In this document: in pieces, positions 1 through 64,000 of the stretch
Layout: the number at the start of each line of letters is the position of its first letter
Numbering within the stretch: the stretch's first letter is position 1
Position numbers and translations under genes: made by a program
NCBI GenBank assembly: GCA_900470095.1
Contig: UBZM01000023.1
Location: forward strand, 124,001 to 188,000
From: Hyphomicrobiales bacterium
GTDB taxonomy: Bacteria > Pseudomonadota > Alphaproteobacteria > Rhizobiales > Beijerinckiaceae
Length of the DNA stretch: 64,000 nt
Direction of reading: 5' to 3'
The notes under the pieces: model-generated
Seen by the model: the letters and a program-made list of their open reading frames with translations, nothing else
The model's database searches: none
Told to the model about the DNA's origin: nothing

Positions 1-308
1 TCTCGGCGCTCAGCACCGGCGCCTTCCGATCCGTGACCGAACTGGCCGAGCGTTTTGCGCTGGAGCGCACCTCGCTCACCCGCAATCTGCAATTGCTCGC
101 TGCGGAAGCGCTGATCGAGCCGCTGGAGTGCAAGGGCAGGGCCCTGGTCTATGGCGTGACCGACAAGGGCCGAGCGGCGATCGAGGTCGCGATCCCTTAC
201 TGGCAGGCAGCGCAGGAGCGCATCGAGGGCGGGCTTGGCCGGGAAAGGTGGAACGAGACCCGCGATGGCCTGCGGGCCCTGCGGCGGGTTGCCCGCGGCG
301 CGACCTGA
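1..308 (+). CDS. MarR-family transcriptional regulator, 5'-truncated
   Basis: This is the C-terminal ~101 residues of a winged-helix regulator that begins before the window. The frame is open from base 3, so an internal GTG at 33 is not the true start. The visible part has the recognition-helix region (LAERFALERTSLTRNLQLL), the beta wing (LVYGVTDKGRAAI) and the start of the C-terminal dimerisation helix. These are typical of MarR proteins, which usually repress neighbouring genes and respond to small aromatic or oxidant ligands. The target cannot be judged because the upstream side is missing; the thioesterase gene 81 bases downstream could be co-regulated. Confidence 0.75.
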   Translation, partial: SALSTGAFRSVTELAERFALERTSLTRNLQLLAAEALIEPLECKGRALVYGVTDKGRAAIEVAIPYWQAAQERIEGGLGRERWNETRDGLRALRRVARGAT

Positions 309-389
309 ACGCTGTCTCGGGCGGACGCGGATCTTGACCACGCGCGACTTCCCGGTAACGTGTATCTGCACGTTTATCGAGGGCTGCTC

Positions 390-875
390 ATGTCGCGACA
401 GATCGGCGTCGTCTCACGCGAGGTCTTGCTGGCCGAAGACGGTGTGTCCTTCCTGCGTGGCATGATGGAGGGGCGCCATCCCGGCGCGCCCTTCGCCGAT
501 GCCATGGATTTCGATCTCGCAGAGGTCGAGGAGGGGCGGGTGGTGTTCGTCGGCAAGCCGTCGGCGCGCTATTTCAATCCGCTTGGCACCATCCATGGCG
601 GCTGGACCGCGACGATCCTCGATTCAGCCATGGCCTGCGCCGCTCACGCGACGCTGAAGGCCGGCGAGGGCTACACGACGCTCGAGATGAAGATCAACTA
701 TGTCCGCCCGGTGATGCCGGGTGGAGGGATCGTTCGTTGCGAAGGCAAGCTGATCCATCGCGGCGGCACGATCGCGACGACCGAGGGCAGGCTCACCGAC
801 GAGCGCGGCAAGCTGCTCGCGCATGGCACCGAAACCTGCATGATCTTTCCGGTCGGCATTGCGGCAGGCCGCTGA
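390..875 (+). CDS. PaaI-type hotdog-fold thioesterase
   Basis: A 161-residue single-domain hotdog protein of the PaaI/YdiI thioesterase family, expected to hydrolyse acyl- or aroyl-CoA thioesters in the cytoplasm. The signature loop and helix start (PLGTIHGGW, with HGG at residues 69-71) is followed by a hydrophobic hotdog helix and the strand YTTLEMKINYVRPV, typical of the family. The ATG at 390 gives the usual family length; a GTG at 360 would add ten residues with no resemblance to the family. It lies downstream of the MarR fragment in the same direction. The substrate is not predictable from sequence. Confidence 0.8.
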   Translation: MSRQIGVVSREVLLAEDGVSFLRGMMEGRHPGAPFADAMDFDLAEVEEGRVVFVGKPSARYFNPLGTIHGGWTATILDSAMACAAHATLKAGEGYTTLEMKINYVRPVMPGGGIVRCEGKLIHRGGTIATTEGRLTDERGKLLAHGTETCMIFPVGIAAGR

Positions 876-937
876 GGTGGCGTCGTCCAGCGGTTCTTGA
901 CTAGGATACGCGCCGATGGCCCGGAGCCGAACGGTTC

Positions 938-1351
938 ATGCAATTCGCGGCGTTTCAGGATCGCGCGGTCGAGGCAGCATTCGAGTCATGCGCTGAGCCG
1001 CTGAGAGTGCCGCTATTGCGGTTGCGTCAACTCATCCTCGACACAGGCGCCGGGACGACCGGGCTCGGCGGACTCGTCGAAACCCTGAAATGGGGCGAAC
1101 CTGCCTATCTCCCTGTGAAGCTTCGTGTGGGGACGACTATACGGGTGGCTGCGCTGAAAGGATCGAGCAAGCACTACGCGATGTATGTCCATTGTCAGAC
1201 GACACTGGTCGAGACCTTCGCGTGTCACTACCCCGATACCTTTCGCTTCGAAGGCAGACGGGCCCTCGTCTTCCAGCAGGATGAAGAGATCCCCGTCGGA
1301 CCGCTTGAGCACTGCATCGGACTCGCGCTGACCTACTACCGCTGGCGCTAA
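938..1351 (+). CDS. DUF1801 domain protein
   Basis: A 137-residue protein matching the DUF1801 (YdhG-like) fold: an N-terminal helix, then LGGLVETLKWGEPAYL, which is the family's typical 'E-x-x-K-W-x-x-P' segment, followed by strands around residues 65-90. The biochemical role of the family is not established. It is a single-gene unit convergent with the AraC regulator. Its TAA stop codon (1349-1351) is the first three bases of the intergenic repeat at 1349-1451, so the native C-terminus may have been set by insertion of that element. Confidence 0.65.
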   Translation: MQFAAFQDRAVEAAFESCAEPLRVPLLRLRQLILDTGAGTTGLGGLVETLKWGEPAYLPVKLRVGTTIRVAALKGSSKHYAMYVHCQTTLVETFACHYPDTFRFEGRRALVFQQDEEIPVGPLEHCIGLALTYYRWR

Positions 1352-1451
1352 AGCATCGGTCCGAAAGTGGATTGCGGTTTTCGGGAAAGCCGATGTGAAC
1401 CATAATGGGTTAGATCATCGGGCCGGATACGATTTCCGATCCGATGATCTA
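1349..1451 (+). repeat. Intergenic two-hairpin repeat, subfamily A, copy A1
   Basis: A 103-base element between two convergent genes. It begins TAAAGCATCGG and, read from the other strand, ends TAGATCATCGG. The left half pairs CATCGG with CCGATG around an AAAGTGG...CGGTTTTCGG core; the right half pairs GATCATCGG with CCGATGATC. The same structure recurs in inverse orientation at 4085, 27611 and 36315. The first three bases are the stop codon of the DUF1801 gene, and the last three (read on the minus strand) are the stop codon of the AraC gene. From memory the layout resembles the RIME mosaic elements of rhizobia. Confidence 0.85.
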
Positions 1452-2261
1452 GGACCGGGCGCGATAGGCACGCGGACTGGCTCCCATCACCTGCCGGAAG
1501 CGGCGGTTGAAGGTCGAGAGATCCCCGAACCCTGCATCGAAGGCGATGTTCGCGATCGTGAGGTCGGACTGGCGTAGCATCATCGCTGCGCTGTGCATCC
1601 GCGTTCGCAGCAGGAACTGGTGCGGCGTCATGCCGATGAGCGTCCGGAAGGTCCGCAGAAAGTGATAGCGGCTCATCGCTGCTTCGCGGGCGAGACCGGC
1701 TAGCGTCAACGGCTGCTCGCTTTCGGCTTCGATCAGACGCAATGCTCTGGTGACCCGGCGCGTGTCTTGGGCGCTGGGAGCGACGGCCGCCGTCGGCTCG
1801 CCGTTCTGCAGGGCTGCGACAGCGCCGGCAAGCCGGACCGCGATCTCCTCGAGCTGGATTGCATCGCCACGCGCAACCTCCGCTTCCGCGGCAAGCCGGG
1901 ACGATGCCAGGGACGGTGGCAGACAGGCCCGCGCAAATTCGAACCGCTTGGCGGCCGGGACGCCGGCCACGATGTCTTCCAGTTGTTCGGGCTCGAACTG
2001 GAAGGCGAGGCAGCGATCGCCCATCGCGTGTTCATGGCCGCATTCGAAGCACGTGCCTCGGTTTCCGAGCAGGATCGCGCCCGGTGCGAGCAGGGCGGTT
2101 CCGAGCGAAGAGCGGTACTGAAAGCTGCCCGCCGTGACGACAGCGATGCAGCAATGCTCATGCCGTTCCTCGAAAGCAGGATCGGAAGGGCCCGCGGTGC
2201 AGATGATGTCACGCACGCGCCAACCTGGGCCGGATGCCAGAAGTTGCGAAGTAGCGGTCAT
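1449..2261 (-). CDS. AraC-family transcriptional regulator
   Basis: A 270-residue regulator. Residues ~1-150 form a cupin-like sensory domain with several Cys and His (HEHCCIAVV, CFECGHEHAMGDRC). Residues ~168-270 hold the two AraC helix-turn-helices (LTLAGLAREAAMSRYHFLRTF and TIANIAFDAGFGDLSTFNRRF, split here by MTPHQFLLRTRM). The clustered Cys/His residues suggest a metal- or redox-responsive ligand pocket, which is inference. It is divergent from the lipocalin-like gene at 2344 with 82 bases between them, so that gene and the VOC gene after it are the most likely targets. Its stop codon lies in the repeat at 1349-1451. Confidence 0.85.
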   Translation of the reverse strand: MTATSQLLASGPGWRVRDIICTAGPSDPAFEERHEHCCIAVVTAGSFQYRSSLGTALLAPGAILLGNRGTCFECGHEHAMGDRCLAFQFEPEQLEDIVAGVPAAKRFEFARACLPPSLASSRLAAEAEVARGDAIQLEEIAVRLAGAVAALQNGEPTAAVAPSAQDTRRVTRALRLIEAESEQPLTLAGLAREAAMSRYHFLRTFRTLIGMTPHQFLLRTRMHSAAMMLRQSDLTIANIAFDAGFGDLSTFNRRFRQVMGASPRAYRARS

Positions 2262-2343
2262 CTCGATTCAGCAATTTTTCCCAAGCGCAAAGTGGTGAGA
2301 GCGGCCTAACTCGCGGCATTCTGCACAGCACTGGAGCCTGAAC

Positions 2344-2844
2344 ATGGCAGCGGCCATCACCACCCTGAAAGAGGTGCTCCACGCTGGCGGACCCGCGCCC
2401 GATCGGGCCGACAAGATGGGCCTTTACGGCTGGCTCATCGGGGCATGGACGATGGATGCCGTGATCGTCGCAGATGACGGCACTCGGCACGAAGGCAAGG
2501 GCGAGATCTGTTTCGGTTGGGTTCTGGGCGGACGCGCGATCCAGGATGTCTGGGTCCTGCCAGGCTTTTTCCATGGCACGACGCTGAGGGTCTACGATCC
2601 CGCGCTCGACGCCTGGCATATCCTCTGGAGCGACCCGCTGAAGCAGTACTACACGCGTCAGCTCGGTCGGGCCGAGGGGCCCGATATCGTCCAGCACGGC
2701 AAGCTGGAGGACGGCACGGCGATCCGCTGGCGCTTCACCGAGATCACGCCGAACGCGTTCCGCTGGCTCGGAGACCTTTCATCCGATGACGGGAAGACCT
2801 GGCGTCTCCAGGCCGATTTCCGCGCCCGGCGCGCTGCTTCCTGA
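2344..2844 (+). CDS. Hypothetical protein, lipocalin-like (DUF1579-type)
   Basis: A 166-residue soluble protein without signal peptide. The middle part reads as alternating beta strands with GTTLRVYDPALDAWHILW and AIRWRFTEITPNAFRW, the pattern of DUF1579 and related lipocalin-like proteins. These bind small molecules, but their function is undefined. The assignment rests on pattern only. It is divergent from the AraC regulator and is followed after 24 bases, with a GAGGAG ribosome-binding site, by a VOC protein. The pair probably forms one operon controlled by the AraC protein. Confidence 0.55.
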   Translation: MAAAITTLKEVLHAGGPAPDRADKMGLYGWLIGAWTMDAVIVADDGTRHEGKGEICFGWVLGGRAIQDVWVLPGFFHGTTLRVYDPALDAWHILWSDPLKQYYTRQLGRAEGPDIVQHGKLEDGTAIRWRFTEITPNAFRWLGDLSSDDGKTWRLQADFRARRAAS

Positions 2845-2868
2845 AGCCACCTCTCGAGGAGAACCACC

Positions 2869-3249
2869 ATGCTTGACCATGTTTCGATTGGCGTCCGCGA
2901 GATCGCCCGCACCAAGCGCTTCTACGACGCTTCGCTCAGAGCGCTCGGTTACCGCTGCCTGAGCCATGACGACAGTTCGCTCGGCTATGGCGGAGACGCT
3001 GTCGCCTTCTGGATCGGAACTGCCCAGGTCCCGGTTCCGCCGGATCCCGGTTCGAACCTGCACTTCTGCTTCGTGGCCCCCAGCCGGGCGAGCGTCGATG
3101 CCTTTCATGCCGCTGCGCTGAGCGCGGGCGGCATGGATAATGGCGCGCCGGGGCTGCGGGCGGATTACGGGCCGAACTATTACGCAGCCTTCACGATCGA
3201 CCCGGACGGCTACCGGATCGAGGCCTATTGCGGCCAGCCGGAGGGCTGA
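2869..3249 (+). CDS. VOC-family protein (glyoxalase/dioxygenase fold)
   Basis: A 126-residue single VOC module starting MLDHVSIGV, with a strong GAGGAG ribosome-binding site. The C-terminal strand YYAAFTIDPDGYRIEAYC is the diagnostic VOC ending, whose Glu (in RIEAY) is usually a metal ligand. The N-terminal His4 would be the partner ligand in a domain-swapped dimer. Such proteins include glyoxalases, ring-cleaving dioxygenases and antibiotic-sequestering proteins; this one belongs to the common uncharacterised group. It sits directly behind the lipocalin-like gene and is probably co-transcribed with it. Confidence 0.8.
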   Translation: MLDHVSIGVREIARTKRFYDASLRALGYRCLSHDDSSLGYGGDAVAFWIGTAQVPVPPDPGSNLHFCFVAPSRASVDAFHAAALSAGGMDNGAPGLRADYGPNYYAAFTIDPDGYRIEAYCGQPEG

Positions 3250-3282
3250 TGGATCGCTCGCTCTACGGTGGCGCCTCGCCTT

Positions 3283-3975
3283 TCAGTGCATCGGGGGAAG
3301 ATTGTGCGCGGCCCACTCGCTACGGGGAACCGCATCGCCGACGAGGAACTCGAAACCGGCGACCTTACTGCGATCGGGCGTGGTCTCGCATCTGAACCTG
3401 AGCCTGTACCATTGCCGCTTGCTGCGGAAGGCGGCGCCGTCGGCTTGCAGCATTCCGGCCAAGAGCCTGGTGTCAGCCATGGCATAGGCGACGACCCTGT
3501 CCGGTTGGAAGTCGGCTTTCCATGCCTGGATCTGGCTCATCGCTTCGAGGTTGCATAATTGCTCGATGCGCTCTGAGGGATCCAGCTGGGTCAGGGCTTC
3601 CCGCGCCTGCCGGCTGCGCGGCTCGGCAAGGATCTTGCCGGATAGCGGTCGTCTCGCCCGGATCATGACCGGCGCCGCGCTGACGGGAGGAGAATCGGGA
3701 CGCGGTTGCGGTGGCATCAGCGGCGCTGCGGCGGTGATCTCTGGCAGTGCAGGCTTGGGAGCTTCAGGAACAGGCTCCTGTTGCCTTGGTTCGGCCATGG
3801 CCTCGGCCTGCTGCGGCGTGACCAACTCGACGTCGATGCTGTCCTCCGGCGCCGGTTTCAACTGCTCGATATTTGGTAGCCAGATCAGAGCGCCCAAAAG
3901 ACCGAGATGCAGACAGAGCGAGCCGATGACGCCATGGGCTTGCGCTCCGGGACGCGGATATCCCGAGGATCTCAT
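3283..3975 (-). CDS. DUF930 protein with TonB-like N-terminus
   Basis: A 230-residue protein with a single N-terminal membrane segment (VIGSLCLHLGLLGALIWL, about residues 15-32), a proline- and glutamate-rich linker to about residue 105, and a C-terminal globular domain (ERIEQLCNLEAMSQIQAW ... WYRLRFRCE) that matches DUF930. Membrane anchor plus Pro-rich spacer is the layout of TonB/TolA periplasm-spanning proteins, but no ExbB or ExbD is nearby. DUF930 has no assigned biochemical activity and is largely rhizobial. It is convergent with the VOC gene and monocistronic. Confidence 0.7.
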   Translation of the reverse strand: MRSSGYPRPGAQAHGVIGSLCLHLGLLGALIWLPNIEQLKPAPEDSIDVELVTPQQAEAMAEPRQQEPVPEAPKPALPEITAAAPLMPPQPRPDSPPVSAAPVMIRARRPLSGKILAEPRSRQAREALTQLDPSERIEQLCNLEAMSQIQAWKADFQPDRVVAYAMADTRLLAGMLQADGAAFRSKRQWYRLRFRCETTPDRSKVAGFEFLVGDAVPRSEWAAHNLPPMH

Positions 3976-4084
3976 GGATCACAGCGCTGCCGCGACGAAG
4001 AACGCACTCACCGCCGGGCCCCTCCGTGCGCTGTTCGGAAAGCCGCAGAAGTCGCAATCAATCGGGCGCTTTTGCGGCAGCCGC

Positions 4085-4182
4085 TCGATCATCGGACCGG
4101 ATATCGTATCCGGTCCAATGATTTAACCTAATTGCATCGGCTTCCCCGAAGACCGCCATCCACTTTTCAGGCCGATGCTTTA
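4085..4182 (-). repeat. Intergenic two-hairpin repeat, subfamily A, copy A2
   Basis: A 98-base copy in opposite orientation to A1. Its right end (read on the minus strand) begins TAAAGCATCGG, and the TAA is the stop codon of the EamA transporter gene. The other end reads TCGATCATCGG on the plus strand, one base off the A1 terminus. The GGACCGGAT/ATCCGGTCC stem and the CATCGGC/GCCGATG stem are both visible. Confidence 0.85.
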
Positions 4183-5022
4183 GCGTCTGCTGACCGCAAC
4201 GGCGCCGGCGACGATCAAGACGGCGCCCGCATAGGTGGTCCAGAGCGGAATCTCGCCGAAGAAGGCAAACCCGAGCAGGCTCGCCCAGACAAGCGCCGTG
4301 TACTCGATTGGCGCGAGCCGCGATGCTGCTGCGCGAGCAAAGGCCGAGGTCAGCATGAGATGGCCGGCGACGCCGAGCAGGCCGGCGCTGAGATAGGCCA
4401 GCAGGTCCTTGCCGGTCATGGGCACGAAGGCGAGCCAGGCGGGAATGGCGAGGCAAAGCGCCGGCCCGCAATTCTGGAAGGCGACGATGACGGCCGGATG
4501 TTCCTTTACCGCGATCCGTCGCAGCAGGATCAGATTGAAGGCATAGGACACGGCCGAGAACAGGGCTGCGGCGACGCCGAGCTCCGCTCCGGTGACGCCG
4601 CCCTGCAGCCTGGGCCAGACCATGACAAGCATGCCCAGCAGGCCGAAGCCGAGGGCCTGGAAAATGCGCCCGTCGAGCCGTTCCTTGAGCAAAAATCCGC
4701 CGAGCAGGGCGACGAAGACTGGCGCGAGGAAGGACAGGGTGAGCGCCTCCGCCAGAGGCAGAACCGAGATGGAATAGAAAAAGCTGCCGGCAGTGAGCAC
4801 CACGAGCGGCACGCGCACGACATTGCCGACCAGGCTGCTGCGGGTCGGGAAGGCCGGGCGCACCGCCGCAAGCACGACGAGGGCGCAAAGGCCGCCCGCG
4901 GCAAAGCGCATGAACAGGGCAACGATGAAGGGATGGTGCTGCATCTGCGCCTTGATCACCGCGTCCATTGCGGTGAGCAGGGCAATGCCGAAGACGGCTC
5001 GGAGCGCTGTGCCTGCGGTCAT
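4180..5022 (-). CDS. EamA/DMT-superfamily transporter
   Basis: A 280-residue inner-membrane protein with about ten hydrophobic segments in two EamA repeats. An example of repeat one is FIVALFMRFAAGGLCALVVL; repeat two starts near GAELGVAAALFSAVSYAFNL. These drug/metabolite transporters export amino acids, purines or drugs. The start is set at 5022 because that ATG overlaps the stop of the upstream GNAT gene in ATGA form; the longer open frame to 5427 is only antisense-like extension through the GNAT gene. GNAT plus exporter is translationally coupled, which hints that both act on the same small molecule (inference). The stop codon lies in repeat A2. Confidence 0.85.
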   Translation of the reverse strand: MTAGTALRAVFGIALLTAMDAVIKAQMQHHPFIVALFMRFAAGGLCALVVLAAVRPAFPTRSSLVGNVVRVPLVVLTAGSFFYSISVLPLAEALTLSFLAPVFVALLGGFLLKERLDGRIFQALGFGLLGMLVMVWPRLQGGVTGAELGVAAALFSAVSYAFNLILLRRIAVKEHPAVIVAFQNCGPALCLAIPAWLAFVPMTGKDLLAYLSAGLLGVAGHLMLTSAFARAAASRLAPIEYTALVWASLLGFAFFGEIPLWTTYAGAVLIVAGAVAVSRR

Positions 5023-5522
5023 GCCGGTTGGCCGGTGAGGCGCTTGCGGAAATGGTACTCCCAGCTGAAGGAGATATCGCCGAGATAGCGCTGCCCGGGC
5101 CAGCGGACGAAGCCGTGCTTCTCGTAGAAGCGATGGCCGCGCGCAAAGCGGGCGTCGGACCACAGGATCATCTCTGCATGGTTGCCAGCTTCCGCGAAGC
5201 GCAGCGCCTCCGCGAAGAGCACCTGCGCCAGACCGGCGCCGCGCCAGGCGGGAGAAACATAGACCTTCGCAAGCTCGGCGGCATTCTGTTCGGGAACAGG
5301 AAAGATGCCGAGCGACCCCGCGATCCCGCCACCAGGCGCGTCTGCGATCCAGAGCCGGCCGCCCTTGGCCGCGAAATAGCTCGCCGGCCTCCGCAACTCG
5401 GGAAATTCCGACCAGTCGAAATGGCAATCGGGATATTCGGCGAAGCTCGCGGCGATCAGGGCGGCGAGCGGTTCGGAATCATCGTCGCGCGCGGCGCGAA
5501 GCGGCGGGAGGCTTGCGGTCAT
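5019..5522 (-). CDS. GNAT-family N-acetyltransferase
   Basis: A 167-residue acetyltransferase starting MTASLPPLR. Motif A of the family is clear: AELAKVYVSPAWRGAGLAQVLFAEA, where WRGAGLA is the acetyl-CoA pyrophosphate loop, followed by motif B (RGHRFYEKHGFV). The acceptor is unknown. The gene is upstream of, and overlaps by four bases, the EamA transporter, suggesting joint detoxification or export of an amine. The ATG at 5522 is preferred over one at 5570, which adds an atypical tail. Confidence 0.85.
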   Translation of the reverse strand: MTASLPPLRAARDDDSEPLAALIAASFAEYPDCHFDWSEFPELRRPASYFAAKGGRLWIADAPGGGIAGSLGIFPVPEQNAAELAKVYVSPAWRGAGLAQVLFAEALRFAEAGNHAEMILWSDARFARGHRFYEKHGFVRWPGQRYLGDISFSWEYHFRKRLTGQPA

Positions 5523-5743
5523 GGCGCAGCGATGCAGGCCAATCCGGATCGGCGCAAGGGGGAGGCGCAACCGCTGCGCGCATACCCTTCAGCTCAGCAA
5601 TGCAAATGCCGCATCGGCGGTCAGTTTCAGCGCCGCTGCGCCGGTCGCTCGGCATCAGCGGAATCCGGAACGCGAATGGCCAGATATTCGGCGCGCTTCC
5701 GCTTGGAAATGCACGAGCGGACGGTTAGGGCAGTTGTATATCG

Positions 5744-7237
5744 ATGATGTGGTTGCCGCGTGAGTCGCGCGGCAGCTTCGTGCTGCGCCATGACCGGGAT
5801 CATATGACTGTTCTCGTGCCCTTCATCATCAATGCCGGGCTGAATTTCGTTCTCGGTCTGCTCATTGCCTATTTTCTCGGGCCCGCGGCTTTTGGACTTT
5901 ACGCCATTGGCGCGGCCATCGTCGTGCTGGTCAACACCGCGCTGCTCGACTGGCTGAGGGTCTCGGCGATCCGCTTCTACTCCTTGGCGGCGCGCGAGAA
6001 GCAGCCGGAGATCCGTGCGACGCTGGATATCCTGGCGGCCGGCATCAGCATTGCCCTGTCCGGCCTGCTGGTCGCGGCGATCGTGGCGGGCATCGATTTC
6101 CGCCTGCCGGCGATGCTGCTTGCCGCTGCCGTGCTCGGCGGCATCGGGGCTGGGCTGTTCGACTATCACGGTGCGATCGCGCGCGCCCGCTTCCTCGACG
6201 CCGCCTACGCCAAGCTGATCATCGTCAAGAACGTTCTGGCGCTGATCCTGATGGTCGGCGGAGCCTGGGTCACGCACGATCCCGCCATTGTTCTGCTTGG
6301 CGGCCTGATCAGCGTGGTGGTGGCGCTGCTTCTCGTCCGGCGGGCGCTGGCCGATGCGCCGCTCTCGCTGTCGGCCTCCGACAAGGCTGTCGCCTGGAGC
6401 TTCTTCATCTATTCCCTGCCGCTGATCGGCAGCAATGCGGTCTATTCGCTGATCCCGCTGATCAACCGCTCCCTGCTCGCCGGTGCCTATGGCTTTGCCG
6501 AGGCCGGCTATTTCTCACTCGCCTCGGATATGGGGCTGAAGCTCTTCGGCACACTCGCCTCGACCCTGGAGATCGTGCTCTTGCGAGAGGTCATTCGCCT
6601 CGACGAGACGCGCGGGCGGCGGGCAGCATTGCGGCGCATTGCCGAGAACGTCGTCGTGGTCTTGATGGTGGCGCTCCCGGTCGCCGCCGGCCTCTGGCTT
6701 GTCCTGCCCGCCTTTGAACGGATTTTGGTGCCGCCGAGCTTTCACGGCCATTTCTCGGCCTATATGTCGATCCTGATCGCTGGCTTCGTAGCCCTGACGG
6801 TCTCGCAGGCCGCCTTCATCCCGGTCTTTCTCCTCGACAAGCGCACCCGCATCGCGCCCATGGCAACGGGCCTCGGCCTGGCCTGCAATCTGCTGCTGGT
6901 GCTCACTCCCTGGGGGGCGGCGGGACCGCAGCGTTACGCCTATGCGCAGGCGAGTGCCTTCATTGTCGCGCTTGGGGTGACTGCGGCTGCGGCACTCCGT
7001 TCGCTGCCGGTCTGGCCGTCACTGCGAGATTGCGCCTGCGTGCTCCTCGCCGTGCTGTCGATGGCTGCTGCAATCTGGCCGCTGTCTGGCCGTTTCGCTG
7101 CCCCCATCGAACTCGTGCTCCAGGTTGGCGTGGGGGCGCTCGTCTATGCGGTCGTCATCCTGGGCTGCGACGTGATGCGCAGCCGCACCCGGCTTTCCTT
7201 GTGGTGGGTCATGCGCAAGAGCCGTGCGGCCCGATGA
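5744..7237 (+). CDS. Polysaccharide flippase (Wzx/MOP superfamily)
   Basis: A 497-residue multi-pass membrane protein with 12-14 hydrophobic segments. The start FIINAGLNFVLGLLIAYFLGPAAFGLYAIG is the conserved first two helices of O-antigen and exopolysaccharide lipid-linked repeat-unit flippases. It would move undecaprenyl-linked oligosaccharides across the inner membrane. The start is uncertain: ATG 5744 gives 20 extra residues before the first helix, while ATG 5804 (MTVLVPFI) starts right at it; neither has a strong ribosome-binding site. No glycosyltransferases are adjacent, so it is an isolated member of a surface-polysaccharide system. The ugd gene 3 kb away may serve the same export pathway. 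Confidence 0.8.
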   Translation: MMWLPRESRGSFVLRHDRDHMTVLVPFIINAGLNFVLGLLIAYFLGPAAFGLYAIGAAIVVLVNTALLDWLRVSAIRFYSLAAREKQPEIRATLDILAAGISIALSGLLVAAIVAGIDFRLPAMLLAAAVLGGIGAGLFDYHGAIARARFLDAAYAKLIIVKNVLALILMVGGAWVTHDPAIVLLGGLISVVVALLLVRRALADAPLSLSASDKAVAWSFFIYSLPLIGSNAVYSLIPLINRSLLAGAYGFAEAGYFSLASDMGLKLFGTLASTLEIVLLREVIRLDETRGRRAALRRIAENVVVVLMVALPVAAGLWLVLPAFERILVPPSFHGHFSAYMSILIAGFVALTVSQAAFIPVFLLDKRTRIAPMATGLGLACNLLLVLTPWGAAGPQRYAYAQASAFIVALGVTAAAALRSLPVWPSLRDCACVLLAVLSMAAAIWPLSGRFAAPIELVLQVGVGALVYAVVILGCDVMRSRTRLSLWWVMRKSRAAR

Positions 7238-7452
7238 CACGGCAAGGTTTGCTCGATAGCCCGGTACCGGCCGAAGAGCTCTGCACGGTCACCCGAAACG
7301 CTTCGTTCACCGTCTCTCTAGGCGGGTTGCTAAGGTTAATTCGCTGAAGTCGCGCGATCGGTGGCGGAAACGCTGACGAAGCGGCAGCGATTCACCATTC
7401 CTTTGAGGGCGGCTCCCCAGGCTCTTCGCAGCTTGCTGAAGAGAGTTGCGTC

Positions 7453-8262
7453 ATGCGTCCCGTCCTGTTCGTTCCGCTCGCGATCCTGTCCGGGTTGTGC
7501 GCCACCAACGGCCCCGTCTCCGCGCAGAGCTACGGGCGGCCCGCCGATCCCCTGGTGACCGGCTCGACCGCGCGTGGCAACTACGGTGGCGGCTTCATCG
7601 AGATGCTGATGACTGGCCGTGACCCGACGCCCCAGGGTCGTGGCGGGGCGGTCTATAATCGGCCGGGCGGCTACTCCGCCTATGGCCAGCGCGTCGTGCC
7701 CGCGCAGGGCTATGGCACCGATCCGTTCGAGCAGGCATCCCAGCCGCGGGCTCCGGGGCGCCGCATGGCCGCGCTGGGTGAGCCCATGCAAATGGAGAGG
7801 CCAATCGAGCGCGTACTCGATCCGCGTTTCCAGAAGCAGGAAGTCGCCTATGACGGCCCGCACAAGCCGGGCACCATCGTCATCGACACGCCGCGGAAAT
7901 TCCTCTTTCTCGTCCAGCCTGGTGGCCGCGCCTTGCGTTATGGCATCGGCGTTGGGCGACCGGGCTTCGAATGGGCTGGCATGAAGGCCGTGACGCGCAA
8001 GGCGGAATGGCCGAGCTGGACGCCGCCGGCCGAGATGCTGAAACGCCGCCCGGATCTGCCTCGCTTCATGCCCGGTGGGCCCGAGAATCCGATGGGTGCG
8101 CGCGCGCTCTATCTCGGATCGTCGCTCTATCGAATCCATGGCACGAACGAGCCGCACACGATCGGTCAGGCCGTCTCCTCAGGCTGCATCCGCATGACCA
8201 ATGACGATGTGACGGACCTCTATGGCCGGGTGCGGGTCGGTGCAAAGGTGTTGGTGATCTGA
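7453..8262 (+). CDS. L,D-transpeptidase (YkuD), secreted
   Basis: A 269-residue protein with a Sec signal peptide (MRPVLFVPLAILSGLCA...VSAQ, cleavage near residue 25), a Gly/Pro-rich linker to about 110, then a YkuD catalytic domain. The active site is His229 in YRIHG and nucleophilic Cys245 in SSGCIRM. It should form 3-3 crosslinks in peptidoglycan or attach proteins to it in the periplasm. A second paralogue lies at 11760. Rhizobiales rely heavily on L,D-transpeptidases for polar growth, which fits with the growth-pole gene further on. Single gene; a plausible ribosome-binding site (AGAGA) precedes ATG 7453. Confidence 0.9.
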   Translation: MRPVLFVPLAILSGLCATNGPVSAQSYGRPADPLVTGSTARGNYGGGFIEMLMTGRDPTPQGRGGAVYNRPGGYSAYGQRVVPAQGYGTDPFEQASQPRAPGRRMAALGEPMQMERPIERVLDPRFQKQEVAYDGPHKPGTIVIDTPRKFLFLVQPGGRALRYGIGVGRPGFEWAGMKAVTRKAEWPSWTPPAEMLKRRPDLPRFMPGGPENPMGARALYLGSSLYRIHGTNEPHTIGQAVSSGCIRMTNDDVTDLYGRVRVGAKVLVI

Positions 8263-8286
8263 GGCGGCGCACCACCTGCGCAGCCG

Positions 8287-9243
8287 TCAGGAACTGCCGA
8301 TGAAAATGCCGGTCGCAAGGACCAGCAGGCCACCGAGCACGATCTGAACGATCGCCGATGTGAACGGCGTCTCCATGTAGCGCCAGCGGACCCAGGCGAT
8401 CACGATCAACTCGATCGCCACGATGATGCCGGCGATGGCCGTGGCGGTCCAGAAATCGGGAATGAGGTAGGGCAGGGTATGGCCGAGCCCGCCGACCGTG
8501 GTCGCAACACCGCAGGCGGCGCCACGGACCCAGGGATGCCCCCGTCCCGTGATGGCGCCGTCATCCGACAGAGCTTCGGTGAGCCCCATGCTGATCCCCG
8601 CGCCGACCGATGCCGCGAGGCCGACCTGGAAGGCATTCCAGGAATCATGGGTCGCGAAGGCGGCAGCGAATATCGGCGCGAGTGTCGAAACCGAACCGTC
8701 GATCAATCCAGCAAGCCCTGGCTGGACGATCTGCAGCACGAACAGGCGATGACGGGTCTGGTCCTCCTCGGCGGTCACATCTGAGGTCAGGATGGTTTCG
8801 CCGAGGCGCTGCGCCAGGCTCTGATGCGATTTCTCGGCCTCGGAAAGGTCAGCCAGGAGTTTGCGCGTATCGACGTCATGCGCCCGTTGCGCGGCCTGGG
8901 CATAGAAGCTCGAGGCTTCCTCTTCCATAAGCGCCGCTTGCGTCCGGGCGGTGTCGAGTCGCAGCCCGTCCATCAGCCAGACCGGGTTGCGCTTCAGGAA
9001 ACCCTTCACGTCCTGGCGGGTGATGTAGGGCAGTTCCTTGCCGAAGCGGCGCTCATAGAGCGAAAGCAGGCTGTGGCGATGACTTTGCTCTTCCGCCGCC
9101 ATCTCCTCGAAGACCTCGGCGGAATGCGGGTAGATCGGCCGAAGGCGATTGGCGAGGGAAAGGTAAATCCGGGAATCCTCTTCCTCGTTGGCGATCGCGA
9201 GCGCGAGGATCTCGGCCTCGTCCAGATCGTCGATGCGTTTCAT
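8287..9243 (-). CDS. mbfA: MbfA-type ferritin-like/VIT1 iron exporter
   Basis: A 318-residue protein fusing an N-terminal ferritin-like di-iron domain (about residues 1-155, with ANEEEDSRIY, EEQSHR and later EEEASSFY/EAEKSH carrying the E and ExxH ligands) to a C-terminal VIT1/CCC1 membrane domain (about 165-318, about five helices, with the conserved GLIDGSVSTLAPIFAAAF start). In Bradyrhizobium and Agrobacterium this family (MbfA) exports iron across the inner membrane, protects against iron and peroxide stress, and is repressed by Irr. ATG 9243 is chosen because AGAGG lies 5-6 bases upstream; the GTG at 9249 lies inside that signal. A perfect palindrome covers the promoter and ribosome-binding site. 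Confidence 0.9.
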   Translation of the reverse strand: MKRIDDLDEAEILALAIANEEEDSRIYLSLANRLRPIYPHSAEVFEEMAAEEQSHRHSLLSLYERRFGKELPYITRQDVKGFLKRNPVWLMDGLRLDTARTQAALMEEEASSFYAQAAQRAHDVDTRKLLADLSEAEKSHQSLAQRLGETILTSDVTAEEDQTRHRLFVLQIVQPGLAGLIDGSVSTLAPIFAAAFATHDSWNAFQVGLAASVGAGISMGLTEALSDDGAITGRGHPWVRGAACGVATTVGGLGHTLPYLIPDFWTATAIAGIIVAIELIVIAWVRWRYMETPFTSAIVQIVLGGLLVLATGIFIGSS

Positions 9244-9246
9244 GAT

Positions 9247-9283
9247 CACCTCTTAGATTAGAATTATTCTAATCTAAGAGGTG
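9247..9283 (-). promoter_or_regulatory. Perfect 17-bp inverted repeat upstream of mbfA, Irr/ICE-like operator
   Basis: The left arm CACCTCTTAGATTAGAA and its exact reverse complement are separated by TTA, giving a 37-base perfect palindrome. The central TTAGAA-N3-TTCTAA matches the core I recall for the iron control element bound by Irr in Rhizobiales. The proximal arm contains the AGAGG ribosome-binding site of mbfA, so the RNA would also form a hairpin hiding the translation start. Confidence 0.8.
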
Positions 9284-9310
9284 CGCGCCGGGTTGGGAAG
9301 GCCCTAAACG

Positions 9311-9341
9311 AAAACGGCTCGCCGCAAGGCGAGCCGTTTTT
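9311..9341 (-). terminator. Rho-independent terminator downstream of the DUF2076 gene
   Basis: A GC-rich stem (ACGGCTCGCC with GGCGAGCCGT, GCAA loop) flanked by AAAA on the left and TTTTT on the right, so it can work on both strands. It sits between the end of the minus-strand DUF2076 gene and the mbfA promoter and would keep DUF2076 transcription out of mbfA. Confidence 0.85.
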
Positions 9342-9364
9342 GGTAGGGGTGGACGCAGCCGGAA

Positions 9365-10174
9365 TCAGGCCCAGTCGCCGCCATCATCAATGGGGTCGTC
9401 GTCCTGGCCGGGTTCATAGGGCTCGTCGTAGCTGGCCTGATCGTAGCTTGCCTGGTCGGAAGCACCCTGATCATAGGCTGCCTGCTGGTTGTCGGCGGTG
9501 CCGGCATCCTTTTCAGCCGTATCGGTCGGTTTGCTGGCGTCGGCTGCCTTGCTGGCATCCGCCGTTTCCGCGGCTTTTGCCTCGCCGCCCTTGCCGCCGC
9601 CAAAGGCGTTGGTCAGGACATTGCCAAGCATCATGCCGCCAGCGACGCCCGCTGCCGTGGTCAGCGCTGAGGCCATGAAGCCACCGCCACGTCCGGGTGC
9701 CTGGGCCTGCTGGTTCGCCCAGGGGCCGGCCTGCTGCTGGCCTTGCGGGCCGCCGAAAGCCTGACCGGGGGCTGGCTGCTGCTGCGGCTGCTGACCGGTC
9801 CAGGCGGCCGATGGGGCTTGCCCTGCCGGGCGCGCCGGGAAGGCCGGCACGGAACCGCTGCGTGCCGGGGCGTCAGCTGGCCGAGATGCGCCGCCGAAGA
9901 TGCCCGACAGGAAGCCGCCGGCCTGCGCCGGAGCCTCGCTCGGTCGGTTCTGCAGGTCACGAACCTGCGCCTGAAGTTCCTCGACCTGGGCCTGAAGGTT
10001 GGTCAGCGCCTGTTCCTGAACGTAGACGGCCTGCGCCATGGCATAGGGCGCATAGGGCTGCTCGCGCAGGCGCTCCGCGATGTAGCCTTCAGCCTCGGGG
10101 TCGCGGGGCTGGTTGGCCGCCTGTCTCAGGCGATCGAAAATCCCGGCGATCACGTCGCGTTCTTGCGGCGTCAT
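9365..10174 (-). CDS. DUF2076 domain protein
   Basis: A 269-residue protein. The N-terminus (TPQERDVIAGIFDRLRQAA ... PYAPYAMAQAVYVQEQAL, residues 1-60) is the DUF2076 signature, then a coiled coil (about 58-78, QAQVEELQAQVRDLQ), a Pro/Gln/Ala-rich linker, a hydrophobic Gly-rich stretch (AAGVAGGMMLGNVL) and a highly acidic, Tyr-rich tail ending DDGGDWA. The family is common in Proteobacteria and of unknown function. The second ATG (10174) is used because GGAG lies six bases ahead of it; the first ATG at 10180 directly abuts the GGAG. It is followed by a strong terminator. Confidence 0.75.
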   Translation of the reverse strand: MTPQERDVIAGIFDRLRQAANQPRDPEAEGYIAERLREQPYAPYAMAQAVYVQEQALTNLQAQVEELQAQVRDLQNRPSEAPAQAGGFLSGIFGGASRPADAPARSGSVPAFPARPAGQAPSAAWTGQQPQQQPAPGQAFGGPQGQQQAGPWANQQAQAPGRGGGFMASALTTAAGVAGGMMLGNVLTNAFGGGKGGEAKAAETADASKAADASKPTDTAEKDAGTADNQQAAYDQGASDQASYDQASYDEPYEPGQDDDPIDDGGDWA

Positions 10175-10193
10175 CGTCATCTCCTCTCATTTG

Positions 10194-10213
10194 GGCGGCG
10201 CGGCTGCGCCGCC
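10194..10213. terminator. GC hairpin between ugd and the DUF2076 gene
   Basis: GGCGGCG pairs with CGCCGCC around a CGGCTG loop. There is no U-run, so it could be a weak terminator or an RNA-stabilising hairpin after ugd. It lies just before the DUF2076 ribosome-binding site. Confidence 0.35.
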
Positions 10214-10262
10214 GCGTCAAGAGGTGGGGGCTGCCTGTGACGCTATCAAGGCAGTGCGTCGA

Positions 10263-11567
10263 TCAGGCATTGCCGACATTGCTGTACTGGAAGCCACGGC
10301 GGCGCATGTCGTCCGAGCGGTAGATATTGCGCAGATCGACAACGACGGGCTCGCGCAGGGCGGCCTTGACCGCGGCGAGATCGAGCGCGCGAAAAGCGTC
10401 CCATTCCGTCACGATCACCAGCGCATCTGCGCCCCTGATGCAGGAATAGGCGTCGCTCGCATAGGAGATCCCGGGCAGCAGGGGCTTGGCGGCATCCATG
10501 CTCTCGGGATCATAGGCAACGATCTCGGCCCCGGCATCCTGAAGCGCGGTGATGATCGCGATCGAGGGCGCTTCGCGCATGTCGTCGGTGTTCGGCTTGA
10601 AGGCGAGGCCAAGGATGGCGATCCGCTTGCCGCGCACCGAACCACCGCAGGCGGCGAGCACCTTGCGGGCCATGGCTCGCTTGCGCTGGTCATTGACGGC
10701 AACGACGGTCTCGACGATCCGCAGCGGAGCAGCGAGGTCCTGCGCCGTCTTCATCAAGGCCAGCGTATCTTTCGGAAAGCAGGAGCCGCCATAGCCGGGA
10801 CCTGCATGCAGGAACTTCGCGCCGATGCGATTGTCGAGGCCGATGCCGCGCGCGACCTCCTGGACATTCGCGCCGACGGCCTCGCAGAGATCGGCCATTT
10901 CATTGATGAAGGTGATCTTGGTCGCGAGATAGGCGTTGGCGGCGTATTTGATCAGCTCGGAGGTTCGGCGTGAGGTGAAGAGAAGGGGCGCGGCATTGAG
11001 ATAGAGCGGCCGGTAGATGTCCTCCATCACGGCGCGCCCGCGTGCATCGTCGGTGCCGATCACGATCCGGTCCGGACGCTTGAAGTCGCTGATCGCGGCG
11101 CCCTCGCGCAGGAATTCCGGGTTCGAGACCACAGCGAAATCGGCCTCCGGCCGGCTCTCCCGCATGATCCGCTCCACCTCGTCGCCGGTGCCGACCGGAA
11201 CGGTCGACTTGGTGACGACGACGGTGAAGCCTTCAAGCTCGGCCACGACGTCGCGAGCGGCCTGATAGACATAGGAGAGGTCGGCATGGCCGTCGCCACG
11301 CCTGGCCGGGGTACCGACTGCGATGAAGACCGCGTCGGCGCCGCGGACGGCACCGGCCAGCTCGGTGGTGAAGGAGAGGCGGCCTTCGCGCACATTCTTG
11401 GCGACGAGATCGTCCAGGCCGGGCTCGAAGATCGGGATCTCGCCGCGGTTGAGCGCCTCGATCTTGCGAGCGTCGGTGTCGACGCAGGTCACGACATGGC
11501 CGAAATCAGCGAAGCAGGCACCCGAGACCAGGCCAACATAGCCCGAACCGATCATCGTCACGCGCAT
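10263..11567 (-). CDS. ugd: UDP-glucose 6-dehydrogenase
   Basis: A 434-residue NAD-dependent enzyme oxidising UDP-glucose to UDP-glucuronate, the precursor for acidic exopolysaccharide and other glycans. The Rossmann motif GSGYVG is at residues 7-12, the catalytic Cys263 is in GYGGSCFPKDT, and there are conserved Lys/Asn residues in ELIKYAANAYLATKITFINE. Length and motifs are full for the family. Monocistronic. Together with the flippase at 5744 it suggests surface-polysaccharide production, although no glycosyltransferase cluster is in the window. Confidence 0.95.
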   Translation of the reverse strand: MRVTMIGSGYVGLVSGACFADFGHVVTCVDTDARKIEALNRGEIPIFEPGLDDLVAKNVREGRLSFTTELAGAVRGADAVFIAVGTPARRGDGHADLSYVYQAARDVVAELEGFTVVVTKSTVPVGTGDEVERIMRESRPEADFAVVSNPEFLREGAAISDFKRPDRIVIGTDDARGRAVMEDIYRPLYLNAAPLLFTSRRTSELIKYAANAYLATKITFINEMADLCEAVGANVQEVARGIGLDNRIGAKFLHAGPGYGGSCFPKDTLALMKTAQDLAAPLRIVETVVAVNDQRKRAMARKVLAACGGSVRGKRIAILGLAFKPNTDDMREAPSIAIITALQDAGAEIVAYDPESMDAAKPLLPGISYASDAYSCIRGADALVIVTEWDAFRALDLAAVKAALREPVVVDLRNIYRSDDMRRRGFQYSNVGNA

Positions 11568-11690
11568 GAGGTATCGTCCTCTCTCGCGGGCCGGAGCGGG
11601 ATTGATCCGGGCCTCTCGTATGCGGCAGCTGGAGCACGGCTCCCCGCCCTAGCACCGCCTATATCAATTTGTGGCGCTGGGAAATGAAGA

Positions 11691-11730
11691 GGCGCGCAAC
11701 CCCGAACCCTATGGGTTGGTGATGCGCGCC
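11691..11730 (-). terminator. Possible terminator after the second L,D-transpeptidase
   Basis: GGCGCGCA pairs with TGCGCGCC, with an inner ACCC/GGGT stem. It lies 30-70 bases beyond the transpeptidase stop. A clear U-run is missing, so termination strength is doubtful. Confidence 0.4.
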
Positions 11731-11759
11731 AATCTCTGGGCGATGACGGAGGGTGGCGA

Positions 11760-12533
11760 TCAGCCTTCGAACGGCTCGGCCGGCTCGACACCTTCGGAGA
11801 CGAACTCGTCGAAATTCTCGCCGGGCTCCGGCTTCAGCAGCGGGGTGCGGTTCAGGACCACGACGGTGGTGCCGGTCGGCACGCGGCTGTGCAGGTCGAT
11901 GATGTCCTGGTTGAACATGCGGATGCAGCCGCTCGAAACCGCCTTGCCGATGGTCCAGGGCTCGGAGGTGCCGTGGATGCGGTAGAGCGTGTCGCGGTCA
12001 CCCTGATAGAGATAGAGCGCGCGCGCGCCGAGCGGGTTCTCGAGGCCCGCGTCCATGCCGCCGGCCCAGGGGCGGTTCTTGGCAGGATCACGCGCGATCA
12101 TCGCAGGGGTCGGGGTCCAGCGCGGCCAGGCTGCCTTGCGGGCAACAGTTGCGCGACCGCGCCAGGACATGCCCTGCTTGCCGACGCCGATGCCGTAGCG
12201 GATGGCACGGCCGTTCTCGCGGACCAGATAGAGATAGCGCTTGTTGGTGTCGACGACGATCGTGCCGGGCCGCTCGCTGGTCGGATAGGCGACTTCCTGC
12301 CTCAGAAAGCGCGGGTCGACTTCGGCAATGTCGGTTTCAGGCAGAGGGAACTTCTCGTCGGGCATCTCGCCATACATGGCGAGTGCAGCCGCGCTCGGTC
12401 CGGCAGGTCTTGCGGCCTCGAGGGCTTGCTGGCGCGCGCCGACACAGGCTGCCAGCGATAGCGGCAACAGCAGCACCATCATGCACTTGAAGAGGCGATG
12501 GCGGAGTGCGCCGGCGATCGAGTCGAAGGACAT
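11760..12533 (-). CDS. L,D-transpeptidase (YkuD), lipoprotein
   Basis: A 257-residue paralogue of the 7453 gene. The N-terminus has a hydrophobic segment followed by LAAC (Cys at residue 30), a lipobox, so the mature enzyme is probably membrane-anchored. The catalytic domain shares the sequence family: YRIHGTSEPWTIGKAVSSGCIRM, with nucleophile Cys203. It has a short acidic tail. Expected role: 3-3 peptidoglycan crosslinking. Two distinct L,D-transpeptidases, one soluble and one lipid-anchored, within 4 kb are notable but normal for Rhizobiales, which encode many. Confidence 0.88.
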   Translation of the reverse strand: MSFDSIAGALRHRLFKCMMVLLLPLSLAACVGARQQALEAARPAGPSAAALAMYGEMPDEKFPLPETDIAEVDPRFLRQEVAYPTSERPGTIVVDTNKRYLYLVRENGRAIRYGIGVGKQGMSWRGRATVARKAAWPRWTPTPAMIARDPAKNRPWAGGMDAGLENPLGARALYLYQGDRDTLYRIHGTSEPWTIGKAVSSGCIRMFNQDIIDLHSRVPTGTTVVVLNRTPLLKPEPGENFDEFVSEGVEPAEPFEG

Positions 12534-12848
12534 CAGTTTGGCTCGCGTATTCTTGGTCTTGCGGGACTAGCAACGGACGAGCGATCGCGCAGTTCCACGG
12601 AGTTCCACGTCTTCGCCCAATGGGGTTCAAGGCGGATGGCGTGGCCGTGGGGTGAACACAGTGCGGCAAAATTGTGTCTTCAGCTGGCTGTGCTGAATCC
12701 GCAACAGCTCGAAAACACCGGGAAATCGGCCGTGTTATCGGGCGATCAGGCGGATGCTTGGCAAAAAGAGCGCCGAATCGCGCAAACCCCTGGAAACTGT
12801 GGACATCGCTGGCGGCTTGCTGTGTCCGCCCTGCAATGCGGGTGCAAC
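12534..12848. other. Intergenic region, no gene seen
   Basis: 315 bases between the lipoprotein L,D-transpeptidase start and the end of the MATE gene. Open frames here are antisense or shadow frames without a ribosome-binding site or recognisable domain. No hairpin with U-run was found. It presumably contains the promoter of the transpeptidase gene near its right flank. Confidence 0.5.
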
Positions 12849-14255
12849 CTAGCTTGGCGTCGACGCGGGCGCGACCAGGCCGAGCCTTTCGCGCTGCGAC
12901 CAGCGCCACAGCATCAGCACTGCCACCACGGCAAGGCCGGTCGCCAGTCCGATCCAGATTCCGCTGCCGGCAAGCGGTGTCCAGAAGCCGAGAGCCGCCG
13001 AAAGCGGCAGCCCGATGCCCCAGTAGCCGAGGCCGGCCAGGATCATCGGCACACGCGTATCGCGCAGGCCCCTGAGGATGCAGGAACCGACCACCTGCGC
13101 CCCGTCGGCAATCTGGAAGATCGCTGCGAACAGGAGGAAGCGCATCGCGAGTTCGGCAACGGCCTGCGAACCCGGTTTGCTTGCGTCGAGAAAGGGCGCG
13201 ACCAGCAGGTGCGGCGCCAGCAGCATCACGAGTGCGGTCAGCGCCATGAAGGAGATCGCGAGCACGATCGCGGTGGTGCCGGCACGCGTGATGCCGTCGC
13301 GATCGCCGGCGCCATAAGCGCGACCGACACGCACGGTGCCGGCCTGGCCGATGCCCATCGGCACCATGAAGGTCAGGGATGCGATCTGAATGGCGATCGC
13401 ATGCGCGGCCAGCGAGGTCGAGCCGATCAATCCCATCAGGAAGGCGGCGCCGTTGAAGATCACGACCTCGAAGGCGAGCGTCAGGCCGATCGGGAAGCCG
13501 AGCCGCCAGAAGGCGCGATATCGCGGCCAGTCCGGCACCCAGAAGCGCCCGAAAAGATGGAACCGCCGGAAACGCCTGTCGACCGAAACGACAATGGCAA
13601 GTCCAAGGAACATCAGGGTCGAGGAGAGTGCGGTGGCGATCCCTGACCCCGGCAGACCGAGGGCCGGGAAGCCGAGCCGCCCGAACATCAGGCACCAGTT
13701 GGCAAAGACATTGAATGCGACGGCGAACAGGACGACCACGAAGGCCCAGAATGGCCGCTGCAAGGCCGCGACGAAGCCGCGCAGGACCAGATAAAAGAAG
13801 AACGGCAGCAGGCTCCATTGCAGGGTGTGGACATAGCTCGCGGCCGCTGCGGAAAGCGCAGGATCTTGCCCCATGGCGCGCAGGATCGCTTCGCCCTGCC
13901 ACAGGAACAGCCACATCGGTCCGACCAGTGTCGCCGCCACCCAGAGACCCTGGCGCACGGTGCGGCGCACGTCGCGCACTGCATGGCGGTTGCGCCCGAG
14001 CTCGATCGAGATCATCGGCGCGACCGCTGCCATGACGCCGATGCCAAAAATCAGGACTGCCGTGTAGAGATTGGCGCCGAGCGCTCCGGCCGCGAGCGAG
14101 TCGGGGCCGAGATGCCCCATCATCACCACATCGGTTGCCGTCATCGCCGTCTGCGCCACATTGGTCAGCACCATGGGCCAGCTCAGGGCGAGCATGGCCC
14201 TGACTTCAGTGAGCCAGGGATGAGCGCGCGCAGTGGGGAGGGCGAGATCGGTCAT
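12849..14255 (-). CDS. MATE-family multidrug efflux transporter
   Basis: A 468-residue membrane protein with 12 hydrophobic segments in two six-helix halves. The first helix region LALSWPMVLTNVAQTAMTATDVVMMGHLG is the classical MATE start, with the DVVMMGHLG motif, and the second half repeats it (LGFPIGLTLAFEVVIFNGAAFLMG). It belongs to the NorM-like subfamily, which exports cationic drugs using Na+ or H+. Monocistronic and divergent from the amidase gene at 14453. Confidence 0.92.
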   Translation of the reverse strand: MTDLALPTARAHPWLTEVRAMLALSWPMVLTNVAQTAMTATDVVMMGHLGPDSLAAGALGANLYTAVLIFGIGVMAAVAPMISIELGRNRHAVRDVRRTVRQGLWVAATLVGPMWLFLWQGEAILRAMGQDPALSAAAASYVHTLQWSLLPFFFYLVLRGFVAALQRPFWAFVVVLFAVAFNVFANWCLMFGRLGFPALGLPGSGIATALSSTLMFLGLAIVVSVDRRFRRFHLFGRFWVPDWPRYRAFWRLGFPIGLTLAFEVVIFNGAAFLMGLIGSTSLAAHAIAIQIASLTFMVPMGIGQAGTVRVGRAYGAGDRDGITRAGTTAIVLAISFMALTALVMLLAPHLLVAPFLDASKPGSQAVAELAMRFLLFAAIFQIADGAQVVGSCILRGLRDTRVPMILAGLGYWGIGLPLSAALGFWTPLAGSGIWIGLATGLAVVAVLMLWRWSQRERLGLVAPASTPS

Positions 14256-14452
14256 GGGCCGTCGCTTCTAGCGCCCATTTTCTGTGCAGGACAGGGTCAG
14301 GCACGCTGGGCCTGCCCGCGCTCGGCGCGTGAGCGTGTGGGAGCGGCCCGCTGCGCGTTTTCGCGATCCGGCCCCTGCGCAAACGTCGCTACCGGCATTC
14401 GGCCATGGCGGCCATCATCACCGACAAGAAGAAGACAGAGGAACCGTTAGGG

Positions 14453-15916
14453 ATGTCAGATTTGAGAAACGCAGCCATGGCTGGCGACATCGTCGGCCTG
14501 GACGCTGTTGCGCTGTCGCACGCGATCCACGCGCGCAAGTTGTCCTGCGTCGAGGTGATGGGCGCCTATCTCGATCAGATCGAGCGGCATAACCCGACGG
14601 TCAACGCCCTGGTGGCCCTGCGCGACCGCTCCGATCTGCTGGGGGAAGCCGAGGGGCTGGATGGCGAACTGGCAGCAGGCCGGTCGCGCGGCTGGATGCA
14701 CGGCTTTCCCCAAGCCATCAAGGACCTTGCCGCGGCCAAGGGGTTCGCGACGACGCAAGGCTCGCCGCTCTTCAAGGACGAGATTGCGCAAAGCGACGCC
14801 ATTTTCGTCGAGCGCATGAAGGCTGTCGGCGCCATCATCATCGGCAAGAGCAATACGCCGGAATTCGGCCTGGGCTCTCAGACCTTCAATCCGGTCTTCG
14901 GGGCAACGCGCAACGCCTATGACCAGTCGAAGACGTCGGGGGGCTCGAGCGGTGGCGCTGCCGTTGCGCTGGCGATGCGCATGCTGCCGGTGGCCGACGG
15001 CAGCGATCATGCCGGCTCGCTGCGCAATCCGGCTGCCTTCAACAATGTGCTCGGCATGCGGCCGGGCTATGGCCGCGTGCCCTCGAGTGGCGACGAGGTC
15101 TTCATTCCGCAGATGGGCGTGGCCGGCCCGATGGCGCGCACGACCCGCGATCTTGCCGCGTTGCTCGCCGTGCAGTCGGGCTACGATCCGCGCGTTCCGC
15201 TCTCCATCCGCGAGGAGCCGGCCGCCTTCCTGGGCAATCTCAATCGCGACATCGCCGGGCTCCGCATCGGCTGGCTCGGCGATCTCGGCGGGCATCTGCC
15301 GATGGAGGATGGGGTCCTGGCGCTTTGCCGCGAGGCTTTGAAGGCCTTCGAGGACATGGGGGCGCGGGTCGAGGAGGCGAGCCTCGGTTTCGACCCCGAA
15401 GCCGTCTGGCAGGCCTGGACCAGACTCCGGGCCTGGCAGGTCGGTGCGAGCCTCGCCCCCATCCACACCGACCCGGCGCGACGCGACTTTCTCAAGCCCG
15501 AAGCGCGCCACGAGGTCGAGCAGGGCCTCAAGCTCTCGGCCTTCGACGTGATGAAGGCCTCCAATCTGCGCTCGTCCTGGTATCAGCATGTGCGCGGCCT
15601 GTTCGGACGCTACGACCTGCTTGTCCTGCCCAGTGCCCAGGTCTTTCCCTTTGCCGTCGAAACGCATTGGCCGCGCGAGATCGCCGGCCGCGCGATGGAC
15701 ACCTATCACCGCTGGATGGAGGTGGTGATCCCGGTGACGATGTCGGGCTGTCCGGCGGTCAGTGTCCCGGTCGGCTTCAACGCTGCGGGCTTGCCCATGG
15801 GCATGCAACTCTGGGGCCCCAACCACGCGGAGCGTCTGCTGCTCGAGGCCGCGCAGGCCTATGAGGACGCGACCGGTTGGGTCGAGAAGCGCAAGCCGGC
15901 CTTGCTCACCGGCTGA
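14453..15916 (+). CDS. Amidase-signature hydrolase 1
   Basis: A 487-residue amidase of the GatA/AmiE-signature superfamily. Catalytic residues are visible: Lys90 (GFPQAIKDL), the Gly/Ser-rich TSGGSSGGAA loop around residue 165, and Ser189 in GSDHAGSLRNPAAF. It should hydrolyse a carboxamide to acid plus ammonia. It is not GatA, as no gatB or gatC is adjacent. ATG 14453 is used because AGAGGAA lies upstream; an in-frame ATG at 14405 would add 16 unrelated residues. It is the first of a run of amide/ureide hydrolases extending to 27.6 kb. Confidence 0.85.
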   Translation: MSDLRNAAMAGDIVGLDAVALSHAIHARKLSCVEVMGAYLDQIERHNPTVNALVALRDRSDLLGEAEGLDGELAAGRSRGWMHGFPQAIKDLAAAKGFATTQGSPLFKDEIAQSDAIFVERMKAVGAIIIGKSNTPEFGLGSQTFNPVFGATRNAYDQSKTSGGSSGGAAVALAMRMLPVADGSDHAGSLRNPAAFNNVLGMRPGYGRVPSSGDEVFIPQMGVAGPMARTTRDLAALLAVQSGYDPRVPLSIREEPAAFLGNLNRDIAGLRIGWLGDLGGHLPMEDGVLALCREALKAFEDMGARVEEASLGFDPEAVWQAWTRLRAWQVGASLAPIHTDPARRDFLKPEARHEVEQGLKLSAFDVMKASNLRSSWYQHVRGLFGRYDLLVLPSAQVFPFAVETHWPREIAGRAMDTYHRWMEVVIPVTMSGCPAVSVPVGFNAAGLPMGMQLWGPNHAERLLLEAAQAYEDATGWVEKRKPALLTG

Positions 15917-15945
15917 GCGGCCGGCATCGTTCATGCTCTATGCGT

Positions 15946-16060
15946 TAGAGCATGCTGCGAAAAAGTGGCAACGGTTTTTCGCACTCAGCATGCTCTAAAC
16001 TATGAGAGTCGATCACGTTTTCTGCGTTTGGACGAATTCGTCCAAGCGCAGCGTGATCTA
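15946..16060 (+). repeat. Intergenic two-hairpin repeat, subfamily B, copy B1
   Basis: A 115-base element between the amidase and the M20 hydrolase. It starts TAGAGCATGC and, read on the other strand, starts TAGATCACGC. The left hairpin pairs GCATGC ends around a GCGAAAAAGTGG...CGGTTTTTCGC core; the right one pairs GATCACG with CGTGATC around TTTGGACGA. A near-identical inverse copy is at 55130-55244. Termini and core resemble subfamily A. Confidence 0.85.
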
Positions 16061-16094
16061 CGGCCTGTGGCCGGCCTTTTGGGAGAGTTGGCGA

Positions 16095-17324
16095 ATGAGC
16101 TCGAACCTGCGGATCGACGGACCAAGACTGGTCTCGAGGCTCGAAGCCCTGTCGAAGATCGGCGCGACTCCGGAAGGCGGTTGCCGGCGGCTCGCGCTCT
16201 CCGACGAGGACAAGCAGGGGCGTGACTGGCTCGTCGGGCAGATGCAGGCGCTCGGGCTCGATGTGAAGATCGACGCGATCGGCAACGTCGTCGGCATCCT
16301 GAAGGGGCGGGAGGAGGGACCCGCCGTCATCCTGGGCTCCCATATCGACACGGTGGGCACCGGCGGGCGCTTCGATGGCGCGCTCGGCGTCATCGCCGGC
16401 CTCGAGGTGTTGGCGGCGCTGCGCGATGCAGGGCTGCAGCCGAAGCGCGACATGGCGGTGATCGCCTTCACCAATGAAGAGGGCGCCCGTTTCCATCCCG
16501 ATATGCTCGGCTCCTATGTCTGGGCCGGCGGCATGAGCGTGGAAGCGGCCCATGCCGAGAAGGATGCTGAGGAGGCGGTGCTCGGCACCGAATTGAAGCG
16601 GATCGGTTATCACGGGCCGGAGCGGCCAGGTTTCCTCAAGGCGCATTCCTATCTCGAACTCCATATCGAGCAGGGGCCGGTGCTCGAAGGCGAGGGCGGC
16701 GGGCTCGGCGCTGTCACCGGCATCCAGGCTATTACCTGGCTTGAGCTGACGCTGAAGGGCCGCCCAAGCCATGCCGGTACGACGCCGATGGCCTATCGCA
16801 GGGATCCCGGGTTGGCGGCTGCGCGAATCAACCTCTTCGCCAACGAGCTGACGGGCAAGATTCCGGGCCAGCTTGCCAATTCCGGCGTCATCCGCGTCGA
16901 GCCCGGCAACGTCAATGTGGTGCCGGAAAGTGTGGTCATGTCGCTCGACCTGCGCAATCCCAAGGACGCGCTCCTGACTGAGGCGGAGGCCGCCGTCCGG
17001 ACGTTTTGCAAGGAGCTCTCCGAGCGGGACGGCATCCAGATCAGCTTCCGCGATCTCGCCCGCTTTCCGGCGGTCGAATTCGCATCGGAGCTGATCTACG
17101 GCGTGGAGATGAGCGCAGCCGAACTCGGCCTGCCGATCCGCCGGATGATCTCGGGCGCGGGACACGACGCCCAGATGATGTCGCGCATCTGCCCGACGGC
17201 GATGATCTTCATCCCCTCGATCGGCGGTCTCTCGCATAACCCGGCGGAGTTCAGCACCGACGAGGACATGGTCGCCGGCGCCAATGTCTTGCTGAGTGCC
17301 GCCTGGCGCGCGGCGAATAACTGA
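16095..17324 (+). CDS. M20-family N-carbamoyl-L-amino acid / allantoate amidohydrolase
   Basis: A 409-residue zinc-dependent hydrolase of the HyuC/AllC group (M20/M28 fold). Metal and catalytic residues: His83 and Asp85 in GSHIDTV, Asp94 in GGRFDGALGV, and Glu128-Glu129 in FTNEEGARF. The dimerisation domain lies around residues 210-320. Members cleave N-carbamoyl-L-amino acids, beta-ureidopropionate or allantoate, releasing CO2 and ammonia. The exact substrate is undetermined. ATG 16095 has a GGGAGA site upstream; the open frame upstream runs into repeat B1. It lies between two amidases in the same orientation. Confidence 0.88.
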   Translation: MSSNLRIDGPRLVSRLEALSKIGATPEGGCRRLALSDEDKQGRDWLVGQMQALGLDVKIDAIGNVVGILKGREEGPAVILGSHIDTVGTGGRFDGALGVIAGLEVLAALRDAGLQPKRDMAVIAFTNEEGARFHPDMLGSYVWAGGMSVEAAHAEKDAEEAVLGTELKRIGYHGPERPGFLKAHSYLELHIEQGPVLEGEGGGLGAVTGIQAITWLELTLKGRPSHAGTTPMAYRRDPGLAAARINLFANELTGKIPGQLANSGVIRVEPGNVNVVPESVVMSLDLRNPKDALLTEAEAAVRTFCKELSERDGIQISFRDLARFPAVEFASELIYGVEMSAAELGLPIRRMISGAGHDAQMMSRICPTAMIFIPSIGGLSHNPAEFSTDEDMVAGANVLLSAAWRAANN

Positions 17325-17392
17325 TCAAGCGCGGCGCGCCGCGAAAGACACCTGCTCCCAGCCCTGGTCCTTCCTCCCCACGAGAGATGCCG

Positions 17393-18805
17393 ATGACCGC
17401 AATCGCTTCCCTGTCTGCTGTCGCGCTGAGCAAGCTCTACGCTGGGCGCAGCCTCTCGCCAGTCGAGGTCGCCAAGGACGCGCTCGACCGCATCGAGCGT
17501 TTCGAGCCCGACATCAACGCCTTCGTCGTGCGTGATGCCGAGGTCACGCTCGCCATGGCCGAGGCCTCGCAGGCACGCTGGCTCAAGGGTGCTCCGCTTG
17601 GTCCGCTCGACGGCGTGCCGGTGACGATCAAGGACAATATCGGCGTGAGGGGCTGGCCGATGCGCCGCGGTTCCGCGCTGGCCTCCGGCGCTCCCTGGCC
17701 GGAGGACGCTCCGGCGACGGCGCGACTGCGTGAGGCAGGGACGGTCTTCCTCGGCAAGACGACGATGCCGGAATATGGCTGGAAAGGTGTCGGCGACTCG
17801 CCGTTCTCCGGCATCACCCGGAATCCCTGGGATATCCGGACCGGGCCGGGCGGCTCCTCCTCCGGCGCGGCCTCCTGCGCCGCGCTCAATCTCGGCTGCA
17901 TCCATATCGGAACCGACGGTGCCGGATCGGTCCGAATCCCGGCGGCCTTCACCGGTGTCGTCGGCTTGAAGCCGACCTTTGGCCGCGTGCCGGCCTATCC
18001 CATTTCGACCATGGGTTTCCTCGCCCATCTCGGCCCGCTGACCCGCACGGTCGCCGATACGGCGCTCGCCATGAATGCGATCGGTCGGCCCGATAGCCGG
18101 GACATGACCGCGATAATCGAGCCCCCGCCGGATTACGTCGCCGGCCTTGCCGGTGGCGCGAAGGGCCTGCGCATCGCCTGGTCGCCGCGCCTTGGCGGCA
18201 ATCATCTTGTCGACCCCGAGATCGCAGCGCTCGCCGCGGCGGCCGCGCTTGCGTTTCGCGAACTCGGCGCGACGGTGGAGGAGGTCGATCCTGGATTCGA
18301 CGATCCGCTCGAGACGCTGATGACACTCTGGTCGGCTGGGGCTGCGCTGGCCCTGCGTGGAGCGGGACCAGAGAAGCGGGCGCAAATGGACCCCGGTCTC
18401 GTTGCCGTTGCAGAGGCCGGCGAGCAGATTCCAGGCTCGACCTATGTCGATGCCCTGCTCAATCAGCGCAACGCGCTTGCCCATCATATGGCGCAGTTCC
18501 ACGAGCGCTTCGATCTGCTGCTGACGCCGACTTTGCCCCTGCCGGCCTTCGAAGTCGGACGCAATGCCCCCGGCCACGGCGGATATGGCGAGGACTGGAC
18601 GCGCTGGACCCCCTTCACGTACCCCTTCAACATCACCCAGGCACCGGCCATCTCCGTGCCCTGCGGCCTGACATCGGCCGGGTTGCCGGCTGGACTGCAG
18701 ATCGTCGGGCCGTTCGGCCGCGATGCGCTGGTTCTGCGTGCGGCGGCAGCGTTTGAAGCGTTGCAGCCCTTCGCGCGTGTCGACGCGCCCGTCAGAATAG
18801 CCTGA
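17393..18805 (+). CDS. Amidase-signature hydrolase 2
   Basis: A 470-residue second amidase. Lys80 (VPVTIKDN), the Ser-rich PGGSSSGAA loop around residues 152-160 and Ser179 (GTDGAGSVRIPA) form the expected Ser-cisSer-Lys triad. It is only distantly similar to amidase 1, so it is not a recent duplication. The second ATG (17393) is taken since GAGAG is seven bases upstream; the first at 17387 is too close to it. It follows the M20 hydrolase by 68 bases and probably shares its transcript. Likely role: ammonia release from an amide in the same catabolic set. Confidence 0.85.
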   Translation: MTAIASLSAVALSKLYAGRSLSPVEVAKDALDRIERFEPDINAFVVRDAEVTLAMAEASQARWLKGAPLGPLDGVPVTIKDNIGVRGWPMRRGSALASGAPWPEDAPATARLREAGTVFLGKTTMPEYGWKGVGDSPFSGITRNPWDIRTGPGGSSSGAASCAALNLGCIHIGTDGAGSVRIPAAFTGVVGLKPTFGRVPAYPISTMGFLAHLGPLTRTVADTALAMNAIGRPDSRDMTAIIEPPPDYVAGLAGGAKGLRIAWSPRLGGNHLVDPEIAALAAAAALAFRELGATVEEVDPGFDDPLETLMTLWSAGAALALRGAGPEKRAQMDPGLVAVAEAGEQIPGSTYVDALLNQRNALAHHMAQFHERFDLLLTPTLPLPAFEVGRNAPGHGGYGEDWTRWTPFTYPFNITQAPAISVPCGLTSAGLPAGLQIVGPFGRDALVLRAAAAFEALQPFARVDAPVRIA

Positions 18806-18823
18806 GCAGCGAAGCCGGGCTTG

Positions 18824-19792
18824 TCAGGGCCTGGGTTCGGTCAGCCCCAGCAGATTGCCTTGCGCCACCCGTTCCCGGGTTGCCGGGCTGAGCTGGCGCA
18901 GGAAGGACTGCACGCTCTCGAATTTCATCCGCTCGCTCTCCAGCGAGCGATGGCTTGCGTCGGTTCCGATGATGAAGCGGCCGGGCATCGTCTCGATGAG
19001 CTCAATCCATTCCGGCCAGACACTCCTGCCGTCCTGGAGAATCGTGTAGTCGGGAGAGCGCGGGTGCCTTGGCCAGGTTCGCGCGCTCAGCTCGTAGGTG
19101 AGGTTGGGGTGCCGTTCGAGCATCCTGCGGGCCAGGAATAGCGGCGTGTAGCCGCCGTGGGCCCAGATCATGTTCACATCGGGAAAGGCCTCGAGCAGCG
19201 CTGCCAGTTCGCGCATCCGTGTCGATTCGACATGGACCAGGACAGGCACGCGGTATTTGCGCGCCAGGGCCATGATCCCGCTCATCATCGGGCCCGCCGG
19301 ATCGTAGTCCGCCTCGGGAAACCCGGGCGACGGAAAATGCACTGCCGATATCTCGCCGATACCCTTGAACTGGCCGGTGGCTAGGAGACCGTCGAGCTCC
19401 TCGAGCAGCGCCAGGTCCTGATCCTCCCATGCCCTTCGATGAGCCCGGCGCTCCGGAGAAATCGAGGCAAAGCCGATGAACAGGTCGGGACGGCGCTTGA
19501 CGGCATCGGCAATCGACCCGTTGTCGCCGTTGCGCCCCCAGAACACGACGGCACGCTTCGCCCCGTAGTGCCGCATCAGTTCGATCTGCATGGCCTCGTC
19601 GTTGAGATGGACATGCGCATCGACGAACGGCACCGTTTCGAGACTTGGTGCGGTGCTTTCCGGAGCGGCCGAGTTCTTCACCCGCTTCAGAACACGGGGC
19701 TGATCCTGACCCGATACGCTGGCGCCGAACGATAGCGCCAATGCGCAGCCTAGAACCAATATCCCCACTGCCAAGCGCATGGACCTGCCCAA
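18824..19792 (-). CDS. Exported amidohydrolase-family (COG2159-like) hydrolase
   Basis: A 322-residue TIM-barrel protein with an N-terminal signal peptide (LAVGILVLGCALALSFGASVSGQ, cleavage near residue 28). The metal-binding start VDAHVHL, a middle His strand (VPVLVHVE), MIWAHGGYTP and the late Asp in FIIGTDAS identify the amidohydrolase-2 superfamily. These are decarboxylases or hydrolases; a periplasmic location is unusual and would allow processing of substrates before import. It is convergent with amidase 2 (18-base gap) and divergent from the opp-type operon. Confidence 0.75.
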   Translation of the reverse strand: MGRSMRLAVGILVLGCALALSFGASVSGQDQPRVLKRVKNSAAPESTAPSLETVPFVDAHVHLNDEAMQIELMRHYGAKRAVVFWGRNGDNGSIADAVKRRPDLFIGFASISPERRAHRRAWEDQDLALLEELDGLLATGQFKGIGEISAVHFPSPGFPEADYDPAGPMMSGIMALARKYRVPVLVHVESTRMRELAALLEAFPDVNMIWAHGGYTPLFLARRMLERHPNLTYELSARTWPRHPRSPDYTILQDGRSVWPEWIELIETMPGRFIIGTDASHRSLESERMKFESVQSFLRQLSPATRERVAQGNLLGLTEPRP

Positions 19793-20181
19793 AAAACCCG
19801 CGTCAACGCCCGAATGCCTAGCAGAACTCTGCGGGGCGACAGAAGGGGGCGCGTCTGGCGCGCGGCGCGTGACGAGGCCTGAGCGGGCGCTTCGTCTTCG
19901 CCGGTCAGCGAGGACCTTTCGCGTGCTGGGAAAACGCTGTGATTAGGCCAGTAGCGCGCCGATCAAATCGATTTAGCTGACGTTGCGCAATTTTCTGCGG
20001 ATTTATGTTCGATTGGCGCGGGCCCATGGCGTTGGGGGCCAGCCGGTACCGTTTGGCACGGACTCTGCAAGCCTTCCAGCCGCGGATTTCGACCGGCGCG
20101 GCGTGTTGTCAGGGTGATCTTTCTCGCCCACACTCGCCTCAAGGTCGCCCGTCAGAGGTAGCCGTTTCAGGGGAGAGAGTC
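19793..20181. other. Divergent intergenic region with promoter elements
   Basis: 389 bases without a credible gene. The left part is GC-rich; 19960-20015 is relatively AT-rich and includes the perfect palindrome AAATCGATTT (19965-19974). A sigma-54-type promoter lies at 20053-20070. I could not find a convincing NtrC palindrome upstream of it. Confidence 0.6.
20053..20070 (+). promoter_or_regulatory. Sigma-54 (-24/-12) promoter for the opp/D-carbamoylase operon
   Basis: The sequence TTGGCACGGACTCTGCAA matches the RpoN consensus TTGGCACG-N4-TTGCA at all but one position, with GG and GC at the correct spacing (GG at 20055-20056, GC at 20067-20068). The transcript would start near 20080, giving a leader of about 100 bases before the SBP start codon. 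Confidence 0.75.
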
Positions 20182-21780
20182 ATGGATCGCAGGACATTCT
20201 TGAAAGCTGCCACTGGTGCCGGCGCTCTGGCCGCCACCGGGGGGCTTTCCATTCCGGCCTTGTCGCAAGGAGCGGCGGCCAAGACCCTGCGCTTCGTGCC
20301 GCAGGCCAATCTCGCGAATTTCGACCCCATCTGGGGCACGCAATATGTCGTCCGCAATGCCGCTGCGCTGGTCTGGGATACGCTCTACGGCATCGACGAC
20401 AAGTTCCAGCCCCAGCGCCAGATGGTCGAAAGCGAGGAGGTCTCCTCCGACGGCCTGACCTGGACCTTCAAGCTCCGCCCCGGCCTCAAATTCCATGACG
20501 GCGAGCCGGTGCTTGCCAAGGACGTGGTGCAGAGCCTCGTGCGTTGGTCGGCGCGCGACCCGATGGGCCTGATGCTCCGCGCTATCCAGAACGAACTGGT
20601 TGCCGTCGACGACCGGAGCTGGAAATGGTCGCTGAAGCAGCCCTTCCCGAAGATGCTGCTGGCGTTGGCGAAAAACAACGCACCCTGCTCTTTCATCATG
20701 CCGGAGCGTATCGCCAAGACCGATCCGTTCCAGCAGATCACCGAATATGTCGGCTCCGGGCCGATGAAGTTCCTGCGCAATGAGTGGGTGCCGGGCGCCA
20801 AGGCGGTCTTCGAGAAATTCGCCGATTACGTGCCGCGCTCCGAGCAGGCGAACTGGCTCGCCGGCGGCAAGAAGATGCTGGTCGATCGCATCGAGTGGGT
20901 GATCATGCCCGACCCGGCGACCGCTGCCGCTGCGCTGCAGAACGGCGAGATCGACTGGTGGGAGACGCCGCTCGCCGATCTCGTGCCGGTGCTCAAGGCC
21001 AACAAGAATATCAATGTCGATATCGGCGACCCGCTCGGCAATATCGGCGCCTTCCGCATGAACCACCTGCACCCGCCCTTCAACAATCTGAAGGTGCGCC
21101 AGGCGGTGCTGACTGCTATGAACCAGGAAGACTACATGCGTGCGCTTGTCGGCGAGGACGACAAGCTCTGGAAGCCGCTTCCTGGGTTCTTCACGCCGGG
21201 CACCCCGCTCTATACCGAGCAGGGCGGCGACATGCTCAAGATGCGCAATATTGAGGCTGCCAAGAAGCTGCTGGCCGAGTCCGGCTACAAGGGCGAGCCG
21301 GTGGTTTGCGTCGTGGCGCAGGACATGTCCGCCACCAAGGCGATGGGCGACGTCACGGCCGATCTGCTCAAGCGCATCGGCATGAATGTCGATTTCGTCG
21401 CGACAGACTGGGGCACGGTCGGTTCCCGCCGCGCCCAGAAGACCGGACCGGGCCAGGGGGGCTGGAGCATGTTCCACACCTGGCATGCCGGCGCCGACTG
21501 CATCAATCCGGCCTCGTATACGGCGATCCGCGCGAATGCCGACAAGGCCTGGTTCGGCTGGCCGGACGTGCCTGCCGTCGAGACCGAGGTGACGAACTGG
21601 TTCAACGCCAAGGATCTCGCCGAGGAGAAGGCGGCCATGGGCCGGCTCAACCAGGCGGCGGTTCAGAATGTCGTCTACGCGCCGACCGGCTTCTATCTCG
21701 GCTACCAGGCCTGGCGGAAGAACGTCTCGGGGGTCGTCAGCGGGCCGTTGCCATTCTTCTGGGGCGTCTCCAAGGCCTGA
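20182..21780 (+). CDS. Opp/Dpp-type ABC transporter substrate-binding protein 1
   Basis: A 532-residue SBP_bac_5 family protein. The twin-arginine signal MDRRTFLKAATG and a hydrophobic stretch to about residue 35 point to Tat export; the GGGAGAGAG ribosome-binding site supports ATG 20182. Family members bind peptides, opines, nickel or glutathione in the periplasm; this one is in the group 'FDPIWGTQYVVRNAAALVWD', common in Bradyrhizobium-like oligopeptide systems. First gene of a seven-gene operon with two permeases and three hydrolytic enzymes, so the ligand is likely an N-acylated or N-carbamoylated amino compound (inference). Confidence 0.9.
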   Translation: MDRRTFLKAATGAGALAATGGLSIPALSQGAAAKTLRFVPQANLANFDPIWGTQYVVRNAAALVWDTLYGIDDKFQPQRQMVESEEVSSDGLTWTFKLRPGLKFHDGEPVLAKDVVQSLVRWSARDPMGLMLRAIQNELVAVDDRSWKWSLKQPFPKMLLALAKNNAPCSFIMPERIAKTDPFQQITEYVGSGPMKFLRNEWVPGAKAVFEKFADYVPRSEQANWLAGGKKMLVDRIEWVIMPDPATAAAALQNGEIDWWETPLADLVPVLKANKNINVDIGDPLGNIGAFRMNHLHPPFNNLKVRQAVLTAMNQEDYMRALVGEDDKLWKPLPGFFTPGTPLYTEQGGDMLKMRNIEAAKKLLAESGYKGEPVVCVVAQDMSATKAMGDVTADLLKRIGMNVDFVATDWGTVGSRRAQKTGPGQGGWSMFHTWHAGADCINPASYTAIRANADKAWFGWPDVPAVETEVTNWFNAKDLAEEKAAMGRLNQAAVQNVVYAPTGFYLGYQAWRKNVSGVVSGPLPFFWGVSKA

Positions 21781-21808
21781 TTTGCAACGATAGGGATACA
21801 GCGCCGCG

Positions 21809-22750
21809 ATGTTGGCTTTCATCGTCAGACGCATCATCACGACCATCCCGGTGATGGCTTTCGTGGCGCTGTTCGTCTTTTCTCTCCTCTACATAGCGCC
21901 GGGGGACCCGGCGGCGGTCATCGCAGGTGATCAGGCGACGCCCGCGGATGTCGAGAAGATCAGGCTGAGCCTCGGGCTCGACCGCCCCTACCTGATACGG
22001 TTCGGCGAATGGCTGTTCAGGGTGCTCCAGGGTGATCTGGGCACGTCGATCTTCACCTCGCTGCCGGTGACGCAGCTCATCTCCCAGCGCATCGAGCCGA
22101 CCGTCTCGCTGATGGTTCTGACGCTGATCTTTGCGGTTGTCATCGCGGTGCCGATGGGAGTGATCGCGGCCTGGAAGGCAGGCACCTGGGTCGACAAATC
22201 AGCGATGGCCTTTGCCGTGCTCGGCTTTTCCATCCCGGTCTTCGTCGTCGGCTATCTCCTGGCCTATGTCTTTGCGCTGAAACTCGACTGGCTCCCGGTG
22301 CAGGGCTACACGCCGCTCTCGGAAGGGCTGTGGCCCTGGTTCCGGAACCTCATCCTGCCCTCTGTCACGCTCGGCCTCGTCTATATCGCGCTCATCGCCC
22401 GCATCACCCGCGCGACGATGCTCGAGGTGCTGCAGCAGGACTACATCCGCACGGCGCGTTCCAAGGGGCTCGGCCAGCGCAGCGTCCTGTTCCTGCATGC
22501 GCTGAAGAATGCCGCGATCCCGATCGTGACGATCATCGGCATCGGCATCGCTCTGCTGATCGGTGGTGCCGTGGTGACCGAGAGCGTCTTCGCCATTCCC
22601 GGGCTGGGCCGGCTGACGGTCGATGCCATCCTGCGGCGCGACTATCCCGTGATCCAGGGCGTCGTCCTGATGTTCAGCTTCGTCTACGTGCTGGTGAACC
22701 TCATCATCGATCTGGTCTACACGCTTCTCGATCCGAGGATACGCTATTGA
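21809..22750 (+). CDS. ABC transporter permease 1B (DppB type)
   Basis: A 313-residue inner-membrane permease with six hydrophobic segments. The N-terminus (FIVRRIITTIPVMAFVALFVF) and the EAA-loop region (QQDYIRTARSKGLGQRSVLFLHALKNA) are diagnostic of the DppB/OppB family. It pairs with the DppC-like product to form the translocation pore. It follows the SBP after 28 bases, and its stop overlaps the TTG start of the next permease. Confidence 0.93.
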   Translation: MLAFIVRRIITTIPVMAFVALFVFSLLYIAPGDPAAVIAGDQATPADVEKIRLSLGLDRPYLIRFGEWLFRVLQGDLGTSIFTSLPVTQLISQRIEPTVSLMVLTLIFAVVIAVPMGVIAAWKAGTWVDKSAMAFAVLGFSIPVFVVGYLLAYVFALKLDWLPVQGYTPLSEGLWPWFRNLILPSVTLGLVYIALIARITRATMLEVLQQDYIRTARSKGLGQRSVLFLHALKNAAIPIVTIIGIGIALLIGGAVVTESVFAIPGLGRLTVDAILRRDYPVIQGVVLMFSFVYVLVNLIIDLVYTLLDPRIRY

Positions 22751-23655
22751 CGACGCGCTCCGAGAGCCCTGCCGCCGTTGCGGCTCCCGCTCTGGCCGGG
22801 ATCGCGCCAGAGAGATCACCCCTGAGAAACCTGCTGCGTTTCATGCGCCGGCACCCCTCGGTCGCGATCGGCGGCGGCCTGTTGCTGCTCATGATCCTCA
22901 TCGGCATCCTTGCGCCGCTGCTCTGGACCGTCGATCCGACCGCGATCGCGCCGGCGAGGCGCACCAGGATGCCCTCGGAGCAGTACTGGTTCGGCACCGA
23001 CATGCTCGGGCGCGACATCTATTCCCGCGTCATCTACGGCGCGCGGGTTTCGCTGATCGTCGGCTTCACCGTCGCCATCCTGTCGTCCCTGGTCGGGTTG
23101 GCGATCGGCCTCTTCGCAGGCTTCGTACGCCGGGCTGACGGCATTGTCATGCGTGGCATCGACGGCATGATGTCGATCCCGCCGATCCTGCTGGCGATCG
23201 CGCTGATGGCTCTGACGCGCGGCTCGGTTCAGAACGTCATCATCGCCATCACCATCGCCGAAATCCCGCGCGTCGCCCGCCTGGTGCGCGGCGTGGTGCT
23301 CAGCCTGCGCGAGCAGCCCTATGTCGAGGCGGCGGTGGCCGCCGGCGCACGCGCACCGCGCATCATCATGCGCCACATCCTTCCGAACACCATCGCGCCG
23401 ATGACCGTGCAGGCGACCTATATCTGCGCCAGCGCGATGATCGTCGAGGCGATCCTCTCCTTCATCGGCGCCGGCATTCCGCCGGCAACGCCGTCCTGGG
23501 GCAATATCATGGCCGAGGGCAGGGCGCTCTGGCAGGTCCGGCCGCATATCGTGCTGTTCCCGGCGGTCTTTCTGTCGATCACGGTGCTTGCCGTGAACCT
23601 GCTCGGGGACGGCCTGCGCGACTCGCTCGATCCCCGCTTGGCGAAGAGCCTCTGA
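22747..23655 (+). CDS. ABC transporter permease 1C (DppC type), TTG start
   Basis: A 302-residue permease with an N-terminal cytoplasmic segment, one membrane helix and then the DppC core (YWFGTDMLGRDIYSRVIYGARVSL; EAA loop EQPYVEAAVAAGARAPRIIMRHILPN). I place the start at TTG 22747, which overlaps the preceding TGA (TTGA), because the first in-frame ATG (22843) would delete most of the N-terminal helix. No oppD or oppF ATPase follows; the next gene is an enzyme. ATPases must be supplied from elsewhere. Confidence 0.88.
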   Translation: MTTRSESPAAVAAPALAGIAPERSPLRNLLRFMRRHPSVAIGGGLLLLMILIGILAPLLWTVDPTAIAPARRTRMPSEQYWFGTDMLGRDIYSRVIYGARVSLIVGFTVAILSSLVGLAIGLFAGFVRRADGIVMRGIDGMMSIPPILLAIALMALTRGSVQNVIIAITIAEIPRVARLVRGVVLSLREQPYVEAAVAAGARAPRIIMRHILPNTIAPMTVQATYICASAMIVEAILSFIGAGIPPATPSWGNIMAEGRALWQVRPHIVLFPAVFLSITVLAVNLLGDGLRDSLDPRLAKSL

Positions 23656-23707
23656 GGGGAACCGCATCCACCATGCCGGCTGGCTCTGCCGCAGCGTCCG
23701 CCGGCCT

Positions 23708-23729
23708 CGCACCCCGAATTCCGGGTGCG
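23708..23729. other. Intra-operon hairpin between the dppC-like and carbamoylase genes
   Basis: CGCACCC pairs exactly with GGGTGCG around a GAATTC core, within a 169-base gap of an otherwise tightly packed operon. No U-run follows, so it is more likely an RNA-processing or stabilising hairpin that sets different levels for transport and enzyme genes than a terminator. Confidence 0.5.
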
Positions 23730-23824
23730 GTCTGCGGAAATCCGATGGCGACCATGCGGCCTGACCGGCTTTCGCCTGCCCTGCATGATCGCGATGCTGG
23801 CGGGTGTGCTGAGGAGGAAATAAG

Positions 23825-24760
23825 GTGAGTCGAATTCTGACGGTGGCCGCAGCCCAGCTCGGCCCCATCCATCGGGATGAAAGCCGCGCTTCGGCCGTCG
23901 CCCGCATGATCGCCTTGATGCGCCAGGCCAAGGGGCATGGTTGCGATCTCGTCGTCTATCCCGAAGCTGCCCTGACAGCCTTCTTTCCGCATTGGTGGAT
24001 GGATGACGAGGACGAGATCGATTCCTATTTCGAGAGTGCCATGCCCTCGAACGAGACGGCGCCGCTCTTCGAGGAGGCAGCCCGTCTCGGTATCGGTTTC
24101 CATCTCGGCTATCCCGAGCTCGCCTTCGAGGACGGACGCAAGCGGCGCTTCAACACCGCGGTCCTGGTCGACAAGAGCGGCTCTGTCGTCGGCAAATATC
24201 GCAAGATCCATCTGCCCGGACATCCCGAGCACCGGCCGGGTGCTCCCTTCCAGAATCTTGAGAAGCGCTATTTCGAGACCGGCAATCTCGGCTGGCCTGT
24301 CTGGCGGACCATGGACGCCAATATCGGTATGATGATCTGCAACGACCGGCGCTGGCCCGAGAGCTATCGCAGCATGGGTCTGCAGGATGTCGAATTGATC
24401 GTGCTCGGCTACAACACACCCAAGCATAACCCCCCGGCGCCAGACCACGACCGCCTCGGCAATTTCCACAATCAGCTCGTCATGCAGGCCGGCGCCTACC
24501 AGAACGCCACCTGGGTCGTTGGCGTCGCCAAGGCGGGGCTCGAGGCCGGCGTCGACCAGATCGGCGGATCCTGCATCATCGCGCCGACCGGCGAGGTCGT
24601 GGCTCAGGCCGTCACCGAGGGTGACGAACTTGTCGTCGCCCGTTGCGACCTCGATCTCGGCAAGAGCTACAAGGCATCCACATTCAATTTCGCCCGCCAC
24701 CGCGAGCCGGAGCAATACCGGATGATCGTGGAGCGCAAGGGCGCTATCTCACCGCTCTGA
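23825..24760 (+). CDS. N-carbamoyl-D-amino acid amidohydrolase (D-carbamoylase)
   Basis: A 311-residue nitrilase-superfamily enzyme. Glu47 (YPEAAL), Lys127 (YRKIHLPG) and Cys172 (MMICNDRRWPES) fall at the same residue numbers as the catalytic triad of the Agrobacterium D-carbamoylase. CNDRRWPE is characteristic of that subfamily. It converts N-carbamoyl-D-amino acids to D-amino acids, CO2 and ammonia. The start is GTG 23825, with an AGGAGGAAATAAG ribosome-binding region. No hydantoinase is adjacent, so the carbamoyl compound is probably imported as such or made by another enzyme. The product could feed the PLP enzyme at 26528. Confidence 0.9.
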   Translation: MSRILTVAAAQLGPIHRDESRASAVARMIALMRQAKGHGCDLVVYPEAALTAFFPHWWMDDEDEIDSYFESAMPSNETAPLFEEAARLGIGFHLGYPELAFEDGRKRRFNTAVLVDKSGSVVGKYRKIHLPGHPEHRPGAPFQNLEKRYFETGNLGWPVWRTMDANIGMMICNDRRWPESYRSMGLQDVELIVLGYNTPKHNPPAPDHDRLGNFHNQLVMQAGAYQNATWVVGVAKAGLEAGVDQIGGSCIIAPTGEVVAQAVTEGDELVVARCDLDLGKSYKASTFNFARHREPEQYRMIVERKGAISPL

Positions 24761-24782
24761 GTTTGCCGTCAAAGGACCAGCC

Positions 24783-25952
24783 ATGAACCATGATCTCATC
24801 CTGAAAGGCGGGCGGGTCATCGATCCCTCGCAGAAGCATGACGGCATTCTCGATGTCGCCTTCACCAACGGCAAGGTCTCGGGCTTCGGCAAGGACCTGA
24901 AAGGCGGCGCCGATACTGAAGTTCGCGATGTCTCGGGCTATATCGTTTCGCCCGGCCTGATCGACCTCCACACCCATGTCTATTGGGGCGGCACCTCGCT
25001 CGGCATCGATGCCGACGAATTCTGCCGCATGTCCGGCGTCACCACTTCGGTCGACACCGGCAGCGCCGGACCGGGCAACTGGGCCGGTTTCCGCAAGCAT
25101 GTGATCGAGCAGAGCCAGGCCCGCATCCTGGCCTATCTTCACGTCTCGCATGCCGGCATCTACGGCTTCGATCATCGCGTCATGGTCGGCGAGAGCGGCG
25201 ACCTGCGCATGATGAACCCGATCGATTGCGTCGAAGTCGCCGACGCCAATCGCGACTATATCGTCGGCATCAAGGTTCGCGTCGGCCTGCATGCCTCGGG
25301 CACGTCCGGGACCGTGCCCCTGAACATCGCGTTGCAGGTCGCCAACGAGGTCGGCATGCCGCTGATGTGCCATATCGACCATCCGCCGCCATCCTACGAG
25401 GAAGTCATCGGCATGCTGCGGCCGGGCGACGTACTGACCCACGCCTTCCGGCCCTTCCCGAATGCGCCCGCGACGGCGCAGGGCACGGTGAAGCCTGAGG
25501 TGCTCGCTGCCCGCAAGCGTGGTGTCATCTTCGATATCGGCCATGGCAAGGGCTCGTTCTCGTTCAAGACGACGCGCGCCATGCTTGCCAATGGTTTCGA
25601 GCCGGATGTGATCTCGTCGGACGTTCACAAACTCTGCATCGACGGCCCGGCCTATGACCAGGTCACCACCATGTCGAAGTTCCTCTGCATGGGCATGAGC
25701 CTGAACAACGTCATCGCCGCCTCGACCGTGAATGCCGCCATGGCGCTGAAGCGCCCCGAATACGGCTCGCTCAAGGTCGGTTCGCTGGGCGACGCCACCA
25801 TCCTCACCGTCAAGGAAGGCAAGTTCGACTATGTCGACGTTGTCGGAGAGCACCTGATCGGCGACAAGAAGTTCGTCTCCGAGGGGGTGGTGCTGAAGGG
25901 CAAGTGGTGGCACCCGAAGCGCTCGAACAAGTTCAAGAAGGTGGCGGCCTAG
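24783..25952 (+). CDS. Amidohydrolase/deacetylase-family metallohydrolase (COG3964)
   Basis: A 389-residue amidohydrolase. Metal ligands: His63 and His65 in IDLHTHV; Lys164 (VGIKVRVG), the probable carboxylated lysine; His in MCHIDHPP; and Asp/His in the GHGKGSFSF and ISSDVHKL region. The family includes Atu3266-like esterases/deacetylases and proteins annotated 'dihydroorotase-like'; described members deacetylate N-acetyl or O-acetyl substrates with R/D configuration, which matches the D-specific enzyme upstream. It is 22 bases behind the carbamoylase in the same operon. The true substrate is unknown. Confidence 0.85.
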   Translation: MNHDLILKGGRVIDPSQKHDGILDVAFTNGKVSGFGKDLKGGADTEVRDVSGYIVSPGLIDLHTHVYWGGTSLGIDADEFCRMSGVTTSVDTGSAGPGNWAGFRKHVIEQSQARILAYLHVSHAGIYGFDHRVMVGESGDLRMMNPIDCVEVADANRDYIVGIKVRVGLHASGTSGTVPLNIALQVANEVGMPLMCHIDHPPPSYEEVIGMLRPGDVLTHAFRPFPNAPATAQGTVKPEVLAARKRGVIFDIGHGKGSFSFKTTRAMLANGFEPDVISSDVHKLCIDGPAYDQVTTMSKFLCMGMSLNNVIAASTVNAAMALKRPEYGSLKVGSLGDATILTVKEGKFDYVDVVGEHLIGDKKFVSEGVVLKGKWWHPKRSNKFKKVAA

Positions 25953-25973
25953 GTCAGGTCGTGCTGCCGACAA

Positions 25974-25992
25974 GCCCGGGCTTGACCCGGGC
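25974..25992. repeat. Inverted repeat GCCCGGG/CCCGGGC
   Basis: Two 7-base arms separated by CTTGA, in the 120-base gap before ridA. The motif is a type often seen between genes of high-GC alphaproteobacteria. It may act as a partial terminator or mRNA stabiliser inside the operon. Confidence 0.45.
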
Positions 25993-26072
25993 ATCTCACC
26001 TCGGAGTCTCACGGGCGCGCGTTGTGTGCCGCCCGCGGAACGCCGCGCCACAATAACGATAGAGGAAACACC

Positions 26073-26531
26073 ATGTCTGCCGAAGCCAGGCTAAAGGAAC
26101 TCGGGCTGACACTGCCCAACGTTGCGACACCGGTCGCCAACTATGTCCGCTTCAAGCGGGCTGGCGATATCGTCTATCTCTCGGGCCAGGGGCCGCGTCG
26201 CGCCGACGGCAGCTATCCGACCGGCAAGGTCGGTGCCAATGTCACGGTCGAAGAGGCTTATGAGCACGCCAAGCAGACCGGGCTTGGCCTGCTTGCCGCC
26301 ATGCAGGAAGCGGCCGGCTCGCTCGACAAGGTCGAGGTCATCAAGCTGCTCGGCATGGTCAACGCGGTGCCGGATTTCGCGGAACAGCCCAAGGTGATCA
26401 ACGGCTGCTCGGACCTGTTCGTCGCCGTTCTCGGCGAGAACGGCCGTCACGCCCGCTCGGCCGTGGGCATGGGCTCGCTGCCCAACAACATGACCGTCGA
26501 GATCGAAGTCATCATCCGGGTGCTGCCATGA
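26073..26531 (+). CDS. RidA-family protein (YjgF/YER057c)
   Basis: A 152-residue RidA-superfamily protein starting MSAEARLKELG with an AGAGGAAA ribosome-binding site. Family segments include YVRFKRAGDIVYLSGQGPRR and the C-terminal GSLPNNMTVEIEVI. RidA proteins hydrolyse reactive enamine/imine intermediates released by PLP enzymes; this subgroup lacks the short canonical length (about 130), so it belongs to a Rid subfamily whose activity should not be assumed. The stop overlaps the start of the PLP enzyme by four bases (ATGA), implying coupled synthesis and a joint reaction. Confidence 0.85.
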   Translation: MSAEARLKELGLTLPNVATPVANYVRFKRAGDIVYLSGQGPRRADGSYPTGKVGANVTVEEAYEHAKQTGLGLLAAMQEAAGSLDKVEVIKLLGMVNAVPDFAEQPKVINGCSDLFVAVLGENGRHARSAVGMGSLPNNMTVEIEVIIRVLP

Positions 26532-27604
26532 CTGCGCTTGCCGAGGAAATCGCCCGCGTCTACGGCACGCCGGCCGTCGTCATCGATCTCGACAAGGTCG
26601 AGGCCAATATCGCGCGCCTCCAGGCCGCCTGCGATGCCGCCGGCGTCGCCAACCGCCCGCATATCAAGACGCATAAATCGCCCGAGCTCGCGCGCCTGCA
26701 GCGCGAGGCTGGCGCCCGCGGCATCACCTGCCAGAAGCTCGGCGAGGCCGAGGTCATGGCCGATGGCGGGCTCGATGACATCATGATCAGCTACAATATC
26801 CTGGGCGAGGAGAAGCTTGGGCGCCTCGGCGCGCTGCAGCGCCGCGTGCGGATGATCGTTGCAGCCGACAATCCAGTCACCATCGCCGGCCTGCCGACGG
26901 CCGCCGAGATCGCCGGGCGCGACCTCGAAGTCGTGGTCGAATGCGACACCGGTCGCCAGCGCGCCGGAGTCGAGACGCCGGGCGAGGCGGTCGAGCTTGC
27001 GAAGCTGATCGCCGGTTCCAAAGGCCTGCGCTTTGCGGGCTTCCTGATGTACCCGCCGGAGGATGGCTGGGACCGGACGCAAGCGTTCCTCGACACGGCC
27101 AATGCGGGCCTGCGCGATGCGGGGCTCGAGGCCGGCATCGTCTCGACCGGTGGCTCGCCCAATATTCCGAATATCGGCAAGCTCAAGGGCGCGACCGAGC
27201 ACCGCGCCGGCACGTCGATCTTCAACGACCGCATGCAGGTTGCGGCGGGCGTCGCCAGTCTCGAGGACTGCGCGCTCACGGTCTATGCGACGGTGGTGAG
27301 CCGTGCCGGCCCGGAGCGCGGCATCCTCGATTCAGGGTCGAAGACGCTGACGAGCGATACCGGCGGCCTGGAGGGCCACGGCTATATTCTGGAGTATCCG
27401 TCAGCCAAGATCGCCAAATTCGCCGAGGAGCATGGCTTCCTCGACCTTGCGGCCTCGAATGAGCGGCCGAAGGTCGGCGAGGTCGTCCGGATCGTGCCGA
27501 ACCATGTCTGCGTCGTCGTCAACATGGTCGACAGGCTGATCACAGTGCGCGGCGACAAGCTGATCGGCGAACTGCCGGTCGCGGCGCGCGGCAGGCTGAC
27601 CTGA
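26528..27604 (+). CDS. D-threonine aldolase / D-serine dehydratase-like PLP enzyme (fold type III)
   Basis: A 358-residue enzyme of the alanine-racemase-like N-domain plus DSD1/D-TA C-domain family. Lys47 in RPHIKTHK is the PLP lysine. The C-terminal metal site is suggested by IVPNHVCVVVN, where the NHxC motif contributes His and Cys ligands. Family activities are aldol cleavage of D-3-hydroxy amino acids to glycine plus aldehyde, or dehydration of D-serine / hydroxyaspartate. Translational coupling with a RidA protein favours a reaction releasing an enamine, that is a dehydratase (inference). Last gene of the operon starting at 20182. Confidence 0.85.
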   Translation: MTALAEEIARVYGTPAVVIDLDKVEANIARLQAACDAAGVANRPHIKTHKSPELARLQREAGARGITCQKLGEAEVMADGGLDDIMISYNILGEEKLGRLGALQRRVRMIVAADNPVTIAGLPTAAEIAGRDLEVVVECDTGRQRAGVETPGEAVELAKLIAGSKGLRFAGFLMYPPEDGWDRTQAFLDTANAGLRDAGLEAGIVSTGGSPNIPNIGKLKGATEHRAGTSIFNDRMQVAAGVASLEDCALTVYATVVSRAGPERGILDSGSKTLTSDTGGLEGHGYILEYPSAKIAKFAEEHGFLDLAASNERPKVGEVVRIVPNHVCVVVNMVDRLITVRGDKLIGELPVAARGRLT

Positions 27605-27610
27605 TACGCC

Positions 27611-27709
27611 TGGATCATCGGACCGGATCTCGTATCCGGTCCGATGATCTGATTGTCTGCGTCTCTATCGGCCCGAAAACCGCAATCCGCTTTTCGGGCC
27701 GATACTTGC
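27611..27709 (-). repeat. Intergenic two-hairpin repeat, subfamily A, copy A3
   Basis: A 99-base copy between the PLP enzyme and ompW, in the same orientation as A2. GATCATCGGACCGGAT pairs with ATCCGGTCCGATGATC, and the second hairpin has CGGCCCGAAAA/TTTTCGGGCCG. The right terminus is the most diverged (GCAAGTATCGG on the minus strand). No stop codon is supplied here: the TGA of the upstream gene lies seven bases before it. Confidence 0.85.
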
Positions 27710-27755
27710 GGCTCCCTCGCGGCGTCCGGCCGGGGGAGCGCGAACGACTTACGCC

Positions 27756-28445
27756 TCAGAATTTGTAGGTGACACCTGTCCCGATCAGCCATGGGTCGAT
27801 CTTGACCTTGCCGCTGACCAGGCCGTTGTTCACCTTGACCTTCGGCTCGAGGAAGATCTTCTTCACGTCGAAGTTGATGCCCCAGTGTTCGTCGATCATG
27901 TAGTCGAAGCCGGCCTGCAGGGCGAGGCCGAAGCTGTCCTTCAGATCGAAATCGGTGAAGCCGCCCTTGGCCTTCTCGTTGAAGAAGACCGTGTAATTCA
28001 CGCCGGCGCCGACATAGGGCTTGATGCGCCCGAGATCAGTGAAGTGATATTGCAGCATCAGCGTCGGCGGCAGCAGCCACGCAGAGCCGATCCGCGCTCC
28101 GGCGAGAGCACCAGCGCCTTTGACGCGATGCGGGGTGACGCCAAGGATCAGCTCGGCGGCGATGTTCTTCGTGAAGAAATAGCTGATGTCGAGCTCGGGC
28201 ACGACCGAGGTCGAGATGCTGACATCGGCGCCGGGAACTGTGACGCCGCCGATCCGGAGCGAGGCATCCTCCTGCGGTACCACGACGAGTGCGCGCCCGC
28301 GGATCATCCAGGGGCTCCACTGCGCCAGAATCGGCGCGACCGGTTGTACCTTGTAGGAGGGCAGATCGGCTGCCTCAGCGCTTGTCAGCGCGGTGCCTGC
28401 GAGCAGGACGGCGCTCAGAACGGTCGGGAGAAGGCGTGTCGTCAT
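27756..28445 (-). CDS. ompW: OmpW-family outer-membrane protein
   Basis: A 229-residue eight-stranded beta-barrel protein with a Sec signal peptide (to about residue 26, LTSAEA|AD). Strand patterns ending in aromatic residues (e.g. WMIRGRALVVVP, ISYFFTKNIAAELILG, and the C-terminal WLIGTGVTYKF with terminal Phe) match OmpW. OmpW barrels pass small hydrophobic molecules across the outer membrane. The gene stands alone, and a TTGA-N6-TCAA box lies 93 bases upstream, in line with the oxygen-responsive control of ompW known in enteric bacteria. Confidence 0.9.
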   Translation of the reverse strand: MTTRLLPTVLSAVLLAGTALTSAEAADLPSYKVQPVAPILAQWSPWMIRGRALVVVPQEDASLRIGGVTVPGADVSISTSVVPELDISYFFTKNIAAELILGVTPHRVKGAGALAGARIGSAWLLPPTLMLQYHFTDLGRIKPYVGAGVNYTVFFNEKAKGGFTDFDLKDSFGLALQAGFDYMIDEHWGINFDVKKIFLEPKVKVNNGLVSGKVKIDPWLIGTGVTYKF

Positions 28446-28537
28446 GATGGTCCCCAGCTACTGCCGGTGGGCGACTCAATCCATCGCAACTTGCCCTGCC
28501 GGTGGGACCGTTCTTCGCCAGTGCTTGGGGAAAGTGA

Positions 28538-28551
28538 TTGATCTGCGTCAA
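28538..28551 (-). promoter_or_regulatory. FNR/FixK-type box upstream of ompW
   Basis: TTGATCTGCGTCAA fits the CRP/FNR-superfamily pattern TTGA-N6-TCAA exactly. Its centre is about 100 bases upstream of the ompW start codon, a distance compatible with activation at about -41 if the leader is about 60 bases. Confidence 0.65.
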
Positions 28552-28671
28552 GACGGCGACAGGACTGCCGACGATCACGGCGCCCTGTTGCAGCATTGAC
28601 GCAGAGATTGTGCTTGGCGCTCATCCGAAGGCGGGGCCAGGCGCGATGCCACGCCCGGACGGCCGAAGGGC

Positions 28672-29400
28672 TCAGCTCTCGGGGTGCCTCGCATTCCAGG
28701 CCGCAGCATACTCGCTGCACAGTCGATCGAGCTCGGTGCGGTCCGTGATCCCCGCCGGTCGGGCACGAGACGGCGAGGCGGCCTGGTAGGGCACGGAGCG
28801 CTGGTGCGCGATGCGCCAGAGCCGCCGCAATTCGGCCAGGGGGTCTGCGTGATCGTCGACGCGGATGTCGAAGCTCGGAAAGGCATCGGTCGACCAGATC
28901 CGGATGGCACAGGACTGGCGCCCCCGCTTGTCGCCGCCAGCCCGCTCTCCGGCCTCGAGCGCAACCAGCAAGCGCTCGTCGAAATCAAGCGCCGAGGCCG
29001 CGATATAGGCCTTCAGTGTTTCCTCGATCACCTGCGGCCCGGCGAGCATGTTACCGGCGACCGAGACCTGCGGGCCTTCGACCGAGCCGCACCAGTCGAC
29101 GCAGGCCGAACCGGTATGAGCGGCGATCTTGCCGTCCCGGTCGATGACATGCAGCTGGCGATGATTGCGCCCCTCATCGGCCGCGGTGAGGTTGGCGACG
29201 ATCTCGGCGGCCGGGCGGCCTTCGAGCAGAAGCCGCAGGCCATCGATGCCATAGAGCGGGTTGAGGAAGGCTTGTGTGGCAAGCGCGCCCGTGCGCGCCG
29301 CGCCCTGCGGCACGCGCGAGCCGACGGCGAAGGCGCAGGTGGAAACCGCGACGCCATAGGCGCCTGTCGCCGCATCGCGGGCGACGATAGACCAGGTCAT
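28672..29400 (-). CDS. DUF1028 Ntn-hydrolase-like protein
   Basis: A 242-residue protein whose first ~200 residues match DUF1028: MTWSIVARD...YGVAVSTCAFAVGSRVPQG...GALATQAFLNP...GLRLLLEG. The fold is predicted to be Ntn-hydrolase-like, but activity is unproven. A C-terminal extension (about 195-242) is unique-looking and helical. It is the last gene of the second opp-type operon, 13 bases after the gamma-glutamyltransferase homologue. DUF1028 genes recur next to GGT-like and peptide-transport genes, suggesting a role in breakdown of gamma-glutamyl or N-acyl compounds (inference). Confidence 0.85.
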   Translation of the reverse strand: MTWSIVARDAATGAYGVAVSTCAFAVGSRVPQGAARTGALATQAFLNPLYGIDGLRLLLEGRPAAEIVANLTAADEGRNHRQLHVIDRDGKIAAHTGSACVDWCGSVEGPQVSVAGNMLAGPQVIEETLKAYIAASALDFDERLLVALEAGERAGGDKRGRQSCAIRIWSTDAFPSFDIRVDDHADPLAELRRLWRIAHQRSVPYQAASPSRARPAGITDRTELDRLCSEYAAAWNARHPES

Positions 29401-29413
29401 GGAGCAATCCCTC

Positions 29414-31213
29414 TCAGCGGCCGGCGGCGTAGGCCTGCATCAGACGTGGCGTCGCCGCGGCACGCAAGAGGCCATTGCTGCTCTTCTCCGCTGCGGTCAG
29501 GCGCCCGACGGTCCAGGCCGGGGCCTTCTCGAGATCGTGGCCACGCCCGACGAGATCGGCGATCGCCGCGGCACCGATGCTCTCCTCGACCGTGAGATGC
29601 CCCGGTCGCGCTTCGCGCGGATAGAAGGTCGAGGGGAAGTGCTGCGTGTGGAACAGCGGCAGGTCGATCGCCTCCTGCAGGTTGAGACCGTGGTGCACCC
29701 GGCGCAGGAACATGCCGAGCTGCCATTGCTCCTGCTGGTCGCCGCCCGGCGTGCCGAAAGCCAGGCGCGGTTCGCCATTCTCGAAGGCCAGTGTCGGCGT
29801 CAGCGTGGTGCGCGGGCGCTTCAGCGGCGCGAGCGAGGCCGGCAGGCCTTCCTCCAGCCAGAATGCCTGCGCGCGTGAGTTCAAGGGGAAGCCGAGCTCG
29901 GGAATCACCGGCGAAGATTGCAGCCAGCCGCCCGATGGCGTGGCGGCGATCATGTTGCCCCATTTGTCGATCACGTCGATATGAACGGTGTCGCCGCGCT
30001 TCGACGATGCGACCATCGAGGCGAGGGTCGGTTCACCGACGGTTGCGCCGCCGGCACCGCTCTGCCCGGCGATGCGGATATTCGCCAGCATCTTGCCGAC
30101 CTGGTCCTCGAAACCGGGGATCATGCCGGGGCGCAGCTCATGCGAGGCCTTGTCGGTGATGAGATTGCGCCGGCCGCGGGCGTAATCCTCCGAGAGCAAC
30201 GTGGCCATCGGCACCTTCACGAAATCCGGATCGCCGTAATAGGCTTCGCGGTCGGCGAAGGCGAGCTTCATCGCCTCGGTGACGTGATGAATGAATTCCG
30301 GGCTGGCCGGTCCCATCGCGGCGATATCGATGCCTTCCAGGATCTTCAGCGTCTGCAGGAAGACCGGGCCCTGGCCCCAGGGTCCGATCTTGAAGACCTC
30401 CCAGCCGTGATAGTTGACGCTCGCGGGTGTCTCGTAGGTGGGCTTCCAGCGCGCCATGTCATCGGCCGTGAGCAGGCCCTTGTGGCGCCGGCCGGAGGAA
30501 TCGATCGCCTCGGTCGTTCGGCAGAATCTGTCCATCGCTTCCGCGACGAAGCCCTTGTACCAGGTGTCGTATGCGGTCTCGAGCTGTTTCTCGCGCGAGC
30601 CGCCGGCGGCTTCCGCCTCCGCGAGAATGCGCTTGTAGGTTTCCGCCGCAGCCTTGTTGCGGAAGAGTTCCTTGCCCTTCGGGACGTTGCCGCCCGGCAG
30701 ATAGATGGCCCCCGAGGTCGGCCACTCCTCGGTGAAGAGATCGGTCAGGGTCCCGATCGTGTCGGAGACGCGCGGGAGCATCGGATGGCCGTTCTCGAAA
30801 TAGCCGATGGCCGGCTCGAGAACCTCACGCAGCGACAGGCGGCCATGGTCGCGCAGCAGCGTCATCCAGCCGCCGAAAGCGCCGGGCACGACCGTCGAGA
30901 GCAGTCCCGAGCCGGGGATCAGGTCGAGGCCGAGTTCCTTGAAGGCCTCGATCGTGGCTGCCTGCGGAGCCGGGCCCTGCGCGCAGATGACTTCGACCTT
31001 CTTCGTCTCGGCCGAATAGAACACGGCTGGCATGTCGCCGGCTGGGCCGACCAGATGCGGCTCGACGACCTGGAGCACGAAGGCTGCGGCGGCACAGGCA
31101 TCGAAGGCGTTGCCGCCCTTTTCCAGCATGGCCATGCCGGAGGCCGTCGCGAGCCAATGCGTCGAGGTGACGACACCAAAGGTGCCGAGGATTTCAGGGC
31201 GGGTCGTGAACAT
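29414..31213 (-). CDS. Gamma-glutamyltransferase-family protein (Ntn hydrolase)
   Basis: A 599-residue protein of the GGT/cephalosporin-acylase family. The autoprocessing nucleophile is probably Thr409 in KRGDTVHIDVIDKWGN, aligned with the TTH..VVD motif of classical GGT. The large-subunit start STHWLATASGMAMLEKGGNAFDA and GTPGGDQQ near the C-terminus are also typical. No signal peptide is visible, so it would act in the cytoplasm, unlike the periplasmic E. coli enzyme. ATG 31213 is 20 bases behind the permease. It likely hydrolyses a gamma-glutamyl or related amide imported by the adjacent transporter. Confidence 0.88.
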   Translation of the reverse strand: MFTTRPEILGTFGVVTSTHWLATASGMAMLEKGGNAFDACAAAAFVLQVVEPHLVGPAGDMPAVFYSAETKKVEVICAQGPAPQAATIEAFKELGLDLIPGSGLLSTVVPGAFGGWMTLLRDHGRLSLREVLEPAIGYFENGHPMLPRVSDTIGTLTDLFTEEWPTSGAIYLPGGNVPKGKELFRNKAAAETYKRILAEAEAAGGSREKQLETAYDTWYKGFVAEAMDRFCRTTEAIDSSGRRHKGLLTADDMARWKPTYETPASVNYHGWEVFKIGPWGQGPVFLQTLKILEGIDIAAMGPASPEFIHHVTEAMKLAFADREAYYGDPDFVKVPMATLLSEDYARGRRNLITDKASHELRPGMIPGFEDQVGKMLANIRIAGQSGAGGATVGEPTLASMVASSKRGDTVHIDVIDKWGNMIAATPSGGWLQSSPVIPELGFPLNSRAQAFWLEEGLPASLAPLKRPRTTLTPTLAFENGEPRLAFGTPGGDQQEQWQLGMFLRRVHHGLNLQEAIDLPLFHTQHFPSTFYPREARPGHLTVEESIGAAAIADLVGRGHDLEKAPAWTVGRLTAAEKSSNGLLRAAATPRLMQAYAAGR

Positions 31214-31233
31214 GGTGATATCCCTAGGCTTGC

Positions 31234-32124
31234 TTAGTGTTCTTTGGGGTCGAGCGCGTCCCGCAGGCCGTCGCCCAGCAGGTTGAAGCCGAGAACGGCG
31301 AAGAAGATGGCGATCCCGGGCGCCACCGACATCCACGGCGCCTGCTCCATGAAATTCTTGGCGACGTTGAGCATCTGACCCCAGGACGGAGCGGGAGGTT
31401 GCTGGCCGAGGCCGAGGAAGGAGAGGGCCGCTTCCAGGATGATCGCCTGCGCCATGAACAGGGTGGATTGCACCACGATCGGCGAAAGCGTGTTCGGCAG
31501 GACGTGAAGGAACAGGATCCGCATGTCGCGGGCACCGATCGCGCGCGTTCCCTCGATGAAATCCTCGGCCTTGATGCTGAGCACTTGGCCTCGGACCAGC
31601 CGGATGAAGATCGGAACGGCCGAGAGGCCGATCGCGATCATGGCGTTGGTCAAGGAGGGGCCGAGGATCGCCGCAAACGCGATCGCGACGATCAGGAAGG
31701 GGCAGGCCAGCATCGCTTCCGTGACGCGCGAAATCGCGATGTCGATCCAGCCACCGTACCAGCCCGCCAGCAGTCCGAAGGGTACGCCGACCGCCAGCGC
31801 GATCGAGACCGAGAAGATGCCGGCCAGCAGCGAGGTTTGCGCTCCGTAGAACAGGCGGGAGAACTGGTCGCGCCCGAGTTCATCGGTGCCGAACCAATAC
31901 AGTGCCGAAGGCGGCTTGCGAATGGCGAGGAAGTTCGACTTCAACGGGTCTGCTAGCGGCAACAGGGGCGCCAGGATGGCCATCAACACGAAGATCAGCA
32001 CGAGCGCGCCGCCGATCTGGGCGGAGCGGTTGTGCAGCAGTTTCGTCCAGGCGCGCGGGCTTCGCGCCGGCAATGGTTCCAACGAGCTGGTCGGGGACGG
32101 GCGGTCCAATGCGATATTCGCCAT
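31234..32124 (-). CDS. ABC transporter permease 2C (DppC type)
   Basis: A 296-residue permease starting MANIALDRP, overlapping the upstream permease stop by four bases. It has the DppC hallmarks: YWFGTDELGRDQFSRLFYGAQTSL, EAA loop EDFIEGTRAIGARDMRILFLHVLPN, and the C-terminal FNLLGDGLRDALDPK. It works with permease 2B and SBP 2. No ATPase gene is in the operon; an enzyme gene follows instead, the same arrangement as in the first opp module. Confidence 0.92.
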   Translation of the reverse strand: MANIALDRPSPTSSLEPLPARSPRAWTKLLHNRSAQIGGALVLIFVLMAILAPLLPLADPLKSNFLAIRKPPSALYWFGTDELGRDQFSRLFYGAQTSLLAGIFSVSIALAVGVPFGLLAGWYGGWIDIAISRVTEAMLACPFLIVAIAFAAILGPSLTNAMIAIGLSAVPIFIRLVRGQVLSIKAEDFIEGTRAIGARDMRILFLHVLPNTLSPIVVQSTLFMAQAIILEAALSFLGLGQQPPAPSWGQMLNVAKNFMEQAPWMSVAPGIAIFFAVLGFNLLGDGLRDALDPKEH

Positions 32125-33068
32125 CAGCCGTCCCTCAGGCGTGGGTTGACGAGGATGTAGAGCAGGTCGGCAAGCAGGTTCATCAGGATGAAGCCGATTG
32201 CAGTGCACAGGACGACGCCTTGCACCACGCCGTAATCGCGATTGAACACGGCGTCGATGATCAGCTTGCCGAAGCCGGGAATCGTGAAGACCTGTTCGGT
32301 CAGCACAGCTCCGGCCAGCAGCTCACCGAAGAGCAGCGTCGAGAGGGTGATGATCGGAATCAGGGCATTGCGCAGCGCATGGCGGTTGACGACCGTCTGC
32401 TCGTCGAGCCCCTTGGCGCGTGCCGTGCGGACATAGTCGGACTGGAGGACCTCCAGCATCGCCGCGCGCGTATGGCGCATCAGGAAGGCCGCAAGCCCGC
32501 CGCCGAGCACGAAGGCGGGCATGATCAGCCGCTCGATCGCGCCGATCGGATTGCTGAAGATCGGCTCATATCCCGATGCCGGCAGCAGTTTGAGCTCCAC
32601 TGAGACGAGCAGGATCAGCATGATGCCGAGCCAGAAATTCGGGATCGAGAGACCCGACAACGCGAGCGCGCTGGCGGAATAGTCGAGGGCAGTCCCCTTG
32701 TTGCGGGCGGCAATGATGCCCGCCGGGACGCCGATCGCGACGGCGACGAGGATCGAGGCCGTGGCGAGCTGGATGGTGACAGGCAGCTTTTGCAGGATCA
32801 GCCCGAGCACCGGCTCACCGGTTCGCAGCGAGCGGCCGAAATCGCCCTGCACGACCTGGCCGAGCCAAGCGAAGAACTGGACGACGATGGGATCGTCCAT
32901 CCGGTAGATTTCGCGCAACCGGGCGATCACCTCCGGATCGCGTTCCTCGCCAGCGATGACGAGGAAGGGATCGCCGGGCAGAGCGCGCTGCAGGGCGAAG
33001 ACAAACAGTGACACCAGAAAGAGTGTCGGGATCGCGATCAGGACGCGGCGGCCGATCAGGGTCAGCAT
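32124..33068 (-). CDS. ABC transporter permease 2B (DppB type)
   Basis: A 314-residue permease (MLTLIGRRVLIAIPTLFLVSLFVFALQR start, split here by reading context) with the DppB EAA loop LQSDYVRTARAKGLDEQTVVNRHALRN. ATG 33068 is preferred over GTG 33077, because it starts at the usual place for the family. Six membrane segments. It lies 88 bases after SBP 2 on the minus strand. Confidence 0.92.
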   Translation of the reverse strand: MLTLIGRRVLIAIPTLFLVSLFVFALQRALPGDPFLVIAGEERDPEVIARLREIYRMDDPIVVQFFAWLGQVVQGDFGRSLRTGEPVLGLILQKLPVTIQLATASILVAVAIGVPAGIIAARNKGTALDYSASALALSGLSIPNFWLGIMLILLVSVELKLLPASGYEPIFSNPIGAIERLIMPAFVLGGGLAAFLMRHTRAAMLEVLQSDYVRTARAKGLDEQTVVNRHALRNALIPIITLSTLLFGELLAGAVLTEQVFTIPGFGKLIIDAVFNRDYGVVQGVVLCTAIGFILMNLLADLLYILVNPRLRDG

Positions 33069-33156
33069 GGCCGCCACCCAAGCCCGGCCGCCATTCCGGG
33101 CGACACAAGGGGCGCCCGGAGCTGACGAGAGTGTTGGCTTCGAAGGAAGGCGGTCA

Positions 33157-34662
33157 TCACTTCTTCTTCAACCCGGCGAGGCGGATCATGCCGTCGGGAT
33201 TGATCACGAAGCCATCGATGTTGGAGCGCAGCGCAAAGAACACCGTCTGGTTGTAGAGATAGACGATCGGCAACTCGTCCTGCAGGATTGCCTGCGCTGC
33301 GTCGTAGAGCTTCTTGCGCTCAGCGACGTCATAGACGGTGCGCGCCTGGTCGAGCAGCTTGTCGACTTCCGGATTGCTGTAGCGTCCGTCGTTCTGGTTA
33401 CCCTTCGACGTCACGAACTGGTGGATATTGCCATCCGGGTCGATGCGGCCGGACCAGCCGATGCGGCTCATCTGGAACTTGCCCTGCTGCTGGTCGCGCA
33501 GCTGGCTCGCGAATTCGCTCGAGCGGATCTGGATGTCGATGCCGGCTTCCTGAGCCATTGCCTGGATGACCTGGCCAAGCTGCGCGTCGACGGGATTGTT
33601 GGTGACGAAGAGCTCGGCCGAGACCTTTTCGGCACCGGCCGCCTTGAGCAGCGCCTTCGCCTTGGCGACGTCGCGCGCCGGCACCGGGAAGTCGGCGCTG
33701 AGATAGGGGTTGCCGGGATTGAAGGGCTGGATCATCGGCTCGTACAGCCCTTCGAACACGACCTGGCTCAGGACCTTGCGGTCGATTGCGAGCGAAAGGG
33801 CCTGGCGGACGCGCTTGTCCTTGCCCATCGGCTGGTTCGCCGCCTCGCCATTGGACGTGTTGATGGTGATGCCCTGGTAGCCGAGATTCGATGTGCTCGC
33901 GATCTTGAGCGACTTGTCGCCCCGGGCCCCCGGTACGTCGGTCGGGGCAAGGCGCTCCAGCATGTCGAGCTCGCCAGCCCGCAGATTGGCGAGGCGGACC
34001 GTGGTGTCGGGGATCGAACGATAGAGCACCCGGTCGAACTGATAGTTCGCTGCCTCCCAATGCTCCTTGAACTTCTCCAGCACGATGCGGTCGTTCTGGA
34101 CGCGCTCGACGAACTTGTAGGGGCCGGAGCAGATCGGCTTGGCGCCGACATCGCCGCTGAGGCTCTTGGGAGCCAGCATCATGCCGGCGCGGTCCGTCAA
34201 TTGGGCAAGCAGCGTCGCGTCAGGACGCTTGAGCTTCAGCACGAGCGTGGTGGCATCGACGGCCTCGACGCTGTCGACCGAGGCAAGTTCCGATTTCCGC
34301 AGGGAATCCGGCAGCGTCCGCGCGCGTTCTAGATTGGCCTTGGCGGCTTCGGCATTGAAGGCCTCGCCGTCATGGAACTTCGCGTCGCTGCGCAGCTTCA
34401 TGGTCAGCGTCAGCCCGTCCGGCGAGAACGACCATTCGGTCGCCAAGCGCGGGACCAGCTTGAGGTCAGGCGTGATATCGAGCAGCCGGTCGCACAAGCC
34501 CATGAAGACGATGCGACCGACGAAGGTGCGCGCCTTGTGGGGATCGAGCACGTCGGGGTCTTCCTGCAGGCCGACACGCAGGGTGTTCGGCGCCTGCGCC
34601 ACAGCTGGCAGGCTGGCGATCGTCAAGAAGGTCGCTGAAACCAGCGCGGCAATGAGCTTCAT
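33157..34662 (-). CDS. Opp/Dpp-type ABC transporter substrate-binding protein 2
   Basis: A 501-residue SBP_bac_5 protein with a Sec signal peptide (MKLIAALVSATFLTIASLPAVAQA, cleavage near residue 23; written as one short stretch ending in AVAQA) and an AGGGGAAAA ribosome-binding site. The family core is clear: TLRVGLQEDPDVLDPHKA, then WSFSPDGLTLTMKLRSDAKFHDGEAF. It is unrelated at close range to SBP 1 (Tat-exported), so the two modules are independent. First gene of SBP-permease-permease-GGT-DUF1028; the ligand may be a gamma-glutamyl or small peptide-like compound (inference). Confidence 0.92.
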   Translation of the reverse strand: MKLIAALVSATFLTIASLPAVAQAPNTLRVGLQEDPDVLDPHKARTFVGRIVFMGLCDRLLDITPDLKLVPRLATEWSFSPDGLTLTMKLRSDAKFHDGEAFNAEAAKANLERARTLPDSLRKSELASVDSVEAVDATTLVLKLKRPDATLLAQLTDRAGMMLAPKSLSGDVGAKPICSGPYKFVERVQNDRIVLEKFKEHWEAANYQFDRVLYRSIPDTTVRLANLRAGELDMLERLAPTDVPGARGDKSLKIASTSNLGYQGITINTSNGEAANQPMGKDKRVRQALSLAIDRKVLSQVVFEGLYEPMIQPFNPGNPYLSADFPVPARDVAKAKALLKAAGAEKVSAELFVTNNPVDAQLGQVIQAMAQEAGIDIQIRSSEFASQLRDQQQGKFQMSRIGWSGRIDPDGNIHQFVTSKGNQNDGRYSNPEVDKLLDQARTVYDVAERKKLYDAAQAILQDELPIVYLYNQTVFFALRSNIDGFVINPDGMIRLAGLKKK

Positions 34663-35051
34663 CGGTTTTCCCCTGTTGGATTTCTGTGTGAGGCGCGTTC
34701 GCGCGGTCGGATGGTGATCTGGCGTATGGCCTGCCGAACGCAGGTCGTTTGCGCCGCTGGCTCGATATGCAGAATCCGAAAGCGAAGAGCCTCCCGGGTT
34801 GGTCCCGTTCAGCACCAAGTTGGCGCAAGTTTCGGCGGCCGTCGATCATGCGCTGCATCATTCTTGCGTGGGTGTTGTTCCCGGGGTGCGGTTCAGCTTG
34901 TATGCAAGTTGGCGGCCAAGCTCTCCGCTTCTAGCTGAGGCCGGCATGTCCGGGCAACGCGCGCGCAGGGCGTGATCTCTGCTATGCCTGCGCCGGACGG
35001 ATACGGGTGTCAGGCGCGGTTTGTATGCGCTGGAAACAGGGAATGGGACGG
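34663..35051. other. Divergent intergenic region between SBP 2 and otnK
   Basis: 389 bases with no convincing gene. It holds a 10-base direct repeat CAAGTTGGCG (34816-34825 and 34905-34914), each copy preceded by GTTCAGC, the near-palindrome CTTGTATGCAAG (34897-34908, 10 of 12 positions symmetric), and a possible minus-strand sigma-54 promoter overlapping both at 34903-34920. Confidence 0.55.
34903..34920 (-). promoter_or_regulatory. Possible sigma-54 promoter for opp-type operon 2
   Basis: Read on the minus strand, CTTGGCCGCCAACTTGCA has GG and GC exactly 10 bases apart, a perfect TTGCA -12 element and TTGGC at -24, but ACG of the -24 consensus is replaced by CGC. The leader to the SBP 2 start would be about 230 bases, which is long. 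Confidence 0.35.
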
Positions 35052-36317
35052 ATGCTTCTGGGTGTGATTGCCGACGACATGACGGGTGCGACCGACGTCG
35101 CCCTGATGCTGAACCGGGCCGGAATGCGGACGGTTCAGGTGATCGGCGCGCCATCGGCCAATGCAACATTGCCGGAGGCCGATGCGGTTGTCGTCGCGTT
35201 GAAATCGCGCACCAATCCGGTTTCGGAAGCGGTGGCGCAGTCGCTCGCCGCCTGCGAGGCTCTGCTCGCCGCCGGCGCGCGCCAGATCCTGTTCAAATAT
35301 TGCTCGACCTTCGACTCGACCCCGCATGGCAATATCGGCCCCGTGGCGGACGCCCTGATGCGTCGGCTCGGTGCAGAGAGCGTCATCATTTGCCCGGCCT
35401 TTCCGGCGAATGGCCGCTCGATCTATCAGGGCTATCTCTTCGTCGGCTCCGTGCCCCTGCATGAGAGCTCGATGAAGGACCATCCGCTGACGCCGATGCG
35501 GGATTCAAACCTGATGCGCCTGATGGCGGCGCAGACCGAGACCCCGGTCGGCCATATCGGATACAGCACGGTTCTGGCTGGGCCCGATGCGGTCAAGACC
35601 CGGTTGGCGGAACTGGCGGGGCAGGGCGTACGCTATGTCGTGACCGACGCGCTCACCAATGACGACCTGATGGTGCTGGGCGCCGCGGTCGATGGAGCGG
35701 TACTGCTGACCGGCGGCTCCGGCATCGCGATGGGGCTGCCGCAGAACTTCCGCAAGGCAGGGCTGTTGCCGGATCGCGATATCGCGGCGCAGCTCGAGGC
35801 GCCCGAGGGGCGGGCCGGCATTATTTCGGGCAGCTGCTCCACCGCCACGCGCGGCCAGATCAAGGCGGCGCTTGACGTCGGTTATCCCGCGCTGAAGGTC
35901 GACCCGCTGGCTCTGGCCACAGGCGAGCAGACGGCGCAGATCCTGGCGGATTGGGCGTTGGCGCAACCGGCCGATCGCCCCTTTCTCGTCTATTCCAGCG
36001 ATGACCCGGCCGAAGTCGCCGCGATCCAGGGGCAGCTTGGCCGCGACAAGGCCGGTGAGATCGTCGAGCAGGCCTTTGCTGAGGCAGCGCGCCTGCTGGC
36101 CAAGGGCGGTGTCACGCGCCTGCTCGTCGCTGGCGGCGAGACCTCGGGCGCCGTTGTCCAGGGGCTCGGCATCCAGACGCTCGAGATTGGGCCTGAGATC
36201 GATCCCGGTGTGCCGTGGACTCGCGTCGTCGGCAGCCCTGCCATGGCTGTTGCACTGAAGTCCGGAAATTTCGGCGCGCCTGACTTCTTCCTGAAGGCAT
36301 GGAGCCTGCTCCGCTAG
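35052..36317 (+). CDS. otnK: Four-carbon acid sugar kinase (3-oxo-tetronate kinase type)
   Basis: A 421-residue DUF1537-family kinase. The N-domain begins MLLGVIADDMTGATDVA with the IADD(L/M)TGA signature, and the C-terminal nucleotide-binding domain has RLLVAGGETSGAVVQGL. OtnK phosphorylates 3-oxo-tetronate in four-carbon acid-sugar catabolism; usual partners otnC, otnI or a dehydrogenase are absent, so the exact substrate is open. ATG 35052 gives the standard start; GGGA upstream serves it. The TAG stop (36315-36317) is the left terminus of repeat A4. Confidence 0.88.
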   Translation: MLLGVIADDMTGATDVALMLNRAGMRTVQVIGAPSANATLPEADAVVVALKSRTNPVSEAVAQSLAACEALLAAGARQILFKYCSTFDSTPHGNIGPVADALMRRLGAESVIICPAFPANGRSIYQGYLFVGSVPLHESSMKDHPLTPMRDSNLMRLMAAQTETPVGHIGYSTVLAGPDAVKTRLAELAGQGVRYVVTDALTNDDLMVLGAAVDGAVLLTGGSGIAMGLPQNFRKAGLLPDRDIAAQLEAPEGRAGIISGSCSTATRGQIKAALDVGYPALKVDPLALATGEQTAQILADWALAQPADRPFLVYSSDDPAEVAAIQGQLGRDKAGEIVEQAFAEAARLLAKGGVTRLLVAGGETSGAVVQGLGIQTLEIGPEIDPGVPWTRVVGSPAMAVALKSGNFGAPDFFLKAWSLLR

Positions 36318-36415
36318 GTCATCGAACCGGATATCGTATCCGGTCCGATACCTAGGTTCTATGTTTGCATCGGCTTTTCCGAAAACCGCGATCCACTTTT
36401 CGGGCCGATGCTCCA
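36315..36415 (-). repeat. Intergenic two-hairpin repeat, subfamily A, copy A4
   Basis: A 101-base copy between otnK and matA. The left end TAGGTCATCGA includes the otnK stop codon; the minus-strand end reads TGGAGCATCGG. The ACCGGATA/TATCCGGT stem and the CATCGGC...GCCGATG hairpin with AAAA/TTTT core are intact. Confidence 0.85.
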
Positions 36416-36488
36416 GCCAGGACAGGCCTTTCATTTCGGCGCAGCAAAACTCGTATAGGATCGCATCACGAGGGCAGCGGAGACGGGG

Positions 36489-37823
36489 ATGGACATGGCG
36501 TTTCTGGGCGAACTCCTCACGAGCGTGGCGGACCGTGGCCGCGCGCTGATCGGCCTTGAGCGCTTCGCCGGGAACCGCAACCGGTCGCTTGACCGGCTCT
36601 GCGAGGATCTGTTGTCAGGGCGCGGTGAGGCCTCCGGCATGGCATTGGCGCAGGCCGTTCTCGACCAGTGGGAACGGCTCGATCCGCCCGGGCGCCTCAG
36701 TTTCTTCCGCTTGCTCCAGGATCGCTTCGGTCCGGATCAGGAGAAGTTGAGCGCCGCCATCGCGCGCTACCAGAATGAGCCGGACGCGGCTGCGATCGCA
36801 GCGCTGCACATTGCCTCCGAGCCGCGCCGGCAGGAACTCTTCCGCCGCCTCAACCTCGCGCCCGGCGGCACCCATGTGCTGGTCCGCATGCGGGAGGCGC
36901 TGTTCGAGGCCATCGAGGCCGAGCCGGCGCTGAAGCCGGTCGACACCGATTTCCGGCATCTCTTCGGCTCCTGGTTCAATCGCGGCTTCCTGGTGCTGCG
37001 CCGCATTGACTGGCATACGCCGGCCAATGTGCTGGAGAAGGTGATCCGCTACGAGGCGGTGCACGAGATCCAGGGCTGGGACGATCTGCGCCGCAGGCTC
37101 GAACCGGCAGACAGGCGCTGTTTCGCCTTCTTTCATCCGCAGCTTGTCGATGAGCCGCTGATCTTCGTCGAGGTTGCGCTGACGGGCGCGATCCCGCGCA
37201 GCATTGCTGAAGTCCTGAGTGAGGAGCGCGAGGTCCTCCCGGCCCAGAATGCATCGACGGCGGTGTTCTATTCGATCTCGAACTGCCAGGAGGGGCTGCG
37301 TGGCATTTCATTCGGCAATTTCCTGATCAAACAGGTCGCCGAGGACCTGAAGCGCGAGCTGCCCGGGCTGGACACCTTCGTCACGCTCTCGCCCGTTCCC
37401 GGTTTTGCGCGCTGGCTTGCGGGCGTCGTCGCCGAGCCCGGTGACCCGCCGCTCACCAATGAGGAGCTCTCGGAGCTTGCCCGCCCGCTCGGCGAGACCA
37501 TCGCGCTCGACGAGCCGGAGAGGGCGCGACGCGACAAGCTGCTCGGCCAGATGGCGGCGCATTATCTGCTGCGCGCCCGCGCGTCGTCCGGGCGCGTCAT
37601 CGACCCTGTTGCACGCTTCCATCTCGGCAATGGTGCAAGGCTGGAGCGCATCAATGTCAGCGGCAATCTCTCGGCCCGGGGTTTGCGCGAATCGCACGGC
37701 GTGATGGTCAATTACCGCTACGATCTCGGCGATATCGAAGCCAATCATGAGGCTTTCGCCAGCCGCAACACCGTCGTCGCTTCGTCCGCCGTCCGTAAGC
37801 TGCTACGTCCTGCCTCCGCCTGA
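36489..37823 (+). CDS. matA: Malonyl-CoA decarboxylase
   Basis: A 444-residue protein with the two-domain layout of malonyl-CoA decarboxylase: a helical N-domain to about residue 150, then a GNAT-like catalytic domain. Typical segments are YEAVHEIQGWDDLRRRL, RRCFAFFHPQLVDEPLIFVEVAL, FYSISNCQEGLRGISFGNFLIK and the C-terminal SHGVMVNYRYD with the catalytic His. It converts malonyl-CoA to acetyl-CoA and CO2. It is followed after 20 bases by malonyl-CoA synthetase; together they allow growth on or detoxification of malonate. Confidence 0.93.
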   Translation: MDMAFLGELLTSVADRGRALIGLERFAGNRNRSLDRLCEDLLSGRGEASGMALAQAVLDQWERLDPPGRLSFFRLLQDRFGPDQEKLSAAIARYQNEPDAAAIAALHIASEPRRQELFRRLNLAPGGTHVLVRMREALFEAIEAEPALKPVDTDFRHLFGSWFNRGFLVLRRIDWHTPANVLEKVIRYEAVHEIQGWDDLRRRLEPADRRCFAFFHPQLVDEPLIFVEVALTGAIPRSIAEVLSEEREVLPAQNASTAVFYSISNCQEGLRGISFGNFLIKQVAEDLKRELPGLDTFVTLSPVPGFARWLAGVVAEPGDPPLTNEELSELARPLGETIALDEPERARRDKLLGQMAAHYLLRARASSGRVIDPVARFHLGNGARLERINVSGNLSARGLRESHGVMVNYRYDLGDIEANHEAFASRNTVVASSAVRKLLRPASA

Positions 37824-37843
37824 ACGAAAACTCGAGACCTGTC

Positions 37844-39373
37844 ATGGCCAATCATCTGTTCGACCTCGTCACTGCGCGGATTCCTGCGCCGGACGCTCCC
37901 TTCGCGCTTCTCGATGACGGCCGTCGCTACAGCTATGCCGAGATGGTCGCGGTATCCGCCCGCTTCGCCAATGCCCTGGTGGCGCTTGGCGTGAAGCCGG
38001 GCGACCGCGTTGCCGTGCAAGTGGAAAAGAGCATCGAGGCGCTGATGCTCTATCTCGGCACGATCCGCGCCGGCGCCGTCTTCCTGCCGCTGAATACGGC
38101 CTACACCCCAGCGGAGATCGAGTATTTCCTTGGAGACGCCGAGCCTGCGGTCTTCGTGTGCGACCCCGCCAGGGCCGAGGCCCTGCAGCCTTATGCCGAG
38201 AAGGCCGGCGCCAGGCTGGAAACGCTCGGTGTCGCGACAGGGACGCTCTTCGACAAGGCTGCCAGCGCTTCCGCAGAATTTGCCGATGTCGCGCGTGGCC
38301 CGGACGACCTGGCCGCGATCCTCTACACCTCGGGGACGACCGGGCGTTCCAAGGGCGCGATGCTGAGCCATGACAATCTGGCCTCGAATGCGCTCGCGCT
38401 CGTCGACTACTGGCGCTTCAGCAAGGACGACCGGCTGCTGCATGCGCTGCCGATCTTCCATACGCATGGCCTCTTCGTCGCGACCAATGTCGTGCTCTTT
38501 GCCGGCGCTTCGATGATCCTGCTGCCGAAATTCGATCCCGAGCAGATCATGAAATACCTGCCGCAGGCGACCTGCATGATGGGCGTGCCGACCTTCTATG
38601 TCCGGCTGCTGCAGGATCCGCGCCTGACCAAGGACGCGACCCGGCATATGCGCCTCTTCGTCTCCGGTTCGGCGCCGCTGCTCGCCGAGACGCATCGCGA
38701 ATGGCGCGAGCGCACCGGCCACGCGATCCTCGAGCGCTACGGCATGACCGAGACCAACATGAACACCTCCAACCCCTATGAGGGCGAGCGTGTTGCCGGC
38801 ACGGTCGGTTTCCCGCTGCCGGGCGTAAGTGCGCGCGTCACCGATCCGGAAACCGGCAGGACGCTTGGTGCCGACGAGATCGGCATGATCGAGGTCAAGG
38901 GCCCGAACGTCTTCAAGGGGTACTGGCGCAATCCGGAGAAGACCAAGGCCGAGTTCCGCAACGATGGCTTCTTCATCACCGGCGACCTCGGCAAGATCGA
39001 CCCCGCCGGCTATGTCCATATCGTCGGGCGCGGCAAGGACCTGATCATCACCGGCGGCTACAACGTCTATCCGAAGGAAGTCGAGACCGAGATCGACGAG
39101 ATGCCGGGCGTGATCGAGAGTGCGGTCATCGGTTGTCCCCATCCCGATTTCGGCGAGGGGGTGACGGCCGTGGTCGTGGTCAAGCCCGGCGCCGAGATCA
39201 CCGCCGCGTCGATCTCGAAGGCGCTCGACCAGCGCCTCGCCAAGTTCAAGCTGCCGAAGCAGGTCTTCATCGTGCCCGAACTGCCGCGCAACACCATGGG
39301 CAAGGTCCAGAAGAACCTGCTGCGCGACAGCTATCGCGACATCTACGCCAAGACCGCCAAAGCGGGGGAGTAA
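37844..39373 (+). CDS. matB: Malonyl-CoA synthetase
   Basis: A 509-residue acyl-adenylate-forming enzyme. The AMP-binding P-loop YTSGTTGRSKGA is near residue 160, followed by HALPIFHTHGLFVATNV, the aromatic/ATP motif YGMTETNMN, the hinge TGDLGKIDPAGYVHIVGRGKDLIITGGYNVYP, and the C-terminal catalytic Lys in NTMGKVQKN. HTHGLF and YGMTETNM are features of MatB rather than general acyl-CoA ligases. It makes malonyl-CoA from malonate, CoA and ATP. No matC transporter or MatR-type regulator lies beside it. Confidence 0.92.
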   Translation: MANHLFDLVTARIPAPDAPFALLDDGRRYSYAEMVAVSARFANALVALGVKPGDRVAVQVEKSIEALMLYLGTIRAGAVFLPLNTAYTPAEIEYFLGDAEPAVFVCDPARAEALQPYAEKAGARLETLGVATGTLFDKAASASAEFADVARGPDDLAAILYTSGTTGRSKGAMLSHDNLASNALALVDYWRFSKDDRLLHALPIFHTHGLFVATNVVLFAGASMILLPKFDPEQIMKYLPQATCMMGVPTFYVRLLQDPRLTKDATRHMRLFVSGSAPLLAETHREWRERTGHAILERYGMTETNMNTSNPYEGERVAGTVGFPLPGVSARVTDPETGRTLGADEIGMIEVKGPNVFKGYWRNPEKTKAEFRNDGFFITGDLGKIDPAGYVHIVGRGKDLIITGGYNVYPKEVETEIDEMPGVIESAVIGCPHPDFGEGVTAVVVVKPGAEITAASISKALDQRLAKFKLPKQVFIVPELPRNTMGKVQKNLLRDSYRDIYAKTAKAGE

Positions 39374-39388
39374 CCCAGCGCCGCGCGG

Positions 39389-40153
39389 TCAAACCCGCGC
39401 GGGCTCCCTGATTTCGATGGTTTCGCCGTCATCGGGGATCAACAGGCGCTCTGGCCCGATACCGCGCTGTTCCGCGGCCTTGCGCAAGGCCGCCCGGCTG
39501 ACGCTCGCATGGTCGAGCGCTTCCATATGGGTCGCAATGACGATGGCCTCGGGGGCTACTTCGCAGAGTGCCAGCGTCTGTGCGTCGTCCATCACGATCA
39601 GGGTGTTGTCCCAGAGTGCGCCGCAGGAATGGGTGACGATCACATCCGGCGCGGTCGCTGAAACCGCTTCGAGCAGCGGCGGATAGAGAATGCTGTCCCC
39701 GCACCAATAGAGCGTCGGCTCGCCCGGCGCTTCCAGGCTGAAGCCCATCACCGGCCCCATCTTCTCGACGACGGCGCCGCTGCCATGCTGCGCCGGGACG
39801 CGCTTCAGGATAATCGGTCCGATCCGTTGGAAGCACTCCACGGGCGTGACCGACTGGAAACCCGCCTCCACGATCCGGTCCTCGTCGCCGGGGCGACAGG
39901 TCAGCGGCAGGTATTTGGGAATGCGCTCCTTCGCGACGCTATCGAAATGGTCGGAATGCAGGTGCGAGACGATCACCTGGTCGACACCATCGAGAATGCT
40001 CTCGATCGGCTCGGGCAGCTCGACCATCGGGTTTGCGGATTTGCCGGTGAAAGAAGGGCGGCCGTGCATGGGGCCGAAATCAGGGTCGATCAGGAACGTC
40101 CTGCCCGCATAGACAAGCTTGAGCGTGGCATTGCGGAGGAGTTGGAGCCGCAT
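39389..40153 (-). CDS. MBL-fold metallohydrolase
   Basis: A 254-residue metallo-beta-lactamase-fold protein. The HxHxDH motif is His64-Leu-His66-Ser-Asp68-His69 (SHLHSDHFD). Further ligands are the AQHG segment, WCGDSIL and IATHMEALDH near the C-terminus. It belongs to the UlaG/UPF0173-like cytoplasmic group that includes L-ascorbate-6-phosphate lactonases and many uncharacterised hydrolases. It is convergent with matB (15-base gap) and shows no operon partner. Confidence 0.8.
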   Translation of the reverse strand: MRLQLLRNATLKLVYAGRTFLIDPDFGPMHGRPSFTGKSANPMVELPEPIESILDGVDQVIVSHLHSDHFDSVAKERIPKYLPLTCRPGDEDRIVEAGFQSVTPVECFQRIGPIILKRVPAQHGSGAVVEKMGPVMGFSLEAPGEPTLYWCGDSILYPPLLEAVSATAPDVIVTHSCGALWDNTLIVMDDAQTLALCEVAPEAIVIATHMEALDHASVSRAALRKAAEQRGIGPERLLIPDDGETIEIREPARV

Positions 40154-40347
40154 GAGTGTCTCCGGACAGTTGCAATGCAGCTCATCATGCGTTCTCCCGC
40201 TCGCCAGCGGCCAGTTCTATTTTGTGAAGTCGACAGCACTCGGCAGTGATCAATGCCCGCCCTGGTTTCAGATATCGGAGAAACTCTCGCGGCCTCCCAA
40301 AGACCTACGCCTTTGGACTATACATCCGCGAGGGTTGGCGAGCGGGC

Positions 40348-42069
40348 TCAGCCCTTGGATTGCGGTACCAAGCCAAGATCGAAATCAGCCTCGGCGGCGG
40401 ACGCTTCGCGGTGCCTGAGGCGGCTCTCCCGCAATTCGCCGGCCGTCTCGAGGATGGGATAGGCGATCGATGTGATGTGCCCGTGGATGCGCTTGAGGTC
40501 GCGCAACACGTCGAGATGGATCGAACTCGTCTCGATCGATTCCGGCACGCCGCTGCGCAGCCGCTCGTAATGGCTTTCGGTCGCACGGCGCTCGGCGGAA
40601 CGCATCACGGCCTTCTCATCGAAGAGTTGACGCGCCAATGCGATGTCGCGTGTCGCGAGGACGTTCAAGGCCAGCCGCAAGCTATGGGACACCCGCGCGT
40701 GCAGTGCGCTGATCTCGGCAAGCCCCTCTGCCGAGAAGCGATAGCCCTTGCGGATCTTCTTCTCGGCCAGTTCCCGGAGGTTCTTGTCTATGACGTCGCC
40801 GATATGCTCGAGATTGGTGTTCAGCGTGATGATCTCGAGCAGACGGCGGCTTTCCTCCGTGCTCAGCTCGGACCGGGACAGGCGTACCAGATAGAGCTTG
40901 ATCGCCTCGTGGATCGTATCGACGCCGTCATCGGCCTGCGAGATCTCGCGGGACAGCTTGATCTGATCGCCATCGAGCAGGGTCAGCGTGTCCTTCAGCA
41001 TCTCGCCGACACGGTCGCCGAGATGGAGCGTCTCGCGCATCGCACAGGCCAGCGCTTCCGACGGGCTGTCGAGCACGCCGGGGTCGAGATAGAGCGGCCG
41101 GATCACGCGCTCGTTTGTCGGCGCGCTCGGCATGAGCCGCAGGACGAGGTCGGAAATCGGCGTGATGAAGGGCAGGAACAGCAGCCCGCCGGCGATGTTG
41201 AGCGCCAGATGCAGCTCGACTGCGAGCCGTCCGGGATGGAGTGACAGGGAAGAGAACCAATTGGCGAGTGGGCCGGCGAACGGGATCACGATGACGGCGA
41301 TGACGAGGCGCGTCAGCAGATTGGCGACGGCGACACGGCGCTGCGCGATGGGGGCGCCGAGCTGGTCTATGACCGGAACCAGGGCATTGCCGAGATTCGC
41401 CCCGACGATCAGCGTCACGGCCATGGTCGGGGAGAGCAGCCCGCCTGACCAGAAAGAGGCGATCAGCAGCACGATGGCGAGGCTGGAATGGGTCAGCCAG
41501 GTCGCGGCAACAGCAACGAGGACGGCGATGACCGGCTCGCCGGCCAGTGCCTGCAGAATGAGCTTGAAGGTCGGAGATTGTGCGAGCGGAGCGGCGGCGG
41601 ATTTCAGCTCGACGAGCGAGAGCAGGATGAGCCCGATGCCGACCAGGACACGGCCGATATTGCGCGCCCGGTCCATTGCCTCGTTGGCGAGATAGAGCGC
41701 AACGCCGACGGCGAGGCAAAGCCCCCAGATCCAGCCAAGGTCAAGCGAGACGAGAAAGGCCGCGAGCGCCGTGCCGATATTGGCGCCGAGCAGCACGGCA
41801 AGCGCCATCGGCAGGGTGATCAGCGATTGGCCCGCGAAGGAGGAGAGCAGCAGCGTCGTCGCCGTCGAACTTTGCAGCACCAGCGTCACCGCGGCACCAC
41901 TGGCCAGCGCCGTGAAGCGGTTGCGCGTGAAGCGTGCGAGCGCTTGCCGCAGGGAGGAGCCGAAAGCCCGCGTGGCGCCCGTTCTGACCAGGCGCACGGC
42001 CCAGATCAGCAGAGCCACCGCCCCTGCAAGGTGGATCAGGACCGAGGTGGTGCTGTCGACTGCGTTCAT
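40348..42069 (-). CDS. Na+/phosphate cotransporter family protein with PhoU-like domain
   Basis: A 573-residue protein. Residues ~1-310 form two inverted NptA/SLC34-type repeats, marked by VLQSSTATTLLLSSFAG and THSSLAIVLLIASFW. Residues ~340-560 are a PhoU-like helical domain (SREISQADDGVDTIHEAIKLYLVRLSR...NLEHIGDVID). It imports phosphate using sodium, probably with PhoU-like autoregulation. ATG 42069 is taken as start, as it lies just before the first helix; an upstream in-frame start at 42102 is possible. The upstream minus-strand region is AT-rich with TATAAG, but no Pho box was recognised. Confidence 0.88.
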   Translation of the reverse strand: MNAVDSTTSVLIHLAGAVALLIWAVRLVRTGATRAFGSSLRQALARFTRNRFTALASGAAVTLVLQSSTATTLLLSSFAGQSLITLPMALAVLLGANIGTALAAFLVSLDLGWIWGLCLAVGVALYLANEAMDRARNIGRVLVGIGLILLSLVELKSAAAPLAQSPTFKLILQALAGEPVIAVLVAVAATWLTHSSLAIVLLIASFWSGGLLSPTMAVTLIVGANLGNALVPVIDQLGAPIAQRRVAVANLLTRLVIAVIVIPFAGPLANWFSSLSLHPGRLAVELHLALNIAGGLLFLPFITPISDLVLRLMPSAPTNERVIRPLYLDPGVLDSPSEALACAMRETLHLGDRVGEMLKDTLTLLDGDQIKLSREISQADDGVDTIHEAIKLYLVRLSRSELSTEESRRLLEIITLNTNLEHIGDVIDKNLRELAEKKIRKGYRFSAEGLAEISALHARVSHSLRLALNVLATRDIALARQLFDEKAVMRSAERRATESHYERLRSGVPESIETSSIHLDVLRDLKRIHGHITSIAYPILETAGELRESRLRHREASAAEADFDLGLVPQSKG

Positions 42070-42167
42070 CTCGTACGGTGGTCTCCGAATCGGGGGTGCC
42101 AAGGGCCTCGCGAAGCGCAGCCAATCTAGCTGAATTTCATTAGCCGTCTTATAAAATATGCGGGTTG

Positions 42168-42189
42168 AAAGGGGCCATTTGATGACCCC
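42168..42189 (-). terminator. Terminator after the FMN reductase gene
   Basis: On the minus strand GGGGTCA pairs with TGGCCCC (one G-U pair) around TCAAA, followed by TTT. It lies 37-58 bases beyond the reductase stop and separates it from the Na/Pi gene promoter. Confidence 0.6.
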
Positions 42190-42225
42190 TCTCCCGGCTA
42201 TTGTTGTCGGTGGTTGCTGATCGGT

Positions 42226-42816
42226 TCAAGCCGCGAATGTGCCGTAGGGAACGTTCTCCCGGGCATCACGCAGGGCTGTCGCCCACCAGTGCAATTGCGC
42301 CAGCATGGTCGCCATCGCCTGCTCCGCCTTGGTCGCATCCGATAGCTGCCCCATCTCGTCGAACTGGCACCAGGCATGCGCAAAGCAGACGACGTCGCGA
42401 ACCGTGGCCGCGTGCAATTCGTTGAAGACCTGGCGCAACTGATCGACGGCACGCAAGCCGCCCGAGACGCCGCCATAGGACACGAAGGCGACCGGCTTGC
42501 CGCGCCACTCCGCCCCGACGAGATCGATCAGGAACTTGAGCGGCGCCGGATAGCCGCGGTTATATTCCGGCGTCACCACGATGAAGCCATCGGCGCGCCC
42601 GATGCGCTCCCTGAGCAGGCGCACCGTGGGAGTTTCGCCGCGTGGGTGACGCTTAGGCAGGTCGAGCGTCAGCGGATCGATGACATCGACGACAAAGGGG
42701 CCTTCGCCTTCGATCTGCGACAGCGCCCAGCTGGCCACCCGATCGCAGAGCCGCCCCTCGCGGGTGCTGCCATAAATCAGGGCGAGGTGGATCCTGCGGT
42801 CTAACGGGCGGTGCAT
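42226..42816 (-). CDS. NAD(P)H-dependent FMN reductase
   Basis: A 196-residue flavodoxin-like oxidoreductase. The FMN phosphate loop GSTREGRLCDRVASW and the segment TPEYNRGYPAPLKFLIDLV are family signatures. These enzymes reduce FMN or quinones with NAD(P)H, often in oxidant defence. ATG 42816 starts the domain; an extension to 42840 would enter the regulatory region. It is divergent from soxR with a SoxR box between, so it is very likely a SoxR target activated by redox-cycling compounds. Confidence 0.88.
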   Translation of the reverse strand: MHRPLDRRIHLALIYGSTREGRLCDRVASWALSQIEGEGPFVVDVIDPLTLDLPKRHPRGETPTVRLLRERIGRADGFIVVTPEYNRGYPAPLKFLIDLVGAEWRGKPVAFVSYGGVSGGLRAVDQLRQVFNELHAATVRDVVCFAHAWCQFDEMGQLSDATKAEQAMATMLAQLHWWATALRDARENVPYGTFAA

Positions 42817-42862
42817 TGTCGCGCTCCAGGCTGCTTGCACATCGGAAGCGCAGGGTTATAAA

Positions 42863-42882
42863 ACCTCAAGCAAGGTTAAGGT
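42863..42882. promoter_or_regulatory. SoxR box between soxR and the FMN reductase gene
   Basis: ACCTCAAGCAAGGTTAAGGT is an imperfect palindrome (6 of 8 arm positions) with the CCTCAAG half and 18-base core of known SoxR operators. It lies 10 bases upstream of the soxR start and 47 bases upstream of the reductase start. Confidence 0.75.
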
Positions 42883-42891
42883 CAAGCGCCG

Positions 42892-43353
42892 ATGAGCAAA
42901 GCGGATCACGCCCATTTCTTCGATGAGATGAGCGTCGGCGAGGTGGCCAGGCGCAGCGGGCTCGCAGTCTCCACCATCCATTTTTATGAGGCGAAAGGCT
43001 TGATCCGAAGCGCGCGCAGCAGCGGAAATCAGCGCCGCTATCCGCGCGAGGTTCTGCGGCGCGTGGCGATCATCAAGGTGGCGCAGCGCACGGGCATCCC
43101 GCTGAAGACCATCGGCGACGCCTTCAAGGCCTTGCCATCGGAGCGCACGCCGACGGTGGAGGATTGGTCACGCCTGTCATCGGTCTGGAAAGCCGAACTG
43201 GAGCGTCGGATCGATCGGTTGACGCGGCTGCGCGACCACCTGACCGACTGCATCGGTTGCGGCTGTCTCTCGGTGAAGAGCTGCCCGCTGCACAATCCCT
43301 GGGACCGGCTGGGCGAGCAGGGCGCGGGACCGCGCCTGCTCGACCCCGATTGA
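42892..43353 (+). CDS. soxR: Redox-sensitive transcriptional activator SoxR
   Basis: A 153-residue MerR-family protein. The winged helix is at about residues 13-80 ([25 protein letters not shown]) and the dimerisation helix at 90-118. The 2Fe-2S ligands are Cys120, Cys123, Cys125 and Cys131, the exact CX2CXCX5C arrangement of SoxR. It senses redox-active small molecules through cluster oxidation and activates divergent or nearby genes. As in many non-enteric bacteria there is no soxS; the divergent FMN reductase gene is the probable direct target. Confidence 0.96.
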
Positions 43354-43362
43354 GGCTGCCGG

Positions 43363-44160
43363 TTACGACGCCTTGTGAAGTTGCGAGAGCGGGAACTTGG
43401 CGACGTCTGCCAGCAGCTCGGCAAAACCCTTCGCCTGAAGGGCTGCTGTCGCCTTACCCTTTTCGGCCGTCGCCAGGCTGGCATCGCCTGCCGCGCCGCT
43501 GGGGTTGACGTCCTGCGCCATCCACGCATGCGCATGCAGGCCAGTCGGCCGGAGCCAGGCATATTCGCCCTGCATCTTGATCGTGCTTGGCTCGAAGTGT
43601 CCGGCCTTGCGCATGTCGACGAGATCCGGCCGGAAATGCAGCATCAGCGAGGTCTCGATGTCGCCGGCATGGATGCCGTGATTGGAATCGAGATCGGCAT
43701 AGACGCCTTGGGGCAGACCGAAGGCGCGCCAGGCGGTGGTGACAGCCAGCATGCCGTGGCGCACACGCAGTTCGCGCGCGACCACCTTCATCGGGTCGAT
43801 ATTGCCGCCATGCGAGGTGACGATGACGATCTTGCGCAGGCCGGCGCGCCGTACGCTTTCGCCGATCTCGAGCCAGCTCTGCGTCGCGCTCTCCCAGGAC
43901 AGGGTCAGCGTGCCCGGCGAATGCAGATGCTCGTTCGACTTGCAGATCGGCAGCGTCGGCAGCACCAGCACATCGAGATTGGCGGGCACCAGCGGCATCG
44001 CCTCGGCCAGCATCGAATTCATGATGGTGGTGTCGACCGAGACGGGCAGATGCGGCCCGTGCTGCTCGATGGCCGCCAGCGGCAGCACCGCCACGGTCTT
44101 GTCGGGCGACAGCCCCTCGAAATCGGTGGTCTTCAGGTCGCCCCAGAAACGCGCGCTCAT
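43363..44160 (-). CDS. Creatininase-family amidohydrolase
   Basis: A 265-residue protein. Metal ligands are recognisable: Glu32 and His34 in EQHGPHLP, Asp43 in SVDTT, the VTSHGGN loop and Glu in HAGDIETSLM. The family covers creatinine, F420-precursor and cyclic or small-amide hydrolases; substrate is not predictable. It lies 25 bases downstream of the FAD oxidase gene on the minus strand, so the two probably form one operon, and they are divergent from the NMT1-type transporter. Cleavage of a heterocyclic amide before or after oxidation is a plausible role (inference). Confidence 0.85.
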   Translation of the reverse strand: MSARFWGDLKTTDFEGLSPDKTVAVLPLAAIEQHGPHLPVSVDTTIMNSMLAEAMPLVPANLDVLVLPTLPICKSNEHLHSPGTLTLSWESATQSWLEIGESVRRAGLRKIVIVTSHGGNIDPMKVVARELRVRHGMLAVTTAWRAFGLPQGVYADLDSNHGIHAGDIETSLMLHFRPDLVDMRKAGHFEPSTIKMQGEYAWLRPTGLHAHAWMAQDVNPSGAAGDASLATAEKGKATAALQAKGFAELLADVAKFPLSQLHKAS

Positions 44161-44185
44161 CGCTCAATCAGTCCTTGTCTGCTCG

Positions 44186-45577
44186 TCATTCCGCCGCCTG
44201 TGCGGCATCGGCTTGCCAGTTCAACAGCTTGCCAGGGTTCATCAGTCCTTGCGGATCGGCGATCCGCTTGAACTCGGGTTGCGGCGCATCGACCTTTTTC
44301 CAGCCGGCATTGTTCAGGACCCAGCTATGGGGGTTCGATGCCTGGATGCCTGCCGCTTCGGCCTGCGCCATGATCTCGTGCAGGCGCTCGGCCGTGGTGA
44401 AGCGCACCAGCGGCAAGCTGGAATGGTAGACCTTGCCCTGCCTGCGCTGGAACTCGATGTGGAAGAGCACATCGTCGTGGAAATGCGTCTCGGCCCAGGC
44501 CAGCAGTTCAAGGTTGCGGACGGGCGGGAAGCGCAGCTGCAGATAGGTGATGTCGGGGTCGACCTTCAGCGCATGCAGCGTGGTGTGGTTCCAGGTGTAT
44601 TCGTAGAGCGGGCCGGGCGCGCCCTTCTCGCGATGCTCTCCGAACGCCGCGGCGCGGGCTTCCGTCGCTCCGCGCACAAAGGTGACCGTCCCGCCCATCT
44701 CGGCAATCAACCGATCGAGCTCGTCGCCCTGCGGCTCGGACACCATCAGGATGGCAAAGGCCTTGTTCTCGCCCAGCCAGGGGGCGAGCCGGCGCAAATA
44801 CGGGGCAATGCGCGGATCGTGGATGCTGATCAGCTTCTTGGCGATGCCGTCGCATTCGGTGAAGGCCTGGCCGAAGGCGGCCGCCTGGCCCAAGGTATCG
44901 AAGGTCGCGATCCGTTCCGCCCATGCATGGGCGGGCGCCAGTGGCACCTCGACCTCGGTGATGATGCCGTTGACGCCATAGGCGTGCATGACCTTGAGGA
45001 TGTCCTTGCCGCGCAGCTCGATCAGCCGTGGCTCGGGCTCGACGGTCATGACTTCGACAGCGATGACCGCGCCTGGATTGTCGATCTGCCCCCAGGTGCA
45101 GGAACCGGCGCCGGCAGCTCCGCCGGCGATGAAGCCGCCGAGCGTTGCCTGTGCCCGGGTCGAGGGATGCATGCGCAGCTCCTGCCCGAGCGGGGCAAGC
45201 GCCTTGTCGATATCGAGCATGTTCGCGCCGGCCTCGAACCGGCCCGCGCCGAGCGTGGTCGAGACCACGCGGTTGAAACGGGTCAGGTTGAGCACGACGC
45301 CGCCTTCGAGCGGTACGGCCTGGCCGTAATTGCCGGTGCCGCCGCCGCGAACCGTCAGCGGCACGCGATGGCGCGCGCAGGCCGAGGCGACGCGACGAAC
45401 CTCGTGCTTGGTCTTCGGCAGGATCACGAGCTCAGCCTGCTTGCCCTCGAGATCCGGCTTCAGCACGGGCGAGAACCAGAAGAAGTCGCGGCTATGCATC
45501 CTGAGCGACGGCGCGTCGTCATAGATCGTCAGATCTGCGAGTTCGGCGCGAAGTGCGGAGAGGGCAGGGCTGGTCAT
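44186..45577 (-). CDS. FAD-binding oxidoreductase A (GlcD/VAO type)
   Basis: A 463-residue flavoprotein of the VAO/PCMH superfamily. The FAD-binding core is PLTVRGGGTGNYGQAVPLEGGVVL (residues ~70-95) and LRMHPSTRAQATLGGFIAGGAAGAGSCTWG. The C-terminal FAD-oxidase domain ends with DPQGLMNPGKLLNW. It oxidises a hydroxy acid or related substrate. It is a clear paralogue of the gene at 48673: both share TGNYGQAVPLEGGV, ELRMHPST and PLYEYTWNHTTL. ATG 45577 starts the recognisable domain; the much longer open frame upstream is antisense to the transporter gene. Confidence 0.88.
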   Translation of the reverse strand: MTSPALSALRAELADLTIYDDAPSLRMHSRDFFWFSPVLKPDLEGKQAELVILPKTKHEVRRVASACARHRVPLTVRGGGTGNYGQAVPLEGGVVLNLTRFNRVVSTTLGAGRFEAGANMLDIDKALAPLGQELRMHPSTRAQATLGGFIAGGAAGAGSCTWGQIDNPGAVIAVEVMTVEPEPRLIELRGKDILKVMHAYGVNGIITEVEVPLAPAHAWAERIATFDTLGQAAAFGQAFTECDGIAKKLISIHDPRIAPYLRRLAPWLGENKAFAILMVSEPQGDELDRLIAEMGGTVTFVRGATEARAAAFGEHREKGAPGPLYEYTWNHTTLHALKVDPDITYLQLRFPPVRNLELLAWAETHFHDDVLFHIEFQRRQGKVYHSSLPLVRFTTAERLHEIMAQAEAAGIQASNPHSWVLNNAGWKKVDAPQPEFKRIADPQGLMNPGKLLNWQADAAQAAE

Positions 45578-45701
45578 GCTGATCTCGGATTCCGTGGATG
45601 GCGCCACCATAGCCGGAAGTGAGGGCGGAGGAAGCCGCGCCGCCGCATGGCGCCGTCGCGGCTGTTGATCAATTCGGGCGTTGCAGTTCTGGCGAGGAAT
45701 T

Positions 45702-45713
45702 GGGCAAATGCCC
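45702..45713. promoter_or_regulatory. Short palindrome upstream of the NMT1-type operon
   Basis: GGGCAAATGCCC: arms GGGCA/TGCCC with an AA centre, 52 bases upstream of the -24 element. It is a candidate half of an enhancer or operator site, but does not match NtrC consensus. Confidence 0.3.
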
Positions 45714-45764
45714 GATCTCTGTGCGTAATAATGCGATGCCGGATTTCCAGCGCGCCTGCCAGCG

Positions 45765-45780
45765 TGGCATATATGTTGCT
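45765..45780 (+). promoter_or_regulatory. Sigma-54 promoter for the NMT1-type ABC operon
   Basis: TGGCATATATGTTGCT differs from the RpoN consensus TGGCAC-N5-TTGCW at one base and keeps GG and GC at exact spacing. The transcript would start near 45791, about 50 bases before the start codon at 45842. Confidence 0.75.
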
Positions 45781-45841
45781 CGCTGGTGGCCACAGCGCGG
45801 CGCGGACGCCGCTGGCTAGCCTGTTCCTGGAGGTCCGTTCC

Positions 45842-46870
45842 ATGACGATGAAGTATCGCGTGAGCCGTCGCGCTGCGCTCGGCCTGATCGGCGGCTCGGC
45901 CGCTTCCGCCCTGATCCCGGTTCCCGGAGCCAGGGTCAGCGCCCAGACGCTGGACAAGGTCAGCTACCAGACGAACTGGCGGGCCCAGGGCGAACATGGC
46001 GGCTTCTATCTCGCCCTCGCCAACGGCATCTACAAGAAATACGGCATCGATGCCGACATCCGCATGGGCGGCCCGCAGCAGAACCCGTCGCAGCTCCTGC
46101 TGGGTGGCCGGGTCGACATGATCATGTCGAACTCGTTCGAGGCGATCCGCTATGCGCAGGAGAACCTGCCCTTCATCTGCATCGCCTCGATCTTCCAGAA
46201 GGATCCGCAGGTCCTGATCTCGCATCCAGGCCAAGGCAACGACACGCTGGCTGCCCTCAAGGGCAAGCCGATCCTGGTCGGCGCCGGCGGACGCACCAGC
46301 TTCTGGCCCTTCCTGAAGGCGAAATTCGGTTTCACCGACGAGCAGATCAGGCCCTACACTTTCAACATGGCGCCCTTCCTGGCGGACAAGACGATCTCGC
46401 AGCAGGGCTTCCTGTCCTCCGAGCCCTTCGCGATCCGCAAGGCCGGGGTGAACCCGGTCGTGCACCTGCTCGCCGATTCCGGCTTCGGCAACTACAACAC
46501 GACCATCAACATCTCGAAGAAGATGGTCGCCGAGAAGAAGGATGTGGTGCAGCGCTTCGTCACCGCCACTCTCGAGGGCTGGGCCGAATACATGAAGGGC
46601 GGCCCAGCGATCGAGGCGGCCAACGCGCTGATCCTCAAGGACAATCCCGACATGGACGGCGAGAAGCTCGCCTATGCCCGCCAGGTCATGAACGAGAACG
46701 GCATCGTGCTCTCGGGCGATGCGCTGACGCTTGGCATCGGCGCGATGACCGATGCCCGCTGGGCCGATTTCTACAAGATGATGACGGAAGCGGGCGTCTT
46801 CCCTGCTGGCATCGACATCAAGAAGGCCTATAGCCTCGAGTTCATCAACAAGGGCGTCGGCAAGGCGTAG
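45842..46870 (+). CDS. NMT1/THI5-type ABC substrate-binding protein
   Basis: A 342-residue periplasmic protein with a twin-arginine-like signal (SRRAALGLIGGSAASALIPV, cleavage near residue 36). The mature part begins KVSYQTNWRAQGEHGGFYLALANGIYKKYGID, typical of NMT1/THI5-like SBPs that bind pyrimidines, thiamine precursors, riboflavin or aromatic/sulfonate ligands. GGAGG lies eight bases before ATG 45842. It heads the operon SBP-ATPase-permease-FAD oxidase behind a sigma-54 promoter. An N-heterocyclic ligand would fit with creatininase and flavin oxidase neighbours (inference). Confidence 0.88.
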   Translation: MTMKYRVSRRAALGLIGGSAASALIPVPGARVSAQTLDKVSYQTNWRAQGEHGGFYLALANGIYKKYGIDADIRMGGPQQNPSQLLLGGRVDMIMSNSFEAIRYAQENLPFICIASIFQKDPQVLISHPGQGNDTLAALKGKPILVGAGGRTSFWPFLKAKFGFTDEQIRPYTFNMAPFLADKTISQQGFLSSEPFAIRKAGVNPVVHLLADSGFGNYNTTINISKKMVAEKKDVVQRFVTATLEGWAEYMKGGPAIEAANALILKDNPDMDGEKLAYARQVMNENGIVLSGDALTLGIGAMTDARWADFYKMMTEAGVFPAGIDIKKAYSLEFINKGVGKA

Positions 46871-46955
46871 GCGGCTTCCGCCCTTCATGGACCCCGGGTC
46901 GGCGCGGCGGCGCCGATCCGTCCGGGATGGCCGGAAGACGTTCGACAGCAGCAAG

Positions 46956-47783
46956 ATGGATCATCAGGCTTTGGACACAGCCTATCTGAGCAGACCTCAT
47001 GTCGAAGGCAGCGGCGCCAAGCCGCTCGTTTCAGTCCGGCATGTCTCGAAGCAGTTCGCCAACGGCACATTGGCCGTGCGCGACGTCAATCTCGACCTTG
47101 GCACGGGCGAATTCATCAGCCTGCTCGGCCCCTCGGGGTGCGGCAAGTCGACCTTGCTGCGGATGATCGCGGGCCTGGGCGCGCCATCGACGGGCACTAT
47201 CGACTGGCCGACGACGAGCCATGACGCCTCCGGCAAGCCGGAGCGCGATCTCGGCTTCGTCTTCCAGGACCCGACATTGATGCCCTGGGCGAATGCCCTG
47301 TCCAACGTGATGATGCCGCTCATCCTCAAGCATGTGCCGAAGCGCGAGGCCGAGGCACGCTCGGCCGAGATGCTGGCGCTGGTCGGGTTGAAGGGCTTCG
47401 AGAAATCCTATCCGCGCGAGCTCTCCGGCGGCATGAAGATGCGCGTCTCGATCGCCCGCGCGCTGGTGATGCGGCCAAAGATCCTGCTCATGGACGAGCC
47501 TTTCGCGGCGCTGGACGAGATCACGCGTCACCGGCTCAATGACGATCTGCTCGAGCTCTGGTGGAAGACGAAGTTCACCGCCGTCTTCGTTACGCATTCG
47601 GTGTTCGAGTCGGTTTACCTGTCGAAGCGCATCGTCGTCATGGCGGCCCGCCCCGGGCGCGTCATGGCCGATCTCGACGTCGATGCTCCCTATCCGCGCG
47701 ACGAGCTGTTCCGCACCTCGGCGGATTACGCGCATCTGTGCCGTGTCGTTTCCGGCAAGCTCAAGGAGGCGATCGGCTCATGA
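46956..47783 (+). CDS. ABC transporter ATPase (NitT/TauT type)
   Basis: A 275-residue ATPase of the SsuB/TauB group. Walker A is GPSGCGKST at residues 58-66, the Q-loop is in FVFQDPTLMPW, the signature is LSGGMKMRVSIARAL and Walker B is ILLMDEPFAALDE; the switch His is in VFVTHSVFESVYL. It powers uptake with the downstream permease. ATG 46956 was chosen for length although its ribosome-binding site is weak; an upstream in-frame ATG is at 46887. The stop overlaps the permease start (ATGA). Confidence 0.92.
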   Translation: MDHQALDTAYLSRPHVEGSGAKPLVSVRHVSKQFANGTLAVRDVNLDLGTGEFISLLGPSGCGKSTLLRMIAGLGAPSTGTIDWPTTSHDASGKPERDLGFVFQDPTLMPWANALSNVMMPLILKHVPKREAEARSAEMLALVGLKGFEKSYPRELSGGMKMRVSIARALVMRPKILLMDEPFAALDEITRHRLNDDLLELWWKTKFTAVFVTHSVFESVYLSKRIVVMAARPGRVMADLDVDAPYPRDELFRTSADYAHLCRVVSGKLKEAIGS

Positions 47784-48670
47784 GCGCGCCGTCCCTGGAT
47801 ACCACCATGCCGCATGTGCCCCATGACGGGACCGATGCGGAAGCGCGCCCGATCTTCGCGGCCGAACCCCGCATCCTCGGCCTGCCCGCCAGCGCCTGGC
47901 CCCGCATCCTGGCGCCGATCGCGGTTGGCGTGCTGGCGCTTGGCCTGTGGGAGTTCCTCGTCCGCTGGAAGGAAATCCCACCCTATATCCTGCCTGGGCC
48001 GGTGCTGATCGGGCAAACGCTGATCGCCGACTGGGGCACGCTTTCGGGCTCGCTCTGGATCACGCTGCGCATCACCTTCATGGCGCTCTTCGCGGCCGTG
48101 GTCGTCGGCGTCACGCTGGCCGTGCTCTTCACACAGTCGAAATGGCTGGAGATGTCGCTCCTGCCCTATGCGGTGGTCCTCCAGGTCACGCCGATCGTCG
48201 CGATCGCGCCGCTGATCATCATCTGGGCCGGCGACATCAACCTGTCGCTGCTGATCTGCGCCTGGATCGTCGCCTTCTTCCCGATCCTGTCGAACACGAT
48301 CCTCGGGCTGAATTCGGCCGATCACAACCTGATCAACTTCTTCCAGCTCTATGGCGCGACGCGCTGGCAGACGATGCGCTATCTCAAACTGCCGGCGGCT
48401 TTGCCTTACTTCCTGGCGGGCCTGAAGATCTCCGGCGGTCTTGCCCTGATCGGCGCGGTGGTGGCGGAGTTCGTTGCCGGAACGGGTGGAAGCGAGTCGG
48501 GCCTCGCCTATCGCATCCTCGAGGCCGGTTATCAGCTCAAGATTCCGCGGGTCTTCGCCGCCCTGATCATGATCTCGCTCTCGGGCATCGCGATCTTCCT
48601 GGTGACGAGCTGGATTTCGCATCTGCTGTTGCGGCGCTGGCATGAAAGCGCGCTGAAGCGGGAGAATTGA
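47780..48670 (+). CDS. ABC transporter permease (NitT/TauT type)
   Basis: A 296-residue permease of the SsuC/TauC family with a 50-residue cytoplasmic N-terminus and about six membrane segments. The EAA loop is LINFFQLYGATRWQTMRYLKLPAALPYFLAGLK. ATG 47780 overlaps the ATPase stop by four bases, and the gene ends two bases before the start of the FAD oxidase. The transport module here is complete (SBP, ATPase, permease), in contrast to the two opp modules. Confidence 0.92.
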   Translation: MSAPSLDTTMPHVPHDGTDAEARPIFAAEPRILGLPASAWPRILAPIAVGVLALGLWEFLVRWKEIPPYILPGPVLIGQTLIADWGTLSGSLWITLRITFMALFAAVVVGVTLAVLFTQSKWLEMSLLPYAVVLQVTPIVAIAPLIIIWAGDINLSLLICAWIVAFFPILSNTILGLNSADHNLINFFQLYGATRWQTMRYLKLPAALPYFLAGLKISGGLALIGAVVAEFVAGTGGSESGLAYRILEAGYQLKIPRVFAALIMISLSGIAIFLVTSWISHLLLRRWHESALKREN

Positions 48671-48672
48671 GC

Positions 48673-50058
48673 ATGAACGCCGTGCCGGACCGCAAGCCGA
48701 GGGCGGTTCAGCCTGCGCGCTACGATATCGCGGGCTTCAAGACCGATATCGCCGACATCCCGCTGATCGACGAGCCCCAGGTCGTGCGCAAGCGCTCGCG
48801 CGACTTCTTCTGGTACTCGCCGATCCTCAATGCCGAACTGGCGAACAAGTCGGCCGACATCATCGTCTGTCCGCGCGACGAGGCCGATGTGGTGCGCGTT
48901 GCGGCGACCTGTGCCAGGCGACGCATCCCGCTGACGGTGCGTGCTGCCGGAACCGGCAATTACGGTCAGGCCGTGCCGCTCGAAGGCGGCGTCCTGCTCG
49001 ATATCACTGCACTGACCGCGATCGAGTGGCAGAAGCCCGGCGCGATCCGCGTCCAGGCCGGCGCCAGGTTGCTCGATATCGACATGGCGACCCGGCCGTC
49101 CGGCTACGAATTGCGCATGCATCCCTCGACCAAACGGTCGGCGACTGTCGGCGGCTTCGTCGCGGGCGGCTCGGGCGGCGTTGGCTCCGTGACCTATGGT
49201 GGCTTGCGCGAACCGGGCAATATCCTGGCGGCCCGCGTCGTCACGGTGGAGGCGGAGCCGCGCATTCTCGAACTGCGCGACGACGCGGCCCAGAAGGTCA
49301 ACCGAGCCTACGGCACGACGGGCATCATCACCGCGCTTGAAATGCCACTGGCACCGGCCTGGCCGTGGATCGACGTCATCGTCGCCTTCGACGATTACAT
49401 GGAGGCGTTTCAGGCCGGCTATGACGTCGCGCTGGCGGACGGTGTGGTCAAGAAGCTGGTGACGCCGATCTCATCGCCGATTCCGTCTTATTTCGGCGCG
49501 TTGAAGCAGCATTGCCCCGCAGGCAAGAGCATCCTGATCTGCATGATCGCGGAGGCTTCGCTCGGCCCGTTCAAGGCGATCATCGGTGCGCGCGGAACGG
49601 TGACCTATGAGGCGCCCTCGGAGGAGGGGCCGGGCACGGTGCCGCTCTATGAGTACACCTGGAACCACACGACGCTGCAATGGCTGAAGAGCGATCGCTC
49701 GATCACCTATCTACAGTGCCTGTTCCCGCATGACCGGCTGGTCGCGAGCGCCCACGAGATGATCGCGCGCTTCCCGGACGAGGTGCTGCCTCATCACGAA
49801 TTCATCCGCTTCGGCGGACGTGTGACCGCGAGTGCCCTGCCGATCCTGCGCTACACGACTCCGGAGCGGCTGAACGAGATCATCGCGCTGCATGAGGAGG
49901 CGGGCGTGATGATCGCGAACCCGCATGTCGTCTCGCTCGAAGGCGGCAGCCGCCACAAGCGCGCCGATGCCGACCAGCTCGGCTTCAAGCACGAGGTCGA
50001 TCCCTACGGGCTGCTGAACCCCGGCAAGATGGACAGTTTTGTCGCGAAACTCGGCTGA
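48673..50058 (+). CDS. FAD-binding oxidoreductase B (GlcD/VAO type)
   Basis: A 461-residue paralogue of oxidase A at 44186. FAD-binding segments PLTVRAAGTGNYGQAVPLEGGV and ELRMHPSTKRSATVGGFVAGGSGGVGSVTYG are shared, as is PLYEYTWNHTTLQWL in the substrate domain. It ends DPYGLLNPGKMDSF. GGGAG precedes ATG 48673. Being the last gene of the transporter operon, it probably oxidises the imported compound or an early intermediate, possibly as a second subunit or isoenzyme of oxidase A on the opposite side of the divergent promoter. Confidence 0.88.
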   Translation: MNAVPDRKPRAVQPARYDIAGFKTDIADIPLIDEPQVVRKRSRDFFWYSPILNAELANKSADIIVCPRDEADVVRVAATCARRRIPLTVRAAGTGNYGQAVPLEGGVLLDITALTAIEWQKPGAIRVQAGARLLDIDMATRPSGYELRMHPSTKRSATVGGFVAGGSGGVGSVTYGGLREPGNILAARVVTVEAEPRILELRDDAAQKVNRAYGTTGIITALEMPLAPAWPWIDVIVAFDDYMEAFQAGYDVALADGVVKKLVTPISSPIPSYFGALKQHCPAGKSILICMIAEASLGPFKAIIGARGTVTYEAPSEEGPGTVPLYEYTWNHTTLQWLKSDRSITYLQCLFPHDRLVASAHEMIARFPDEVLPHHEFIRFGGRVTASALPILRYTTPERLNEIIALHEEAGVMIANPHVVSLEGGSRHKRADADQLGFKHEVDPYGLLNPGKMDSFVAKLG

Positions 50059-50946
50059 TCAGGCGAAGAAGGCGAGCTTCTCGTCCACCGGGAGCGCATC
50101 GATCTTGCGCAACTCGACCTCCGACGTCGTCGCAGCGCCCCTGGGCTTCGGCGCAGGCCCTGTGACCGCAACCTCGGGGGCTTCCGCGAAGACGAGGTCT
50201 TCCTCCATCATCTGAACCGTGCTGAGCCGCCGGTGATTGGTGGCTCTCGTTCGGATGCGCGGGGTCTCGTGCAGGGTGGAGCGCGGCTTGTCGTCGATCT
50301 CGACGATCTCGATGTCGTCATAGGTCGAGAGCGGAACGGCTTCGCGCAGATCAAGCGTCTTGGCGGGCATCGGGGCCGCCGTGATCCGGCTGGTGTCGGG
50401 GGCGACATGCATGCTGCCGGCGATGGCCCGCAGGCTGCTGTCGAGCATCGCAATCGTGTCGGCGATCTTGCCGATCTGCTGCGCGGTGCCCTCGACAACG
50501 GCGCTTGCCGCATAGATTTCCGTCGCCCGCCGATCGAGCAGGTCGCACATCACTTCCGCCGCGCCGCTCTCGCGCAGGCCCCAGGCAGCCTCCTGGATGC
50601 TCTCCGTTGCGCCGATGATGCTGCCGGCCGCGGTCTCGATCCGTGCAGCGAGGCGCGAAGACGGCTCGCCGGCCTTGCCGCTGATCCGTTCCAGATCGCT
50701 GCGCAGATCCATGATCAGCGCGATGGCCTCGCTCACATCCGGCCCGCTCGAAGCCGGAGCGGTGGAGACGCCCATGGCATACTGCAGCCTGTCGATGGCG
50801 GCCAGCACCTGAGCGGTGTCTGCCTGCCGGTTTCGCTTGGCGTGCTCGGCCATGAACCAGCGCCCACGCGCGGTCTCCATCACTGCCGCGGCGATAGCCT
50901 CGTAGTCGGTCTCGCTCAGCGGTGTCAGCGAACGCGCGTCGCCCAT
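50059..50946 (-). CDS. Conserved hypothetical protein (rhizobial, helical)
   Basis: A 295-residue protein starting MGDARSLTPLSETDYEAI with an AGCAGG site. The first ~40 residues (YEAIAAAVMETARGRWFMAEHAKRNR) are strongly patterned and look conserved. Residues ~75-190 are long amphipathic helices (DLRSDLERISGKAG, IIGATESIQEAAWGLRE, VVEGTAQQIGKIADTIAMLD) resembling four-helix CheZ-like bundles. The C-terminal third is disordered and charged, with a final segment LRKIDALPVDEKLAFFA. I recognise it as a recurring alphaproteobacterial protein without known function; the CheZ resemblance is only a hunch. Divergent from the mla operon and convergent with oxidase B. Confidence 0.65.
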   Translation of the reverse strand: MGDARSLTPLSETDYEAIAAAVMETARGRWFMAEHAKRNRQADTAQVLAAIDRLQYAMGVSTAPASSGPDVSEAIALIMDLRSDLERISGKAGEPSSRLAARIETAAGSIIGATESIQEAAWGLRESGAAEVMCDLLDRRATEIYAASAVVEGTAQQIGKIADTIAMLDSSLRAIAGSMHVAPDTSRITAAPMPAKTLDLREAVPLSTYDDIEIVEIDDKPRSTLHETPRIRTRATNHRRLSTVQMMEEDLVFAEAPEVAVTGPAPKPRGAATTSEVELRKIDALPVDEKLAFFA

Positions 50947-51258
50947 GACGAACCTGCTCTCGGGGAGGACTGACCGATTCGGGCCGGGCAGTCGTGATGA
51001 TCCGACGAAAACCGTGCGACAGAATTGATTAAGGAAGTGCTGCCATGCGGCATCGAAAGCGGCTTCGATGCACAAAAGGGCTGGTGCGCGGTGATCCCCG
51101 GGTGGGAGCGCTTGCGGCGGCATCGATGCAGCGCGACGACGCTTGCCAAGCGTGCCCGGCGCGGCGATACAGGTTTCGGGGATAGGGCCTGACCTGGCAG
51201 AGGGTGCCACGCGCGGACGGAGGTCCGATGAGGCCGTTCGAGGGACATCAGGGAGACC
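50947..51258. other. Divergent intergenic region upstream of the mla operon
   Basis: 312 bases with no credible gene; open frames here are extensions of the flanking gene frames. An AT-richer stretch around 51020-51035 may be part of the promoters. No known operator recognised. Confidence 0.5.
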
Positions 51259-52404
51259 ATGGCGAGCCTCGACACCGCCGAACCCCAGGCCGTCTTTCAC
51301 GACGATGCAGGTAGCCTCGCCATCGAGCTCACCGGCTCCTGGAGCGCCGAGCGCGCGCCGCGCATCGAGGAACTGATCGCTGAAATGGGCGAGCGCATCG
51401 CCTCGGTGTCGCGCGCCACGCTCGATCTCTCCGCGATCATCCGGCTCGATACGCTCGGCGCCTATGTTCTCAACCGCCTGAAGAACCAGCGCGAGGCTGC
51501 CGGGGGCTCGGTCGAGCTCGTCAGCCGGCGACCAGAGCATGCGGTTCTGCTCGCCGAGGTCAATATCCACGACTGCTCCGTCCCGCCGACAGTCCATCAT
51601 TTCGGCATTGTCAGCGTGCTGGTGAATATCGGCGAGGCCATGGTCCGCTTCGGGCGCGACATGGTCGGCGGAGCGATGTTCCTGGGCGAGGTGGTGGTCG
51701 GCTCCGTCAGCGTGATGTTCGGTCCGCGCAAGTTCAGGGGACCGCCGCTCGTCAATCAGATCGAACTGATCGCCTTCAACGGCGCGCCGATCATCATGCT
51801 GATCTCGTTTCTGGTCGGCTGCATCGTTGCCCAGCAGGGCATATTCCAGCTGCAGCAGTTCGGCGCTTCGGCCTTCGTCGTCAACTTGACGGGCATCCTG
51901 ATCCTGCGCGAGCTCGGAGTACTGCTCACCTCGATCATGATTGCCGGCCGTTCAGGCTCGGCCTTCACCGCCGAGATCGGCTCGATGAAGATGCGCGAGG
52001 AAATCGACGCCTTGCGGGTGATGGGGCTCGATCCGATCGAGGTCCTGGTCGTTCCGCGCATCCTCGCGTTGATCATCTCGCTGCCGATCCTCACCTTCAT
52101 CTCCTCCATGGCCGGACTGGCGGGCGCGGCGCTGGTGAGCTGGCTCTACGGCGGCATCGGCATCGATACCTTCCTGGCGCGCCTGCAGTCGGTGATCACC
52201 TGGAAGCACTTCGCCGTAGGGCTGATCAAGGCTCCCTTCATGGCCTTCGTCATCGGTCTGATCGCCTCGATCGAAGGTCTCGCCGTCCAGGGCTCGGCCG
52301 AGTCGCTCGGCCGTCAGGTCACGGCCTCGGTGGTGAAGGCGATCTTCATGGTCATCCTGGTGGACGGGCTCTTCGCCATGTTCTTTGCATCCATCGAGTT
52401 TTGA
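51259..52404 (+). CDS. mlaE: MlaE-type lipid ABC permease with N-terminal STAS domain
   Basis: A 381-residue protein. Residues ~1-110 form a STAS domain (AIELTGSWSAERAPRIEELI ... ATLDLSAIIRLDTLGAYVLNRL), which in E. coli is a separate protein, MlaB. Residues ~125-381 are the MlaE permease with PLVNQIELIAFNGAPIIMLISFLVG, ILILRELGVLLTSIMIAGRSGSAFTAEIGSMKM and EEIDALRVMGLDPIEVLVVPR. It belongs to the inner-membrane complex moving phospholipids between inner and outer membranes. AGGGAGA precedes ATG. First gene of mlaE-mlaF-mlaD-lipoprotein. Confidence 0.93.
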   Translation: MASLDTAEPQAVFHDDAGSLAIELTGSWSAERAPRIEELIAEMGERIASVSRATLDLSAIIRLDTLGAYVLNRLKNQREAAGGSVELVSRRPEHAVLLAEVNIHDCSVPPTVHHFGIVSVLVNIGEAMVRFGRDMVGGAMFLGEVVVGSVSVMFGPRKFRGPPLVNQIELIAFNGAPIIMLISFLVGCIVAQQGIFQLQQFGASAFVVNLTGILILRELGVLLTSIMIAGRSGSAFTAEIGSMKMREEIDALRVMGLDPIEVLVVPRILALIISLPILTFISSMAGLAGAALVSWLYGGIGIDTFLARLQSVITWKHFAVGLIKAPFMAFVIGLIASIEGLAVQGSAESLGRQVTASVVKAIFMVILVDGLFAMFFASIEF

Positions 52405-52420
52405 GGGCGGTGGGGCGGGC

Positions 52421-53275
52421 ATGAGCGCAAACTGGAGCCAGTCGTCGGGATATCCGCTGTTGCATGGCGTGGCCGAACCGTCCGGGAGCAATCAGGACGC
52501 GCCGGAGCCTGTCATCAAGGTGCGTAATCTGAAGGTCGCCTTCGGGGACAAGGTGATCATGGACGGCCTCGATCTCGACGTCATGCGCGGCGAGATCCTG
52601 GGCTTCGTCGGTGGTTCCGGCACGGGAAAATCCGTCCTCACCCGGACGATCCTCGGCCTCGTGCGCAAGCAGCGGGGCACGATCGAGGTCTTCGGCGAGA
52701 ATGTCGACGATCTCGAAGGGGCGGCGCGACGCACCCTGGAGCGGCGCTTTGGCGTCATGTTCCAGCACGGCGCGCTGTTCTCGGCGCTCAGCGTCAAGCA
52801 GAACATCCAGGTGCCGATGCGGGAGTACCTGAAGCTGTCGCCCGCGCTGCTCGACGAGATGGCGATGCTCAAGCTCGAGATGGTTGGTCTCAGGCCCGAC
52901 GCGGCCGACAAGGCGCCTTCCGAGCTTTCAGGTGGCATGATCAAGCGCGCCGCGCTCGCGCGGGCGCTGGCGCTTGATCCCGAGATCGTCTTCCTGGACG
53001 AGCCGACCTCGGGCCTCGATCCGATCGGCGCTGCCGAATTCGACCAACTGATCATGACGCTGAAGGAAACGCTCGGCCTCACCGTCTTCATGGTGACGCA
53101 TGATCTCGACAGCCTGTATTCGGCCTGTGACCGGATCGCCGCGCTGGCGGACAAGCGCGTCATCGCGGTCGGGCCGCTCGCGACGATGCTGGCCTCCGAT
53201 CACCCCTGGCTGAAGGCGTATTTTGGTGGCGAGCGAGCCCAGGCTCGCCTCACCGCTGACCTGAGAAGGTCGTAA
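52421..53275 (+). CDS. mlaF: MlaF-type ABC ATPase
   Basis: A 284-residue ATPase with a 30-residue N-terminal extension. Walker A GGSGTGKS is at residues 64-71, the signature is LSGGMIKRAALARAL, Walker B is EIVFLDEPTSGLDP and the switch His is in VFMVTHDLDSLYS. It powers the MlaE permease; the Mla-type signature with GGM(I/K)KRAALARA is typical. The start ATG 52421 is behind GGGGCGGGC. 16 bases follow mlaE. Confidence 0.93.
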   Translation: MSANWSQSSGYPLLHGVAEPSGSNQDAPEPVIKVRNLKVAFGDKVIMDGLDLDVMRGEILGFVGGSGTGKSVLTRTILGLVRKQRGTIEVFGENVDDLEGAARRTLERRFGVMFQHGALFSALSVKQNIQVPMREYLKLSPALLDEMAMLKLEMVGLRPDAADKAPSELSGGMIKRAALARALALDPEIVFLDEPTSGLDPIGAAEFDQLIMTLKETLGLTVFMVTHDLDSLYSACDRIAALADKRVIAVGPLATMLASDHPWLKAYFGGERAQARLTADLRRS

Positions 53276-53391
53276 GGCGAGTTCGATACGCTATCACGGC
53301 CGCGAAACCCGGCCTCGATTGACGCGTTGGAGGAGAATGTTGCCCGAAAGCTGCTTCGCCCCTTGCAGAATCCTGCTCTAACGTTGCGCTA

Positions 53392-54525
53392 ATGGAATCG
53401 CGAGCGAACTACGCACTGGTCGGTCTCTTCACGCTCGCGGTTCTCGCGGCGATGTTCGGCTTCGTCTACTGGTTCAACAGTGGCCTGGCCGGCCGCCGGC
53501 AGGATGTCCGGATCGTCTTCAGCGGCACCGTCACCGGGCTGGGGCGCGGTTCCAGCGTGCTTTTCAATGGCCTGCGCGTTGGCGAGGTCACCCGCATCGA
53601 ATTGCTGCCGGACGATCCTCGCCGGATTTACGCTGTCGTTCAGGTCGACAACAGCACGCCACTCAGGGTCGACACCCGGGCCCGGATCGAGGCTCAGGGG
53701 CTCGCAGGCGTCGTCGCCGTGCAGTTGCTGGGTGGCGACCCGGATTCCCCCGTGCTGAAGCCGCAGCCTGGCCAGAGCCTGCCGACGATCATTGCCGAAC
53801 GGTCCGAGTTCCAGGACATTCTCGAAACGGTGCGCACGATCGCCAAGCGGGCCGACGAGGTGCTCGGCGGCATCGAGGGGCTCGTCAAGGACAATGCCGG
53901 GTCGATCAGCAACACGGTCAGGAATGTCGAGAAATTCTCCGCTGCGCTCGGCAACAATTCCGACGGCGTCGACAAGCTGATGAGCAGTTTCGGCCAGATT
54001 GCCGATACCATTTCCCCGCTCTCGCAGAAGCTCGGCAGCCTGAGTGATGAACTGACCGAGGTTGTGAAATCCGTCGACCAGCGCAAGGTCGCGAACATCG
54101 TTGCCAATGTCGACAAGTTCACCGCCGCATTGGGCGACAACAGCGAGGATGTCGGCAAGGTGGTGAAGGATGTCGCCTCGATTAGCGAAAAGCTCAACAA
54201 GGCGGCTGATCAGGTCGAGGGCGTGCTCAAGGCTGCGCAGGGTTTCCTGAATTCCGGGGACGGGCAGGGGGCGCTGGCCGAGGTCGGCAATGCTGCGCGC
54301 TCGATCCGCACCCTTGCCGAGAACCTCGACAAGCGCACCGCCGAGATCACGACCGGAATCAATCGCTTTACCGGGCCGGGCTTGCGCGACATCGAGAACC
54401 TGGCAGCCGAAGGCCGCCGGACGCTGACGGATTTCAACCGGACGCTGCGCAATATCGAGCGCAATCCGCAGCAGTTCATCTTCGGCGGCCGCCCGCCGCT
54501 TCCCCAGTATAGCGGATCGCGTTAG
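53392..54525 (+). CDS. mlaD: MlaD-family MCE lipid-transfer protein
   Basis: A 377-residue protein anchored by one N-terminal helix (YALVGLFTLAVLAAMFGFVYWF, residues ~5-26), an MCE domain (residues ~35-125, DVRIVFSGTVTGLGRGSSVLFNGLRVGEVTRIEL) and a long periplasmic C-terminal region of helices (about 140-350) with KFSAALGNNSDGVDKL and KFTAALGDNSEDVGKV repeats. It is longer than E. coli MlaD (about 180) and more like the PqiB/LetB-type or Rhizobium MCE proteins that build a helical tunnel. It carries lipids through the periplasm. Operon gene three. Confidence 0.9.
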   Translation: MESRANYALVGLFTLAVLAAMFGFVYWFNSGLAGRRQDVRIVFSGTVTGLGRGSSVLFNGLRVGEVTRIELLPDDPRRIYAVVQVDNSTPLRVDTRARIEAQGLAGVVAVQLLGGDPDSPVLKPQPGQSLPTIIAERSEFQDILETVRTIAKRADEVLGGIEGLVKDNAGSISNTVRNVEKFSAALGNNSDGVDKLMSSFGQIADTISPLSQKLGSLSDELTEVVKSVDQRKVANIVANVDKFTAALGDNSEDVGKVVKDVASISEKLNKAADQVEGVLKAAQGFLNSGDGQGALAEVGNAARSIRTLAENLDKRTAEITTGINRFTGPGLRDIENLAAEGRRTLTDFNRTLRNIERNPQQFIFGGRPPLPQYSGSR

Positions 54526-54529
54526 TCAG

Positions 54530-55132
54530 ATGCCGATGTCGTCCCGCCTTGCGCCAGAACCTGGCTTCACGCCGATCGCCGCTCTCGTCCTGGCCGTCTC
54601 GCTCACGCTGAGCGGTTGCGGCGGCGGCGCGACGCCGACCACCTATGACCTCTCTGCGCCGCGCGATTTCGGCCGGATCGGGGGCGCGCGCGCAACCCTT
54701 GTCGTCAACGAGCCGACGACCGTCCAGACCCTCGATTCCGATCGCATGATTGTCCGGGACTCTGCCGGCGCGCTGTCGTTCCTCGGCGGCACGCAATGGG
54801 CCGACAGCGTTCCGAAGCTCGTGCAGGCACGGTTGATCCAGACCTTCGAGAACGGCAGCCGCATCGCGTCGGTCTCGCGGCCGGGAGAACGGATCGTTCC
54901 CGATTTGCAGCTCAACACCGACATCCGCAGCTTCAATATCGACGCTGCGACGAACAGTGCCGTCGTCGAAATCACGGCGAAGCTGGTCGGGGACCGGACC
55001 GGGCACATTCAGCGCGCCAAACTGTTCTCGGCCAAGGTACCTGTCGGCGCCGTCGACGGTGCCGCTGCCGCCCATGCGCTCAATCAGGCGTTGTCGAAGG
55101 TGCTGATCGATATCGTGCGCTGGGCTGCTTAG
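54530..55132 (+). CDS. ABC-type transport auxiliary lipoprotein (PqiC-like)
   Basis: A 200-residue lipoprotein with a hydrophobic leader and lipobox LSGC (Cys near residue 28; MPMSSRL start). The mature part (YDLSAPRDFGR...TLVVNEPTTVQTLDSDRMIVR...WADSVPKLVQARLIQTFENG) fits the ABC_trans_aux/PqiC family, which sits on the outer membrane in MCE systems and may receive lipids from the MlaD tunnel. It starts four bases after mlaD ends. Its TAG stop (55130-55132) is the first three bases of repeat B2. Confidence 0.85.
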   Translation: MPMSSRLAPEPGFTPIAALVLAVSLTLSGCGGGATPTTYDLSAPRDFGRIGGARATLVVNEPTTVQTLDSDRMIVRDSAGALSFLGGTQWADSVPKLVQARLIQTFENGSRIASVSRPGERIVPDLQLNTDIRSFNIDAATNSAVVEITAKLVGDRTGHIQRAKLFSAKVPVGAVDGAAAAHALNQALSKVLIDIVRWAA

Positions 55133-55244
55133 ATCACGCTGCGTTTGGACGAAATCGTCCAAACGCCGAAAACGTGATCGACTCTCATAGTTGAGAGCAT
55201 GCTCGATGCGAAAACCCGTTGCCACTTTTTCGCAGCATGCTCTA
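55130..55244 (-). repeat. Intergenic two-hairpin repeat, subfamily B, copy B2
   Basis: A 115-base inverse copy of B1. It starts TAGATCACGC (TAG being the stop codon of the lipoprotein gene) and ends, on the minus strand, with TAGAGCATGC. The TTTGGACGA/TCGTCCAAA and GCGAAAA/TTTTTCGC hairpins are intact. Confidence 0.85.
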
Positions 55245-55280
55245 GGCGAAAGCGACATCGACCTCGCCAGGTTTCAATGA

Positions 55281-55309
55281 AAAAGGCCGCCCGATGGGGC
55301 GGCCGTTTT
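55281..55309 (-). terminator. Terminator between the mla operon and gpr (convergent)
   Basis: GGCCGCCC pairs with GGGCGGCC around GATG, with A-run on the left and GTTTT on the right. It can stop transcription in both directions; the U-run is better for the minus strand (gpr). Confidence 0.85.
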
Positions 55310-55334
55310 GCATTCCGGGGTAGTGGAGGGCCGC

Positions 55335-58300
55335 TTACTCGAAGCGCCCGCTCGCATGGGCCAGCATGGTGTAGACCTTGCCGGTCTCGGAGGTGAGGTA
55401 GGTCTTCGCCACCATCGAGTCACGGTCGTCCTTGGCGGCCTCGCCGAGCAGGCGCTCGAACTCGTCGATGTAACGGTCGACGGTCTCCTTGAACTCCGCG
55501 TCGCGACGGTACTTCCGCCGGATCTCGTCGAAGGTCTGCTGACCCTGCAGGGTGTAGAGCCGGCGCGTGAAGACGTTGCGCTCGCCGCGCTTGTAGCGAT
55601 CCCAGAGCTCGACGGCCGCATCGTGGTCGATCATCCGGGCGATATCGACGGAGAGCGAATCGAGCTTCTCGATCGAGTGTGCGGTTGGCTTGCTCGGCTC
55701 CGCCTGCCGGTCCTCACGCGAGGCGCGGTTCAGCAGATCGGACAGCCAGCCGGATTTGGCCGGGGGTTGTTCCGGTGTGGCCGGACGGCGCGCAACATCC
55801 GGTGCGGGCGTCGGGCGAGCCGGGGCTGCCTTCGCATCGGCGCGTGGCTCCGGCTTGGCAACCTCGGCGGTCGCGTCGATCGAGGGCCGCAACGGTTCGG
55901 CCAGGGTCGTCACGCGCGCCTGCGTGACGGACGCGGAATAGGCCGGCGCTGCGGGCATCACCGCAGCCGGACGGCGAGCCGGGGCTTCGGCAGGGCCGGT
56001 GTTGCGGCCGGCGCGTGTCGCGATTTCGGTCAGCTCGTTGAGCGCCTTGATCTGCTCGGCAACCACACGGCGCATCTCTGCCGTCGATTCCTGCGTCTCC
56101 TTCGGCAGGTCGAGGACGCCACGCTTCAGTTCGGAGCGTGTCGCCTCGAGCTCGCGCTGGATCTCGCTGGAGATCTTGCGCATGTCCTCAGCGGCACCCT
56201 GGAAGCGTTCCGTGACCTTGGACAGCTCGTTGCCGAGTTCTCCGCTGACCTGCTCATAGGCCGAGCGCAGCGCGTGCGCAGTGCGTTCACGCTCCTTGCC
56301 CGTGGTGGCACGGATCATCTCGAACTGCTGCATGATCGCGCCGGTCGTGGCTTCGGCCGAGTCTGTCAGCACGCCGCCGATCTGGCGGGCACGCGCTTCG
56401 GCGCTGCTCAGCGACTCGTCGATCAAGGCCGCGAAGGAACGCGTGATCGTTTCGATGTCGTCAGTCTTGCCCGAGATCAGGCTGTGCACTTCCTCGAGCG
56501 TGTCCTTGCGATCGGAGAGAGCCTTGCCGACACGCGCCTCGACCTGCTCGAGCCGCGAGGCGACAGCGTGCAGCGCCGCCGTGCTTGCCTGGGTAACCTC
56601 GGAGAGCGAGGTGCCCTGGCCGTCGAGCTGGCCGATAAGCGCAGTGGTCTGGCGCAAGGTGCCTTCCGAGAAAGCCTTGAGCTCCTCGACCTGGGCCGCG
56701 ACCTGTTCGGTCGCCCCCTTGGTCTCGTCCATGACGGTGGCGAGCACTGCCTGCAGGTCGCTGACGCGTTCCGACAGACCGGCCTCGATCGCGCCGAGGT
56801 TCTTGTTCGCCCCGTTGACGATCTGCTGCATCAGCTTGTTGGCTTCGCCCAGGCGGCCAAGCATGCCGCCGAGCTCGCCGCGAAGCTGCTCGTTGGTGTT
56901 GACCAAGGCTTCAACCGACTGGCGTGTTCCGGCCTCGAGCGTGTCGCGCAGCCCTGCCGACGATGTGTCGAGCGCAGCCGTGATCTCCGTACCGCGTTCG
57001 CGCAGGCCGGCGAGGATCGACGAGCCGCGGCTCTCGATGGCGCTGACCACGGTTTCGCCGACCGACGCGACCTCGTTGGCGATGGCCGCGCCGCGCTGGC
57101 CGAGCGCTGCAACCATACCGCCGCCCTTATCATCGAACAGGGCGCGCAGTTCGTCGGCGCGGGCGCCGAGCGAGACCGAGATTTCCTCGGACTTGTTATG
57201 CAGCGTGTCGGCGATCTGCTGGCCGCGTGTGTCGAGCGTCCCGGAGACGGAGTCGAGACGGTTGACCACGCGCTCCTCGAAGCGCGCAACGCTCTGGTCG
57301 AGCGTATCGGCGATCTGCAGCGCCCGCCCGCCGAGGGTGGCGTTGATGGTGTCGGCCTTCTCGCTGAGCGTGCGCGTGAGCGACTCGCTTTTCGAGGTGA
57401 CGACGTCTCCGATCTCGTCGGCCTTCGCCGCCAGGGCTCGGGTGACCTCCCGGCCGCCCTCGGCAAGCACGCGGGCGATGTCGACCGTGCGTTCGACCAG
57501 CGCCTCGTTGAGCGCGGTTGCCCGCGAGCCGAGATTGCCGTCGATGCGAGCGATGAGCCCGTCGAGGGAGGTGGCGATCTCGGCGCTCTTGGCGCCGGAG
57601 CGCTCCTCAAACACCTTGATCTGCTCTTCCATGGCCGTCGCCGCTTCCTGCGTCCGGGCGGCGAGGATATCGGCAGCCTCTGCCGCACGGGTGCCGATGC
57701 GGTCGGCCAGGGCCTGGCCGTCATTGGTCAGCAAACGCTCGGCCTCGTTCAGGCGCGCCGCCACGGAATCGGTGAATTCGCGCGTGTCGGTGCTGAGCTT
57801 GGCCGCAAGTGCTCCGCCCTGACGGACCACGATGTCTTCGAACGCGTCGAGGCGGATGCCGAGCGCGGCCTCCACTTCGCGGCCCTGCGTATCGAACAGG
57901 CGCGTGAAATCGGCAAGGCGTTCGCCAAGGCCGCTCTCGATGTCGCGGCCCTGCGTGTTGAACAACTGCGTGAAGGCGGCGAGACGCTCGTCGAGGCCGC
58001 TTGCGATGCCGTGGCCATGCGTGTCGAACAGCTGGGTGAAGGCCGCGAGGCGTTCGTCGAGGCCGCTTGCGATGCCGTGGCCCTGCGTGTCGAACAGCAG
58101 GGTGAAGGCCGCGAGGCGTTCGTCGAGGCTGCTCGCGACGCCGTGACCATGGGTGTCGAACAGCTGGGTGAAGGCCGCGAGGCGTTCATCGAGGCCGCTG
58201 GCGATGCCGTGCCCCTTGGTCTCGAACAGCTGGTTGAAGGCGGCGAGGCGCTGGTCGAGGCCACTCGCGATGCCGTGGCCCCTGGTATCGAACAACTGGT

Positions 58301-61300
58301 TGAATGCGGCGAGGCGCTGGTCGAGGCCGCTGGCGATACCGTGGCCCTTGCTGTCGAACAGCTGGTTGAACGCTTCGAGGCGTTCGTCGAGGCCGCTGGC
58401 GATACCGTGACCCTTGCTGTCGAACAGCTGGTTGAACGCTTCGAGGCGTTCGTCGAGGCCATTCGCGATGCCGTGACCTTGCGTGTCGAACAGATGGGTG
58501 AAGGCGGCGAGGCGTTCGTTGAGCCCCGTCTCGATGCCACGGCCCTGTGTGTCGAACAGCTGGGTGAAGGCGGCGAGGCGTTCGTTGAGGCTGGTCTCGA
58601 TGCCACGACCCTGCGTTTCAAACAGCTGGGTGAAGGCGACGAGGCGCTCGCTGAGGTTGCTCTCGATGCCGCGGCCCTGCGAGTCGAACAGATGCGTGAG
58701 CGCGGCGAGGCGCTCGTTGAGGCCGTGCTCGATGACGCGCCCCTGCGAGTCGAAGAGCTGGGACAGGGAGACAAGTCGCTCGTTGAGCGTCGCCTCGATA
58801 CCCCGGCCCTGCGTTTCGAACAGCTCGGAGAAAGCAGCGAGGCGTGCGGCCAGGGTGCCGTCGATCTGGCGACCCTGCGCATCGAAGAGCTGGTTCAGCG
58901 CGTCGTGGCGGCTTGCCAGCGTCTCGTTCAGCGCCTGGGCACGGTTCTCGACCGAGCGCAGCATCGACTCGGCATTGGCGGCCAGAGCCTCGTTGACGCG
59001 CCCGCCCTGCTGGGTCAGCGCCAGTACGATTTCCCTGCCGGTGTCGGCGAGAAGCGTGCGCGCGTCCTCCGCGTGCACGGTGAAGGTGTCGCGCAACCCT
59101 TGCGTCGCTTCGCTGACGCGTTCGGCGACATGGCGGCCATCGACATTGATGGTCTCGGTGAGGCTGCGGGTGGCGTCGGTCATGCGCCGTGCCAGGTCCT
59201 CGCTCTGCTCGCCGAGCAGGGTGTGAACGTCGCGGCCGGTGCTGACGAGATCGCGGATCATCGTCTCGCGCTGCTCGCCGAGCAGGGCGCCGACTTCCAG
59301 GCTGGTTTCGCCGAGGCGGGTGATGAAGCCCGCCTGCTGCTGCTCGAGGGCGGAGCGGGCGCTCTCGACGCTTTCCGTCACGCGGGTCGCAAGCGCATCG
59401 CCTTGTTCGCCGAGCTTGAGGTGGAGGTTCTCGCCGGTCTCGGCAAGTTGAGTGATCAGCGCGCCACCGCGTTCGGCGAGCAGGTTGTGGACGGAACGGC
59501 CGACATCGGCGACCCGCGTAACCAGCGCCTGGCTCTGGCCGCTGAGGAGATCCTGCATGTCGAAGCCGGCCTGCGAAACCTTCACCGTCATGCCGCCGGT
59601 CTGCTCTTCGAGCAGGGCGCTGACCTTGGTGCCGGTCTCGGACAGACTGGTGATGAGAGAGCTGCGCTGCTCGCTGATCAGGCTATGGACTTCCTGCCCG
59701 GCCAGGCCAAGGCGTGCGACCAGGTTGTCGCCTTCCTGTCCGATCAGGTTCTGGACGTCCTTGCCGCTGCGGCCAAGGCGAGCGACGAGCGCGTCGCCTT
59801 GCTCGTTCAGGAGCTTGTGCACGTCCTCGCCGGTCTGGCCGAGGCGGGCGGCGAGCGTCTCGCCGTGGCGATCGAGCAGGGATTCGACTTCCGTTCCGGC
59901 GCCGGAGACGCGGCTGGCGAGCTTCTCGGCCTGCTGATCGAGCAAGGTATGCACGATCTCGCCGGTCTCGGAGAGGCGGGTCACGAGGTTGCCGCCCTGC
60001 TCGGTGAAGAGCCCATGCAGGCTGGTGCCGACATCGGTGATCCGGGTCGTCAATTCGTCGCCCTGGCGGCCGACCGTATCGCCCAGCGATTTGCTCGCCT
60101 CGTCGAAGCGCAGCACGATCGCGTCGCCGCGTTCGCGCAGCACGTCCTCGACGGTGCGGGCCGTCTCGGTGAGACGGCTGACCAGGGTCTCACCCTGGCT
60201 GTCGATCAGCCCGTGAACGTTGTTGCCGACTTCGAGCAGGCGCGAGGCCATGCTCTCATGCTGCCGGCTGAGCAGGCTGTGGACGCCGCGGCCGACCTCG
60301 GCGAGGCGCGTGGTGACGCTTTCGCCTTCACCCGAGAGCGCGCTGCGCAGGGTCTCTCCGGTCTCCGCGAGGCGCTGGGTCAGGGTCTCGCTCTGGCCCT
60401 CGATCAGGCCGACCAGCGTGCGGCCGCTCTGCTCGAAGCGCTCGGCGACGGTGGTGCCCCGCTCGGAGATCTCCTGGGCCAGGCCTTCGCCCGTCTGCCT
60501 CAGGGTCTCGTTCACGGTCTCGACCCGCGCCGTCAGCGTCTCGACGACCTGCGAGCCGGTCTCGCTGATCGCCTTGGTGACGTCGCGTGCGCCCGAGGTC
60601 AGGCCCTCGGTCAGAACCTGGCCGGTACGCTCCAGCGAGGAGGCAATTTCCTGCGCGCGACCGTCAAGCATCGTCGACAGGTTGTCGCTGGCACCGGACA
60701 GCCGCTCGCTGACCTCGCCCGAGGTGATCTGCAGGCGTTCGACCAGTTCGTGGCCGCGGCCGCTGATCTCGTCGATCATGCGCTCGCCGGCGCGGCCGAG
60801 CGCGATCGTGATCTGGTCGCCCTTCTCGCCGAGCGAGCCGGTGACGCGATCGCCGGCCTGAGAAACGGCTTCGGCAATGCTGCGGCTGGCGCTTTCCAGA
60901 TCCTTGGAGAGGGACTCGTGCGCGCCGCTGATCGCGAATTTCACGCGCTCGGCATTGCCCACGACGGATTCCCGCTGGGTGACGAGCTCGTCGATCAGCG
61001 CGCGCAGACGAATTTCGTTATCCGCATAGGCGCGCTCAAGCGTGGCGATCTCGCCGCGCACGATCGTTTCCAGTTCGCCGGCGCGTGCGACGGCGCGCTC
61101 GATGCCGTCGCCCATGGCGGCGACCTCGCGACGGATGGTCTGGCTCAGCGAGAGAACGGAATCGGCGCCGACCACTTCCGGCTCGGCCAGGCGCAGCGCG
61201 ACTTCCGTCATCGCACGCGAGACGAGGCGCATCTCCTGGGTGCGGCGGTACAGTGCTGCGAGCACGAAGAAGAAGACGATGGGGGTGCCGATCGCCAATG

Positions 61301-61760
61301 CGAGCATGGCCCATTCGCCGGGGCCGAAACCGGCCAGACCTTGCGGCACGCCGCCGCTGAACGAGCCGAAGCGGCCGACGAGCACGAAGGCGACGCCGGC
61401 GAGCCAGAGCAGCGAGGCAAAGGCTGCGAACCAGGAGGGGCGGCGCGAAGGGCGGACCGAGAAGGCCTGGACGAGGGAACTGGAATCGCGGCGGTCGTCA
61501 TTGGCGACGCGGCTGGTATCGGGCGCGATCGCCGGGCGCGGGGCCGCTGCCTGTGGTGCGGGGGCGGGTTCCTGCGGCCTGGGCGCGGGCTCGACGCGAG
61601 GCAGGTCGAGCTTGAGATCGCCTTCAGCGGCCGAAGGCAGCTTCGGTTCGGATGGGCGGGGCTCCTCGCCGAGGGGCTTCGACTGGTCGAGCCGCAGGGC
61701 CTCCTCGATCGCGGACATCGCCGCTTCTGTCGGGTCCTGGAGCTTGTTTTGTCGGGTCAT
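55335..61760 (-). CDS. gpr: Growth-pole ring protein homologue (GPR/RgsE, giant apolipoprotein-like)
   Basis: A 2141-residue protein. It has a Pro/Glu-rich N-terminus (1-107), two membrane helices (about 110-129, WFAAFASLLWLAGVAFVLVG, and 149-171), then about 1,700 residues of amphipathic helical repeats of the apolipoprotein A/E type, and a C-terminal disordered and compact segment. Residues ~958-1309 contain 16 tandem 22-residue repeats (consensus LFDTQGxGIxxGLxERLAAFxQ). Size, topology and repeats match Agrobacterium GPR and Sinorhizobium RgsE, needed for the ring at the growing pole in Rhizobiales. It likely scaffolds polar peptidoglycan synthesis. Start ATG 61760. Confidence 0.85.
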   Translation of the reverse strand: MTRQNKLQDPTEAAMSAIEEALRLDQSKPLGEEPRPSEPKLPSAAEGDLKLDLPRVEPAPRPQEPAPAPQAAAPRPAIAPDTSRVANDDRRDSSSLVQAFSVRPSRRPSWFAAFASLLWLAGVAFVLVGRFGSFSGGVPQGLAGFGPGEWAMLALAIGTPIVFFFVLAALYRRTQEMRLVSRAMTEVALRLAEPEVVGADSVLSLSQTIRREVAAMGDGIERAVARAGELETIVRGEIATLERAYADNEIRLRALIDELVTQRESVVGNAERVKFAISGAHESLSKDLESASRSIAEAVSQAGDRVTGSLGEKGDQITIALGRAGERMIDEISGRGHELVERLQITSGEVSERLSGASDNLSTMLDGRAQEIASSLERTGQVLTEGLTSGARDVTKAISETGSQVVETLTARVETVNETLRQTGEGLAQEISERGTTVAERFEQSGRTLVGLIEGQSETLTQRLAETGETLRSALSGEGESVTTRLAEVGRGVHSLLSRQHESMASRLLEVGNNVHGLIDSQGETLVSRLTETARTVEDVLRERGDAIVLRFDEASKSLGDTVGRQGDELTTRITDVGTSLHGLFTEQGGNLVTRLSETGEIVHTLLDQQAEKLASRVSGAGTEVESLLDRHGETLAARLGQTGEDVHKLLNEQGDALVARLGRSGKDVQNLIGQEGDNLVARLGLAGQEVHSLISEQRSSLITSLSETGTKVSALLEEQTGGMTVKVSQAGFDMQDLLSGQSQALVTRVADVGRSVHNLLAERGGALITQLAETGENLHLKLGEQGDALATRVTESVESARSALEQQQAGFITRLGETSLEVGALLGEQRETMIRDLVSTGRDVHTLLGEQSEDLARRMTDATRSLTETINVDGRHVAERVSEATQGLRDTFTVHAEDARTLLADTGREIVLALTQQGGRVNEALAANAESMLRSVENRAQALNETLASRHDALNQLFDAQGRQIDGTLAARLAAFSELFETQGRGIEATLNERLVSLSQLFDSQGRVIEHGLNERLAALTHLFDSQGRGIESNLSERLVAFTQLFETQGRGIETSLNERLAAFTQLFDTQGRGIETGLNERLAAFTHLFDTQGHGIANGLDERLEAFNQLFDSKGHGIASGLDERLEAFNQLFDSKGHGIASGLDQRLAAFNQLFDTRGHGIASGLDQRLAAFNQLFETKGHGIASGLDERLAAFTQLFDTHGHGVASSLDERLAAFTLLFDTQGHGIASGLDERLAAFTQLFDTHGHGIASGLDERLAAFTQLFNTQGRDIESGLGERLADFTRLFDTQGREVEAALGIRLDAFEDIVVRQGGALAAKLSTDTREFTDSVAARLNEAERLLTNDGQALADRIGTRAAEAADILAARTQEAATAMEEQIKVFEERSGAKSAEIATSLDGLIARIDGNLGSRATALNEALVERTVDIARVLAEGGREVTRALAAKADEIGDVVTSKSESLTRTLSEKADTINATLGGRALQIADTLDQSVARFEERVVNRLDSVSGTLDTRGQQIADTLHNKSEEISVSLGARADELRALFDDKGGGMVAALGQRGAAIANEVASVGETVVSAIESRGSSILAGLRERGTEITAALDTSSAGLRDTLEAGTRQSVEALVNTNEQLRGELGGMLGRLGEANKLMQQIVNGANKNLGAIEAGLSERVSDLQAVLATVMDETKGATEQVAAQVEELKAFSEGTLRQTTALIGQLDGQGTSLSEVTQASTAALHAVASRLEQVEARVGKALSDRKDTLEEVHSLISGKTDDIETITRSFAALIDESLSSAEARARQIGGVLTDSAEATTGAIMQQFEMIRATTGKERERTAHALRSAYEQVSGELGNELSKVTERFQGAAEDMRKISSEIQRELEATRSELKRGVLDLPKETQESTAEMRRVVAEQIKALNELTEIATRAGRNTGPAEAPARRPAAVMPAAPAYSASVTQARVTTLAEPLRPSIDATAEVAKPEPRADAKAAPARPTPAPDVARRPATPEQPPAKSGWLSDLLNRASREDRQAEPSKPTAHSIEKLDSLSVDIARMIDHDAAVELWDRYKRGERNVFTRRLYTLQGQQTFDEIRRKYRRDAEFKETVDRYIDEFERLLGEAAKDDRDSMVAKTYLTSETGKVYTMLAHASGRFE
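57834..58889 (-). repeat. 16 tandem 66-bp repeats inside gpr
   Basis: Sixteen in-frame units of 66 bases encoding 22 residues each. Units 7-14 share GHGIAS-type sequence and are most alike at DNA level; the outer units (GRxIE-type) are more diverged, consistent with expansion from the middle. Such an array is prone to length change by slippage or recombination and can mis-assemble in short-read data. Confidence 0.85.
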
Positions 61761-61939
61761 GATTGCCGCCTCGCAACGCTACTTCGATGGGTCGACATCG
61801 CCGCGACCCTCACGCTGCCGGGCGCCGCCTCTGGCGACCGACATCAGGAGGGACAATGCGCCCATCATTTACCAGTTGGAAGGGTAGTGGAGGCTCTATG
61901 CGATTGGAACCCATTTGAGGCCCCGATTCACAAACGTCG

Positions 61940-61954
61940 TTAACGCCTCGTTCA
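61940..61954 (+). promoter_or_regulatory. Possible CtrA box between gpr and hpt
   Basis: TTAACGCCTCGTTCA: TTAA-N7-TTCA, one mismatch from the CtrA consensus TTAA-N7-TTAA, followed by CC AT as in the TTAACCAT variant. It is 180 bases from gpr and 74 from hpt. Confidence 0.4.
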
Positions 61955-62027
61955 CCATGTTGGCGCTTGTTTGAGCATGGGAGCCGCCAAGTCGGCTCGT
62001 ATAAAATGCGTGTTTCCGAGTGCTCCA

Positions 62028-62366
62028 ATGCCCCAAAAAGCCATTGATCTTGCTCACCTCGCCCGCCAGAGCGGCGGCGATCACGACCTCGAGCGCGAAC
62101 TGCTCACGCTCTTCGCGCAGCAATGCGTCAGCCATTTGCGGACCATCCACTCCGGCAGCGATATCAAGGCCAGGATGGACGCGGCGCATACCCTGAAGGG
62201 AGCGGCCAGCGCGATCGGGGCCTGGTCGGTTGCCGAAGCCGCAGATGCAATGGAACGTCAACTGGCCAGCGATGATCCGACGCGCAGGGACAACGCGATG
62301 GACGCCCTGGCGCTTGCCGCGGCCGAGGCTCGCGCTGCGATTTCCACGATCGATTGCGCCGCCTGA
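62028..62366 (+). CDS. Hpt-domain phosphotransfer protein
   Basis: A 112-residue stand-alone histidine phosphotransfer domain. The phosphorylated residue is His54 in AAHTLKGAASAIGA, the standard HxxKG motif. Residues 1-50 and 65-110 form the helical bundle. Such proteins pass phosphate between hybrid kinases and response regulators. ATG 62028 (MPQKAIDLAHLA) gives a compact domain; an ATG at 61971 would add 19 residues. It is divergent from gpr, and the following ferredoxin is 84 bases away. No kinase or regulator lies nearby, so partners are unknown. Confidence 0.85.
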   Translation: MPQKAIDLAHLARQSGGDHDLERELLTLFAQQCVSHLRTIHSGSDIKARMDAAHTLKGAASAIGAWSVAEAADAMERQLASDDPTRRDNAMDALALAAAEARAAISTIDCAA

Positions 62367-62450
62367 GGGGCGGTCAGGCGGTCAACGCTCTTTCCACAAT
62401 GCCTGGAAATGCTCTAAGCGGTGCCGGCGTTGGCCCCGCCGGAGTTTATG

Positions 62451-62771
62451 ATGCCGAAGATCACTTTCATCGATGCCCAGGGAGAAAGCCGTACCGTTGA
62501 GGCCGAGACCGGCTCGACGGTCATGGAAACGGCCGTGCGCAACGGGATTCCCGGCATCGAAGCCGAGTGCGGCGGTGCCTGCGCCTGCGCGACCTGCCAC
62601 GTCTATGTCGATGATGCCTGGGCCGAGAAGACCGGCCATGCCGAGTCCATGGAAGAGGATATGCTCGACTTCGCGTTCGACGTGCGCCCGACGTCGCGGC
62701 TCTCGTGCCAGATCAGGGTTCGCGACGAACTCGACGGTCTCGTGGTGCGCACGCCGGCCCGCCAGGGCTGA
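62451..62771 (+). CDS. 2Fe-2S ferredoxin (adrenodoxin type)
   Basis: A 106-residue ferredoxin with cluster ligands Cys40, Cys46, Cys49 and Cys86 ([14 protein letters not shown] ... RLSCQ), the CX5CX2C...C arrangement of vertebrate-type/Fdx-VI proteins. It transfers electrons to a P450, oxygenase or Fe-S assembly system. The ATG at 62451 is preferred: GGAG lies six bases upstream, while ATG 62448 is too close. No oxygenase or reductase is adjacent in the window. Confidence 0.92.
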
Positions 62772-62791
62772 GCCGACGGGCCGGGGCGGGC

Positions 62792-64000
62792 CTATTCGGC
62801 CGCAGCCGGCACTGGCGATTCAAGCATCGTCTCGCGCCCGGGCATGGGATGGCGCGGGACCAGGAAAGCCAGCGTCAGCGAGACGGTGGCGACCGCGGCT
62901 CCGATGTAGAAGACGATCGCAGGGTCGCGGATCCAGAGCAGTCCGAAGGTCACGGGCAGGAACACCGCGGCGATGTGGTTGATCGTGAAGGCCACTGCCG
63001 AGGTCGGCGCGATATCGGCCGGGTCCGCAATCTTCTGGAAATAGGTTCTTTGCGCCAGGACGAGCGTGAAGAAGACCCCGTCTACGATGAAGAGCGCGCC
63101 GGCGACGAAGACGCCCCAGCCGGCGAAATGCCCGTGGCTTGCCAGCGCATAGCCGACGAAGACGGCGATCAGCGAGATGTTCTCGAGCTGGATTGTCGCG
63201 CGTTCACCGACACGCCCGACGAGATGGCCGAGCATCGGCCCCACGAAGGTGTTGATGCCGTAGGTCGCAAGCAGAAGCGTCGCCGTCGCTGCGACATCGT
63301 AGCCAAAACGCTCGACCAGCAGGAAACCGCCAAAGGCCATGAAGATCTGCCGGCGCGCGCCCGACATGAAGGTCAGGGCATAATAGAGCCAGTAGCGCTT
63401 GCGCAGGACGAAGCCCTTGTTTTGTGGCACCGAACCCTGGAAGCGTGGAAACAACAGCCAGGCTGCGGCGGTCAAGCTGATGGTGAGCAGCCCCGCCACC
63501 ACAAAGACGATCGTGTAGCCCGGCTGGAACAGCCGCCAGATCAGCGCGATCGAGCCAAAGGCAAGCAGCTGTGCGGCGGCTGCTGCGCCGGCGATCTTGC
63601 CGAGGAGGGCTGGAGCCTCCGCCTTTGGCAGCAGCTGCAACTGCAGGGATTGCTGCGCGGTCTCGTAATAGTGGAAGCCGAGCGACATGATCGTGGTGGT
63701 GATCAGGAGCCCACCGAGGCTGGGATAGAAGCCGGTGATCGCAACCCCGAAACCGAGCGTGAGCAGGCTGAGATAGGCGAGTATCTGCTCGCGCATGAAC
63801 CAGAACAGGATGATGGCGGTGAAGGCGAGAAAGCCTGGAATCTCCCGGACCGACTGCAGGATGCCGATATCCTGCCCGGTGAAGCCGGCGGCTTCCTTGG
63901 CGAAATTGTTGAGCAGCGCGCTCCAGCTTGCAAAGCCGAGCCAGTTGACGAAGGCCAGCACCATCAGGAAGGCGGCAGGCGAATGCAGCAGCCCGTGTGG
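62792..64000 (-). CDS. MFS transporter, 5'-truncated at the window edge
   Basis: At least 403 residues, open to the right edge. The frame continues upstream of the internal ATG at 63964 (HGLLHSPAAFLM), so the true start lies beyond base 64000. It has about 12 hydrophobic segments, with the MFS inter-helix signature resembling GPMLGHLVGRVGERATIQ around the middle loop. It is one of the many uncharacterised MFS proteins ('FALNWLGFASWSALLNNF-like' start). The gene is convergent with the ferredoxin (20-base gap). Substrate unknown. Confidence 0.8.
   Translation of the reverse strand, partial: PHGLLHSPAAFLMVLAFVNWLGFASWSALLNNFAKEAAGFTGQDIGILQSVREIPGFLAFTAIILFWFMREQILAYLSLLTLGFGVAITGFYPSLGGLLITTTIMSLGFHYYETAQQSLQLQLLPKAEAPALLGKIAGAAAAAQLLAFGSIALIWRLFQPGYTIVFVVAGLLTISLTAAAWLLFPRFQGSVPQNKGFVLRKRYWLYYALTFMSGARRQIFMAFGGFLLVERFGYDVAATATLLLATYGINTFVGPMLGHLVGRVGERATIQLENISLIAVFVGYALASHGHFAGWGVFVAGALFIVDGVFFTLVLAQRTYFQKIADPADIAPTSAVAFTINHIAAVFLPVTFGLLWIRDPAIVFYIGAAVATVSLTLAFLVPRHPMPGRETMLESPVPAAAE

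Follow-up and report, generated by a model that had tools for sequence, protein, structure and literature searches.

A sigma-54-linked operon putatively acting on N-substituted D-amino acids in Bosea and related bacteria

Among the closest described systems are two kinds of module. The first is the ong cluster of Pseudoalteromonas, which, in the available portions of its description, combines the deacetylase OngB, the fold-type III deaminase OngC, active on D-serine and D-threonine, and the RidA protein OngD in a pathway described as akin to D-amino acid catabolism (PMC9537276). The second comprises the hydantoinase/D-carbamoylase operons; the available text on RpoN targets places an RpoN motif 5' of a hydantoinase operon of Paraburkholderia and a hydantoin utilisation gene among the RpoN targets of Bradyrhizobium (PMC5979394). 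Further, a survey of sigma-54 regulons reports, in the part available, ABC transporter COGs and a hydantoin racemase with sigma-54 sites across alpha-, beta- and gamma-proteobacteria, and that part gives no description of the operon considered here (PMC12316311).

This operon lies in a stretch of 64,000 nucleotides (the window) of contig UBZM01000023.1 (GCA_900470095.1, positions 124,001-188,000, forward strand) from Bosea, a soil bacterium. It is a variant of the known modules, namely the ong cluster and the RpoN-linked hydantoinase operons, and not a new kind of system. Its features and upstream neighbours are as follows:

14405-15916, + strand: amidase, upstream neighbour
16092-17324, + strand: hydantoinase/carbamoylase-family M20 amidase, upstream neighbour
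17387-18805, + strand: amidase, upstream neighbour
20054-20069, + strand: candidate sigma-54 -24/-12 element, TGGCACGGACTCTGCA
20105-20129, + strand: leader element conserved in Bosea, GTTGTCA (20105-20111) followed by a small hairpin, GGGTGA-TCTTTC-TCGCCC
20182-21780, + strand: ABC transporter solute-binding protein (SBP), family 5 (SBP_bac_5), with a weak TAT-signal match below cut-off
21809-22750, + strand: permease, OppB type by family assignment
22747-23655, + strand: permease, OppC type by family assignment
23825-24760, + strand: N-carbamoyl-D-amino acid amidohydrolase type (D-carbamoylase); best PDB match 8i99, 421 bits
24783-25952, + strand: amidohydrolase/deacetylase family, PRK09237 type
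26073-26531, + strand: Rid-family protein by family assignment
26528-27604, + strand: PLP enzyme of fold-type III whose metal motif, H326-x-C328, is of the D-serine/3-hydroxyaspartate dehydratase type; K47 aligns with Lys59 of 4v15 as the PLP lysine
27612-27650, no strand assigned: hairpin 3' of the last gene, 17-bp stem, z -6.1, without a T run; likely the operon end

Probable promoter, leader and regulatory signal

The first-pass annotation had placed an RpoN -24/-12 site with GG-N10-GC spacing 112 bases before the SBP gene. The sequence bears this out: TTGGCACGGACTCTGCAA at 20053-20070 has this spacing, its core TGGCAC-N6-TGCA (20054-20069) is separated by 112 bases from the SBP ATG at 20182, and there is one mismatch to the consensus TGGCACG-N4-TTGCW (C replaces the first T of TTGC). 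The genome contains one RpoN match, and a sigma-70 promoter scan gave no match near 20053-20182. Within this one genome the motif does not rise above chance: with up to two mismatches, TGGCACG-N4-TTGC is matched 2873 times against 2737 for the reversed control, and the strict pattern TGGCACRNNNNBTGCW 7 times against 15. A hand-made position weight matrix scores as high or higher in 0.42% of random 400-base stretches, these being drawn from related loci with promoters included. The verdict thus rests on conservation across genomes.

No variation occurs at any of the 10 box positions in 29/29 Bosea sequences (close relatives with a readable start of the importer gene), whereas 0/60 upstream and 0/36 downstream flanking columns (0/96) are invariant in an ungapped, site-anchored comparison that understates flank identity. 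These 29 sequences form 22 clusters at <80% identity over the 60 bases upstream, and the site recurs in two further Bosea sequences fetched later. Across 72 loci (2,067,210 bases, both strands) a strict pattern, picked after the sites were known, gave 31 matches, 30 of them just 5' of an SBP gene, in a tally that takes in the loci L119 and L139. Beyond Bosea, the site precedes the SBP gene in all seven Bradyrhizobium loci holding one, where the gene order differs, and in three other lineages, being weaker in Methylobacterium. Loci with the site include two of g41 and one from another genus of the family. Of the 17 SBP upstream regions from outside Bosea, L203 is without a site and L238 has a weak one only. 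Motif matches 5' of the amidohydrolase gene in six Bradyrhizobium loci (L198, L200, L204, L205, L206 and L217) were all left uncounted, because inspection of two of them, L204 and L205, placed the match inside a called gene. A chance match would agree with the missing genome-wide excess, but it is made very improbable by the invariance of the boxes amid variable flanks in Bosea and by the sites in other genera. This conservation supports the proposal of a sigma-54 promoter for the operon, and the element at 20054-20069 very probably drives it.

The leader between this promoter and the SBP gene is itself conserved in Bosea. GTTGTCA lies 35-37 nucleotides downstream of the -12 GC in 29/29 sequences; a small hairpin with a nearly invariant right arm is present in most of them, L066 and L085 folding otherwise. 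Despite this strong conservation, a structured leader RNA or riboswitch was rejected: Rfam returned two sub-threshold eukaryotic matches, both downstream of the leader, and nothing relevant on the leader itself; RNAalifold found 0/18 pairs changed on both sides; and eight of the 29 sequences, folded singly, had z-scores between +0.8 and -1.9. The inspected leaders of Bradyrhizobium, g41 and Methylobacterium do not show GTTGTCA. A sigma-70 promoter within the leader (TTGTCA-N17/18-CAAACT) was likewise set aside, its -10 being poor and the promoter scan output not containing it.

As for the signal, the genome encodes seven strong sigma-54 activators, namely NtrC, NtrX and FlbD above their cut-offs and four others. 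Upstream of the operon no enhancer site could be assigned to an activator, and no dedicated activator was recognised among the scanned neighbour genes of the window and of the relatives' loci. Simple NtrC-type patterns upstream of the promoter yielded a single loose match (GCGC-N7-GCGC at 19849) and no convincing palindrome. As NtrC is encoded but a convincing site for it was not found, we infer nitrogen-starvation control at even odds, with nitrogen limitation or NtrC as the signal. It is quite possible, if short of probable, that the promoter responds to another signal, whether from the substrate itself or through another two-component activator; the seven activator genes, four of them not matched to NtrC, NtrX or FlbD, and the solitary, loose NtrC-like match favor this, whereas the ammonia that the operon's enzymes would release counts against it. 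Metabolic RpoN targets of such a kind are also often under nitrogen control.

Importer, hydrolases and gene order

Family searches upheld the description of the importer: the operon encodes an SBP and two permeases but lacks ATPase genes. Several relatives carry ATPase genes within the operon, and these have probably been lost from that of the window; a search for an orthologous OppD ATPase elsewhere in the genome recovered paralogues only, the best at 56% identity. The ABC transporter COGs of the sigma-54 regulon survey presumably include such Opp/Dpp parts. In one Bosea genome (G012) the SBP and PermB genes were not found.

The first-pass annotation had suggested a search for the same gene order in other genomes, and it was indeed found: D-carbamoylase, amidohydrolase, Rid and PLP genes follow one another in 32/32 Bosea loci fetched with a D-carbamoylase. 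Relatives of the M20 amidase and of the second amidase (17387-18805) lie upstream of the operon in 26/32 of these loci, as fetched. More widely, D-carbamoylase, Rid protein and PLP enzyme are each absent from some related operons or loci, so that one common substrate is not required; the PLP gene stands alone in 20/40 loci. A plasmid search produced 0 records with 80% of the operon and short matches in two records, of 7% each.

The gene at 23825-24760 encodes a CN-hydrolase protein with the predicted E47/K127/C172 triad, and its product is of the D-carbamoylase type, with putative catalytic activity. Position 144 is Asn here and His in 8i99; Asn recurs in 45/47 loci at >=86% identity (two unreadable, some genomes counted twice), while 15 more distant loci have His (13) or Gln (2). 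His144 has a role in D-carbamoylases and is not certain to be defining. A D-carbamoylase-type enzyme and an RpoN motif are features in common with the hydantoinase/D-carbamoylase operons, one of which is RpoN-linked in the available text (PMC5979394). Unlike those, the operon has no recognised hydantoinase and instead includes an Opp transporter, a Rid protein and a dehydratase-like enzyme.

The amidohydrolase belongs to the deacetylase family, as anticipated, scoring 446.6 bits with the PRK09237 model against an NCBIfam cut-off of 371. It contains H63, H65, K164, H197, H220 and D280, to which we assign presumed metal-site roles, and it shares family and metal-site residues with PRK09237/cog3964 amidohydrolases such as 2ogj (deposited as dihydroorotase). 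Such enzymes deacetylate N-acetyl-D-amino acids, as that of the window may; the family is broad, its closest solved structures being labelled 'dihydroorotase', 'amidase' or 'adenine deaminase'.

The PLP enzyme and the Rid protein

The last gene had been read as encoding a D-threonine-aldolase-like enzyme. This holds for its overall sequence and fold, which are nearest to aldolases (Z 41.6, against 38.8 for dehydratases), but not for the active site, which is without both the HxD metal motif and the base His193. The enzyme has HVC, a His-x-Cys motif, in place of the His-x-Asp metal site of D-threonine aldolase; HxC is found in 88/90 loci, the other two not being matched by the pattern. Among solved structures, 3wqc, 3anu and 3llx have HxC, whereas 4v15, 7dib and 6qkb have HxD. 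The segment with the base His193 of 4v15 contains no His in the window enzyme, with Trp in the 4v15 alignment and a gap versus 7dib and 6qkb. Fold and HxC motif are common to D-threo-3-hydroxyaspartate dehydratase (3wqc) and chicken D-serine dehydratase (3anu), from which the enzyme differs in its ~30% identity and in a conserved YPPEDGW segment (consensus) of its subfamily.

These residues favor a dehydratase over an aldolase as the more likely identity of the PLP enzyme. The product of a dehydratase is an enamine, which Rid proteins hydrolyse, and this would explain the adjacent RidA gene, confirmed here as a Rid-family member and consistent with such a product. Were the enzyme a D-threonine or 3-hydroxy-D-aspartate aldolase, the pathway would yield glycine; its top sequence and fold matches favor this, but we regard it as unlikely given the metal motif, the base segment without His, the 186 bits scored with the NCBIfam equivalog for BhcC (3-hydroxy-D-aspartate aldolase) against a cut-off of 690, and the lack of an evident role for Rid in an aldolase route. 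Beta-elimination followed by Rid hydrolysis is thus the reading we favor with some confidence.

A proposed pathway and its setting

We propose that the RpoN promoter at 20054-20069 drives an operon catabolising N-carbamoyl- and N-acyl-D-amino acids with a leaving group on the beta-carbon, of the D-serine, D-threonine, D-3-hydroxyaspartate or 2,3-diaminopropionate type. The SBP and the two permeases would take up the substrate, drawing on the ATPases of other Opp systems; the D-carbamoylase would remove a carbamoyl group as CO2 and NH3, and the amidohydrolase an acyl group; the PLP enzyme would then eliminate the beta group, and the Rid protein would hydrolyse the resulting enamine to a 2-oxo acid and NH3. 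What was observed directly is the conservation of the promoter, which genes are present and in what order, the families they belong to and their active-site residues; the substrate class, the dehydratase chemistry, the order of the steps, the shared ATPases and any nitrogen signal are deduced. D-amino-acid derivatives are the likely substrate class, and we give the explanation as a whole, from promoter through import, deacylation and beta-elimination to Rid hydrolysis, a probability of about 0.55.

An operon for 2,3-diaminopropionate or ureido derivatives (ureide/purine salvage), with the D-carbamoylase stripping ureido groups, appears improbable to us. A gene of the diaminopropionate ammonia-lyase family adjoins that of the D-carbamoylase in the operon of 4/32 Bosea loci (by NCBIfam assignment for two) and is present by similarity in L094, L130, L174 and L238; a carbamoylase-type M20 amidase lies upstream; according to the part of its record available, the chicken D-serine dehydratase structure was solved with 2,3-diaminopropionate; and a comparable E. 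coli cluster exists. However, the window is without the lyase, its genome having only a paralogue at 55% identity, and neither lyase nor D-carbamoylase occurs in the two g41 operons. As a second enzyme of the enamine-forming kind, the lyase in those 4/32 operons also counts for beta-elimination.

The proposed pathway resembles the ong cluster in grouping a deacylase, a fold-type III PLP D-amino acid deaminase and RidA; that cluster differs, in the available text, in its SSS transporter, OngR repressor and oxidised amino sugar substrate, with D-carbamoylase unmentioned (PMC9537276), and OngB is reported, in the part available, as D-aminoacylase-like with a Cys/His/His metal site (PMC12017989). 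In the open-access literature, subscription papers being outside the scope, no description of the operon was found among the matches listed.

The operon may tentatively represent a widespread, undescribed alphaproteobacterial RpoN pathway that couples import and deacylation of N-carbamoyl/N-acyl D-amino acids to beta-elimination by a new HxC subfamily of fold-type III PLP enzymes and Rid hydrolysis, and supplies nitrogen in soil or around roots. The proposal would give D-carbamoylases, which serve to produce D-amino acids, a natural function that can be tested, within a conserved pathway. The PLP subfamily is prone to misannotation as D-threonine aldolase, and the presence of the RidA gene would find a simple explanation. 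Both the promoter and the gene set are testable in strains of Bosea or Bradyrhizobium.

Gene content of the operon and its relatives

The gene set proposed in the first-pass annotation is present in full on contig C38 of the 7.17-Mb own genome:

20182-27604, + strand: operon of an ABC solute-binding protein of family 5 (SBP), two permeases, D-carbamoylase, amidohydrolase, Rid protein and a fold-type III PLP enzyme

Downstream of the last gene is a hairpin whose stem is 17 bp long. The D-carbamoylase best matches solved D-carbamoylases (8i99, 421 bits), and inspection confirmed all three residues of the triad originally assigned to it (E47, K127 and C172). Residue 144 (24254-24256) is Asn in 45 of the 47 D-carbamoylase loci with at least 86% identity, the other two being unreadable; in more distant D-carbamoylases it is His (13/15) or Gln (2/15). 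The amidohydrolase scores above the PRK09237 cut-off with 2ogj as its best match, and keeps all the residues that we take to be metal ligands. The Rid assignment is clear.

We searched 61 genomes (our own, 36 of the same genus and 24 others of the order), found a D-carbamoylase of at least 86% identity in 33 of the 37 genomes of the genus, and fetched 32 other Bosea loci for comparison. The D-carbamoylase, amidohydrolase, Rid and PLP genes follow one another in this order in all 32, which answers the earlier call to look for the same arrangement in other genomes. The full gene set is not universal. Opp ATPases are found in 3/32 Bosea loci and in loci L145 and L161, and a gene of the diaminopropionate ammonia-lyase family in 4/32. 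Two operons of g41, from another family, keep the transporter, ATPases, amidohydrolase and PLP gene; neither has a D-carbamoylase, and Rid was detected in one. The PLP gene has matches in 163 genomes of the order; among 40 loci fetched from these it was the sole query found in 20, a Rid gene was also found in 19, and transporter and amidohydrolase genes as well in four (L119, L130, L139 and L145).

As to the neighbourhood, a - strand amidohydrolase gene lies between the amidase and SBP genes, and a short remnant beside the SBP promoter matches, by eye, the amidase 3' end of relatives (18824-19792 and 19955-19983 for both); a relative of this amidohydrolase occupies the same place in 2/32 Bosea loci. 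Downstream, 28672-34818 on the - strand encodes a DUF1028 protein, a gamma-glutamyltransferase and a second Opp transporter, for which no ATPase was recognised; relatives of the first two are recurrent downstream neighbours in many Bosea loci. Further on, 35007-39373 holds genes for 3-oxo-tetronate kinase, malonyl-CoA decarboxylase and malonyl-CoA synthase; a kinase gene of this type is also present near the PLP gene at locus L142.

A candidate sigma-54 promoter before the SBP gene

The element TGGCACGGACTCTGCA at 20054-20069 has GG-N10-GC spacing and one mismatch to the sigma-54 consensus. Matches of this kind are not unusual in the genome: allowing up to two mismatches gives 2873, against 2737 for the reversed pattern, and a strict pattern (TGGCACR-N4-BTGCW) gives 7 against 15. 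Three of the seven strict sites have a correctly oriented gene starting 59-112 bases downstream, namely that before the operon's SBP gene and two others:

C51, near 130301-130316, - strand: strict site (L244), about 77 bases upstream of a second family-5 SBP gene
C65, near 65561-65576, - strand: strict site (L245), followed after about 59 bases by a flagellar hook-type gene

Since sigma-54 is classically associated with hook genes, the C65 site serves as a rough internal control. The SBP gene on C51 is divergent from a neighbouring gene. The remaining four strict sites are either within called genes (two) or 400-640 bases from the next gene (two).

What these counts leave at chance is settled by cross-genome comparison. 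The TGGCAC and TGCA boxes are invariant in all 29 Bosea sequences (own plus 28), 127-134 bases ahead of the SBP ATG; under ungapped anchoring, 0/96 flanking columns are invariant in the same set. Outside this set are L064 (at a contig start) and L084, with the SBP start beyond the fetched stretch, L073, without SBP, and L086, cut by a contig end. Fetched further upstream, the genome of L084 (G004) and an additional genome, G337, both have the site. The genome of L073 and L157 (G012) keeps the enzyme genes and a partial PermC (OppC-type permease); SBP and PermB (OppB-type) were not found there, nor was a sigma-54 site at L157.

The leader at 20105-20181 is also conserved in Bosea, with GTTGTCA 35-37 nt from the -12 box, then a short hairpin rich in T and, up to the ribosome site, further conserved sequence; neither covariation nor a relevant Rfam match was found in it.

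Beyond Bosea, TGGCACGATCTCTGCA/T precedes the orthologous SBP gene in both g41 loci (L119, L139), and TGGCATACCCCTTGCA is found in G118, of another genus of the family to which Bosea belongs. Seven Bradyrhizobium loci with another gene order (amidohydrolase, then SBP-PermB-PermC-OppD-OppF) all have a site 94-147 bases before SBP; the other Bradyrhizobium loci examined have no such SBP gene near the amidohydrolase. Among 17 non-Bosea SBP upstream regions, the best site scores at least 14.8 in 11 (0.6% of random 400-base stretches), 11.5 in four from Methylobacterium (2.1%) and 10.3 in L238 (3.4%), with no site in L203. Twenty-six Bradyrhizobium-type loci, one of them labelled Frankia, have a stand-alone amidohydrolase gene; in 16 the top-scoring element is a weaker GG-N10-GC ending in TTGCT, 63-108 bases before that gene (L182-L202 and L225; single P 0.02 to 0.42). 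The RpoN -24/-12 site of the first-pass annotation recurs within Bosea and in other genera, and the predicted promoter has all the support that comparing sequences can give.

The PLP enzyme and the probable role of the operon

The PLP enzyme had been described as D-threonine-aldolase-like. This stands for its overall sequence and fold scores, which are best with D-threonine aldolases (AlphaFold model, pLDDT 92.6), but not for its metal motif or for the base His193. The motif reads PNHVC; it is HVD or HCD in the solved aldolases 4v15, 7dib and 6qkb in the alignments examined, and HAC in D-threo-3-hydroxyaspartate dehydratase, D-serine dehydratase and 3llx. According to PMC4401734, the metal residues are His and Cys in the dehydratase and His and Asp in the aldolase, and His193 is absent from the dehydratase and 3llx. 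The corresponding segment of our enzyme contains no His in these alignments, with Trp against 4v15 and a gap against 7dib and 6qkb. Of 90 PLP loci, 88 have HVC or HIC; the other two were not matched by the pattern. The product of a dehydratase is an enamine, and Rid proteins hydrolyse compounds of this class; hence the adjacent Rid gene makes sense.

The operon would most likely import N-carbamoyl or N-acyl D-amino acids and deacylate them, with beta-elimination and then hydrolysis by the Rid protein as the later steps. The nearest published module that we found is the ong cluster (PMC9537276), which likewise combines a deacetylase, a fold-III D-amino acid deaminase and a RidA protein, but differs in deacetylase type, transporter and regulator.

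The genome has 10 matches to sigma-54 activator genes, seven of them strong; of these seven, NtrC, NtrX and FlbD exceed the NCBIfam cut-offs and four are unassigned. We recognised no activator next to the operon in the set of genes that was scanned. A search with simple NtrC-type patterns yielded a single loose upstream match in the window, GCGC-N7-GCGC at 19849. A survey of sigma-54 regulons (PMC12316311) already reports ABC transporter COGs and hydantoin racemase to be enriched in proteobacteria, so a tie of sigma-54 to genes of these kinds is in itself no novelty. Given the enzyme chemistry and the linkage of rhizobial hydantoinase genes to RpoN noted in PMC5979394, nitrogen control of the operon is a plausible hypothesis.
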